This document shows, in pieces, positions 1 to 64,000 of a DNA stretch of 64,000 bases. Numbering within the stretch: the stretch's first letter is position 1; each line of letters starts with the position of its first letter. Position numbers and translations under genes: made by a program. The DNA lies in assembly GCA_026874595.1 (NCBI GenBank), contig CM049309.1, forward strand, positions 91,906,723-91,970,722, in the 5' to 3' direction. The DNA comes from Sipunculus nudus. Its lineage: Eukaryota > Annelida > Sipuncula > Golfingiida > Sipunculidae. Under the pieces are notes generated by a model, which was not told where the DNA came from, ran no database searches, and saw only the letters and a list, made by a program, of their open reading frames with translations.

Positions 1-66
1 CCCAAATACGACAACAGAAATAAACTCATCAACCCCTATAAACCTCTCCGGTCTATACAGCATACA

Positions 67-403
67 GGTGGGGCAGGCGTAATGACCTCTGGTGGGGCAG
101 GCGTAATGATCTGTGGTGGGGCAGGCGTAATGATCTGTGGTGGGGCAGGCGTAATGATCTGTGGTGGGGCAGGCTTAATGATCTGTGGTGGGGCAGGCGT
201 AATGATCTGTGGTGGGGCAGGCGTAATGATCTGTGGTGGGGCGGGCGTAATGATCTCTAGTGGGGCGGGCGTAATGATCTGTGGTGGGGCAGGCGTAATG
301 ATCTGTGGTGGGGCGGGCGTAATGATCTGTGGTGGGGCAGGCGTAATGAACTGTGGTGGGGCAGGCGTAATGATCTGTGGTGGGGCAGGCGTAATGATCT
401 CTG
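67..403. repeat. 24-bp minisatellite, 14 units
   Basis: About 14 near-perfect head-to-tail copies of a 24-base unit (GGTGGGGCAGGCGTAATGAT plus four bases). Units differ by single substitutions, such as GCAGGC/GCGGGC. Because 24 is a multiple of three and the unit has no stop in some frames, both strands show open frames with an 8-residue periodicity. No splice or codon-bias evidence supports coding. Confidence 0.95.
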
Positions 404-1888
404 GTCTTTATTGCATTTGCTTTAGTAGGAAATCTATACACGGTCGACATTCGCTAATAGGATATATTTCCTACCCAACAATATATTATTAATTAATCTC
501 AAAGTCACCACCTATATAGGGCGTATGCCCAACATAAAGCACATACAGACAGAGTCTGCTTTACAACACGTCAGCCTAAGGGAGTTGACGGTTCCACGTA
601 TATACCTTGTCGTCATATTCACTTTTGTGTATAATTACTGCAACCTTTAACTGTCTGTTGAGCAAGGTAACAATTCATTTACAGGTATTTTCAAGTGTTA
701 TTTTCTGTGGTAAACTGTCATTTAACAGCTATACACTAGTTTTAGCACCTTTCCATGCCTTCAGGTCACGCATTTCGAGTCTCTGCTATTTCCTTAATAC
801 ACAGGTTATAATACGCAAGACTGAATACGGATATAACAATAACGTATATATACATATATTATTCTTGAGTGAGATATTATACGGTCCTCGAATCGGACCG
901 TCATATATATATATACAAGTACGCTAATCTTCTTCTGTGGAACGGTAATTGCAAAGGATCTTTATTTGAAATTCTGATGTCAAAACTTAGGCAACAGACG
1001 TAAACACGCTCTTCTGAGGTGTATCCGCGTGCATGCAGGTAATACGTCTCTATAGTGATGGACCATTTTTGCATCTCTGGCATATGAAAAAAATAGCTTT
1101 AATGAGTCATGCATTTTAAATTGCAGGGTCAGTTAAATGGTAAGTAGTGCGCGTGACATTATTTTATCTATAGTGACTGTGACCAATACCACAATATATA
1201 GTTTAAGGGATCAGTCAAGGCAATGCCAACAGCTTCATGAATGTTACATGGGCTTTGCGAGTATAGGATCACGTGATTGTAATGCTGTACTGGTGGTTAC
1301 CAATCTGTTATAATATTGATCAATGGCAGGTTGGACATTCCCGTCTCGGTAAGCCGACCAGGTCAGGGACTGTGACCTCGTCCTTAATGACTCATCGTAG
1401 AGACGTGATCCAGTCACGGTCCAGTAAACCGGGGTAACCAATCGTTACACAAGTTCTGAGACCCCCAGCAGTGAATAAAGTAATGTAAACACACGTCTGT
1501 AGTGTCACACGGTACACATCAACGTTGTACAGCGTATATTATCATCAGATAAATGTAACAACAATTGTTTGTTAACCCCATGATATCCGCAGTCGTTACA
1601 TACCTGCGTTCTTGCACAGATCTTCAGAATCTTGCAGGTCTGGGGGAACCTGGGTGCAAAGCTCTGTGCATCGATGTTCAAATAACACGTAGTCATGCGA
1701 TTGAAATTGATTGGTGTGATTAAGAAAGCGTAGTTATATCTAATACTCCATGAACAACAAAGATATGACATTTCGTTGTGATGATTAGTTGATTACTTCA
1801 CAAGACCCCATCGCTTCACCAGTCCCCATTCACCGTTTAATCCTTATGGAAAGTACAAATTCTTTCGTGTTATCTCCTGGACCAATGA
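404..1888. other. intergenic, no gene seen
   Basis: Unique-looking AT-rich sequence. Open frames are short and overlap on both strands; none resembles a known family or is bounded by a convincing splice site. No RNA gene was recognised. Confidence 0.5.

Positions 1889-1973
<85 letters not shown>
1889..1973. repeat. (AT)n microsatellite
   Basis: An uninterrupted TA dinucleotide run of about 85 bases. It generates spurious Ile-Tyr open frames on both strands. Confidence 0.98.
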
Positions 1974-1974
<1 letters not shown>

Positions 1975-3126
1975 GGACTGTGAATTTATACAAAAGTCCA
2001 TTGGTCAATTGTGTTATCGATTTGTCCTGATGTGGCATACCTTCAGGCACGCCACATCAGTAAGAAATGCCATATATCCATACTAAAAGAAAACTCGACA
2101 ATAATTAATTTTGATCACCACCTTTTCCTACGTAGTGCGCCCTATACTAATTTTATTTTATCAACACACAAATATAATGACTCCGCCTTTTATCATAACA
2201 TGCAGCATGATAAGACAAGGATGATGTAATAAAATGGACCGAAGGCTCAGCATTGATGCGATCACGGAAATAAAACCGATCACGTCACTGCACGGCCGTT
2301 ACATCATCATCTGTTATCTCCGTGGATTGAGTAGTGAAGTGATTAATGCAGGGTGAGATGTTTGAGCTTTTTTTTGACTTGTTATCGATGAAATATTAAA
2401 CTTTTATAACTATGTAAAACCACATTGCGTAATCTACACATCTGTATCTATGGTTAAATGGGTATACGTGTGTTATTGTTAACTGTTTAGGTATCAGATG
2501 CTGTATAACCATGGTCATGGTGCTTGATGTGTAATATTATATTTATAGTTTAATCTTCATAAATCATGGCAATATTTTAATGATGGTCTGTTAGTTATGA
2601 CATAACCAACCAATTTAGTCTCATCGTGTAAAAATTACGTTTGTCATATATATTTTTAATTAGGCTAAGCTTGTTTGCATGGTGGATGAGATAAAAATTT
2701 ATAAGGAAACCACAAAAAGGGCCAATACCATCGCGAGAGCAGGATTTTTTTAAATTGAATTATCTTCATGCAGATTTCTTTTTATTGCTTCAAATCTAAC
2801 CTTCATGCAATAGAATTTGAGACAAACCAAAAAATATTTTCCTGTTTTGTACACAACAAAAAGACATGAATGGACAGGAATGGATCCTCCGTCTGTATCA
2901 TGATCCGGGTCATCTCCAAAGCAATATAAAACACCTATTCACCTAAAGCCTTATCTTAACAAAAAGGAGGCAGGGGGCTGTCAAAATTAATTTATAGACT
3001 GATATCCTGCAAACAGACGGACATGCAGACAGACAGACAGACAGACAGACCGAACGATAGCAACGCGTGAGTGAAAATCTAAGCTGCGTTCTGTTGCTTT
3101 CAATCATTGTGTGAGTCACGCACATG
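1974..3126. other. intergenic, no gene seen
   Basis: AT-rich sequence without a supportable gene. A short (CAGA)n run lies at about 3025-3050, just before the next minisatellite. Confidence 0.5.
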
Positions 3127-3705
3127 CATATGTATGTACAGAGAGAAACCCAGAGACACACGCACACACATATATGTACAGAGAGAAACCCAGAGACACA
3201 CGCACACACACATGTATGTACAGAGAGAAACCAAGAGACACACGCACACACACATGTATGTATGTACAGAGAGAAACCCAGAGACACACGCACACACATG
3301 TGTGTACAGAGAGAAACCCAGAAACACACGCACACACATGTATGTACAGAGAGAAACCCAGAGACACAAGCACACACATGTGTGTACAGAGAGAAACCCA
3401 GAGACACAAGCACACACATGCATGTATGTATACAGAGAGAAACCCAGAGACACAAGCACACACATGTATGTACAGAGAGTAATCAAAAGACACACGCACA
3501 CACATGTATGTACAGAGAGAAACCAAGAGACACACGCACATACACATGTATGTGCAGGGAGAAACCCAGAGACACACGCGCACACACATATATATATACA
3601 GAGAGAAACCCAGAGACACAAGCACACACATGTATGTACAGAGAGAAACCCAGAGACACAAGCACACACATGTATGTACAGAGAGAAACCCAGAGACACA
3701 TTTGT
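3127..3705. repeat. 40-46-bp minisatellite, about 14 units
   Basis: Head-to-tail units built on the core AGAGAGAAACCCAGAGACAC followed by a variable (CA)n and ATGTATGTAC segment. Unit length varies between about 40 and 46 bases because the embedded CA and GTAT microsatellites differ in length. Several frames stay open on both strands as a by-product of the repeat. Confidence 0.95.
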
Positions 3706-3803
3706 GGCACGATTTAGGGTAGTACTTTCAAAACGAAAGTATAATGCTACCAAATACTGCTACTATATGTGTGTATTATTTTAACAATCACCTCTGGTAA
3801 CCA

Positions 3804-4397
3804 AGTCATCCCAGTCAGACCCCCTTTCCTGAGATGCCATCACAAATGGATGCAAACATCACAAATTTATTGAAAGGCCATACAGTAGTCTCTTATATCT
3901 ACCAAACATCACAAATGGATGTAAACATCACAAACTAACGAGTCATCCCAGTCAGACCCCTCTTTCCTGAATTGCCATCACAAATGGATGCAAACATCAC
4001 AAATTTATTGAAAGGCCATACAGTATTCTCTTATACCTACCAAACATTACAAATGGATGTAAACATCACAAGCTAACAAGTCACCCCAGTCAGACCCCTC
4101 TTTCCTGAGATGCCATCACAAATGGATGCAAACATCACAAATTTATTGAAAGGCCATACAGTATTCTCTTATACCTACCAAACATTACAAATGGATGTAA
4201 ACATCACAAGCTAACAAGTCACCCCAGTCAGACCCCTCTTTCCTGAGATGCCATCACAAATGGATGCAAACATCACAAATTTATTGAAAGGCCATACAGT
4301 ATTCTCTTATACCTACCAAACATTACAAATGGATGTAAACATCACAAGCTAACAAGTCATCCCAGTCAGACCCCTCTTTCCTGAGATGCCATATAGA
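3804..4397. repeat. 138-bp tandem repeat, about 4.3 units
   Basis: Four successive copies of a 137-138-base unit, each starting near GTCAYCCCAGTCAGACCCC (starts at about 3805, 3942, 4080, 4218 and 4356). Internal units are nearly identical and the first is more diverged. Each unit itself contains two diverged halves sharing ATCACAAATGGATG, so the array has a nested structure. Confidence 0.93.
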
Positions 4398-4428
4398 AAA
4401 CATAACAAATTTATCGAAGGGAAATACA

Positions 4429-4430
4429 CT

Positions 4431-4502
<72 letters not shown>
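4429..4502. repeat. (CT)n(AT)n compound microsatellite
   Basis: A CT dinucleotide run passes directly into a TA dinucleotide run. Confidence 0.97.
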
Positions 4503-4504
<2 letters not shown>

Positions 4505-7500
4505 TAGATCTTTAGGATGATTAAAAATATTTCATGAGAAACGTTTCGGGAAGAAAGGGGGAAAGAAAACCATATACGTGCATGTCCCTATTATCACAAA
4601 TTATTACAGAGATCAGTGAATTTCCCGAAAACTCGGTGATAATTACAGAGAAATTGTATACTGGACAAAAGCAAACTCGGATGACACAATATTGACCTTC
4701 CTTATAGGCAGGAAGTATTGTCATGATTGTTGTTGTGTTACCTTTTATATCATAGCGGCCTTGAAGCCGGGGCTTTATATATCATGTTACTTCATGTGAA
4801 GAGAGTCATTATCATACTCCCATCCAACTTTCTGTGTACTTATACAGTTGCCTGGGAGAACAGACATACAAGGGAAAGAATTATTTATCATCTTCAAAGG
4901 AACAGAGCGGTTTATTTTCATTGATCTGTGATTCCTGTATTAACGTGTTATGCGCGGATGTCTTCCATTATACACGAACTCCTGTTCTTATATATTCATA
5001 CAATGCTTTACTAAAACATTAATATTTTAGGACAAAATCCCACATCCGCCATTCTTTTTATCTTTAATGCTGACTCAAATGGGAACGTAAGACCGACGAG
5101 TGAACAAACGCTTTATGACCGCGGGCTTGTGTCACCGTGCCTACACCTGGTCCTTATCAGTTTAATTATCAAATGTATACTGAACCGGAGATGTATAAAA
5201 AGTAAAAGTGTATTATGGAAGACATAACTCAGCTCTGAGCTGGCACATGAGATCAGAATGAGACAAAGGAACCTGTCATTTTCCGTAATGAGTGAATGTA
5301 ATTACACTTCCCCCGCGATCTCCCCGTGTCGTCTTGAGCTCTAACCGCGAGGTAAATCCCCATTAACGTCCGTGTACAGGTGAATGCACCGTCAAGCTGA
5401 CGTACAATGACTGTTTCCTAACCGGATGTCATTTGTGGATACGTCCCAGCATGCTCAGCAAAGCATACAACAATTTAAGCAGCGTAATATAAATAAAAAT
5501 AATGTGTACATGCCTCTATGTGTGCGGATGTTCCAGGAAAACGGTGATTTGCAGTGACATGAAATTCCTGATATCAACATTAATCTACATTTATTTAAAA
5601 AATACACTTACATACGCACACATTATCACTGGTACCCTTATCCCGGTTTACCCATGTTATTGACTACCACTATGATGTACCAATCAGTCATCATTTTTAA
5701 TAAAACCAATGAGTGATTCTGTGTAAATGTAAACACAAGCCCAGTTTATTAACTGTGGTAGGCCAAATCGGTAAACATTTCATGTTTTTGGAAAGGAAAC
5801 GCACCAAGGATTAATTATACTGTGAAGTTTGCCTAATCAGGAAGTACGCAAGATGAGGCATGATGTACGCCACAACAGGAATCGTAGTAAGCTGTATCGG
5901 GGTGTGTGTGAGGGTCTGTGAACGACATTGCCGTAACTCCACAATCTATATGTACTTGCACCTGTGTTACAGTTAATGACAATGTTGACTTTATTAAAGA
6001 ATATCCAAACAGACAAGAAGATACATATGATTTAAGCTCACATCTGTAGCAAGTCATTGAGTACAGGGTTCCGTATAACTGGTATAGCAAGTACATGTAA
6101 TAATATTCTATGACTTACAGCCAGTATGTCACATTCCAGGGATATTGCGTCCAGAACAATCACGTATATGGGGCCATGCTTACCGCAGACTTGCCTTGTC
6201 TTATTTGCATTGTCAATTACTTCACAAACACGTTAACGCATGTAAAAAGCCGGTGGTTTCACCGCAGGTGAATAGAGTCTGCATGCCTTCAAAAACTGTT
6301 TTTGTTTCCTTTCAGGGTCTTTGAATTTCATATGACTCTCTTGAACTCATGTGAACTTTATGAAGTGGTACATTGAGTGCAGCAAAGCCGACGGAACAGA
6401 TAAGATTAACGTGCAAGGATCTGCTAATCTCAAAGTTCCGAACCGTGTCTGTATGTGTACATAAATGTTTGGATTAAATACAATGTTCCCAGATAAATAG
6501 GCAGATGGTACAGCAGGGTATCGGGTTCTTTGTAGTGGCGAGGGTGTTCACCAAACTAGGGCGGGGCGGCCTCCGCAGACATAATACGCCAGATAAGAGG
6601 GGTTGAGCCGTACCAAGTCCCCGTCATACAAAAACGTTATCGGGTCAAAACAGGCGAAATGTTGGAGACTTTAAAATGCCTACTTGTAACATCATTACTC
6701 TATTCATATTGATTTTCACGTCATATCGGGGCGGATACATCGCACAGACTGCTGATAAACTATGCACTGGGCCTGGGGTGCGGAGAGGGGGTGGTTATTA
6801 AATGAAGGTGAAAAGATTAACAGGTGAGAGGGATGATCCAGGTATACTCCACATGGTAGTTAAACTAGATTTACATCCTGAAAGCTTTGGTGGATTTTAA
6901 TGTGATTAAGTGTTGTTATAACTGTTGGATGGCTGAACTCAGGGTCGATACTCCCAACGTAGTACAATATCTTACATAATAAATAAAGAGGCGAATCTTT
7001 GTCTGGCGCAAAATATAACCCTTTTTAAAATAGTAACATTAATTGATAAAAGTTTAAACTAACGAACGTCAGCTTGATATGAATTACGCATATTTTCCAT
7101 TAGCATTTGAAACAATAATGCCTAAAGTGTCTGTAAACGAAGACTGACATCGTAGGGTTACTAATGTGGTTAATTCACGACAAATAATCCAGCCTAATGA
7201 AAACTCACACCCTTGGGTTGTATACTTGGTCTAAGTCTCAATCAAAGGAAAATGTAATATGTAACACCACAAAAGAGGAGACTGAAATGAAATGTATATT
7301 CTAGTCATTCGGCCCTGGGACAAAGATCAGTTTAACATAATGGTTACTCATGTACAATATTACTCATCTTTTCAAAATATTACTTTCATTCGTGGAATAT
7401 CATAAAGGTCTTGATCACGTTGACTATCAATTTGCCCGTGGAATTTTCTTGATGATATAAAACTTCAGCATGTGTATTAGTTTGCAGTGTATTTTATCGT

Positions 7501-8824
7501 TTATTACCGTTTTGGGCTCCTGATAAACTATCCTTTATTTGTACCACATATATATGCTATACATATCATATTATAATTATCATCAGTAACAGATTAAGAT
7601 TTCGATCATGTTGACTACCATATTTGGATCGTTATTATCTGCACTTTCCCTCTGTATAATATAGCATCACGATTAACTATGGAAGGTTTATTCATTTGGG
7701 CTGATGCATGAGTGCTCCATGAGGTGCGCAAATATACATGTGATTTTAAGATCGTCGATTTGGATGCGATTACAGTGTGGAATATTTTAAGATTTACGGT
7801 ATTTGATATCAAGAAAATTATGTTATTCCTCAATTCAAAGTATTATATTCTTGCTGACAATAACTTGCTTTTTTATTTATAATTCTACAAATTTTGACTG
7901 ATTTAAAGAGTGTAAAACACAATGGTAAAAAAAATACCCTGATGTCCTCAGTGATTTACAGTTAGTCAGCTTGAAATGCAAAGATTCATCTGGACTTGTC
8001 TTTATGCAGATATTGCCCCCACATTCATATATTACCTTAACCTACTGGTATATCACTGAACATTTGTCAGGTGAATCAAGAGAAGATAGCAAGAGGACAT
8101 TAGCCAGAGGAGGACAAGAAGAAGCCTTGCACACATATAGGCTAACATAAAACTCACATTGACCTGACGAAAAACAGAATTTTAGAATTTTCTATCTCGA
8201 CCTTCGGTATGGCGAGTCACATTTCTGTAAGAACGAAAACAATGGGCTTAGAAGCCGTCCTCACACAGTGTTCTCACGACCGAACAACCAATTATCATTC
8301 AGCTGTTGTTTGGCCCGGCCTCTCAATGAAGCGACCCTGCCTTTGAACCATTTCGGGGAGGGGGGATAACATGCAACACCTGAGTAACATTTAATTAAGG
8401 ATAAATATGTGTTGGCATTCCACTTATCCCAAAATAAGGTAAATAATAAGCCTTTGACGTATGAGTCACGCTGGAGGATCTCCTGTGACACTGGATTTGC
8501 TCAGGCGTGGCGAGCGTGACTATGGAGTATGCCCAGGCCACTTCCCGCAACAGGAAAAGACTATAAATACAGAAACCGATGGTGCATAGCACTGACTCCA
8601 GCCGGGACAGTCATTGAAGTAGGGAGACAGTAAGAAGATCAACCAGTATTTATAAAATTTCCTAGAACATTGGGATTAAATCAGCAGTGTAAACATCAGA
8701 CAAGAGTTCAGTGAAACAGGAACTTTTCGCGCAGTTATTGCTTTTCGAGTGGTTGGGTGCAGCAGAACACGGAACAGAGCGCTGTGCACCGCAAAGAGTA
8801 TTACTCATCGCAACCACAGAGGTG
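4503..8824. other. 5' intergenic region upstream of the MMP gene
   Basis: About 4.3 kb of AT-rich sequence with no recognisable gene. Short open frames here lack family resemblance, splice context or codon bias. The last few hundred bases are presumably the promoter-proximal region of the metalloproteinase gene; no specific regulatory sites other than the TATA box at 8825 can be supported by eye. Confidence 0.5.
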
Positions 8825-8832
8825 TATATAAG
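8825..8832 (+). promoter_or_regulatory. TATA box of the MMP gene
   Basis: TATATAAG lies 80 bases before the predicted start codon at 8905. A transcription start about 25-30 bases downstream would give a 5' UTR of roughly 45-50 bases. No other start codon lies between about 8855 and 8905, which supports the choice of ATG at 8905. Confidence 0.6.
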
Positions 8833-8904
8833 CCACCAGTCAGTGCTGCCCCATACAACCGGCAGTCTCCCACGGACATACACTCACTATCATAGACAGA
8901 CAGC

Positions 8905-10157
8905 ATGACAGCGCTTCGCTGTATGTTAGTGATGCTGGCCTTTGGGCTGGCAAAGCTTCAAGCACAGAATGCAAAAGAAGAAGATGATCCTTTCGTCATG
9001 GTATGTTGCTGCTTTGTTATCTAATGTAATCAGATTTAAACTATTTAAAATTCTCTTTTCCGATCTATTATTTTAAGCACTTTGTTGCCAAATTTTTAAT
9101 ATCACTCAATTACCAAAACAATTGTGTAAAATGCATATTTTTCTTTAAATTTAGCAATATTGAGACATATTGGAACAAATTGCTGTACTGAAAAATTATT
9201 AAATGTACCGATTGTATGTTTTCCAAAATTGGCAAGAAAATATAAAATATTACTTTCCACAAGTTACTTAAGCATCAAAGTGCTACTGTTTTCTTTTATA
9301 AATCGTTTCATAAATCTGAAGCCGATTGACTGGAAGTAAACCTTTTTATACATCCATAAATACAAATATCCAAAACTTTGGAATATATTGTCAACCTTGA
9401 CAGAATATCCCCAGATAATTCAGGCGTGCCCCGGTCCAGCGCATATATTTCTTCATGTGTACAATCATGACAATATGGAGACATCGCGAACACCGTGACT
9501 ATACACATTGAAGGGGAAAGTTTGATAAAAAAAAATACCAACAATTAGATGTTCATTTACGCTGCATTCAGAGATCCTTATACTTGTGTCATCTCAACGC
9601 ATGCTTACGTTATTACGACACGGGTTTATTGTAGGAATCAGTACCTCGTTTTTTTATTATGACAGCATCTCTTGTAAGTATGTGAAATCCGCTGTTTCTG
9701 CATCATATTGTGACGGACGTCAGATCAAAATCGACCATGTACAATTATGACTCTGAATTAATATATACAGAAATCTAAAGCTGAAAACTAGTATTTTTAC
9801 GTATGTCCCTTCGCATTATTTCAAAAACAAGATCAACTTTAAATTAAGATGAAGTGTAAATAGTTGGCTAAGTAAGGAGTGATGTGGACAAAATTTTTTT
9901 CAGTGTTTTCCACCTTGTATTTACATGACACACACACCATCACACATAGACAAACACACGTACATACACACACATATATATGTGTGTTTATGTGTGTAGA
10001 TATAACATATAAACTGTGATAGATACAAAGACACCTTATAGGGATGATTAATTTAGTTTTAATATTAAACTCAGCTATATATCTAACATTTTGATAAAAA
10101 TAAATAAGATTTACAGCATCTTAAACTATGATCATGTGAAACTACATCTTTGTTATC

Positions 10158-10206
<49 letters not shown>

Positions 10207-13200
10207 GTTCGTTTCACTTACAGGCCTACGGTAAGAAGGTTAAGTATTTCGGTGATTTAGGTACAGCACGCTAAAGGGCCGACACTCGGGTGACATATTT
10301 GTCTCAGTGGTTGGTTTCGTGCACGTATTTACACGCTAGCCGCCTTCAGACTGCCTTCAGCATTGTCTGGACCTGATAGGCACACACACTTACATTGAAA
10401 AAACTACCTTTTCATTCAGCTTTAAAAGTTTAGTTTAAAATGTGATTGTTTAGAAATAAATATAAGGCTTCGCTATGTCTGATTCATCTTTATTCAAATT
10501 AACCTTCCCGAAATGCTTCAGTTATCACATAACATGCCACATTACTCGTATTAGGAGCAAAATAAGGTTTGCTGTCTGCTCAGCGAATGCCACTGAGCGT
10601 ACAGGGGAATCGTGAATACCCCATGACTCAGAGCCCTGTGATAGTGGCCGGATGGTTATCCGTTCATGTACACACATGTATATGTATACCAAGAGTTACT
10701 GATCCCCGGCACACAGGCCACCTCTTTTACATATAAAGTTGTTTGCCTTAACACGGGCTTTCAGCTATTTATATTATTTTATATTTTTATGTGATTCATT
10801 CTGCATGTAGTTTATTCCGAAAAGCCAAATTTATATTTACTGAACACTATATACATGAATGTTTACAATAATAATCTTTACAATAATAAATAAATATGTG
10901 GATTTGTGTGTCACGTAAACGTTTATATTTTTACGCATGTGTTTGTGTGTCTAGTGTATACATGCATATATGTCTAGGTGTTTGTGATCCTGCATGTATA
11001 TATGTGTGTATTATTAGTGACTGAATGCCGGTAACAATGCTACTTTTCCCTCTATAAACAGAATTATCTGACCCATTATGGATACGCGGGTCCTTCTAAC
11101 CCTGACCCCAGGATGGAGGCCCTCACGAGCCCTGACGTCATTGAGAAGGCAATAAGGGATTTCCAGGATATGGCAGGCCTTCCAGTTACGGGTAGGTCTC
11201 TTGTTATACTACTGTTTATATCTATTTTATAACTGACGGTGGTGTCACTCAACCGTTGTCATGTAACTCCTCAATGGCCACGCCTCGGAAATGCCCATTT
11301 CTTTTAGTTGAACTGTCGGAACATACATCCTGAGAAATTTGACATTATTTCTTCAAGGGAATATCTGAGCGCAATCTGCATGAAACTTCATGAACTACAC
11401 AAGAAGGGGTAACACGCTGGTGAAAGGCTCTTGTCACTCATAACACATGCACACATACTAATACGTACGGGCACGGACATATCGCAGTGTACAATTTCAT
11501 GTATATTTATATTAATATTATATATGTCTATGTGTGTGTGTTTGTGAATTATAGCTTTGTTGTGACAGTGTTATCCTTGAACATTATAACTAAGTATTCA
11601 AATGTCTTTAGGATGGCGCAGTTTGTGCTATTGCCACCCAAAATGTGGGAGGCATAGGTTTATGAGCGGTATAGGCAAGTACAGGGTTTGTGTCTGGGCT
11701 GGCACTGCGTGAGACTGAATCATGATGAATGACCGACTACAAGTGTATCCATATCACATCACTCCGGGAGTCACAGCAAGGAGAGACGACAACCGGATTA
11801 CTAACCTAGTTTTAAAGATATGAGTTCAGATGTAGACTAACATTATGACTCAGGAACGAACACTATCATCCATGCGGCATGTATGTCATGTGTCATCACG
11901 GATGACTGACAGAAGTATATGAAGAAGTTCAAGTGTTTAGAGTCAAAGTTCAATCATCTGAACCACAGTGGCTGATGGAAAGCTCCTTGCGGGCAATATT
12001 TTGACATGTCAAATGCTGCATGTTAGTGTGAGCATGAGGGGATGACCAGTTTACAGGTTCCTAAATTCACGCATATTTTATTCGTAGTGTGATAAATCCA
12101 TTCACTGAACTTTCGTGTAGTAGGCGATAACAGAAAAAAAAGTTTTGACAGCCAAACGGTCATGTAATTTGCAGTTATATAGTACAATCAATAATAATGA
12201 AAAACCGTCAGAGCTGTATACACATCACACTTACAGTTAGAGGACGTTCATTCCACCCCTTTATCTTGAACTGCATCAGAATAAATTTTATCACCAGTTT
12301 TATTTAAATCTGTTTTGTAATGTTTGTGTAAAGTTGCTAACAATCAGACAAACACACGGACAGGGGTGACACGCATAGCCCCCACGGCTGATGTAATTAA
12401 CATCTTCAGGAAGTTCTCTTTCTAAATTTGATCAGTATAACTCGAAAAAGCATCCATTCTTATTTTTCCATTGCTTCCAATGATTATAATTAAGTATCAT
12501 CTAGGCTAAGTTTCTGATGTTCAAGGCATCAGACAATGCCAAGGTATATTTAACTCACAATTGAATGGATTTTCATTAACAAAATATATTCGCAACAATT
12601 TTGAAAGAGGGAAATATGCGGTCCCAAATCAAGGATAAATGTTGAAAAACAGGTTATTTAATAAACAGGCCGTGGAATCCTGTTTTGACAAGTCTCCAAC
12701 ATAATAGTCAATTAACCGCAGTATGTGATTTCCTGGAAAATAATTAATCTTCCCATTAATTGTTTAGAGTGGTTTTTGTTGTTCATTTATTTAAGAAACC
12801 AAATAAACCATATACATAACAAAAGCTGAGTTGATGGGCCAAATATTTGTGAGAGAACTTACGCAAGTTGTGGGTGTCAGGGTCTATATAACGATGTGGG
12901 TGTCAGGGTCTATATAGAACTGAGTGGAGGCGGACACCGATACCTGCCGAGTCAGACAGGTAGACCCGGATGTAACTCTGTGGTTTCAGCGTGTGTCACC
13001 AGACACGAGACCCGCAGTTAATTTACAAGAGGCTATTCACATAAACATATGGCCACAAAAAGTGCCCTGTGTCTGAGCGGACGGTCATTAATTCGGTACC
13101 TGGCCACAATGACTAGGAGCTGGTTTTCTCTCGACCACATATAAATGTTGTCTTGCGTAAGTTCTCTCACAAATATTTTGCCCGTCAATTCAGCTTTCGT

Positions 13201-16200
13201 TATGTATATGGTTTATTTGGTTTCTTAAATAAATGAACAACAAAAACCACTCTAAACAATTAATGGGAAGATTAATTATTTACCAGGAAATCACATACTG
13301 CGGTTAATTGACTATTATGCTGGAGACTTGTCAAAACAGGATTCCACGGCCTGTTTATTAAATAACCTGTTTTTCAACATTTATCCTTGATTTAGGACCG
13401 CATATTTCCCTCTTTCAAAATTGTTGCGAATATATTTTGTTAATGAAAATCCATTCAATTGTGAGTTAAATATATGTTTGTTGTGTATTTGTATGATTCC
13501 CGCCTGCTAAGAACAACATGGCATTTTTAGAAAGACGCAAGTTGAAAATGTCATATTTTTATCTTTCGATTATGTAACCATTTGTATGATTCTGTGTTTG
13601 ATTCTATGCATGCGTTTCTTCTATTAATAGGTGTCATGGATGATGCTACCAGAAAGACGATGAAACTGCCCCGCTGTGGCAACAGAGACCGTCTGGCGAA
13701 ATCTGATGACGCCAGGAGGAAAAAGAGATACGCCTTACAAGGTAACGGCCGAGCAATGTGAACCTGTCACATGTCTGGCAGGGTAGATATCAGACGAACT
13801 CAACATGTAAGATTTATGCTCGACATACTCGAGTAAACGTCTGACAAGCTCAACATGTGAGATATATGCTAGGCAACGTTAACCTGTAACATATATAGTG
13901 TGGTAAACGTCAGACAGTTAGCCTATAATTAATGAAACAGGATAAGCGTCAGGCATCGTTAACCTGTGATATATGTATTAGGGTAAACGTCAGACAACGT
14001 TAACCCGTTATATATTTGATAGGGTAAACGTCAGACCACGTTAACATGTTATATATGTGTTAGGATAAACGTAAGACAAAGTTTACCTGTAAAATATGTA
14101 TAAGGGTAAATGTCAGACGTTAACCTGTAATATGCGGTATTGAAACCCAAAGCAACGTTGACAAATAACAGTAGTTACACCCATGGTGAACGGTACACTA
14201 CCAGGCATCACGTGACAAGCTGTGGCAACATTACCACACTGTAGTATATGTAAGATGTAATTCCTAAATAATAAACATCAGGAAATATCCTTTCACATTG
14301 ATGTATATAACACGATAAATTAGGAATAGGGAACCACTGTCACACTGTGCCCTTATAACAATGTCACAAGCACAATATCATTAAGTAGCCTTATGGCCTT
14401 GTCAGTCGGGAATGAAGAAACCATAATTATATATAACCAGGTAACCACCCCCCCCCCCCCCCCGGGTGCAGCTTTCCGACTGTGGCTAGTTCAGTGTCTA
14501 GCCAACAAATGGCAGTGCTGTCAAAACTGAAAAACGTCATTAAATCACAAAATGGACGTTATTACATTTCTGTTTTATTTTTCACAATCTTGTGGAACAT
14601 ATGATCAGGCCTAGTTTAAGTTTGTTATTGCCTGACAAATATAAAACATAACACAACATGCTTTATCTGGTCTGAAGCAACGACACCCACTAATTCGTTG
14701 TTCTTCTGGAGAAATATTTTAAATACTTTGCAATGAATCTTAATGAAATTCAATGACAACTCTCCAGCTCATTTCTTAGCTAAATTACAAGGACGCCGCT
14801 TTTATTTATTTTTTTTCAAATTTGTTTTTTTTTTCAAAATATGTTACGCCGAAAATATTACATGATACCGGAATATGAAATCGTATTTTGTTATCCAGTT
14901 GGCCCGCGACTATATGACTGTATTCTGTTTGGTTGTGCTGGGGAATTATCAACCTTTCTTTACTGATTGCAGGCAGCAGTTGGCGAAATAAGAGAATCAC
15001 ATACCGGATTTCCGGTTACACATCTGACATGTACCGTTCACAGGTCGACAGTGAAATAGCACGAGCTTTCAAGGTAAGCCAGGCTTTATATTATACATTT
15101 TATCAGATCAATACGCCACTGAAGTCACATTTCTCACCATCCTGTTGTTCATCAGTTGTATTTTTACCGTTTCTTTAAGGAGTCAAATATTAAGGAGTTC
15201 ATATAAACACAAGAAAGACAAAATGCATAGAAAGAAGATTGGAGACAATAATAAATATTTCAATATATATCATGCACATTGTGTTTATAACAGTTTTAGT
15301 TCTGTTTAGGTATAATGCCATATCACCGATTGGTGTGAAACGTACAGATGAATGTATATGTGTGTTTTTTAAACTTTTAATTTAGTTTTCAACAGTACAG
15401 TTTCGTTTTGCAGTTGATGATTTGATCACTAATTTTAGGTATACCCATGTTTCTTTTCAAAGTGTCCACAGAAACCACAGGAACAAATCAACAGTGCATG
15501 ATATTACCGCCTCTGTTTCTTCATGTGATAGCGAGACATTTGTTAAACAGTTGTCTTGTCCTTATGTACATAAGTAAGTGAAGAATTTTTAACATGTTTA
15601 TGTCATGTCCCCAGGTCTGGAGTGACGTCTCATCGCTTACTTTCGTCAAAACTTACCGTCGAGCAGACATTGAAATCAAGTTTGCAACCGGAGAACACGG
15701 AGACGGTAACCCTTTTGATGGCCCCGGTGGTACCCTTGCGCATGCGTACTTCCCAGTGTATGGAGGGGATGCCCACTTTGACGACGGCGAATCCTTTACT
15801 TTGAATGTTAAGTCAGGTAAGATACTGATTAAGTGCGGAAAGTTAAAACCGCTTACAGATTACAGAAAATGTACCTTTATTGATAACAACACTGTTGTCG
15901 CTGGGATGAAAGTTGTTCTGAAATCAGTTTAACAACGAGGCAGGTTACATTAGATGGATACACGTAGGTTTAATTCAGTTTTGAAATATGGCTGACACAT
16001 GCAGACCAGTTGTTTTCATATTTATATCCCAGAATTGTACTAGAGGTTATAAAAGGAAAGACCGACATCTAATTATAGTTTATCAAAACATCTCTCCTTT
16101 TTAACAGATCTAATTAGAAATATACCATTCTTTTGTTGTGTATTAATTAGATAAAAAGATGATATATGGCGACAGATTTACTTAACTGTCCGTCTTTTTC

Positions 16201-17592
16201 AGGTATAAATTTATTCCAGGTGGCAGCACATGAGTTTGGGCATTCTCTGGGTCTCGCCCATTCTCGTGTTCGTGACTCTCTCATGGCGCCATTTTACCGC
16301 GGATATGTGCCAAACTTCAAACTTCATTCCGACGATATCGCAGGAATTCAGGCCATTTATGGTAAACCATTAATATATTTCTTATATACATACTATAGAT
16401 ATTGTTATTGGATATTATTATATTCCATGCATATACTTTTTGTTCCTCTTTTTATCTGCCTGACATTTTATTTAAATGTCCTATTATTATATTATACTTT
16501 TGACACTAATGTGTTAATCAACGATAAATGTAAAATGTTATAGCAATAACGTTACCACAAGTAATGTCATACTTATTACGCAAACAACCACTCCCTCTCT
16601 TATTATGCTACTGCAATACTTTGTGTCCTGCCTCGGAAGTAGTAACATTATTAACTCCGTATATTCCAGGTATTAATATTATTATCCTTATCACCACAGG
16701 TACCGGTCGACAGGCAACAATGCCTCCTGCTCTCCCTCAGACAACAAGGAGACCTATAATCACTCCGCCCCCACGAGCGACATGGCCCCCGGTGGGCCCG
16801 CGCACCACTTTTAAGTACCCTGAAATGTGCCAGGTCTCAAAAATCGATGCCGTTACGTACTTGGAAAATAACGACAGGACTTACATGTTTTCAGGTAAAA
16901 CAAAGGACACTTATTGGAATAGTACCGGTACTCTAATTATATTACAAATACGTTTATTTGTAAAGTTTTTTTTTAATTTGCTAATCCTAAACGCATGTTT
17001 TCGGTGACTAATGTATATAAATATGCTTATCCTTTGTGTTAACCTGCACTTAAATCGTTCAGAGTTATTTATGCCGTTATTTATTTAAACCTATGCTAAA
17101 CATCGAGAATCAGTTAATTGCTGGCAAATTAGTTGGATCTTTTCTAGCACACGCAGTAGACATAAGGCACTGACAAGCATATGTGGCATGTACCCTTTAA
17201 ATAATAGTAAAAATGGAGCATTTTAAACATTTCAATTCCTCGATTATATGTTTTGATATCATATTAATGTTGCATTCATCAGGTAATATATACTACCGCC
17301 TTAACGACTACGGTGTTGATCGAGGGTACCCGCGGGCAGTGGCGGCCGGATGGCGAGGGCTGGAGGGAAACATCGACGCCGCTCTTCACTCTAAAGACCC
17401 AACTGAGGCAGCTGTCATTTACTTCTTTAAGGTTCGTGGATCAATCTTTTTCTGGTTTCCACTGTAATACTTTTAACAGTGCTAACTACTGCTAGGTTCA
17501 CGGCTAGGAGTAAAGATTTTATCATTTAGCGAATCATTCAGCGACTTAAAACGGCAACAAAAGACGTAAGGAACAATATGGAACAGACGCTT

Positions 17593-17666
<74 letters not shown>

Positions 17667-17671
17667 ATAAA

Positions 17672-17714
<43 letters not shown>

Positions 17715-19642
17715 AAAAGATCCTTTTTAACTCCAGTCACCTCATGCATTTAATATTTGAATAGCATGGACAAGTCATCACTCGCTGAAATGATTACTTT
17801 AATTTATATCATTAGAAACACATATTTAAACCCCACCAAGGAGATATAATTTTGCTTATTTAAATATTATCACTTATACTTTACTCAAGCAAATTAACAG
17901 ACTTCGCTGATCATACGGAAAATTAGCGATATATGAGGACTAGCTGCGGGGATTTGCATGGGAGACATCGGCTTAAGTAGCATGTTAATTTGATCTGTAC
18001 TTGTATGACGTATTAGCGGTGAGGTAAGCTGATCTCTGTGTTTACAGGATTACCGGTACTGGAAGTTCATCGGGGGCAGGCCAGTGTTTGGATACCCAAA
18101 ACGGATCGGAGTGCAAGGGTTCTACGGCCTGCCTGGTAACATCGACGCAGCATTTGTTTGGGGCGGAAACGGCAAGGTTTATTTCACAAAAGGTCAGTCT
18201 TCCTTTGTAGATACATGATTTGCTTGATATTTGTGTATGGTTTAATATTTCGTGACAAATAACGATAGCGCGTGATCCAGCATGCCATTTGGACAAAGCA
18301 AAGGTATTATATTATTATAATATAATGTTATAATATATTATATTAACATTTTGATAAGATCATATTGACATATACATTGACATATGTATAATACAATGTA
18401 ATATGATAAATAAAAATAGATATAATTTATAAATTATAATTCATATAATTATAATCACATAAAAGTTATTATAATGGTTATTATTATTACTTTCTTTTAT
18501 TTTAAATTTATATTATTAGATAATTGATCGTATATTACAGGTAACAAATACTACCGTTTGTCGAACAATTACGGGAGGCCCTATGAATACCGCAACGTAG
18601 ACCGTGGGTACCCACGTGACCTGTCAGTGTGGGAGGGGCTGCCGTCATCCGTGTCAGCCGCGCTGCAGTGGAAGAACGGACGGACGTACTTCTTCAACAT
18701 GGCTGAGTACAGGAGGTTCAATGATAGAGAGTTTCAGGTAAACAGCTCATCACGTGTGTACTTAAACATCAATAAAGTACCCCCACCCCCTCCCGGCAAA
18801 CGCCGAGGTTCTCCAAAACAATTATGACACTGTGACACATGTTCGCGAGATTAAAATGTTTCCAGTATTTCGCGCTGGTTCCATTTTCGCGACTTAACTT
18901 TTCTGTAACCTACTCAGATTATATCCACAAAGATATACAGCCATTCGTTCCTTTCCTTAAGACCATACAGTAACAGTGTTTACCATATGTGAACAGTTTT
19001 AATTCATATCTGGGACAAGAGTACCAATTTGATCTAGATCCGAGTATCTCTTTGTTTGACCTCGACAATTTCTCTGTTAATTTACAAATTAAATGAATTA
19101 TAATTCATTGATACCTCAGACATCAGACATAGCACTCTACTTTATGTTTGAAAGGATTTTTACTTTAAAGATCTAACACTGCTAAACGAACATATGAATC
19201 ATATATATTTTTATTTAATTGGTTCTAGTCAACTCTCTGGTTCTGTATATGAAACCGTGGAATATGCGCTGGGCCATCATAAATGACGCCAGTAAATCAA
19301 TTCTTTAAAAGGGTTTAATCCCTCTCGAAAACGCTAGTATAGTTCTATAATACCTGCACCATACCCTGTTGTACATCATTAAAATTAAAAATGACCTTGA
19401 CCTTGGTTTTCTCTCAGGTGGACAGAGATTACCCAAGACGAACAACCAAATGGTGGTTTGGCTGCACGCAACAAGCCGGGCTTCAGGAAATCACGGAAAC
19501 TCCACCAATCATGAACGAGCAAAACGACAAGGGCATGATGGTCGTCAACAATAGAGGCGATGATACAAGTAGCGCCACCTACCATATTATGCATGTAACT
19601 CGTGTAATACTGCTAGTAATATTAGGAGTACTAATTTTATGA
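8905..19642 (+). CDS. membrane-type (probably GPI-anchored) matrix metalloproteinase, 11 exons
   Basis: Exons: 8905-9000, 11062-11191, 13631-13741, 14973-15073, 15615-15816, 16203-16361, 16700-16894, 17283-17431, 18048-18192, 18541-18737, 19418-19642. They sum to 1,710 bases (569 residues plus TGA). All introns are GT-AG and all phases fit. Domains: signal peptide about 1-20; propeptide with cysteine switch PRCGNRD at 89-95 (Cys91); furin motif RRKKR at 104-108, so the enzyme should start at Tyr109; zinc catalytic motif [11 protein letters not shown] at 223-233 with Glu224 as base; Met-turn SLMAPF near 239-244, the MAPF form being typical of membrane-type MMPs; Pro/Thr-rich hinge about 268-306; four-blade hemopexin domain from Cys310 to Cys511 (WWFGC). 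The last 12-15 residues are hydrophobic with no cytoplasmic tail, after a small-residue stretch (DDTSSA, 543-548) suitable as a GPI site. It probably degrades extracellular matrix at the cell surface. Orthology to a particular vertebrate MMP is not claimed. Confidence 0.95.
9930..10205. repeat. CA-rich and (AT)n tracts in MMP intron 1
   Basis: Intron 1 (9001-11061) has imperfect CA-rich sequence at about 9930-9975 and a TA run at about 10158-10200 ending in CACACA. The rest of the intron is AT-rich with no further feature recognised. Confidence 0.85.
12545..13474. mobile_element. 930-bp fold-back element in MMP intron 2
   Basis: Two inverted arms of about 323 bases each (12545-12867 and 13152-13474) are roughly 97% complementary, with only about eight mismatches seen. 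They enclose a 284-base centre. Outer ends read TATATTTAACTCACAATTG and its inverse. A TTAA sits at the same place in both ends, which could be a target duplication, but because TTAA is itself palindromic this cannot be decided. The centre begins with a direct repeat of TGTGGGTGTCAGGGTCTATA. No coding frame is evident, so this is a non-autonomous fold-back or long-TIR MITE. It is transcribed within the MMP pre-mRNA if that gene is expressed. Confidence 0.85.
13760..14140. repeat. degenerate 50-60-bp tandem repeat in MMP intron 3
   Basis: Six or seven diverged copies built around GTAAACGTCAGACAACGTTA followed by CCTGTTATATATGT. The array starts about 20 bases after the exon 3 splice donor (13742) and decays towards its distal end. 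A poly-C run of about 17 bases lies further down the same intron at about 14447-14463. Confidence 0.8.
17598..17710. repeat. (AT)n microsatellite in MMP intron 8
   Basis: Two long TA runs are separated by a short AAGATAAAG interruption. The rest of intron 8 (17432-18047) shows nothing further. Confidence 0.97.
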
Positions 19643-20508
19643 GACTTTTTATGACGTCACGATAGTTTACCTTTCGAAACCAAGGTAACATTCACACAGG
19701 GTTTAATACTGTTGCCTTCCAATGGTTTATTTTTATTAATCATCACGGAAACGTGAGAATTTCAGGTTAAAGGTCCCTTGCTGCCCGCTTAATTCTGTCC
19801 CCTCTTGAAGGAGAATCACATTTTTCGCCAGCAGTCTTGGATAACAAAAGGTTTGGTCATTATCATGGACATAGTACAGCATATTGAACCTGAAGCAATA
19901 TCCAGGGATCATTGTATGTCTCCCTGAAAATATCTGACTCGGTAGATTTACTAAAATGTGAACGGTTGGTCGAGATATTCAAGTCATTCATGAGACAAAC
20001 AATGGATCTTGATCATTATTGATGGCTCAGATGTTGGGGACTTACTGTGTCCTCTAGCACTTTCAGTCCACATGCGCAAAGATAGAACACAGTGCGCATG
20101 CGTAAATTAAAAAAAAAAACCTGTGCGGGTTGAAAGCCTTTAAAAAAAGTGATTTAATATGCACAAAGAAGACAGATCATATATGATATTTTGTTGTCAG
20201 GATTTACGCTCGTTAGAAATTAAATTAATTTTAGATTTAATCTAACCCTAAGGTTAAATAGGATCTTTCTATGTAATTTATTTTTCACGGGGTGATTGTG
20301 TATATATGTATGTAGATGTATGTATGTGTGAAAGGACTTTGAATATGTATTGTATAAAATGACTGAGAGTGCTTTAATCATTTGTTGATATCATGCCATC
20401 ATTTGTAAATTATTTCACTGTGCTTTAGTTTATATACATATATTTTACGTATAATCATATGACAGTTGCTTTTACATGGTTAGATTATGTATATATATTG
20501 TATACAGG

Positions 20509-20524
20509 GGAGCGCCGGCGCTCC
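20509..20524. other. 16-bp GC palindrome in the MMP 3' UTR
   Basis: GGAGCGCCGGCGCTCC is a perfect palindrome in otherwise AT-rich sequence, about 35 bases before the candidate polyadenylation signal. It could form a strong hairpin in the transcript, but no role can be shown from sequence. Confidence 0.6.
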
Positions 20525-20559
20525 TGGTCTGACCATATCATTGCATTTGCTTCAACCTG

Positions 20560-20565
20560 AATAAA
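20560..20565 (+). terminator. candidate polyadenylation signal of the MMP gene
   Basis: AATAAA lies about 920 bases after the TGA at 19640. It would give a 3' UTR of about 0.9 kb. The region between the stop and this site has no other gene-like feature. The assignment is positional only. Confidence 0.45.
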
Positions 20566-20900
20566 CACGTATTTCTGTCAATCAAATTGGATTTACTATG
20601 GTGTTTATATATAAAAAATCGTTTTCAAAATAATTCACTTATGTAATAGACGTATCTAACCAGTCTCTCCTGAACGTACGTATACCACCACCGCTCTTGT
20701 TCGCTTCTTCCATCGTGAAATGAGTTTTCCAGTTAAATGAGGGCACCCAGTTCAATTCAACAGCAGCAGATTATCTTTAGCCAAGGTAATGTTTTCTTAA
20801 ATGTCCACTAGAGGATGTGAGGGTTGTGAAAAGAGTCAACCGATATATGTCGTCAATTGAACAGAGAGTATTTCAATATTGACCGGAAACTGTCATGAGT

Positions 20901-21080
20901 AGACGACACCAGCTATTATGAAGACAGCAGACGACACCAGCTATTATGAAGACAGCAGACGACACCAGCTATTATGAAGACAGCAGACGACACCAGCTAT
21001 TATGAAGACAGCAGACGACACCAGCTATTATGAAGACAGCAGACGACACCAGCTATTATGAAGACAGCAGACGACACCTA
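20901..21080. repeat. 30-bp minisatellite, 6 units
   Basis: Six almost identical contiguous copies of AGACGACACCAGCTATTATG plus AAGACAGCAG, with a partial seventh. Copies abut without spacers, so this is not a CRISPR-type array. Confidence 0.95.
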
Positions 21081-21481
21081 TTTTAAGTTATAGCCACCAC
21101 GAATAGCGAGGTTAGTATCACCAAGGCAACGTGCGACCCATTTTATTAACGTGCCACCAATCTGTTGGTAAACCTTTGTGATAACTTTTTGTCACAACTC
21201 GCGTGACTTACTGAACATTATTCTTTGCACCTTATTAGAACTTTAATAACGCGTCATTGTCACGACATACACGGTGTACTGTAGGCCCAAATTACATGTT
21301 AATTTAAGAGTAAAGTTTGTAAATTGTTATTATATTTGTATTGACACGCTTGTACTGAGACAGTAAGACAGCTGAGCAACAAGCCAAATTTTTAACACAA
21401 GAGCACATACAGACGAACAGACAGACAGAATCTCGGTTGGACGAAAATCTTTTAAAACGTGTGTCGTCACAGAAACAAACA

Positions 21482-21535
<54 letters not shown>

Positions 21536-21542
21536 GAGAGAC

Positions 21543-21618
<76 letters not shown>
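21482..21618. repeat. (AG)n microsatellite
   Basis: A GA dinucleotide run with a few C, T and missing-base interruptions. Confidence 0.97.
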
Positions 21619-21621
<3 letters not shown>

Positions 21622-24600
21622 GAATTCTAGCGTGACTTTCGCTACTAGTGACTAGTCGTTTCAACAGAAGCAAAATTCTTCCTTATGAGTGGCCCAAATA
21701 ACAATATTGGTCTAATCAGGACCATATGCGCAAAGATAATGATGAAAACATCTGCGATTTTATGAATTTTTTATATAGATATCATAAACATGTGTCGATG
21801 ATTTATCTATCATTCAGATAACAGGTAACCTGTACCCGGTATATCAGAAACTCGTGAATACGCAGGTGTGAGTGAAACCATAAAGAAACGACACGACATC
21901 ATCACGCCATCCATAACCACCGGAGTCCTTCATCCTAGTGACGATGTTGACTGGCCTGGAATAGGGACGCCCCGTCACCGGGAAGATCCTCTGTGTCAGT
22001 ACATGTATCCTGTAGTCATATCACTTTTTATATCTGGAGGTTCTGTATGATTACACATAAACTCAGAGTACAGCGGTGTATGCGCTATACCTGGTAATTA
22101 TACTGTAACACGGGACAACTCGCCGCAGGAATATCGTGATAATTACAGTTATTACGGGTAGTTGTACTTTCTCCCCAAAAGCATTATCACAACAATGTTT
22201 AGTGTTTCCTGTCTGCTCTCAGAAGGCTGGAGGATTTTATTTTAAAAAAACTCTTTGCTCAATGAGAGTAGGATAAATAAAACCCTTGTATAGTACATGT
22301 ACAGCAACCCTGTATACAATAAACTGGCATTAACACAGCTGTAGGACAAGGGAAGTCAATCCATTCATTGAACATTATAAGAAGTTGTGGTTATGGGAAT
22401 AGTGTGGTGTACACCGTATAAAGATACTGGCCCTATTTGGTAAGCCACACACATAAATCTAAGTATATAACTATCCCTTTGTATACACATTATATGGTCT
22501 TATCACAGGACAGGTGACCGTGGTTTGACAGTTGACAAGAGGATTACATAAGTTTTACCTGGCGCCTAATATTGTTGGCCTATCCCACTTATATGGGCAA
22601 TCATATTTTTTTCATATAACACCTAATGACATTCCCATTAACTGATTTAACTGCAGATTCCGCCATTGATAAATTTCATCAAATCAGAACTTAAACCATA
22701 TTGTTTTACGACATGGGAACTTGTAATTACAGGCATTTATTTTGCCCTGAAGCATGACCAGGGAATATTTTAGAGCTAGTACGTCGCTAGGATAACAGAT
22801 GGCGCTTTAGGTTGAAGCAAATACAGACGCGTGCGCAGACACAGCGGTGAAGATGCAGTTACCAGGTTCTTCCTCCAATAAAGTTTTAATCTATCTAGTA
22901 AAATGCTTAATAAAAAAAACACAAATAAAAAAGAATAAACTAAAAGCAAGGTTTTAGCCGTATATAAATTACATTTTTTTTTATTCTGGAAGCCTGTTTT
23001 ATTGTCTTATATAACTAGCTGTCAGTGTCAATTTTTCCACCAATATGCCTGGTGAGTGGTCAGATATTTTGCACAGAAGATCGGCCTCTGTGAACAAGGA
23101 TCTCCTTTTTGGTCCTCAGGTCGGGCTAGCTCTGTTAAAGATCCACCCAAACTTTAAAGATATCATCATTCGTCTCTTGTTACTCAAGCCGTTACCTCGG
23201 TGTGGTTATCAGGGCGCCGTCCTGCGCCACCTGCCGGACCATATTCAAACTAACATCAAACCCAAACTTTCAAGGGGAGAATGTATAAACTTGATTAGAG
23301 CTGATCCCTGAAACCAATTTAAAGTAAGTTAGAGCCTTATTTGGAACACTATACCTGTTTTCCTTAAATATTCCTTAAAAATCCTGTCTAAATAATAAGA
23401 GTAGGTAACACAAATCCTCTTTTCGTGGACAACTGTAAAACATGTTAGACCCTGGAACCAGATGGACATGTTTGTCACTGGGTTATTTTTGCGATACTGT
23501 ATACATAATAAGGAAAATTGTATTAAACTTTCGTATGTAACTGAGTTTGCTTCCACAAATGACTTCGACAACATGTGGCAGTACCACTCAAAAATCTGAT
23601 GGACACTTGTTTTGTTTAGTGATAAGTGAATCAGCATACGCGTGCATGATAGAAACTGAAATAAAGTAGGGACATGCCATAGTGACAGTTATAAACATTT
23701 CTGACATTTTAGCTTTTACATGTTCTTTACAAGTATTCACTTCTCGCGATGCCCAAGCCAAACAACACAAAACAGTAAAAAGATTCGGATTCATTATAAG
23801 ATTTTAACCCTTAAGTCATTTTGAAGACCTAATACTTTACTGACATCCATAATCCGAGCTAATAGGTAGAATACTTTAAGTACGATCATAAAAAAATACA
23901 CGGTCTCCTGGGTAGGAAAAGGATTTACATTTTAGACTTCACGTTATACACAGCAGTCGCTACATAGATTTTGTCATCTTCGGAAGGTCTTTTCGACATC
24001 AGGGTGTTGGACTACCGTATCTGACGTAATAAGTGTCCCTCCCATAATAAGCCCCCCCCCCCTTCACTTTAAGAAAACTAAGGTATGAGCCATTCTAACC
24101 TCACTTTTCTCCCTAGCCAATATAACATGGAGCAACGTAATGCTTTCATTTCTTCCCACCAAGCTTAAAAGTTAGCGCCAGTTTTTATTATATCTCCGTT
24201 AGGCTTTATCATCTAATATTATAATCAGTCGTCAAGTGTGTAATACAATGAATAGATAGCATTGACTGACTGTGTCAGTGAAGGCCGACCCTGCAGGTGG
24301 CCATGCTGATCGGGTGACCTGACTTCAGGTACGTATGTGGATGTATTATGCAATGAAATATATATACTTACTGTATTTGCACGTGTAAAGGACAATAAAT
24401 TTTATCCTAAAAATATTTGGCAAAGAAGGGCGGCTGTCTTATATACGGGTACAAGTTTTTCAGCGTCCTCAGGATAATTTACGGCAATCAGCATTATTAC
24501 GTCGGTCGAACTGGACGCCATGGATATCGGTGATCATGTCCGTATTGTGGTAATATACACTCAATAAAGAACATTATTTGAATGTTTTGTTTTTATTTTA

Positions 24601-25800
24601 GTTTATCGTTTATACATCAGATTTACATGTGCACATAGTTAAATAATTGGTAAGAGGTTTGCCCTTGCCGCATTGACACAGGGATTTTAACTGAATCAAT
24701 ATATGAAAGCCCTTCTGACAGTAAAGCCAATGATTTTCAGCGAACGCGGACGGAATCGCGGATTTGACAGACCGAAACGGAATTCCCAGTCCTAAAAATA
24801 TATAAGTTTTAATGTATTTTTTTGCAAAAGAAATATCTTGGCAATTCACTTGAAACATGTATAAAATTGTCGATGCCGCTGAAAGCGTGCGGGGCTTACC
24901 ACTGGCTCAAAATCCCAGAGCCCTGGGTTGTTTTGTGTGTATACAGCGCTCGCGGAAGGGATGCTGGGAACTTACTAGCCTACTTGGCTAAATGCCGTCC
25001 AGTAGCACGAAATATGCATATTAAAACAGGGATGATTTTTTTCATATGGTGCCGTATTTACCGCGTAAATGTTCACGAGTCCAGTAAATGCGGAAGCTGT
25101 CAGCTGGCTTGCACACTGACATACACGGAGACTCGCACATGGCACTTCGATTACAATACAACCAGTAGCGCGTTATAATTATAAATATGAAGCGGCCTTT
25201 CCTCAGGTGAAGCGAAATTCAATGTTTGTCAAGCTTGAATTATTGGACTACGTCAAAAAAATTAATGTATTATAAGGGACCGTGTTTCCGCGGGATATAA
25301 ATATGACGAATTTCCTCACAATTTTAAAACAAAACCCCGGATTTGGTGCGTATACGCACTGAAGTTAATATAATAGGCTGGAGTCAGAGGGCTAGTATTT
25401 CAGCTTTTTTTTTAAATGTTTGCATGTAATATCATGCAAATCATGGAGGACAAAAAGGATAATTATTGTAGATGCTATTCCATGTCATACATCGGCTCAG
25501 CTCTGAAAGGTATTTGCGCAAGGTAACTGACATAATTTGGGTACCGACGTCCCGTATTATATTTTTTTTCATCTTTCAAATAAATACCGTTTTACATACC
25601 TTTATATGAACATTTTACATATTATACTACCTTATTAGGCGGTGACTTTTATTAAAGAGTTCATTTATTACCATCCTTATTTTTTTCTTCTTCACCTGCA
25701 AAGGAAATCTCGAACTGCAGTCATTCATACAATTCTCTCATACAACACAAAAAAAAATCGTCTGCAAATCGGTATCACTTGGATAAGTAATTATTTTTTG
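21619..25800. other. intergenic, no confident gene
   Basis: About 4 kb with no recognised gene. The longest ATG-started frame of note (23045-23311, + strand, 88 codons) has no family resemblance, and no splice site or promoter supports it. A half MITE-like sequence at about 24014-24062 starts TACCGTATCTGACGTAATAA and ends in a C run. It resembles, in inverse orientation, the sequence at 27020-27113. Confidence 0.5.
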
Positions 25801-26830
25801 TACCACGCTCCGCGTGTGCGGGGTATATTGATTTGGGTTTGTCTGTCTGTCTGTCAGTCTGTCTGTCTCTCTGTCCGTCCGTCAGGTTTCGTTTCCGTGC
25901 GATAACTTTCCTACATATTATCCGATTTCATCCGAATTTGGGTCTGTGATCGCTCTCATGCATACCTTGGTTGGGATTGGTTTTGGAGTGTCTGGCTTCT
26001 GTCTTTCTGTCTGTCACTTTGTCTGTCTGTCTGCCAGGTTTTCGTTTCCGTGCGATAAATTTCCTACATATTATCCGATTTCATCCAAATTTTGGTCAGT
26101 GATTGCTCTCATGGTACCTTGGTTGAGATTGGTTTTGGAGTGTCTGGCTTCTGTCTGTCTGTTTGTTACTTTGTCTGTCTGTCTGTCAGGTTTTCGTTTC
26201 CGTGCGATGACTTTCCTAAATATTATCCGATTTCATACAAATTTTTGTCAGTGATTGCTCTCATGCTTACCTTGGTTGGGATTGGTTTTGGAGTGTCTGG
26301 CTTTTGTCTGTCTGTCTGTCACTTTGTCTGTCCATCCGTCAAGTTTTCGTTTCCGTGCGATTACTTTCCTAAGTATTATCTGTTTTAATTCAAACTTGGG
26401 TCGCTGATTGCTCTCATGCAAACTTGGTTAGGATTGGTTTTGGAGTGTCTGCCTTCTGTCTGTCTATCTGTCTGTCTGTCACTTTGTCTGTCTGTCTGTT
26501 ACTTTGTCTGTCTGTCAGGTTTTTATTTACATGCGATAACTTTCCTAAATATTATCCGATTTCATTCAAATTTTGGTCAGTGATTACTCTCATGCTTACC
26601 TTGGTTGAGATTAGTTTTGGGGTGTCTGGCTTTTGTCTGTCTGTCATTCTGTCTGTCTTTCTATCAAGTTTTCGTGTTTGTGCCATTGCTCTCCTAAATA
26701 TTATCCAATTCCATTCAAATTTTGGTCAGTGATTGCTCTCATGCTTACCCTGGTTGGGATATGTTTTGGAGTGTCTGGCTTCTGTCTGTCTGTCTTTCTG
26801 TCACTCTTTCTGTCCATCCTTTATCAAGCA
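25800..26830. repeat. 150-180-bp diverged tandem repeat with CTGT runs
   Basis: About six copies of a unit containing TATTATCCGATTTCATCCAA, then TTGGTTGGGATTGGTTTTGG, then a variable GTCTGTCTGTCT run. Corresponding landmarks occur near 25922, 26081, 26228, 26558 and 26707. The array begins after CGTGTGCGGGGTATATTG at about 25810. Open frames here are repeat artefacts. Confidence 0.9.
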
Positions 26831-27019
26831 TAAAAACAACAAGATCCCAAAGCGGGGGACATTAATTCCACGAATTTGATTGTCAAAACTTCACACAACC
26901 ATGGTTTAAAGATCGTTGATTTTTCTTAATTGCCCTGAATGTGCTGTGAAGTCAAACACGAGTTTACAAGCCGCATTGTTAAATGAGAGGATCGAACTCA
27001 CTTAGAAAGTTGGCAAATG

Positions 27020-27113
27020 TGGGTTGGGGAGGGGCGCTTATTAGGGTATAAAAATATTTTGAAAAATTTAATTTTGAGAGCGCCCGGGGCGCTTATTAAG
27101 TCAATTACGGTAT
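27020..27113. repeat. MITE-like GCGCTTATTA inverted repeat fragment
   Basis: GGGGCGCTTATTAGG and CGGGGCGCTTATTAAG flank an AT-rich segment, ending in TCAATTACGGTA. This resembles a widespread short inverted-repeat element seen in many invertebrate genomes. The family assignment is from memory and not verified. Confidence 0.4.
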
Positions 27114-27147
27114 GTAGTATTTGTAGGTATGATGTTTTGTTCCTTAG

Positions 27148-27264
27148 TTATTGGAAGAGAGAAGACACGTCAGAGTTACTGATGGCTAACCGCCGCCTGA
27201 GCGTGTTCCATGTAGCCGTCTCCGTCGTGGTGACGTTCCTTTCCATCTCGATCAGGGTGTCAGG
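27148..27264 (+). pseudogene. relic exon of an SLC5-like transporter
   Basis: A 117-base segment preceded by a pyrimidine-rich acceptor (TTTTGTTCCTTAG) and followed by GTAAGT. Phase 2 at both ends. Its 39 codons include TSELLMANRRLSV and HVAVSVVVTFLS, which align with [13 protein letters not shown] and [12 protein letters not shown] of exons 1a/1b of the transporter downstream. Identity is about 40% over 37 residues, so it is an older paralogue than the 1a/1b pair. The expected continuation ([12 protein letters not shown] in 1a) is degraded here, and no companion exons were found before 33558. It is most likely a decayed duplicate. A functional alternative exon of an unseen gene is less likely. 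Confidence 0.55.
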
Positions 27265-27299
27265 GTAAGTTGGGTCTTTTTTTGCGTTGCTTTGGTATG

Positions 27300-27860
27300 C
27301 GTGTGTGATGATTGGGGGGGGGGGGGGGGGGGGTTGGTGGGCGTGCCTTTTCCTGTGGGTGTTGGGGCCGCGATGAGCTGTTTGTTGGCGTGGCTTTCCT
27401 AGGTTTGTGTGTATGTTTTTATTTTTATTTTTGGAGGGGGGGGTCAGGGTGAGTGTTCTTGTGGGCGTAGCTTTGCCAGGTTGGGGAAGGGGTAGGGTAA
27501 GGGTCAGGGAGAGTTGTTTTTTGGCGTGGCTTTGCTAGGTGTGTGTATGTATGTGTGGAGGGGGGGGGGGGGGTCAGGATTATTTTTTTGTGGGCATGGC
27601 TTTGCAAGGTTAGGAAAGGGGGATGGGGGGGGGGGGGGGTTAGGGAGAGTTGTTTGTGACCGTGTTTTTTTTTGCGAGCTGGGTGTCGGGTTTTTGCATG
27701 GCTATGCTTGGTGGTGTCAGGGTTGAGGTGAGTTAATTTCATGCTTGGTTTCGCTACAGGATTTGTTTGATGACGTCGATTTTCTATTTGAGCTTATGTC
27801 GCGATAAGTTGTTTGTGGGCATGGTTTCCTATGGTAGCAGGGGATAGGGTGAGTTTTTTA
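27300..27860. repeat. G-rich degenerate tandem repeat, about 90-120 bp period
   Basis: Four or five diverged copies containing poly-G, GGTCAGGGTGAGTTG, then TGGGCGTGGCTTTGCTAGGT. The array starts about 35-40 bases after the donor-like GTAAGT of the relic exon. Poly-G runs reach about 17 bases. Coding potential is an artefact. Confidence 0.8.
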
Positions 27861-28039
27861 TACTTTGTGATTATTGGTGTTGTGCCTCTTATACTCATCA
27901 AGCAAGGCCGGCCCTTGTGGGTTTCCTGGGATTTACCAGTTGCAATCGCTCAGAGCAGGTTTGGCTTTATCATAATTTTATATCCGCCAAAAAACAGTTT
28001 TTCGGATGCTATATCTTCAGCAAAGTTCCGCCGTTGCCG

Positions 28040-28650
28040 CGAAGGTTTCCGTTAAACGCATCTGATACCCTGGACCGATCTTTCTGAAACCCGGCATACT
28101 TATCGGGTCGCATGTGAACTGGTGCGTAACAAATATTGTTGGTGCCACCTAAAATCCTTTTTGCGAAGTGCCTTTCTTTTAGTGACGATAGCACATATCT
28201 CATTAGTGAATAAAAGTATTGGCCTGAAATTGTGCATGTCTATAGATCTGCATACCCGCATCTCCTTTATAAGACTGTTTGCGCCATCTACGATCGTCTT
28301 TGCTTGGCGTCTATCTGAACGTTTGCTTTGGGTGACAATGTATAAGCCTGAAATTTGTCGTGTCCATCCATCTTGGATAGTTTTACATGACAGAAGACGC
28401 AACCTACAATCACGCATTTGTAGAATACATTCAGGTTTTTATCTAAGGAGTGGATAGATGTATCAACCTGAAAATCTGCTTTTCCACAAATTTTGGAATG
28501 GTTTATCTTGTATACAAGAATGGTGGCGCAAACTACAATAAATTTCATCTTGCGTCCATCTAAAGGTCTTTTTTTTTGTTGCGAAAATCATACATATCTC
28601 GGGAGTCTTTTAATGTAACGGCCTGAAACTTTGCATGAACGCTGTGACAA
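28040..28650. repeat. degenerate 120-150-bp tandem repeat, about 4 units
   Basis: Diverged copies share a core GCCTGAAA-TTGTGCATG at about 28226, 28347, 28467 and 28621, followed at a similar distance by GCGCCATCTACGATC-like sequence. Copies are old and below easy visual identity. The overlapping open frames on both strands look like by-products. Confidence 0.6.
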
Positions 28651-30033
28651 CCTGGCGACAATGCGGTGAAAGCGTCGTTACTACGGTTGATCCGTCGTTA
28701 ATGCGTCCTTATTTAGTTCTTACTGCGTCCTTATTCGATCACGTCCTCACTATGTAATTGTTTAACATGTACAAAGTTCGACCCCGTCCTCCACGTCCAT
28801 TGAGACCGTACCACGTCCTTATCGTTCCCGCTGCGTTCCTACGACCATATTAAAGTTCCTACTGAATTCACCCAGATTTAGAGGACCTGGTGGAACCTGG
28901 CTGAGTCTGATGGGGGTTTAGATGTGACAGAAAGAACATATTCGCAGTTTGACATACCAAGGCATAAAGCACAAGCAGAGGTCGCTCTGCTAATACCATC
29001 AGAAATAGCTTTTGTTTGATAAAACCCTGAAGACAGGTCCCTGACGGACAAGACTTGAACTAAAGAAGAATGGAAGGAAGGGACAATAATTATGCAAAAA
29101 TATAATCGGTGTTTCGATTTTCTGTGCCAAACCGGAATCAGCTTTCCAGGTGACAGCCTCTTAAATGTATTTCTTGGATACCAAGCCTCGTCTTAGCAGC
29201 CGCCTCAATCAGTCTAGTCTTGATTACTTTCCAACCCCCACTTTTTTTTCCTATTGTTTTTTTAAAAATCAAACTTGCAGGTTAGTATATATACATCATA
29301 TATGGATACTAGACTTAAGAAACATATACTTGATGACAATTTAAGACTAAAAACATATATCAAACGTTCACGCTAACTGTTCAAAACAAGTCTAACTCAA
29401 ATTAATATTTCTAATTGAAAATCATTTACTGTACACAAAGCATTATGTGTACACCAAAACTCCTTTAATTTCTGCTTACTACTACTCTCTTTCCATTCTC
29501 AGAAGTTTATTCTTCCCTTATTCGCCTCCTCACTAAACTGAAAAAATAATCTATAGAATTAGAAGGCTTAGTTTCCAACCGTTTCTTTCTATTAACCCAT
29601 AAAGCAAAAAAATTAGCAAAAAATTTAGTAATTTAATACAAGTTTCATTTAATATTCGCCATTTGTGTTCCCCACGTAGGAACTTAAACGCTATGCAATA
29701 GCTTCACTGATATCAGGTCATTAATGATTATTATAATAACTTTCAAAACTCGGTGTTCACCAGGTATCATTCATTCACGCTAAATGGCCAACGCATTAAC
29801 AAGACCCTTGATTTATCACCAGGGGTTTTTCTTTAGAGACTTTACTGCCATTTGCCATTTATTTCTCATGTTATATGAATTATTTAAATCAACGATTTAT
29901 TATTAAATAAATAGGAGCTTCAGCACAGGAGTCAAAGTTGGCGTAGTAGAACACAATGCGCCATCTGTCTGCCGCTGTTGAAACTTGAGCAAAAAAGAGT
30001 TGGTCCAATTGAGCATTCTTGGAATAATCGACT
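28651..30033. other. intergenic, no gene seen
   Basis: AT-rich sequence without a supportable gene or RNA. About 28660-28870 repeats the words CGTCCTTA and GCGTCCTT loosely, suggesting an old degenerate repeat. Confidence 0.45.
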
Positions 30034-30985
30034 GTCTATCTATCTAATACTTATAAAAGGAATTCGGTTCACGTTTGTGCGCAATGTTCTCTAAAACCGC
30101 GTTGTGTACAATATTGTGCCATACCTCACTTTAAAGGTTATTATCCCCGCAGTGACATAGGCGATATGAAAATAAATAATTTTTAATATACATATAATTT
30201 TGAGTGATTTTTCCGTTTTTTTACCGAGAACAGCCGAACTGCTTTCGGCAATCACCGGAATGCGTGCATCGTGGTCACTTAACCTCTAACACTAAGGACT
30301 ATTGTTCATATGAATAACGCTTGCTTTCAATGAGGGATTTGACCCACGTGCGTGGTCAGTAAAAGAGAAAAACACATGTTTCTCGCTTTATGAAATGGAG
30401 AGTTCAACCCAGGAGGATTAATGACAAAACCTAATTCAAGGTCCCAATTTCAGGAACAGGGCTGGGGTGGGGTGGGGTTGGGTGGTGGCGGGGGTTTCAG
30501 GCCTCAAACTTTCTGATACGATGGAAAAAAGGTTGCGGTGGCTGAAAATGGGATACGGACCAGCTGCATGGAGTCCCGCTGGGTCCGCTTCTGCTACATA
30601 CGATATTTGCATATTTCTGTTTCCTTCTTCTGGAACAGTTTCCTTGCAATTAATCTTTTATGTGTTCCTCACATCAACCTATTCTTTATACGTCCAATGA
30701 TAGAAAGCAGTCAAATCAACAAAACACTGTATGCTACCGCGTCTCATTCCTGTTCGCAATGTAAACCATCACTGACCAGGTCTTCAAGGGTTTGATTTTT
30801 GCCACGAGCACAGCGCCACAAAATAACAGTAAAAAAATATTTGTACATATCGTATTCCGAGAGTAACCCACTAAAATCTATATTTTCTTTTAACTTTTAT
30901 AATAAAAAATGAGCCAACATATATCTCAATTAATATATCTCCAAAACCCCGGTAAAAAGCCCTTTATACCGGGTTTATCAGCTAG
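30034..30985 (+). mobile_element. non-autonomous Helitron-like element
   Basis: The 5' end reads TCTATCTATCTAATACTTAT. The 3' end has a hairpin of about 10 base pairs (arms at about 30943-30953 and 30967-30976, AAACCCCGGTA against TACCGGGTTT) followed by ATCAGCTAG and then T. A TC start, a subterminal 3' hairpin, a CTAG terminus and no target duplication are the known structural marks of Helitrons. No helicase frame is present over 952 bases, so it would be non-autonomous. The 5' boundary is the weaker end of the call. Confidence 0.45.
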
Positions 30986-31488
30986 TAAGTTTATATATCT
31001 GTATCAATATGGTGTTATCTAGAAAGGGATATGAAGCACGTTTGTGTAAATATCAGGGCTTCGTCTAATATTATGTTTCTGACGAAGTCGCCGAGGGAGA
31101 TCCAGGGTTAACATTTAATTTACGTACCAGGTATTTCGAGTAAACCAGTCACTCCGGGAAGTACCGGGGGCGTGTCTGTGGGAATAAATTTCTGATGGCT
31201 GGCAGTGGTGACACTATGATATCACACTTGGGGTACTTGATATGTGCAAACATCTGACAGGAGACGTTAAGATCTATTTAAACAAATTGAAGGAGCTTAT
31301 CTCCACAAAAACGTATTTGTAGTTAAGATTAGGGCTGGGTATCGGTCAACCTATTCAGGTACAATACGTATTGCGATACACTTCCAACGATACCAAATAC
31401 GTATTGACGATTCGCTTAATTTCTTTCGCAAATAAAAGAGAGACCATTATGTATAAATATTTATATATATTATGGGTGTATACTTGTA

Positions 31489-31533
<45 letters not shown>

Positions 31534-31636
31534 GCATGTATGTATTCTCTTGATTCGCTCAAACATCCCTGTGACGCCATAATCTCAGAGCTCCAGTGTC
31601 TATTTCGGGGTTAGTACACACTCATTTAAAATGATG

Positions 31637-31702
<66 letters not shown>

Positions 31703-31861
31703 GGAAGATTATAGATTATATTTTATATATCAAGTGATTATACAGTTTCAGTTTAAACATATGGTTCTGGGAATGTAAATCCCCTGAATCAAATTTCCCC
31801 TCGAAAACTAATGTATGATTTTTCCCCATGGCTTCGACTACATGATTTATGTAGACTGTCG
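30986..31861. other. intergenic with (AT)n tracts
   Basis: Two TA microsatellites, about 31494-31530 and 31639-31695. Otherwise unique AT-rich sequence with no gene recognised. Confidence 0.6.
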
Positions 31862-31925
31862 TAAGGTAAAACGCTCCGCTCTCTCTGCTGGCGACCCGGT
31901 TTCGATTCCAAGCGTCGCTATGAAA
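31862..31925 (+). mobile_element. tRNA-derived SINE head (fragment)
   Basis: The sequence contains GACCCGGTTTCGATTCCAAG, which matches a pol III B-box (GGTTCGANTCC type, with one extra T), preceded by GTAAAACGCTCCGCTCTCTC, as in the degenerate A-box half of tRNA-related SINEs. It does not fold as an intact tRNA. It is followed directly by the SINE-like body that forms the minisatellite from 31926. Confidence 0.5.
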
Positions 31926-32975
31926 GTGGATTGCAGTAGTCCGTTCAAGGTCGGTGGTTTTTTCCGGGTCCTACGGTTGCCATGGTATTGGATTAAGGTG
32001 GCCCGTCTAAGGTCGGTGTTTTTTTCCGGGTCCTACGGTTGCCATGGGTGTGGATTAAAGTAGCCCGTCTAAGGTCGGTGGTTTTCCCCGGGTCCTACGG
32101 TTGCCATGGGAGTAGATTAAAGTAGCCCGTCTAAGGTCAGTGGTTTTTTTTCGGGTCCTACGGTTGCCATGGGAGTAGATTAAAGTAGCCCGTCTAAGGT
32201 CGGTGGTTTTTCCGGGTCCTACGGTAATCATGGGAGTGGATTAAAGTAGCCCGTCTAAGGTCGGTGGTTTTTCCGGGTCCTACGGTTGCCATGGGAGTGG
32301 ATTAAAGTTGCCCGTCTAAGGTCGGTGGTTTTCTCCAGGTCCTACGGTTGCCATGGGAGTGTATTAAAGTTGCCCGTCTAAGGTCGGTGGTTTTCTCCGG
32401 GTCCTACGGTTGCCATGGGAGTGGATTAAAGTAGCCCGTCTAAGGTCGGTGGTTTTTTCAGGGTCCTACGGTTGCCATGGGAGTGGATTGAAGTAGCCCG
32501 TCTGAGGTCGGTTGTTTTCTCCGGGTCCAACGGTTGCCATGGGAGTGGATTAAAGAAGCCCGTCTGAGGTCGGGGGTTTTCTCCGGGTCCTACGGTTGCC
32601 ATGGGAGTGGATTAAAGTAGCCCGTCTAATGTCGGTGGTTTTCTCCGGGTCCTACGGTTGCCATGGGAGTGGATTAAAGTAGCCCGTCTGAGGTCGGTGG
32701 TTTTCTCCGGGTCGTACGGTTGCCATGGGAGTGGATAAAAGTATCCCGTCTGAGGTCGGTGGTTTTCTCCGGGTCCTACGGTTGCCATGGGAGTGGATTA
32801 AAGTAGCCCGTCAGAGGTCGGTGGTTTTCTCAGGGTCGTACGGTTGCCATGGGAGTGGATTAAAGTAGCCCGTCTAAGGTCGGTGGTCTTCTCCGGGTCC
32901 TACGATTGCCATGGAAGTGGATTAAAGTAGCCCGTCTGAGGTCGGTGGTTTTCTCCGGGTCTTACGGTTGCCTAG
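31926..32975. repeat. 62-bp minisatellite derived from a SINE body, about 17 units
   Basis: Successive copies of a 61-64-base unit: AGTGGATTAAAGTAGCCCGT, CTAAGGTCGGTGGTTTTCTC, CGGGTCCTACGGTTGCCATG, GG. The first copy is continuous with the tRNA-like head at 31862. Early copies carry more variable T runs (TTTTTT) and later ones are more uniform, indicating expansion from the 5' side. There are two subfamilies, CTAAGGTCGG and CTGAGGTCGG. Confidence 0.93.
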
Positions 32976-33397
32976 TTGCCGTGCTGTATAATTAACCAAC
33001 GTTTCGAAGAAAGTATGCTGTGTATTGTAGATGAAGCAGAAGTATTAAGACAACAGGCAATGTCATCCTATTCACGTCACTGTGGATGGCGAATTAAACA
33101 GTCGCAAGAGTCATGCTGGGCTCCTATTGACATAGCAGTTCTGGTATTTTTTATGGACACTTGGATTTGTCCAGCCACGCCTCATCGAACCCTCATACTC
33201 CGACTTTAATCCTCTTTAAGCTGTCACTCACTGATAATCCGTTACCAGTTTAATCCAAAATCAATCCCAAGTGTAGTTCTTGAGGCGTTGTTCATATTCT
33301 CATATAGAACAGATAACAAAAAATTGTCCAGACAGCCAATCACAAAGACAACGTCGAGTACCATTTAGCTCTCTTATCAAAATTTACAACCAAATGA

Positions 33398-33405
33398 TAT
33401 ATAAA
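33398..33405 (+). promoter_or_regulatory. TATA box upstream of exon 1a
   Basis: TATATAAA followed by GCAGCTGGG lies 153 bases before the exon 1a start codon at 33558. This spacing allows a 5' UTR of about 120-130 bases. No comparable TATA element at a usable distance was seen before exon 1b. Confidence 0.5.
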
Positions 33406-33557
33406 GCAGCTGGGTATTTAAGGAACAGGCCCTGGGACTCGCACAAGGTGTATGTTCTCCCCTTTCAGAGGAGCTGGGCGTACGATATTTTGGAAGGACA
33501 CTCTAAGGTTGAACTCAAGATATTTGGAGGGGGTGTTAGTATTTAGAATATTTCAGA

Positions 33558-36500
33558 ATGTCGACTTCGGAAGACATACCAGGATTCGGGGTGGTTGATT
33601 ATGTCTTGTTTTGCGGCATGTTAGTCGGGTCTCTGGGGATAGGGATCTATTACGCCGTCTCTGGAGGGAAGCAGAAAACAACATCCGAGTTTCTGATGGG
33701 GAACCGCGGGATGAGCATCGTCCCTGTAGCTATATCCATCCTGGTGTCTTTCATGTCCGCCATTTTGATTCTGGGGACTCCGGCGGAGATGTACACGCGG
33801 GGGACCATGTATTTCCTGTACGTGATCGGGATCTCACTTGCCATTGTATTTGCTACGCTACTCTTTGTACCTCTACTGTTTCCTTTGAAGCTCACGAGCT
33901 CCTACGAGGTAAGTCAGCACTGTATTTTAAAATACAAAAATGTAATTGAAAGTATAAAAAACTTAAAAAGTGAAAAAAAGTTCTTTTCTAAAATATAAAT
34001 ATAATACAATCATAACATTATTTACATATTTATATATATATAATTAATTTATCTATTCATGCAAGTGTTTAAATCATGACACACATTAAAATAGTGATTT
34101 AAAAATTGATTTTCGTGTGGGATATACACATTTCCTTTCACACCTGCGCCCTTTCTCACAGTAGGTAAATCAGACATACCACAGGTAACGTCGGGGGTGG
34201 CCTGGCGCCTGTTATGTCTCCCCACTGTGATTTGAGCGTTCTTAATGACAATGATTGGTAAACTACTTGAACAATACCCCGTTTCTTATCAGTTTGTTTC
34301 TTTGCCATATTTATTTGATTAACCTGTTCCAACCTTGAGTTACTTCTCTCTGTATCTTCCGTTCTCATTTCCCGTTGGAAGTCCTTTTGCTGATACATCT
34401 CCTATCCGCAACGGTACCCTTGAGAACATGAAAAGGATCCTTCATTTAATACACATCAAAGAGGACAAACCAGCTCAGACCGGGCAAACTCGCACAGGAC
34501 ACAAACGCTCAAGGCACATCACACCTGAAAAACTCGCACATGACTCTTTGCTCAGGGCAACGTCACACCTGACAAACTCGCATAGTACATTGGTGCTCAG
34601 GCCACATCACCCCTGAAAAACTCACACAGAACACTTGCGCTCAAGGCAACGTCACACCTGACAAACTCGCATAGTACACTGGTGCTCAGGCCACATCATC
34701 CCTGAAAAACTCACACAGGATACTTGCGCTCAAGGCAACGTCACACCTGACAAACTCGCACAGTACACTGGTGCTCAGGCCACCTCATCCCTGAAAATTC
34801 ACACAGAACACTTGCGCTCAAGGCAACGTCACACCTGACAAACTCGCATAGTACACTGGTGCTCAGGCCACATCATCCCTGAAAAACTCACACAGGACAC
34901 TTGCGCTCAAGGCAACGTCACATCTGACAAACTCGCACAGGGCACGGGTGCTCAGGCCACGTCTCACCTGAAAAACTGACCTAGGACACTGGCGCTGAGG
35001 GCACGTCACGCCAGACAAACTTTCACAGGACACGGACACCCAGGCCACATCACACCTGAAAACTCTTGCAGGGACTGGTGATCAAGACTAGCAGTGAATA
35101 CATACATACTAAGTTCTGGGAACAAAACCTGCTTCATATAACTCACTTTTGTCACACAAGACACGCTCACCATGAACGATGTCGCTCAAGGTGCGTTATA
35201 CAGGACACAAACATAAATGACAGGTCACAAAGAACACATCAACAAAGAACACGTCACATGAGACACATCGATAATGGGATACACTGTCAATCAGGACGGG
35301 TCACATGGGACACATCAACAATGAACACTGTCACTCAGGATGGGTCACATGGGACACATCCGCAAAAAAACACTGTCATTCAGGACACGTCACATGGGAC
35401 ACACCGACCATGAACACTGTCACTAAGATGGGGTCGCATGGGACACATCCATAATGAACACTGTCACTCATGACGGGTCACATGGGAGATGATAGGACAC
35501 ATTCATAATGAACACTGTTACTGAAACGGGCCACATGGGACACATCGTTATTGAACACTGTCACTAAGATGGGGTCGCATGGGACAAATCCATAATGAAC
35601 AATGTCACTAAGGACGGGTCACATAGAACACATCTATAAAGAGCAACGTCACCCAGAAAGCGTCACATTGGATAATCCATAATGATCACTGTCACTTAAG
35701 ACGCATCACATGGTACAAATCCATTATGAACACTGATACTCATGACACATCAAATGAAAGAATCCATAATGATCACTGTCACTCAGGACGCGTCACATGG
35801 GACACATTCCAAATGAACACTCTCACTAAGAACGTGTCACATGGGACACATCCATTATGAAAGCGGTCCTGGGTAAAAGTGTTAATTGTGGATGTGTACC
35901 ATGTGACGCGTCTTAAGTTACAGTGATCATTATGGGTGTGTTCTATGTGACCCGTCCTTAGTAACATTGTTCATTGTGAATGTGTCCCATGTGACCCGTC
36001 CTTAGTGACAGTGTTCATAATCGAAACACTCATAATAAATGCTGTCCTCAGGACGGCTCACATGGGAAACACCCATAATAAACATTGTCAATCAGGACGG
36101 CTCACATGGGAAACACCCGTAATAAACATTGTCAATCAGGACGGCTCACATGGGAAACACCCATAATAAACATTGTCAATCAGAACGGCTCACATGGGAA
36201 ACACCCATAATAAACATTGTCAATCAGGACGGCTCACATGGGAAACACCCATAATAAACATTGTCAATCAGGACGGCTCACATGGGAAACACCCATAATA
36301 AACATTGTCAATCAGGACGGCTCACATGGGAAACACCCATAATAAACATTGTCAATCAGGACGGCTCACATGGGAAACACCCATAATAGACATTGTCAAT
36401 CAGGACGGCTCACATGGGAAACACCCATAATAAACATTGTCAATCAGGACGGCTCACATGGGAAACACCCATAATAAACATTGTCAATCAGGACGGCTCA

Positions 36501-39500
36501 CATGGGAAACACCCATAATAGACATTGTCAATCAGGACGGCTCACATGGGAAACACCCGTAATAGACATTGTCAATCAGGACGGCTCACATGGGAAACAC
36601 CCGTAATAAACATTGTCAATCAGGACGGCTCACATGGGAAACACCCGTAATAAACATTGTCAATCAGGACGGCTCACATGGGAAACACCCATAATAAACA
36701 TTGTCAATCAGGACGGCTCACATGGGAAACACCCATAATAAACATTGTCAATCAGGACGGCTCACATGGGAAACACCCATAATAAACATTGTCAATCAGG
36801 ACGGCTCACATGGGAAACACCCATAATAAACATTGTCAATCAGGACGGCTCACATGGGAAACACCCATAATAAACATTGTCAATCAGGACGGCTCACATG
36901 GGAAACACCCATAATAAACATTGTCAATCAGGACGGCTCACATGGGAAACACCATAATAAACATTGTCAATCAGGACGGCTCACATGGGAAACACCCATA
37001 ATAAACATTGTCAATCAGGACGGCTCACATGGGAAACACCCATAATAAACATTGTCAATCAGGACGGCTCACATGGGAAACACCCGTAATAAACATTGTC
37101 AATCAGGACGGCTCACATGGGAAACACCCATAATAAACATTGTCAATCAGGACGGCTCACATGGGAAACACCCATAATAATCATTGTCAACCAGGACGAC
37201 TTGCATGGGAAACACCCATAATAAACATTCTCAATCAGGACGGCTCACATGGGAAACACCCATAATAAACATTGTCAATCAGGACGGCTCACATGGGAAA
37301 CACCCATAATAAACATTGTCAATCAGGACACATCCTACTTGACTTTTCCACTCAATACACGGAATACCAGTACCAGACATTCAGGGCATTCAGCAGACCT
37401 TTGTTTACTCACACTAGATATTATTTCTATTATAGTTTATCTTGTTGTCATACTTTTACATCCTGTTATTTTGTTTTTCTCTCATTTGTTCTCTTATCCC
37501 TCACCTGATGTTACTCAGTGCTCTTATTACTAACAGCATTATGAATCCAACAGATAAGGAGGACCTGAACAACTCACAAACAATGATATATTTTTATAAC
37601 ACTTAACGAATTTTCATAGACACAACATAAACTTTCATATACATTTGATAAAATGTCAAATACCCATAATAAACTTTCATATACATTTAATAAAATTTCA
37701 TATACCCATAATAAACTTTCATATACATTAAATAAACTTTCATTTACCCATAATTAATTTCATAGACACTTGATAAACTTTTATATACACTAAATAAACG
37801 TTCATATACGCAATAAAACTTCATATACTCATAGCCTTTCATATTTATAGACACTTAATAAATTTTATAGACACTTGATGCACTGCCATATAATGTTAAG
37901 TTATCACTGTTAATCATAATTACCTTCTGAACAAACCTTAACTCAGCTCTCAAACTGAGAACTCATACCCGGGTGTAATCTGTGCCAGACATTCCTTGTA
38001 CGAGTGGGACTTGTGTAACCCCCGTGGTGAGCACGTACGTTACCAAAGCGCGGTCTCTGTGATTTACTCGGCCTGTCTAGTAACTGAAACATGGAGTTTT
38101 CGATAACATCTCACTTGGTTAATCGTCCGGCGATGACGCAGACCTTGATATCGGGTGGTTTTTACTTGATATCAGGCGCTCTTTTACCATTAATCATCTA
38201 TGCGTTCAGACATAGACACGTGACTTTTCCATGTATCTGTGGTGCTTCAAGGCGTTCTCAAATTATATAAAAAAATGATTAAAACATGATATGGTGAGAC
38301 AATGGTGATACAGATCTACAAAACTATTTATTTATTCCAAAAATGTGTATTTCATTTCACACACATACACACACACATATATAAATAAATAAGACCCATG
38401 TAGACTATAAGAGTGTATAGTGGCCATCTTTTGACTGAGACGTTCGTGCTGTTATACCGTATCGGACTCCGCCATCCCTTGCCTGCACAGTCTTTTAAAG
38501 GAACCCAATCACCTATAAAGCATATTTAATTAACACGAAAATTAGCTTCTTTCTGTTAAATAAATTTGTACCTGCCAAAATATTGCCCTGAAATCGTTTG
38601 CTTACTCCTGTAAACAAGTGTTAAAAGCAGTGGACCGGGCGCGATCATAGGTGTAAACAAGGCGCGTGCATTGCCGGGCCACAGCACGTGTCAATCAGGA
38701 GATGCCTTGACGGAATTGGCCCAAAAATGTAATACATGTTCCCGCTGCTGAAACATCGCGTGTTGCTGCTCACAATCGAACCTCAGGTCACGCCTTTATT
38801 ATGGTAAACAAATACATGTGGACTGTGTTAACAGACACGCAGAGCAACAATAAAGTGTGCCGTATGCGTGGTACTGAGATTGTGTGCTTGGATGGTTTCC
38901 TGGAAAACTTTTATATCAAGCAAAACTGAACTGGTAGTGTTAAGTGTAGGCATAACATTTCTCCTGATTATGTCCCTTTAAAACACACAGGTCCAGGGGT
39001 AGGTATATGACGACTGAATCTTCACAAAGCTCAAAATCAACAAATGTTTCAAGTAATTTACGAGAAACGTTAAGTATATATCAACCAAGAAGTGAACTCA
39101 GGTCATCCTCACGTCAGTATTGTGATCAACCACTGACCACGCATCGTCCTTTTGAAATAAGTTCGGCTAAGTCAAAAAACAGCTTTTCTTCTGACTTAGC
39201 GGAAAGGATTAAAAAATCCGAAGAGAAGTGAATGGCGAACAACGTCGTGTGCTGACCTGGGCTGGACTCATTAGTGCAGTTATCAAGCTCCACTTTTTAG
39301 GAGGAGCTCCAGAATTCTTTATAATGTGCATATAATTTATTTTAACCAAGGTTACCGCATTTTAGTTTATTGGGTATTCTTTTATTTCAATAATGGAGTT
39401 CTTTTTCAATAAATTGTTCTTTTAAATTGTTGTGCAACGCATTAAAACGTACGTTTATGTTTGCGCTATATTTATGAATATATTATAATTATAATTATTT

Positions 39501-41242
39501 TAACCTTGAAACTGAAACCCTGAATTATAAAAAAATTAATGTGTTTGGTTTTTGCTGACCCTCAGCAATTTGCCTACATGTACAATCATAGCCCGCTTGT
39601 CACGTGACCACGCAGAACACTCATACACAGGTAAAAAAGGCAGCTGTACTTGGTCTCACACATTGATTCCTAGAACCCTGACCGTCCGTCCACAAAAAGT
39701 CATATACTGGTAATGTGGTATCTCAAAATCTGTTCCTAATATTCAATTCTAATTAAGATGACTTGTATTTTAAATTTTAAATTAAACATTCCAAGTGCGA
39801 TGGTATATCTAAAGTGTTACTAATATCAATTTCTAATGGGTCATATCACTTGGTCATATCTAAGGGGCATTCATGATTTATTTTGTACTTTCTCACTTCT
39901 GCATATCTCACATTCTCTATGAGCGGTGATCTAGGTCCTCTACAGACTTATACTTGTGGCTTCTACTGTCTTGATCGTCCCGAATGATTCACATCTCCCT
40001 CACAAACCTTATTAGGTCCGTAGAATTTGCTTTTCATAATAATCTTACTTTTACTACAAAATGATCTTATTAATTACGTGAATCCTAAAGACAAGTAAGG
40101 CTAAAAACAGCTCATCCGACCGTGCGAAATGATGAAATGATTTACCTGATGTTGGACTCACTCACTGAACTTCATTTCACTACTTTATCTTAGCCACAGA
40201 TTGGTAGAAGTGTTATGGTCAATCTGGCCCACTCCGCCAGCGGCCAGAAGTACTTACGATCTTGGCCCGCACCTCCTGTACATGCATGGCGTATCACCGG
40301 CATAGGAGATTTACTGCCGTATATTCATACCTTATCTTTATTGTGTACAGTCTATACACTCACGTTGCTGGAACACAGAAACCTCGTCAAACAACATCCA
40401 TATCATCCTCTTAAAACTAATATATAAATATTATCAAAGCATTAGGGTCGTGAAATTGATGCGGTTTAGATCGGAGGATAACGGACTTCAAGCGGCTATA
40501 CCCAGGTGATAATCATATCATGTTAATGATAAATGACAAATATCATTTACAGTCTACGTGACCTGTTAATGATATAATTTTTGTGTAGCCGGGTGATTCA
40601 TTGACTTTAAGGTACATAGGGCGACATCACCAGACACCCGTTCTGCGCCGTCAGATGGTCTCAGATGTAAGAACCGCTCACACCTCATATTGTCTCAGTT
40701 TTCAAATCTTTCTGAAGGCACATTTCTTTCAATATAAGAGGAAATAACCAGTCACCATGACCCAAAGACGATTTCAGTGGCCGGACTATCTGGTTTTTGC
40801 GTTGATGTTGGTGGGTTCCCTGGCGATTGGCATCTACTATGCCTTTGCCGGAGGGAAACAGAAGACGACCTCTGAATTTCTGATGGGGAACCGCGGGATG
40901 AGTATTGTTCCTGTTGCAATATCCATTCTGGTCTCCTTCATGTCCGCCATCTTGATCCTAGGAACACCTGCCGAGATGTACACACGAGGGACTATGTATT
41001 TTATCTATGTGATCGGAATGACCCTTGCTATCATTTTTGCAACACTGTTGTTCGTTCCACTGTTGTATCCGCTCAAACTAACCAGTTCGTACGAGGTAGG
41101 GACACACTCAAGATGAAATTGTCTGTCTGCCTTTCTGTATAATATATGTATATATACATGTGCTTAATCATAAACCTATATATAATTTTATGTTGTATAT
41201 GTATGTAATTTACATTTCCAAATAAAGAATCCTTTAAAACAT

Positions 41243-41310
<68 letters not shown>

Positions 41311-41468
41311 GGTAGAGCTACCCTCCGTTGTAAAGTGCTCTATGGCCTACAGACTAGGCGAGAGCGGTATAACTCTGAAGAAAAGCAACACTGTAAAATT
41401 CACAACAGTCTATTTCATGGGATGCGACCCGATCATCAGGTGAATTTACGGTGTTGTTTTTCTTCAGG

Positions 41469-41518
<50 letters not shown>

Positions 41519-44500
41519 GTTTTCTTCTACAATGGAAAATGCAGGATGAGACCCCTACATTAATGTTTATAATAAACTGCCAGATTTTTTTTTCTTAAAA
41601 TGAAATTCTTTAAAGAAAGACAGTAATGAAACATATACATTTTAGGACATATACCCCAATAAGGTGTTAGAAATAATCGCTAAAATTTATTCGCCATCTG
41701 CTATTCATCACAAGCTGTCCCGACTGCCTCCTCACTGCCCCGCAACTCTCAGTTGTTACAAGCTGTCCCGACTGCATACTCACTGCCCCGTCACTCTCAG
41801 TTGTTAAAAGTCCTGACTGCCTCCTCACTGCCCCCCGCCACTCTCAGTTGTTGCAAGCTGTCCTGACTTCCTCCTCACTGCCCCCCGCCACTCTCAGCTG
41901 TTACAAGCTGTCCCGACTGCCTACCCACTACCCCCGCCACTCTCCGTTGTTGCAAGCTGTCCCGACTGCCTACTCACTGCCCCCGTTATTCTCAGTTGAT
42001 GCAAGCTGTCCCGACTGCCTACTCACTGCCCCAATCTCTCTCAGTTGTTACAAGCTGTCCCGACTGCCGACTCACTGCCTCCGCCACTCTCAGTTAATGC
42101 AAGCTGTCCCGACTGCCTACTCACTGCCCTGTCACTCTCAGTTGTTAAAAGCTGTCCTGACTGCCTCCTCGCTGCCCCCGCCACTCTCAGTTGTTGCAAG
42201 CTGTCCCGACTGCCTCCTCACTGCCCCAATCTCTCTCAGTTGTTACAAGCTGTCCCGACTGCCTACTCACTGCCCCCGCCACTCTCATTTGTTGCAAGCT
42301 GTTCCGACTGCCTACTCACTGCATCCGTTACTCTCAGTTGTTGAAAGCTGTCCCGACTGCCTACTCATTGCCCTATCTCTTTCAGCTGTTACAAGCTGTC
42401 CCGACTGTCTACTCACTGCCTCCGACACTCTCAGTTGATGCAAGCTGTCCCGACTGCCTACACACTGCCCCCGCCACTCTCAGTTGTGACAAGCTATCCC
42501 GTCTGCCTCCTCACTTCCCTCGTCACTCTCTGTTGTTATTAGCTGTCCCGGCTGCCTCCTAACTGCCCCCGTCACTCCTAGCTGTTACAAGTTATCCCGG
42601 CTGCCTACTACAAAAAATCGAATGTTTCAAACAAACAAAAAAAACTACCTAAAATAAATAAGCGTTTCATTGAAAAGTATTTCCGATTAACCACATTACT
42701 CACGTTATATGTTTTGTTTTATTGTTTTTTTTATATATATTTTTTCATAGGGTGACGTGTATTATACACAGTTTATTTATTTTCATGTTGGTTCTCTCAT
42801 TTTGTAGTACCTGGAAAAGCGGTTTAGCTCAAAGGCGGCCAAACTTACAGGTAGCCTCATCCTCTTCGTCATGCAGGTATGTACATTATATAACCCATCA
42901 GTTACGTCATATATAAACCTATCCACTATATATTGTACATTATAAGACCCATCAGTTACGTCATATATAAACCTATCAGCTATATATTGTACATTATAAG
43001 ACCCATCAGTTACGTAATATATAAACCTATCAGCTATATATTGTACATTATAAGACCTGTCAGTTACGTCATACATAAATCTATCAGCTATATATTGCAC
43101 TCTATACGACCCATCAGTTACGTCATATATAAACTTATCAGCTATATATTGTACATTATAAGACCCATCAGTTATGGTATATATAAAGCTATCAGCTATA
43201 TATTGTACATTATAAGACATCAGTTGCTTCAAATTCAAAGCTATCAGCTATCCTTGTGGATGGTGCATGTTTGAATCACAAAGTTTGACTGGTAAACTTA
43301 TTACAAAACACAAACATTTAATTGTGTCGTTAAACTATTTATACTTTGCGATGCTATTTCAGAATCTCACAATATTGTTTCAAACCATGTTCGTAAACTA
43401 CTTAAGGTTCTGAACATAAATACATTCACTTTAGCGCGGGCCAATACTGACCGCTTTCTCGTTACCAAATATTGCTTAAATATTTTATAATTCAGTCAAG
43501 TTTACATTATAATCTATATTCGAAAAATATGATGAAAGTGTTTAAAACATATCGATTATTTTGGCAATTCATTTTATATGCGCCTCTCAATATGGCTTGA
43601 ATACCAGTGGCTTTGTTTGCCCTACATACAACATAGAAAGGCATTGGTTTTTTTAACTACACAAACTACGGAAACCGACATACTTATTTGAAGGAAAATA
43701 TACGATATGTATCTAAATTATGCCCAAGGCTCTTAGACATTGGCCTGGTTTCAGGTGAATACCTGTGATACAGGTCTCTGAGCTCTCTCAGTAGGCAGTA
43801 TATCACTATGTGGGCTTCGGACCTTCGTGATATATTATTTGGGTGTACCTGAGTATGCCAGTGCATGTTTACCAGCGTAAACACGTGTATTCTTATGTTA
43901 TGAACTTTCCTATCCTGTCCTGAAATTTATCATTTGGCTTGTTCTGATGCTTTCGTTCCTTGTAAACCCCTCACCAGAGTACCTCTCATTGTGAGGCAGT
44001 CCTTCAGTAAAGAGATGTACTGAGAACAATCACTTTTTTCATGTAAGGACACGCGTGCGACAATTGTCCCACTTTTCATCGATCGTCTGGAAACGTGGGA
44101 ATTTGTTTTCGCAATGTGACGACACAAAAGAAATATGATAATTAGACCAATCTATATGTGAACTATCCCGTAATATGAATGCCTCCAAGAATTATGATTA
44201 GTATCCGGCACAGTGACCATCATCTAGAAATATGAACACCATCCCGCACTGTGACCACCAACAAGAATTAATAAACAAATGCCGCAAAGTATTATACCAA
44301 TACATTTTACCGACCTCCCATAAAATATTACTGTTTTTTCTTCTTCTTCGAAGAAAAATTATAAGAAATGGTTTCAATGTCCTGCAAACTGGTGACAATC
44401 TAGAAATGTGATTAAATGTGATGGCACTATGGTCGCATTCCATGGGTTAAAAAAAAACAATATCCAACAACGGCTCCGCCAAATGTTGATGTCTGTTGTT

Positions 44501-47500
44501 CCTACACCAGGTGATGCTCGTGATTAGATTTAACAAATGAGACAGTGAAACCAAAAGGACACGTGTTTTGTCATAAGATGATTTCCTGGCAGAAATTTTA
44601 TTGTCGTAACAATGAAACAATATAAAATTAAGAGAACACGTGATTGTCATCATATAATCATCCTTTTCAGGTTCTATATATGGGTATAGTACTCTACTCC
44701 CCCTCTACGGCGTTAGAGGCAGGTAAGACCTCATTTTAATCAGCTCTGCTCTAAACCTAATTAAATGTGAAGCAAGGTATATAAAAGGGACACATTGCCG
44801 CTGGAGGGACTCGTCCAATATTGCTATTCGCCATAATGTTTGTATATTATTGTATTTTGTATCATTCGAATGAGATCTGGTATTTGCGTAGGCATATTAA
44901 TTGACTATTCAAGCAAGCATTTGGCTGTCATGGTGATTTAAAGAACATTTTGTGTAAAAATGGCATTCATTTTGCTTTTCTCCAAAGTTATTCCAGATTT
45001 CCCAGCTCCCTTATTTATCTTTAACAATGGTTAAAATTTAAGTTGCTCCGTAACGTATCTTGCATGCAGATGAACATAAAATTTTAATCTGCTGATGTGC
45101 AATGATTACTCTATATATTGAGAACATAAGTTCAATGACATATACATGCAGCTCTGTGACAGGTTTTAACTCAGCATTTTGTAAATACCTTTGGTAAAAG
45201 TTTATAGAGAGCCGAAGAATGGATTTAGCCTTATATAATATCCAAGATTTTTTTATTAGGGAATAAAAAATATTTTCATTGATTTTATTATATCACCTGG
45301 CAGAAATGTCCTTGATTGTGGGTACACTAGCCATTGTGATGTTACGTACCAGTGATTGATTGTGAAAGGTGAAGAACAAATTAGATCCTTGTGATCACTA
45401 AAACAAAACCGTCATGACACGGAGACAAATCACCCGAGGTTCAAGTGGCCGCAAGCGAGAAATGATCGTCTTATGTCAGTCACATATAGTCGTAATCTGT
45501 GACATGCTCTTTGAAGGAATCTGAAAAGAATTCATTCAGTTGACCAATCAGAGTTAGCCATATCAACTTCCTAACCGATCAGATAACAACAAACGATTCA
45601 GTCTGACCATATATAGCACCGTTTGATATTCTCGGTATTCTTCTTTATTGGCTTGAATGCAATATTAAATAGGACTTCATTGCTTTGTGGACTAGAGTTG
45701 TCGTTTTTCATGCGTTTAACGGGACAAAAATTAAAAATTTTAATTTTAAATTGTGTTACCGTATAAGCATTGATTCTGAATCTGGAAGAGTATTTGTGAT
45801 CTATAGGGCCAGGACGGTTAAAATATCTAAAAAAATCAATATACTTTTTATATATAAGGTGTCACGTGTATAGAAATAAGCCATATTTTGGACTTTCCGA
45901 CAAACACTGCCAGTATTAATATTAAAAGTATTGTTATTAAAGTAATGGTTATCATTACTGAGAAAAATTTCCCTGAAGTAAAAAAACTGTCTGTCTGTCA
46001 TTAATGGTTCCATTTACGTATGAAAACCAACGAATAAACACATAGAATTATCATTTAACCGTACGAAAGAAATACATATTTTTATATGTTACTTGAAAGG
46101 CTATTTAAAAAGAAAATTCAGACCATGAAGTATGAGATTTAATAGAATTTTTTTTTCAGTTACGGGTTTTCCAACATGGGCTGCAATCATCATTGGAGGT
46201 GTTGTGTCTACTGCATATACTACCCTGGTATGTGTTTTGGCATGCACAGATACGCGTACACATACATACACACATACACAAACCTACAACGAGTCTCATC
46301 ACGGAATAAGTGCCGCCATCGGCGACAGTGTTTGTTGTAATGCGTGAAGGGTGATTGTCCTGTAATACCTGACATTTAGCTAGTTTATTTCACACTACGT
46401 CAAAACACCTTGTTATATATCTAAATTATCTGAACTTCATTCTAACATCAAAAAGCAAAATGCTGCTCTCTTTTATACTTTCCTTTGCTCTAGAATCGCG
46501 TCATGAGTTTTTTTTGTGTGCACTTCTCTATCAGTCTCATTAATTGATATCCCTTTGTTGTGTACACCTCTCAAGTTCGGTTTACCTTTGTCACAACAAT
46601 TATGTCCTTATTTTTAACCTTAAGATAAGACGGTATGAACTCTCTGGTATGAACAATCCACATTAAGTGAACAATGGGGTACATAAATCACCTTCCGTCT
46701 GGGGTTCGCACAGGAGCACACAAACCACACGTTTCGGAATTTGCCCTTCGCTTGTTCAAACATTTGAATACACGGCCAGCTTCATGCGTCGGTCAAAATA
46801 AAAATACACTTACAAATTATTAACAGGTGCCGGATATGCGATATATTGTAGACTTACATAATTCTTGAACTTCACTAAAAACTTTGCTCTGGTTCTATTC
46901 TTGAAATTTGCGATAGCTAAGAGTAATATTAAAACATTTTTGTTATCCCTAAAAACAAGATGGAATACCACGTGACTGGTCTGTTGTCTGTTTAAATGAC
47001 AGTCCCTGAAAAGCAAACTACCCTACTAGCGAAGAGCGGTGAATTGTGTTAAATAAAACAGGATTATATCATGCAGATTTAGTTCTATAAAGCAGACACC
47101 TTCTGCCAGGAACGCCACGTTGTTTTTTAGTCTTCTTCACCTCCTCCCAGCAAACACTGTCACTGAACATGCACCGACAAAAATTATAATTTCGAAAAGC
47201 AACATACACCCGCATTTTTAAATAAGGTTCATCGGGCAACTCATGAAAACAACAGTAGTTTAAACTGCCATATATATCTGTCATATAGCATTCAGATATC
47301 TATGGAATGTATACATTCATATGCCAATTTGTATACATTCTATTGGCTATCGTAAGAATGTATACATGCTATGGTCAAAAATACGGAATGTATACATGCC
47401 ATGGCAAGGGTCAATTCCACTTAATTTAGATATATATCAGCTCTTTTATTGAGAAAAAAGACTTTGAAGCCATAAGATACAGCCTGTTTTCAACAAATAA

Positions 47501-47802
47501 GTAAATACATAATGTGCCAATTTGATGCTGGATTCTGTCTCAGTAATTAATTATGTATTTAATGTCTGTGAGTATATATAGTGTCAAATTATATATTACA
47601 GCGTTGAGAACTTTCAAGCTCCAAATGAGCACAACCAGCAGTTTGTTACATAAGTTATTGGGGGACAAAATCATACATTTATCGAAAGCCTAGTGCTTTT
47701 ATCATTGAATGTACGCTTTTTATGTATGGCTATACCCATGGAATGTACACATTGAATAACCATATATATATTCTATGACTTAAACCTTTAACAAACACAC
47801 AC

Positions 47803-47864
<62 letters not shown>

Positions 47865-50800
47865 GTATTTACATTATCAACTTCACAGTCTCAGTCTGTG
47901 CCCTGAGTACTTCAAAATATGTCCGTTATGGTCTTTTCACCAGCCTGTGTACAGTCCTGTACATGTCCGTGTTTTCGTTATCAGGGCGGGATGAAGGCGG
48001 TCGTATGGACGGACGTGTTCCAGGCGGGAATCATGGCCGCGGGTCTGCTCGCTGTAGTCATCAAGGTACGTTTCTGATTCAGCGACTAATAATGACACAC
48101 TAACAGTTAATGTTTCAAAATGAATCATCATTCGGTCCAGTCAAATATACAGGTAAACAAAATGTTTGGTGAGAATTTTCTAATCCTAATTATCTGTCTC
48201 TTTTTTTTATTACTGGCCATGGCCTGAACTTGGCGCTAACTGCTACAAGACAATGAACAGACCATGCATATGACAATGGATAAGAGGAGTGGTCTTGATA
48301 GCAGGTGTTCTATTCATGCATAGAAAATCTCTGGTCAGATTTCACCGTGCACCGAACTTTGTCTTATTAGTCATAGGAAACATGAGGGAAAGTCCAAAAA
48401 ATAACTACGGTGTCTAGTCAAACGTAAATCTTAGTCTACTTAGACCACTAATCTGATGTAAAAAAACAGTATGAGCCTGCTGTCCCCACATGTGCAAAAA
48501 TAGGTCATGGTTTGGGTGCAGATATGGTTTATATATATGCTACAGTAAATGTGTGTAATCAGTCAATCTGTAAAATGCCTGAAATTTTCAGTCAATTTAC
48601 AAAGTGCCTGGCTAATTCATTCAGGAATATTTAAAAATGTCTGAAATTTAGGCATTTTACAAATTGACTGAAAAATTAGTTTATTTGATAGATTTACTGA
48701 ATCGATATGAAATAATCTTTTGTTTTAACATATCGCATTATTGTACGGAGCCCGGGAGACGACATGGTGAAAAATATTTATTAATCCGTGCGCACGAATT
48801 ACTAATCCGTGCGCACGAATCATTGGGTGTGAAAAATATATTTGCAAGTTGAAAAAATATTTATTAATTCGTGCGCACGGATTAGTGATCAATGAGAACA
48901 GCTCTCTTATGTTGCTGGCTCAATGCTCATTGGCTACTAATTCGTGCGCACGAGTTATTAATTCGTGCGCACGAATTACTAGTCAGTGAGAAGCAAGCAC
49001 ACATCGACTCAGTCTAGGCACAGGCTGGCAGATTCAGCGGGCACACACGGTTGTCAAAATGCAGCCCAGCGCCTTCCGACAGTTCCGTGACTTCCTACCA
49101 GGGAAAATTCGGAACTCTGTATATTGAAAATAGAATAAGGGATACTTAAAGAATAAAAATACAAAACTCACAGAATCAGTTGCCTTGCATGGTGGAAAAT
49201 TCCTAAGGTTTTCTCTGGTTAAAAAACAACAGCCTACATTATCATCGTTGGGGCATAATGGGAACATAATTATAGACAAAGCCGATCAGGCTGAAATTTT
49301 TAACAGTTATTTTGCTTCACAGAGTAACTACAGTTACAGTTCTCAATCGCCATTTGACGATGATTCTAAATTGCAAATTACACATAAACTAGATGAAATG
49401 AACTTCACAGAGACTGAGGTATCTCATGTCATATTTGGGATTCGCTTTCCTGATAGGAACACATAAACTTGATATGTTTGAAACCCAATAAGCGTTTGGA
49501 AATTTTTAAAAGATTATAAATTCCATTTCTCTATGAAAGTTTTAGATCGTATGAACAAATCATTAATACGTTTAGTACTGGAGTGTGGTGTTTTAATACT
49601 TAACAATTGTTCAGTCAAACAGTCATACTAACTGGAGAGTAAACAACGGAAAGCATGTTTAACATGTACTGGAGCGCTCTCGACTTCCAGCACTGGAGCT
49701 ATGGTAAAAGAGCTATGATGGTCAAGTATAAAAATAAGAAGAGATCTGGCTATACAATCCACATTTTATGAAATGATTAATGGACTAGCTCCTGATTATC
49801 TTTTAATATATTAACTCAAACTCTATCTCATGCTCAGCCTTATACAGTTCGCGCAAATCGCATTTGCTAAAGATACCGAGGTTCACACGGAAAGACTGTC
49901 GCTTTTCTTTCCTTCCTATATTCTTTTCTTTCCTCTCAATAGCCTGCAAACTTTGGAACAGTTTCCAATAATTCAGTCTACTTCAATAGATTCCTTTAAG
50001 GAAAATGTCCGTGACTATTTAAACCCTGCCTCTCGAGAAATATACAGTTATTATTGTGACAATCATCGTCAACATGTAATTATCCATACTCGGTTACGAC
50101 TAGGTGCCAGTTACTTAAATCAATACCTATTTTCAATTGGAAAGACCGATTGTTTTAATCTAATTGATAAGCTCGATATGGACTGAGACGTTTATTTTTA
50201 TTGTATTTCGCCTACCAGTAATAATACAAGTATCTGTGTATGTGGAATGTCAATCTGTATTAACGTATATTATGTATCTATATATTTATATATCGTCGTG
50301 TGTGAATATATGTGCACTTTTCCAATCTGATCATTTCTATATACATATATACATTCATGTAAATTTTTCACTTTCTTATAATTGATATGCAGGAGAGCAG
50401 TTGCATGAGCCTTATCGGCTACTTTGTTATCCTATTGAAATAAATATTTTTCCACCTTGGAAATGTATTTTTCACACCTAGGCTAGTAATTCGTGGCCAC
50501 GAATTAGTAATTCGTGCGCACGGATTAGTAATTCGTGCGCACGAATTAATAAATATATTTCACGATGTCGTCTCCCGGGCTCCGTATTATTGTGAAGGAA
50601 ACATTGACAAATATTTTTACCAGCTACTTTTGAGTAAATTTTCTGCTTTTTTTTCTAAGCTATTTATGAAGAATACTCATCAAATAATAAAAAACACACC
50701 TGATGAGAGGTAACCAGAATCATATAGCTGTGTATATCATATATGTACACTGTTATAATATAACGAAATATGCATACTAATACTATTTTACAACTCATAT

Positions 50801-53800
50801 GACCGCATGGTAAGAGGTAAATGTCAAATTTGGAAGCGTTTGATTTAATAAAACATTAAAATGTGCAATAATATTTGAAATTTATGATGAAGAACGGTAA
50901 AGGATAACCGCAGTTACATCAGTTGTTAATTCCAAATACATGATTAAGATATGCTTAAATTAGTGACAAATGGTAGGGTTTAATCACAATTGCCGACTGT
51001 GTTTGTTAATTTTAATGAGTTTGCAACAGTGGCGTCAATTTATCTTCCAGAGGTGGGGGGGGGGGGGTGACTCGTTCACACACACACACACACACACACA
51101 TATAGAAATATATAATTTTATATATACTTTATTTACATATACCTTTTTAGCGTCTGTATGACCCATTTCAAATATATTTGTACTTAATCACATTTCAAAT
51201 ATATTAAAATTAAGTATAAGGTTTCAGAAAATAAAGCATTATGTTTCAAGTATATGTTAATTCTAAACAAGGTTTAATTATTTTATATAGTTTACTCATC
51301 TATGAAATCAAAGTCTATTATTTTATTAATTTAAAATAACCCCCCCCCCCCCCCCCACGGATCCCCCTATTGACGCCCATGGTTTGCCATCAGCATTCTT
51401 TTAGAGGAGCCAGACTGTGGTCTCTGGGAATGTTGAACAGTCAATTTTCCTAACAAAGTGGACATAACATATAAACTGTTCCCTCCCCTGTCCCCTTATC
51501 ATCATATAAAAAATTGTCATTTTGCCATGAAAAAGGCTCTAATTTTGAGTTATTTACAAAATTGTCGACAGTTTCCTCAAATATTTATGTAGTGTAATCT
51601 TTCAGATATAACGTTTATTTAAAAAGAATACTATTAATATGACATGATTCACTCTTTGAGAATTGTGAAACTCAGTTATTAAAGCACGAGTTAAATAATT
51701 CATACAGATTTCAAGAATTCAAGCAAGCGTTTAAGTTTTATTGTGAAATAACCAGCGGGGATCTAAGGATGGGGGGGGGGGGGATGTTCTCAGGGGATGT
51801 TTGCTCCCTATAAGTATTTTCAGGTCCAACATTTTAATATGTTGTTTGTTTCTGAAGCGAGAATATTCCCTATTATTTGGTACCAAAATTGCTTCGAAAA
51901 TTAAATTCTGAAATTTTGAAAGAAAATTATAACGATATTCCCACTCTGAGTGAGGGAGACAAAACTCCTTCACCCGCTCCCAAAGTGGAAAAGCAATCTG
52001 CACCCCAGAGAAAGTATTATATTAAGATCTCATTTCATTTCATGAGTTTTTCTCAAGAACCAGAATTAGGCCAAATTAACGCTTTTAATTATATGATACA
52101 TTAAAATATGCAATAACATGATGTAAAATATATCAACATTTTGTAAGACTGAGGTTTATTTAATATATGAAAGGTCATTTAAACCTTTATTATTGTATAA
52201 CAATAGTATATCATTCTGTTTTAACATTTCAGTCAATGTTTCAAATAAGCTGACTGAAATCTCGAAAATTTCAGTCATTTTACAAATTGCCTGAGTGACT
52301 TTGACTGTAACATATATGAGCATTAATAAGACAAACGATTGTTTCTGACAATATTTTCTGCCCGACACCATTAATTTGACAATTAATTGAAAATATAAAT
52401 ATAGACAACAAAGATGATAAATGCAAAAACGACACTCCAAAGAGCGTTTATTAATAAATGACTTAACGCGGATTATCTTTGTATACTGCCGATGATGATA
52501 TCAGCATGACGTGTCAAAGGAGCATTAACTTTTTATTAATACACACACTTACACACACACACAAACACACACACATATATATACATACATATCTTCGGGT
52601 AGTTTACATTTCCTTTTTACTACTTAATTCTGATACATAAAACCACTTAATAAAGTTTAAATTTTCATAAATTTTATCCCGTTATTTCCTAGTATATACA
52701 CAGGAGACTATCACGATTGCTATCAGGGGCAGATTTTTTTTTCTGTCAGTCCCGTTTATGACAGAAAAAATTAAAGTAAGGTGCATGATCTCTGGGGCTT
52801 GAGGGCACTTATAACATTTTTCCTGACAGATCTGATATCCTTCGTTATGAACCGTGTCATAAAAAGGAGGACATTATATGATAAGGAATAATCTAGCCCT
52901 ATATACACTTGTATAGACAGTGTTGTACCTACTCACTACAAAGGAAGCTTATTCACGGACAACAGATTAGATAAAAATAACATAAAACTCCCTGAGGGGT
53001 AAGGTTTATGCCAACCATTGTAAATGCCACTAACTGATAATGATTCAATATAAAAATCAGAGATATATATATATATATATATAAACTTATGCATTTTATA
53101 ATTCAAGCGTTATTATATATAGTGTAATCAGTTAAAAGCTGAAATAGACAGATCACAGCTAATTTCAACATGAAACTGGGGAGGGGGGGGGGTGAGTTAT
53201 AATATCAGTAAATCATGCGCATGGACGATAGGAGCACACGTCTCAGCGAGATAGGTGTTTTCTGTATAATGGAGGATCCGAAATGTTTAGAACTGTAAAA
53301 CAATATTCCAAAATTTTAGGGCAAATAGAATAGTTGTGAAAAATAGTGCAAGAATAGTTGCAAATTATCTGAAGTTTTAAAGAAAATGTTTCAGACATAT
53401 AGACTACTTTCAACAAGTTATAAGCTCTTGCAACACGAAGACATGACATAAATACACTGATGTTGTCATTAATGTTCTCTTTTATTCAGGGGACCATAGA
53501 TGTGGGCGGAATCGGAGAAGTCTGGGAAATTAATCGACGGGGTGGTCGTCTTATCTTTTGGGAGTGAGTATCTATTTATAATAATTATTTATTAATTATA
53601 AAGATATTATTACAATAAATGAAATGTCATACTCAGCCTCAGAATCTGTAGCTGTGCGTTATAGCTGTACCGTTACCGGTGTTTACATATATTATAAATT
53701 TACACCTGAACTAGTGGGCATACATCTACTTGCACATTAAGATAGGATTAAGCTTATTTTTCTCAATTACAATACAAAAATACGAAAAATAACACAACAA

Positions 53801-56800
53801 ATGTCTTGCACTTCCGTAATAGTAAATTACAGTTATTTAGCTTTATATTTCAAATTTTAAAAGCAACAAAGTTAGTTTTTCTAATTTAAAAGTTACTTGC
53901 ATATTAAGAAAGGATTGAGCTTATGTCCCTCAATTAAAATACGAAAAAAAACCCCGAAAATGACACAACAAATGTCTTGCTCTTCCGTAATAGAAAATTA
54001 CAATTATGTAGCTTTCAATTTCAAACTTCAAAAGCAACAAAGTTAGTTTTTCTAATTTAAAAGCTATATTTTCTTGATTTAGCATGGACACGTTTGTCGA
54101 TGATACTATAGAAATGTCTGATTTATGCCGGGAGCTCATTTGGGGGCGGTTTTTCAATGCGTTTTCGCACGAGGTTGGTCTTGGTTTATTTAAAGGCGAT
54201 CCCTTGTACAGTGCTACTTCTTGCTACCAGATTAAAGCTAAGATTGCTTATGCATGGAATGCGGAATGCGCTATGGGGAAAGCGGGATGCTGACAAAATC
54301 ACTATTGGCTAAATAAATAAGGTGAGATTCCATATGCGCGGATCCGCCATGCAGGATGCGTTTTCGGCAAAACGAATCGCTACATGTAGCGACTTTTCCC
54401 GGTTCCGATTGGTATCAAGGGGAAACATATATAGAAAACATACAAACTGCCATGCATTCCTCATTCCACATACCGGATTTCGCATCACGCATCCCTCATT
54501 CCACATGCCGGATTCCGCATCACGCATTCCTCATTCCACATGCCGGATTCCGCATCACGCATTCCTCATTCCACATGCCGGATTCCGCATCACGCATTCC
54601 TCATTCCACATGCCGGATTCCGCATCACGCATTCCTCATTCCACATGCCGGATTCCGCATCACGCATTCCTCATTCCACATGCCGGATTCCGCATCACGC
54701 ATTCCTCATTCCACATGCCGGATTCCGCATCACGCATTCCGCATTCCGTACATAAGGAATCTTAGCTTAACCCTGTTCTGGGAAAAAAACCATTACATCT
54801 AGTCAAATTCTAGCCTTTCTGGATATATTCCCCGTTCATCCGCTTTAGTATGCTCAACGCAATTATCAACGACCTTACAAATGACAAATCCTTAACTTTT
54901 AATGGCACGTCACTTGTAACCCACAAAGCCAGGGAAGTAGATAAAGCAGATGGAGAGGAAAGTATTGCCGCCTGTCGCTTCTAGGTTTATGTTCGCTGTG
55001 TATCTAGACGGCACGGGAACATTTCATGGGACATGGTTTTTAAAATATGTAAATAAATAAGATAAGCCCCATATTTCACACACTCCTTGTAAAGTGGATG
55101 TACACGTGGATAACCCATATGTGGAATAAGCTCGTTCATAAGCAAAATGCAATTGAAGTAAACTTTTCACCGATGGTTTAGAAAATATACATGTGCAGTT
55201 CTTTGAATTATACAGGCTGGCATTTTATCCGTTCTTTCGTTGAGACAGGACTGCGCGAATTAGGCGGGGCTTGTCAAATGGCAGATTTTGACAGATTTTC
55301 TATTGGCCGAGTTCTCAATACACTAGCGTCATTTCTGATAGATGGCGCTACGATAGACCGTTCGCACAATATCCCATATTATGTCGAATTCTTTGGGATT
55401 TATGGAAAAATATGTTCCCGATACCTGACGATAAAAATGGGCGTCAACATTTTTCGAGGCATGACCACAGAGAAATAGCGTTGCAACAATTTTGTGCTAC
55501 CATCAAATAACATATAGATACAGTTCCTCCGGGATACTCATCCTGGTTTTTTTATTAATTTATTTTCAGCTTTGACCCTGACCCAACAAAGAGACATACT
55601 TTCTGGGGTCTAACCATTGGTGGTCTTGTTGGATGGCTTTCTACATACGGCGTGAACCAGGCCAGTGTACAAAGATACTGCTCACTTCCTACACTCCAAA
55701 AGTCTAGAATGTAAGTCATATCAACGATACAGAGATATGGATCATTCTCTCCACACTCAAAAAAGTCTAGAATGTAAGTCATATCAACAATACAGAGATA
55801 TGGATCATTCTCTCCACACTCAAAAAAGTCTAGAATGTAAGTCATATCAACGATATAGAGATATGGATTATTCTCTCCACACTCAAAAAAGTCTAGAATT
55901 TAAGTCAGATGAACGATACAGAGATATGGATATGATCCGTGTTTCCCTGTAGGGCATTGCTTAAGGTTAATGATATGATACGTATTTTTCTGTACGGCAT
56001 TGTTTAAGGTTCAAGATTTGATCCGTGTTTACCTGCTGGGCGTTGTTTGTGGTTCATGATATGATCCGTGTTGCCCTGTAGGGCGCTGTTTAAGGTTCAT
56101 GATATGATCCGTGTTTCCCTGTAGGGCATTGTTTAAGGTTCATGATATGATCCGTGTTTCCCTGTAGGGCATCGTTTAAGGTTCATGATATGATCCGTGT
56201 TTCCCTGTAGGGCATTGTTTAAGGTTCATGATATGATCTATGTTTCCATGTAGGGCATTGATTAAGGTCCATGATATGATCCGTGTTTCCCTGTAGGGCA
56301 TTGTTTAAGGATCATGATATGATCTGTGTTTCCATGTAGGGCATTGCCTAAAGTTAATGATATATTCCGTGTGTCCATGTATGACTGGCCATACTTAGGG
56401 TATAAATAAAAAAAAGAACATTATTTAATTGGAACAGTTATTTTTGGTGTTACATAATATTTCCACAGTCGTTACCATTTCCTCACACTGATTTTGAAAA
56501 TGGTTCCAATAACTTCATCATTATTTTCTTTCACTTTACCGACCTCTTGTATGACTCTAAAACATGAATATATTCCTATTTTTAGTAAAGATTTTCTATA
56601 TTGAATCCAACGAAATAGTCATACATTAGAATAACACAAATTAAAAAAAAAACATGTGGCATCACAAGTAACTTGTGAATATAAACAGGTTTGGGCTTCG
56701 CAAAGTAGTTTGTCTTTGCATATTACAATTTTCATCATATGTTTTTATGTTATAAGGAAATTGTTATTGATATTTTTCTGACTAATAATGTGTATGTGTT

Positions 56801-59800
56801 GGTGTGGTTACAGCTCGGTGATACTCAATATCCCCGGGGTATTGTTCCTCATGATCATCACGTGCCTTAGCGGTATCGTCATGTACGCCTATTACGCCAA
56901 GAAGCAATGTGACCCCCTCCGTGCAGGCCGCGTGTCAAACCCTAACCAGGTGACGACTACCTACTTCTGTACCCTCAAAACCTTATAAACAGGATATTAT
57001 TTGAACCTACAGTCTTTTTTATTTCTCATCTGCCATGCTTCCCTTTTATAAAAACTGATAATTAAATAATAAAGTTTCAAACAGTTCATTATTCGACTTA
57101 AAAAAAAAAAAGTTACAGACGCAGCTTGGTAGTCATGTTCGAGAATTGTTTTTGTTCTTGTTTTTTATGACAAGTTTAATTTGTAACCACGTAAATAATT
57201 AGACATCAAGATGTTTAGTGGACCTTGTTGTAAAGCTGTCCATCAAAAGATTACACAAGAAAGCAGAAGAATTCTTTGAAGAATGTCTTTTGGATTAATG
57301 TGATAATGATATGATAATAAAAACAGGTTGTCCAACAGAGCTCATATTTATTTTAAACGATCACCTAGGTGTAAGAACCTGCCTTGAAGAAATCTGTCAA
57401 TATATAATCACCATATTAATAAAAATAAAAAACAAAAGTGCTCCAATATTGGATTAAAAAATATGAGTTGGCACTTGTTTGAAATGTTTTCCTGGCATTT
57501 GATCTATTTGAGATGTAGTGGAAATAATAATAAATAACCATTAATCATCATCAGACGTCATATTCATTTCAAAATAACATTAGCTTATATCACTGATAAT
57601 TATAATATTGTGACCTTTTACCTTAATTTTTCTGGTGGCATTGTTTGTTTCAGCTGATGCCATATTTCGTGATGGAGGTCCTGAACGTTCCCGGCCTGCC
57701 CGGCCTTTTCCTCGCCTGTCTGTTCAGTGGCTCCCTCAGGTAGCAATAACAGGAAACTTCTCATCTTCACTAACTCAACCACAAACTATTTTGTTATGTT
57801 ATGTAAGAGTATTTGGCATCTCGCCTTTATAGTCTAGATACATTTGAAATAATTTTCTGAAATATCTGTCATGATCGGAACTTGTACCTTTAAAATTGAG
57901 CAAACGTCAAACTGAAGAGAATTTAAAGCATATTAAATCACATCGGTCTATATTTAACAAGATTAGCTCTTTAAATCTGAAGCAGTTATATGATATCTTT
58001 GTGCTACTTTATTTTTGCTAGCACCATGTCTTCCTCTCTGAATGCCATGGCCGCCGTTTTCTGGCAGGACATTCTACAGTACAAGCTCGGCCATATCTCC
58101 GAGTTCAAGAAGGCTCTCACCACTAAAATTCTTGGTAAAGTTCGCCTCCTTATTATATTTATGACAAAACCAGTAGAAAAGAATTGCATCATGTAAACAT
58201 TAAAAGTAATGTCGTAAACATTGAATGTAATGTCGTAATGTTTGTGTGGACAGTCATATTTTTTAATAATAAAAATAATATCAATAATAATAATAACTTA
58301 TACTTATAATGCGAACTAATACTACTAATAATAACTAACACTAATGCTAGGTGTGATGATGATGATGAATCAGTTTTCATTGCATCTACGTTAACTTTAA
58401 ATGATGATAAAATTACATACTGGTCTGCTTTTTAATACATGTTATGACTTCTGAATTTATCTAGTGATAATATTTGGTGTCGTTGGTATCGGATTTGCAT
58501 TCATGGCACAGAACCTCGGTGGAACTGTTTTACAGGTAGGACTTGTGCCATGGTGAATCTTACAGTAGAAACAATACCATCTCATCCACACATCGAGGTC
58601 GTTGCACTTCCTTTTGTAGTTTACAACAATCTATATATGTAATTGAAATCCTATGATAATAAACATTTTGAATGAAAAAGATATACTTTTATAAAAAGCT
58701 TTGTGTCTATCATTTTAACTGTACCGGAAATGTTAGTCTTTGTGTCATCGTTTCTGTCTTGATAAAGAAAATCAACAATTGTTTGTAAATACTATTGATG
58801 CCTTGTGACTTGTACATTTTTCGTCCGCCAGGCGTCGCTGAGTTTTACGGGCGCAGCGTCTGGCCCTCTCCTTGGCCTGTTCCTTCTTGGCGGGGTATTC
58901 CCATTCAGTGGATGGCTCGTGAGTTAATAACTGTCGTCTGCTTCCATTCAGTTATAATCGTTAAGAATTACTTAAATTAGCAATAGCTAAAATTGCAGCG
59001 ACACTTTATCATGTTAAGCGCAGTCACGGTACTTTCACTAATTCACATGCCATGTGAAAAGATATGAGATCTAATATTCGTTTATGTCTCACGTTTAGTT
59101 TTTAGTTTGGCTGATGTTGTGATTAAATCTTATTTTATCATTAGTAATTATATATATAATACTGGACATATATAGGTTTCATTTTCCTTAAACCTTTCCA
59201 AAAGGATCTTGTAGAGGCTTTAAATAAGAAGGCTGTAACTCTTCAATTCTTTTCCAGGGTGCCGTAATCGGAGGGATTATTGGATTAGCGTTTCCGATGT
59301 GGATAAGTGCCGGAGCTTATTCTACCCGCATTCACCACCCGACTCTTAACACATCCATAGCCAACTGTCCGGCGAACTGGACAATCCCGACGCCAACGCC
59401 CCCTGGCCGTACAGTGGACCAGCTGTGAGAATAAGTTTTAAAACATACAGTATGGTATCGTTCATTTGACACTCGGTTGTCTGAATTTCTAATTTGACAG
59501 AATATGAAATAATTCCAGTATTTTAATTTGATGTTAGCATCACGTGATAACAGGTTATTCCGTAGGAGCCAATATACTGATACATTCTGATATGTAGGGA
59601 ATCAAGTTTGTATCCCCCTCCTTATAGACAACAACCACAATACTTTGGCTCAATGTGTGCGCCCGTAAAACGGTATATGTCTGTATCCTCTTGAGTCAGG
59701 TGTTATACACTCCGGTTCTATACACATGTGAACCCCGCTTATACGTCATATGAATGCAGTCGCGGAGTTGTCACTGTGTTTCTGGAATACTTAAGTTACA

Positions 59801-61652
59801 AATGACTAATTGAATGATTCTTTGTTCATATTTATTTCAGTCAAGGAATAGAAAGGCTGTATGCTATATCTTATCTGTGGTACCCGTCGATAGGAAGCGC
59901 CACCGTTGTTGTCCTTGGTCTTCTCATATCCTGTGTTGTAGGTGAGTGCTTTTGTTTCGTCAGAGATGATACAACAGGAACACAGCGAGAATAGATATAC
60001 ACAATAATTCATTTTATGGTATTATTCATGGTGCCAGCTTGCCCAGTTTTAAAGTGCCAAGAAGCGTATGCATAAAACACTGACTTGTTAGATGCTTCGG
60101 TTTCAGGAATTCTTTACAGAACAAAACACGTTTGATGTGACGTCACAACTGGTCTAGTATTAAGTAATAATATCTACGCTATAATGCATAAATGCTATCA
60201 TGCAACCTTTCAAACTTGCCAGCGCCATCTACCGGCGGGGGTGTTATATTTGCAAGAAATATATTTCGTTATATCTCAAATTAAAAATATAGTTTTAATA
60301 AAGCTGCCTGTCTTATCTTTTAATGCAAGGGTCCTGACAGCCTACCGTTTGTATTTGACTGCAAGCACATTAGACTTTAAGTATTAGAGTAATTTAAATA
60401 CTCTGATACGTGAAGTCTATGTCTGTCAGCAGCCACCGGTTACTTCTGTAGTAACACGCGTGTTGATGGACGTTTATCAAAGAACTCTGAGAAAACACGT
60501 TTTCATTAGAAAAAACTGACCCACTTCCATTAGGAGGAAAGGTTACTTAGCCTTGGCTTGGCATAGGCTTCCCTGAAGTATTATTTGTAGTTCCATGACA
60601 TTGGAGAACACTTTCTCGTGCATCTACGTGATATCTGCATCTTATACAGTCACAGAGTAGCGCTCCGCCATCAGACACCTCAGGTTGTTGGATACATTTG
60701 GAGGGTTAGTGTTTGTAGTCGAATACTAAAAACGTACATGTGTTCATGTCAGTTAGGTAACAGTTCTCAGAGCCGTATTTAAAACTGCTTAATTTTCCAG
60801 GTCTTCACCGTCCTTCTGACGTAGATGGTAGATATCACCTTCCAATCGTAGACCGCCTCTGTTGTTTCCTGCCGAAACGGACGAGAGAGGTCGCCAGGTG
60901 TGGCGTGGGTGAGCCCGACTACACGGAGGAGGAGCTCGCCGCGCAGGCGCAGGTAACCCTGAATTTTACCGGAGGAGATCGTGTATCTCTAATTCTCTAC
61001 ACCTCATTCAGAACTGGAAAAATAAGACTTGTCAAATATATTCTGACAACCTTGTTTTTGCACCGGTTTTGTAAAAGAACACTACTTGAAGATCTGTTTT
61101 TTTTTTCATTCAGGCTCCTCTCTTACTTGTTATATGCCCTGAAATATTACAGCATAGTGAAGTCTAATTCCAGCAGCATGGAGAGGTTAACTCATTCAAT
61201 ATTTCATGCCTGGGGTAGTAACATTGATACAACTTTAAACAATACTTCTTTTCTTGGTGGTATAACCTGTCGTCCATGATTGCCATAGAAACATGAAATC
61301 ATTCTTCACCAGAGACTGCTTGGTACCTACATTGATTAAATTTAAAATATTGTTTGCACTTCTCAAAAAAAATTATCAGAGGTAAAAGGGTATAAATTCA
61401 GGTAGCGACCGCTTGATTTAGAACTATGTTAATCAAATACTAAACATGTCCGGCCCTCTGCGGGATTTAGTATATGCTGTATTTCTTATCCGTGTGTTTA
61501 TTCAACAGGCCGAGGGCAGGGCCAATATCGCCAACTCAGATGACAAGCCTTACCTGACGGAAACGTCCGGAAAGTTCCGAACGTTTAACCCGGAGTCACC
61601 CCCTGCTTACTACACTAATAAGGCTTTTGAAACGTCAGCAACGGCAATGTAA
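33558..61652 (+). CDS. SLC5 family sodium-coupled monocarboxylate-type transporter, 16 exons
   Basis: Exons: 33558-33908 (1a), 42808-42876, 44671-44722, 46160-46227, 47985-48065, 53490-53563, 55570-55710, 56814-56949, 57654-57739, 58022-58134, 58465-58535, 58832-58918, 59258-59424, 59841-59941, 60801-60952, 61509-61652. Total 1,893 bases, 630 residues. All introns are GT-AG with matching phases, and exon 1b (40757) is an alternative start. SLC5 symporter hallmarks: [20 protein letters not shown] in TM1, LTSSYEYLEKRF at the exon 1/2 join, [13 protein letters not shown] (181-193), RHTFW and [10 protein letters not shown] in exon 7, and [16 protein letters not shown] (from 350) carrying the serines of the Na2 sodium site. 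The extracellular loop of exon 13 has two N-glycosylation sequons (NTS, NWT). The tail ends TAM, a class I PDZ-ligand shape. Closest in memory to vertebrate SLC5A8/SLC5A12, which move lactate and short-chain acids with sodium across the plasma membrane. The actual substrate is unknown. Confidence 0.94.
34470..35060. repeat. 59-bp (118-bp dimer) minisatellite in SLC5 intron 1
   Basis: About ten half-units alternate between two types: GTGCTCAGGCCACATCATCC with CTGAAAAACTCACACAGGAC, and TTGCGCTCAAGGCAACGTCA with CACCTGACAAACTCGCATAG. The array is therefore a higher-order dimer repeat. Confidence 0.9.
35190..36010. repeat. degenerate 43-45-bp tandem repeat in SLC5 intron 1
   Basis: Many diverged copies of AATGAACACTGTCACTCAGG followed by ACGGGTCACATGGGACACAT. 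It is clearly related to the homogeneous 44-bp array that follows. An inverted stretch at about 35870-36010 (GTGACAGTGTTCATAATCG type) shows that part of the array has flipped. Confidence 0.85.
36030..37330. repeat. homogeneous 44-bp minisatellite, about 29 units, in SLC5 intron 1
   Basis: The unit is TCAGGACGGCTCACATGGGA followed by AACACCCATAATAAACATTG and TCAA, with period exactly 44. Copies differ at a few positions only: CATAATAA or CGTAATAA, and AAACATT or AGACATT. One copy near 36951 lacks a C. The variants are interspersed in short blocks, consistent with recent unequal exchange. High homogeneity contrasts with the older flanking array from 35190, from which it evidently arose. Confidence 0.96.
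37610..37870. repeat. AT-rich degenerate tandem repeat in SLC5 intron 1
   Basis: Loose repeats of AATAAACTTTCATATACATT and ACCCATAATAAACTTTC with a period of about 30 bases. They share the words CCCATAATAAAC with the 44-bp array upstream. Confidence 0.65.
37871..40756. other. SLC5 intron 1a, distal part
   Basis: No confident gene. An open frame at 39007-39231 (74 codons, Ser-rich, ending [11 protein letters not shown]) follows a possible acceptor (AAACACACAG at about 38990), but nothing supports expression and no family was recognised. The sequence ahead of exon 1b (about 40440-40756) presumably holds its promoter or 5' UTR exon; no element can be assigned. Confidence 0.4.
40757..41095 (+). 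CDS. alternative first coding exon 1b of the SLC5 transporter
   Basis: A 339-base open segment of 113 codons, starting ACCATGACC and ending SSYE at a GTAGGG donor in phase 0, exactly as exon 1a does. Either exon joins exon 2 (42808) in frame; with 1b the protein is 626 residues. It encodes the N-terminal tail and first three membrane helices. Over the shared 104 residues the two exons agree at about 88%, with a block of over 50 identical residues ([10 protein letters not shown] to RGTMYF). Codons in that block differ at many third positions, indicating an old duplication under strong purifying selection. Differences cluster in the N-terminal tail, TM1 (for example GIYYAVSGG against GIYYAFAGG) and TM3. 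No TATA box lies at a usable distance; AATATAAG at about 40731 is too close to the ATG, so a 5' UTR exon may exist upstream. Confidence 0.85.
41243..41514. repeat. two (AT)n tracts downstream of exon 1b
   Basis: TA runs at about 41245-41307 and 41473-41514 flank a 165-base unique segment. Confidence 0.95.
41715..42610. repeat. 49-bp minisatellite, about 18 units, upstream of exon 2
   Basis: The unit is CAAGCTGTCCCGACTGCCTA, CTCACTGCCCCCGCCACTCT, CAGTTGTTG. Unit length varies between about 47 and 50 bases. Copies are C-rich against an AT-rich background. The array ends about 200 bases before the exon 2 acceptor. Long overlapping open frames here (Leu/Pro/Cys-rich) are artefacts. Confidence 0.93.
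42880..43240. repeat. 54-bp minisatellite starting at the exon 2 splice donor
   Basis: About 6.5 copies of CAGTTACGTCATATATAAAC, CTATCAGCTATATATTGTAC, ATTATAAGACCCAT. The first partial copy (TGTACATTATATAACCCATC) begins within four bases of the donor GTATGT at 42877, so the array lies flush with the exon 2 boundary. Confidence 0.92.
43241..46159. other. SLC5 introns 2 and 3, no embedded gene
   Basis: Apart from exon 3 (44671-44722), this span is AT-rich intronic sequence. Open frames on either strand are short and unrecognised. Confidence 0.5.
46228..47984. other. SLC5 intron 4
   Basis: It holds a cluster of palindromes around GAATGTATACATTC (about 47305-47405) and a TA run at about 47806-47863 close to the exon 5 acceptor. 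No gene was recognised. Confidence 0.55.
48560..48670. repeat. 111-bp imperfect inverted repeat in SLC5 intron 5
   Basis: The left end CAGTCAATCTGTAAAATGCC pairs with the right end GGCATTTTACAAATTGACTG (one mismatch). The centre carries a further CAGTCAATTTACAAA. Related words recur at about 52262-52310. It resembles a very small hairpin MITE; no target duplication was identified. Confidence 0.5.
48745..50585. mobile_element. 1,841-bp TIR element with 8-bp target duplication, in SLC5 intron 5
   Basis: Left terminus ACGGAGCCCGGGAGACGAC at 48745; right terminus is its inverse ending at 50585. The element is flanked by a perfect 8-bp direct repeat ATTATTGT (48737-48744 and 50586-50593). Inverted ends extend about 80 bases. 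Both subterminal regions are packed with the 20-bp palindrome TAATTCGTGCGCACGAATTA and close variants: about five on the left (48770-48985), three on the right (50485-50555). No transposase frame was found. The interior instead holds a broken non-LTR retrotransposon segment (49185-50186). An 8-bp duplication is usual for hAT and P-type elements, but the terminus sequence fits neither consensus as I recall it, so no superfamily is assigned. Confidence 0.85.
49185..50186 (+). pseudogene. gutted non-LTR retrotransposon ORF2 fragment
   Basis: The upstream part (49185-49466) carries [17 protein letters not shown], typical of the stretch just before the reverse transcriptase of CR1/jockey-like elements. 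The RT core, with its YxDD active site, is missing. After about 49480 the sequence resumes with the end of RT (VLECGV-ILNNCS and a LTCTGA-like stretch, both in broken frames), and the last frame (to 50186) has [10 protein letters not shown] and [15 protein letters not shown], as in the C-terminal region of such proteins. Several frameshifts and stops separate these parts. It lies wholly inside the TIR element. It is non-functional. Clade assignment is tentative. Confidence 0.65.
50594..53489. other. SLC5 intron 5, distal part
   Basis: It holds a G run with (CA)n at about 51053-51101, a C run at about 51341-51356, a G run at about 51770-51783, a CA/TA tract at about 52540-52590, and a 12-bp hairpin at about 52737-52770 (TTTTTTCTGTCA with TGACAGAAAAAA). 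No gene was recognised on either strand. Confidence 0.5.
53564..55569. other. SLC5 intron 6
   Basis: Intronic AT-rich sequence containing a 35-bp minisatellite (listed separately). About 53750-54070 contains two diverged copies of a roughly 160-base segment (AAAGCAACAAAGTTAGTTTT occurs at both about 53860 and 54031). Confidence 0.6.
54455..54742. repeat. 35-bp minisatellite, about 8 units
   Basis: Almost identical copies of ATTCCTCATTCCACATGCCG followed by GATTCCGCATCACGC. The last copy shifts to GCATTCCGCATTCCG. The long His/Pro/Ser-rich open frames over this region are artefacts of the repeat. Confidence 0.95.
55692..55925. repeat. 63-bp tandem repeat that includes the exon 7 splice donor
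   Basis: Four copies of AAAGTCTAGAATGTAAGTCA followed by TATCAACGATACAGAGATAT and GGATCATTCTCTCCACACTC. The first copy contains the last 17 or so coding bases of exon 7 and its donor. Intact GTAAGT donors therefore occur at 55711, 55774 and 55837, exactly 63 bases apart; in the fourth copy the site has mutated to TTAAGT. Reading past the first donor meets TAA at once, so only that donor gives a full-length protein. Confidence 0.93.
55930..56360. repeat. 43-bp minisatellite in SLC5 intron 7
   Basis: About ten copies of ATGATATGATCCGTGTTTCC followed by CTGTAGGGCATTGTTTAAGG and TTC. It directly follows the exon 7 donor array, so intron 7 opens with two different adjoining arrays. Confidence 0.92.
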
Positions 61653-61738
61653 CAGTACCAGTGACGTCTCACGTCAGCAACGGCAATGTAACAGTACCAG
61701 TGACGTCTCACGTCAGCAACGGCAATGTAACAGTACCA
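61632..61738 (+). repeat. 39-bp tandem repeat spanning the SLC5 stop codon
   Basis: Three copies (the last partial) of ACGTCAGCAACGGCAATGTA followed by ACAGTACCAGTGACGTCTC. The first copy encodes the last residues (TSATAM) and the TAA stop at 61650; copies two and three lie in the 3' UTR and repeat the same stop. Because the unit is 39 bases, each copy is in the same frame. Confidence 0.95.
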
Positions 61739-61802
61739 TAACTAATTATTTATCTGAACATTTGATGGTTGTACAGTGAACAACGCGTATTTTATATCAC
61801 AT

Positions 61803-61856
<54 letters not shown>

Positions 61857-63706
61857 GTGCAGTAAATATGTTAATTGCTTTATCATAAAGCAACTTAAAT
61901 ATATGTTTTAACGTCAAGGATAAACATAAATGTGATAAAACTGCAGGTGCAAACAAACAATTATTTATAGTTATCATTTCAAATAGGCTAAATTATTGTC
62001 TTTAACTTGATACTGCATCTAATTACGTTTACAAGAAAATCAGTTGGTTTAAAATTGATAATATTTTCTGGACGAAAACAATGATTTTCTTGGAAATAAA
62101 AGGTTTCTTAAAAAACATAATTGGTTCTTACAAAATGAGACAAATGGTCCATAAAAGATATAAAAGAAGACATTTGTGGTAGGAGGACATATTTAACATT
62201 TGTATAGATATAAAATGTAAGAGTATTATAAACCGCTGTGTACTACACGCATGAAATGATCATAAAGTATAAGACCAGGGTTTGAGTTAAACTTTTTATC
62301 AAGTTTGATTAAATAAGTTAGTCCAGTTAAGCGATGGTTATTCTCATTAACCACTATTGACAGGGTTTTGTTTTTACTATATATTGACAATATTACGTAT
62401 TAACATGTTTTATATATACTGTCATGGATCCCTTAAGACAATATGCCAATTTACTGATTTACTGAATGTTCGGTGATAGTAACACTGTTTCGTATGAGAT
62501 TAAATACAAGGCCATGTTTTATGACGCATATGTAATGTCGTACAGCAGGTGTGAGGATCTGCTTCATTTCTGGTTTTTTTTATACTTGGAACTGACTGTA
62601 ATTAAAACTATAATGTTTCTGTGTTTTTGTTTGACTTTAATGAGCTGTAGTTTATGTAGTTATTTGTTGATATCCTCAGTGTCAGCAGCATGTTGTCTCT
62701 AAAGTCTGTCATAATTCATGACCGAGACAGGGAGCAATTCCCCATCCCATAATCCCTAACTCTGATGAGGTTCTGCCAAAAGCAACATGGATCAGCGATA
62801 AAATCATCCATGTCGAATATAAAAAAGCTCTGCAGTCGAATTAAAAAAAAAATGCCGGGTGAAGCAGCGGTCGTTTTGTGTTCACTTTAAAAGTTGATCG
62901 TGCTCTCATGCATTGGTGAATTTGTACAGCGATACCAATCGACGTCACACTGTATGAGTGAGAAATATACGTTTGTATTTTCAGTACATGCTTTACAGTC
63001 ACCAGTACCCCTAAAACCCCCATTGAACATTTCTTTAAATGCACTGAGTAAATGGTGTTATAATGGGATATTCCAGAATTAACTTTATTTAAAACCGATT
63101 CCGCGAAACATTTTCCGGAAATAACAAAACTGAGCAAACTAAATCAGGTTCTGCGTTAAAGTCACACTAACCCTCCATCTCGCATAGAGCGACCTCTGGT
63201 GTAGGATTATGGAGACAAGACAACATGCCAAGTATCCATATAAGTTTGTGGTCATGATATTTTATGTTTTTTTTCTTTCTTTTTTTTTTAATATTGAAAT
63301 AACCGTGAAACGTTCCTTTATTTTTGAAAACATAACAGGCATTTGGGCTTTATCTTCGAATTAAAAAAAAAAAGTTTTTTTTATGGATTTTCAAATGGAT
63401 TATTCTTGGAATGAATGATTTTGTAATACATTAATAGAATATTAAGGTTTTACTCTGTTTTATTATCAACCGGATCATATGGATACATGAATCTTGATAT
63501 CTATTCTTGTTCTGTATTCAACGTTCAAACATTACTATATATTATAATGTCAAGACTTTACCTGTATAATTTTTTGCACAACAATGGTTTAGGTCATTTC
63601 AACAAATTAAATTAAAGTTATACGTGGGTGTGGCAAAGTTTAAATATTATACTAACCTATTAGGAGGTGGCGATCACCAAAACAGCAATGACAAAATGAT
63701 AATACA

Positions 63707-63783
<77 letters not shown>

Positions 63784-64000
63784 ATATGGGGGTGATGGTG
63801 TGTGCGTGTGTGTGTCATATATGTGTGTATAAGTCTGAGGAGGATCCAAAGATCACCGTCTGTTAATCAGTCATTAGTGCTACGCTCAAGCACCATCTGC
63901 TAAATACACCATATGGCGATATTTAGACAACTTAAGAAGTTTGTGCTTGATCAGTTTACACAGTTAATTAACAGCTTAGGAAAGCTTCCTTGTAGGATGG
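61739..64000. other. 3' flank of the SLC5 gene
   Basis: It contains 3' UTR sequence, TA runs at about 61804-61852 and 63718-63780, and otherwise AT-rich sequence with no recognised gene up to the window end. Confidence 0.55.
62095..62100 (+). terminator. candidate polyadenylation signal of the SLC5 gene
   Basis: AATAAA about 445 bases after the stop codon, with no nearer canonical hexamer noticed. The assignment is positional only. Confidence 0.4.

Follow-up and report, generated by a model that had tools for sequence, protein, structure and literature searches.

A single SMCT-like SLC5 gene with two alternative first coding exons, 1a and 1b, is our reading of the 64,000-nucleotide window (the whole stretch of DNA that was analysed). 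Their most likely origin is a duplication restricted to exon 1, and the choice between them would be made by a promoter belonging to each. We give this reading a probability of roughly 0.77. The exon pair appears to be of a known kind, with a modest role in regulation or fine-tuning.

The two first exons

The two exons and the in-frame stop codons upstream of them are located as follows.

33537..33539, + strand, in-frame stop TAG, 21 nt 5' of the ATG of 1a, closing the 1a frame upstream
33558..33908, + strand, exon 1a, alternative first coding exon of derived appearance, distal to the gene body, 117 aa
40745..40747, + strand, in-frame stop TAA, 12 nt 5' of the ATG of 1b, blocking double inclusion of 1a and 1b in the 1b frame
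40757..41095, + strand, exon 1b, alternative first coding exon of ancestral appearance, proximal to the gene body, 113 aa

An earlier note on this DNA had described an SLC5 gene with a choice of two first coding exons at these coordinates, and we found both frames open. It had also placed the ends of both exons in phase 0 after SSYE and had joined each of them in frame to exon 2; both statements agree with our results, as the spliced frames are open over 630 aa with 1a and 626 aa with 1b. The donor of 1a is GAG/GTAAGT, which is consensus, and the donor of 1b is GAG/GTAGGG, which looks no weaker than several of the 14 other donors of the gene.

The identity between the two exons, given in the earlier note as about 88% over 104 residues, was reproduced (92/104 identical, from DY to SSYE), together with the wide divergence at third codon positions, the differences at the first, second and third position numbering 12, 4 and 63, respectively. 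At the nucleotide level 233/312 positions are identical, i.e. the exons differ by 25%, and the blastn similarity between the two regions stops 3 nt beyond the exons. The earlier note had considered that 1b might be part of an assembly duplication. Because of the divergence between 1a and 1b, including synonymous sites near saturation, and with similarity ending at the exon borders and only one gene body in 164 kb, the chance that the pair is an assembly or haplotype duplicate is negligible.

The shared gene body and the protein family

Downstream of the two first exons the following exons are shared.

42808..42876, + strand, shared exon 2 (YLEKRF...)
44671..44722, + strand, shared exon 3
46160..46227, + strand, shared exon 4
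47985..48065, + strand, shared exon 5
53490..53563, + strand, shared exon 6
55570..55710, + strand, shared exon 7
56814..56949, + strand, shared exon 8
57654..57739, + strand, shared exon 9
58022..58134, + strand, shared exon 10
58465..58535, + strand, shared exon 11
58832..58918, + strand, shared exon 12
59258..59424, + strand, shared exon 13
59841..59941, + strand, shared exon 14
60801..60952, + strand, shared exon 15
61509..61652, + strand, shared exon 16, carrying the stop codon

These 15 downstream exons (exons 2-16, 42808 to 61652) continue the frame of 1a and that of 1b as one open frame. The assembled 1a protein was aligned to human SMCT1 (SLC5A8; PDB 7sl9_A) with an E-value of 1.6e-134; the alignment covers residues 2-555, is continuous with small gaps and leaves exon 16 outside. 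SMVT and NIS were the next strong matches of the 1a form. Pfam PF00474 was above cut-off for both exons, and TIGR00813 was also above cut-off. Judged by its sequence, the protein belongs to SLC5 (sodium:solute symporter) and is SMCT-like, SMCT1 being the closest solved protein.

Searched with the whole body, the 164 kb around the gene yielded no further copy of a body exon, and when 11 of the 15 were run against the window, no duplicates of other exons were found. Two genes instead of two exons were rejected, as only this one gene body was found within 164 kb.

Alternative starts

No further in-frame ATG is present between the upstream stop and the start codon of either exon. Since an in-frame stop is found just before each ATG, 1a or 1b can only start a protein. 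Joining of 1a to 1b was evaluated at every AG within 150 nt before 1b, and all 11 of 11 sites led to a stop within 44 codons. Because of these stops and those upstream of the start codons, a full-length protein would use 1a or 1b, never both. We also considered internal mutually exclusive exons and rejected them on the in-frame upstream stops and the 11/11 AG sites leading to a stop. At the sequence level, two homologous first exons, each having a start codon and a donor of the same phase, together with one shared body constitute the arrangement of a variable-first-exon gene.

The mechanism that we propose starts with the duplication of exon 1 alone, which would have placed 1a and 1b before one common body. 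A separate start codon, and probably also a separate promoter, belongs to each first exon. The phase-0 donor of 1a or 1b would then be spliced to the common exon 2, with 1b being left out of messages initiated at 1a. Both first exons would be used, presumably in different tissues or states.

Selection on the two exons

The NG86 comparison of 1a and 1b over 104 aligned codons gave a dN of 0.082 and a dS of about 2.9, i.e. a ratio of 0.03, which is not near 1. A pairwise codon model rejected omega=1 (LRT 144.6, p 2.7e-33). The dS is near saturation, being finite in 317/500 bootstrap samples, and the branch length of the codon model is at its upper bound, so the age of the split between 1a and 1b cannot be read from these values. 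Among shared fourfold sites, 32/48 differ. When the same number of nucleotide differences was placed at random in 2000 simulations, at least 39 residue changes resulted (mean 49), compared with the 12 observed. Purifying selection between 1a and 1b thus looks strong by these sequence comparisons. The suggestion of the earlier note that both exons are kept by selection is well supported by the 92/104 identical residues, the synonymous sites near saturation and the rejection of omega=1.

A model of three sequences (1a, 1b and the nearest paralogue) rejected omega=1 on the 1a branch at p 0.014, a weak result on a saturated branch, and did not reject it on the 1b branch (p 0.18, parameters at bounds). 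The omegas of 1a and 1b do not differ in this model (p 0.46). These three-sequence tests are weak, with parameters at bounds, because the branches are saturated. Recent gene conversion of the identical core was considered separately and found no support, the longest run of unchanged degenerate codons being 6, a length reached by 10% of permutations.

Paralogues and origin of the pair

The genome searched comprised 1.43 Gb in 153 contigs, and exon 1a had 120 matches. The best match outside the locus, C4:19998210 (63% identical), is the first exon of a paralogue at C4:19.98-20.00 Mb with matches to all 15 body exons. This paralogue resembles the present gene in its exon order, which is unchanged, and in its phase-0 first intron, but differs in having one first exon only within the 100 kb examined. 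A genome search with the body, in which 91 of 414 candidates were scored, likewise gave it as the most similar sequence outside the window, with 59-82% identity per piece.

The first exon of the paralogue is identical to 1b at 74/104 residues and to 1a at 69/104, and its protein start, FQWPDYLVF, is the same as that of 1b. Of the 12 sites differing between 1a and 1b, the paralogue has the 1b residue at 7 and the 1a residue at 2; at the other 3 it agrees with neither. A tree was built from 23 rows, namely 1a, 1b, human SMCT1 and 20 of the 120 genome matches. It places 1a and 1b as sisters (91/85, which is under the strict 95/80 mark) with the paralogue joining next (90/90); 4 of its 20 inner branches pass the strict 95/80 mark, and the tool issued a long-branch warning. 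The end branches measure 0.12 for 1a and 0.0076 for 1b. Since the paralogue is nearer to 1b and the end branch of 1a is the longer one, the ancestral form at the sequence level appears to be 1b, and 1a appears to be derived.

A third, decayed relative was found upstream.

27111..27267, + strand, decayed third SLC5 first-exon-like remnant with a frame break and a gap after TM0, no N-terminus recognised

In its best 30 residues the remnant matches 1a and 1b at 15/30 each and the C4:20 Mb paralogue at 18/30. A genome search with the remnant peptide, with 12 candidates scored, found only the remnant itself at an E-value of 0.001 or better. The remnant could be either an earlier copy of the first exon or what is left of a different SLC5 gene.

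An origin different from the duplication of exon 1 alone would be a tandem duplication of the whole gene, with 1a as the survivor that lost its own body and was captured by the neighbouring one. The clustering of many SLC5 first-exon matches in this genome and the further decayed first-exon remnant at 27.1 kb are consistent with such an event, but it would be expected to fit poorly with the finding of no second copy of any body exon in 164 kb, and we regard it as unlikely. It differs from the preferred reading in origin only.

The position of 1a in these comparisons also bears on whether the exon is in use. If 1a was used formerly or never, it could be heading for loss like the remnant at 27.1 kb, a decayed relative already present upstream, and only 1b would be used. 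The residue changes since the split have mostly fallen on 1a, as seen from the 12 sites and the branch lengths above, and 1a is without the F-x-W tail motif that is present in 1b and in 14/20 fetched paralogues (human SMCT1 and 6/20 fetched paralogues are also without it). However, 1a is fully open and has a consensus donor, its differences from 1b are overwhelmingly synonymous, and omega=1 was rejected on its branch in the three-sequence model; loss of 1a is therefore quite improbable in our view, and use of both exons is the likelier reading.

Another pair of same-strand first exons, C6:30271801 and C6:30301428, was used as a control. Twelve body pieces were found between the two members (query residues 1-467 of 513, with exon 11 unseen); because these pieces lie between them, the C6 pair represents two genes.

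Among the 120 matches of exon 1a, 26 are in open frames of at least 560 aa, so that these SLC5 genes seem to lack introns; many of the 26 occur in clusters, and they are mainly on C9, C2 and C7. Gene-body matches of equal score, with four stops each, were seen at C4:5392818, 5397508 and 5402198, at a spacing of 4690 bp, with a fourth adjoining at 5387867. The matches at C4:5392818-5402198 give the impression of broken SLC5 copies arranged in tandem.

Helices and mapped binding positions

We take exon 1 to encode TM0, TM1 and TM2 in SLC5 numbering. The earlier note had located the differences between 1a and 1b mainly in the N-terminal tail, TM1 and TM3. The tail and these two helices are indeed where they are found, but the numbering has to be changed, as helices counted from the N-terminus as TM1 and TM3 are TM0 and TM2 of SLC5. 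The helix counted as second corresponds to TM1 of LeuT and is identical in 1a and 1b. Seven of the 12 aligned differences are in TM0 and five in TM2, and the tails are unalike besides. The TM2 changes are conservative (L/I, I/M, S/T, V/I and F/Y).

In SGLT1, A76 and I79 are part of the Na2 site, and H83 and E102 contact the sugar. In an alignment to the SGLT1 sequence, positions A76, S77, N78, I79, H83, I98, F101 and E102 correspond to V63, S64, F65, M66, L70, Y85, Y88 and V89 of 1a, and 1b is identical at all of them. The TM1 residues S77 and N78 and the TM2 residues I98 and F101 are described as gate layers of SGLT1, its sugar as enclosed by TM1, TM2, TM3, TM6, TM7 and TM10, and its TM0 as part of the moving region (PMC10203128, in part). 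The proposal of the earlier note that the differing parts are those contributing to sodium and substrate binding was not confirmed: the mapped Na2, sugar and gate positions are the same in 1a and 1b, which differ only in the tail, in TM0 and at TM2 positions other than the mapped ones. A difference between the isoforms at the sodium or substrate sites is unsupported because these mapped positions are identical.

The earlier note had also suggested that the isoforms may differ in transport properties or in tissue or targeting control. A difference in tissue or targeting control is possible. For a difference in transport, the TM0 and TM2 variants would alter kinetics, affinity or sodium coupling. 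The restriction of all aligned differences to TM0 and TM2, the place of TM0 in the moving region and of TM2 around the sugar in SGLT1 (PMC10203128, in part), and the longer protein branch of 1a (0.12 vs 0.0076) point in this direction. Against it, 1a and 1b do not differ at any position aligned to a Na2, sugar or gate residue and the changes in TM2 are conservative, and we consider a transport difference doubtful. Indirect effects on transport via the TM0 or TM2 differences are possible.

A narrower form, in which promoter choice swaps TM0 and part of TM2 and leaves ion and substrate sites untouched, giving one specificity with different conformational kinetics, is rather unlikely. If true, it would amount to an experiment by nature on TM0, a helix of the SLC5 fold that is poorly understood. 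The pair also supplies two naturally occurring forms of TM0 and TM2 in a transporter that is otherwise the same, and these could be compared directly by uptake.

In the preferred reading of two promoter-chosen first exons, both isoforms would transport nearly equally, because they share the same residues at the mapped substrate and sodium positions. What the second exon adds is most likely control over the place and time of transporter production; the altered TM0 and TM2 may in addition tune the protein slightly.

Relation to known systems

Variable first exons have been well described in the vertebrate UGT1, GCNT2 and protocadherin clusters (PMC1885805, in part). The present gene is like UGT1 and GCNT2 in having tandem homologous first coding exons, common downstream exons, and birth and death with relics (PMC1885805, in part). 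Most likely, as at UGT1 or GCNT2, the choice between isoforms that are nearly equivalent would be made by two promoters. It differs from these two in having two intact exons and a decayed relative, in encoding a transporter and not an enzyme, and in that its separate promoters are predicted. The first exons of UGT1 encode the acceptor-recognition domain, whereas the mapped substrate positions are identical here.

Substituted exons of the SLC12A1 type are internal. They are chosen by mutually exclusive splicing, whereas in the present gene a first exon is chosen. The two cases are alike in having homologous alternative exons in a membrane transporter, of ancient origin and with mostly conservative changes, as described for the tandem duplicated exon substitution of SLC12A1 (PMC9741552, in part).

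Among the human genes listed in PMC2923625 (in part), SLC5A12 has a tissue pattern from one alternative promoter, P2 in kidney. Our literature search found no report of a duplicated coding exon or an alternative first exon in SLC5A8, and the term 'first exon' is absent from the accessible part of the Sinonovacula SMCT/MCT paper. A long-kept pair of first exons in an SLC5 transporter would extend the variable-first-exon kind to another gene family.

Flanking DNA

The motif TATATAA is present at 33398 (160 nt 5' of 1a) and at 40421 (336 nt 5' of 1b), a weak signal in AT-rich DNA. No shared promoter motif was found in the 600-nt upstream regions of 1a and 1b, whose alignment score was reached by 24/200 shuffles. 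The upstream region of 1b scored higher against that of the paralogue than against that of 1a, a score reached by 6/200 shuffles. There were 0 Rfam matches.

The first 300 nt of the introns after 1a and 1b were aligned with a score of 27, which was reached by 0/200 shuffles in each of two tests. The alignment consists of a TA repeat, and a score of 26 (vs 27) was obtained with unrelated DNA near 47.8 kb; for these reasons homology of the two introns was not counted.

Long minisatellites flank both first exons, at 31925-32972 (62 bp units), 34485-35062 (89), 35495-37329 (44) and 41710-42609 (49), and could be involved in duplication or regulation. Further upstream on the same strand, two matrix metalloproteinase pieces (Pfam Peptidase_M10) were found at 15582-16543.
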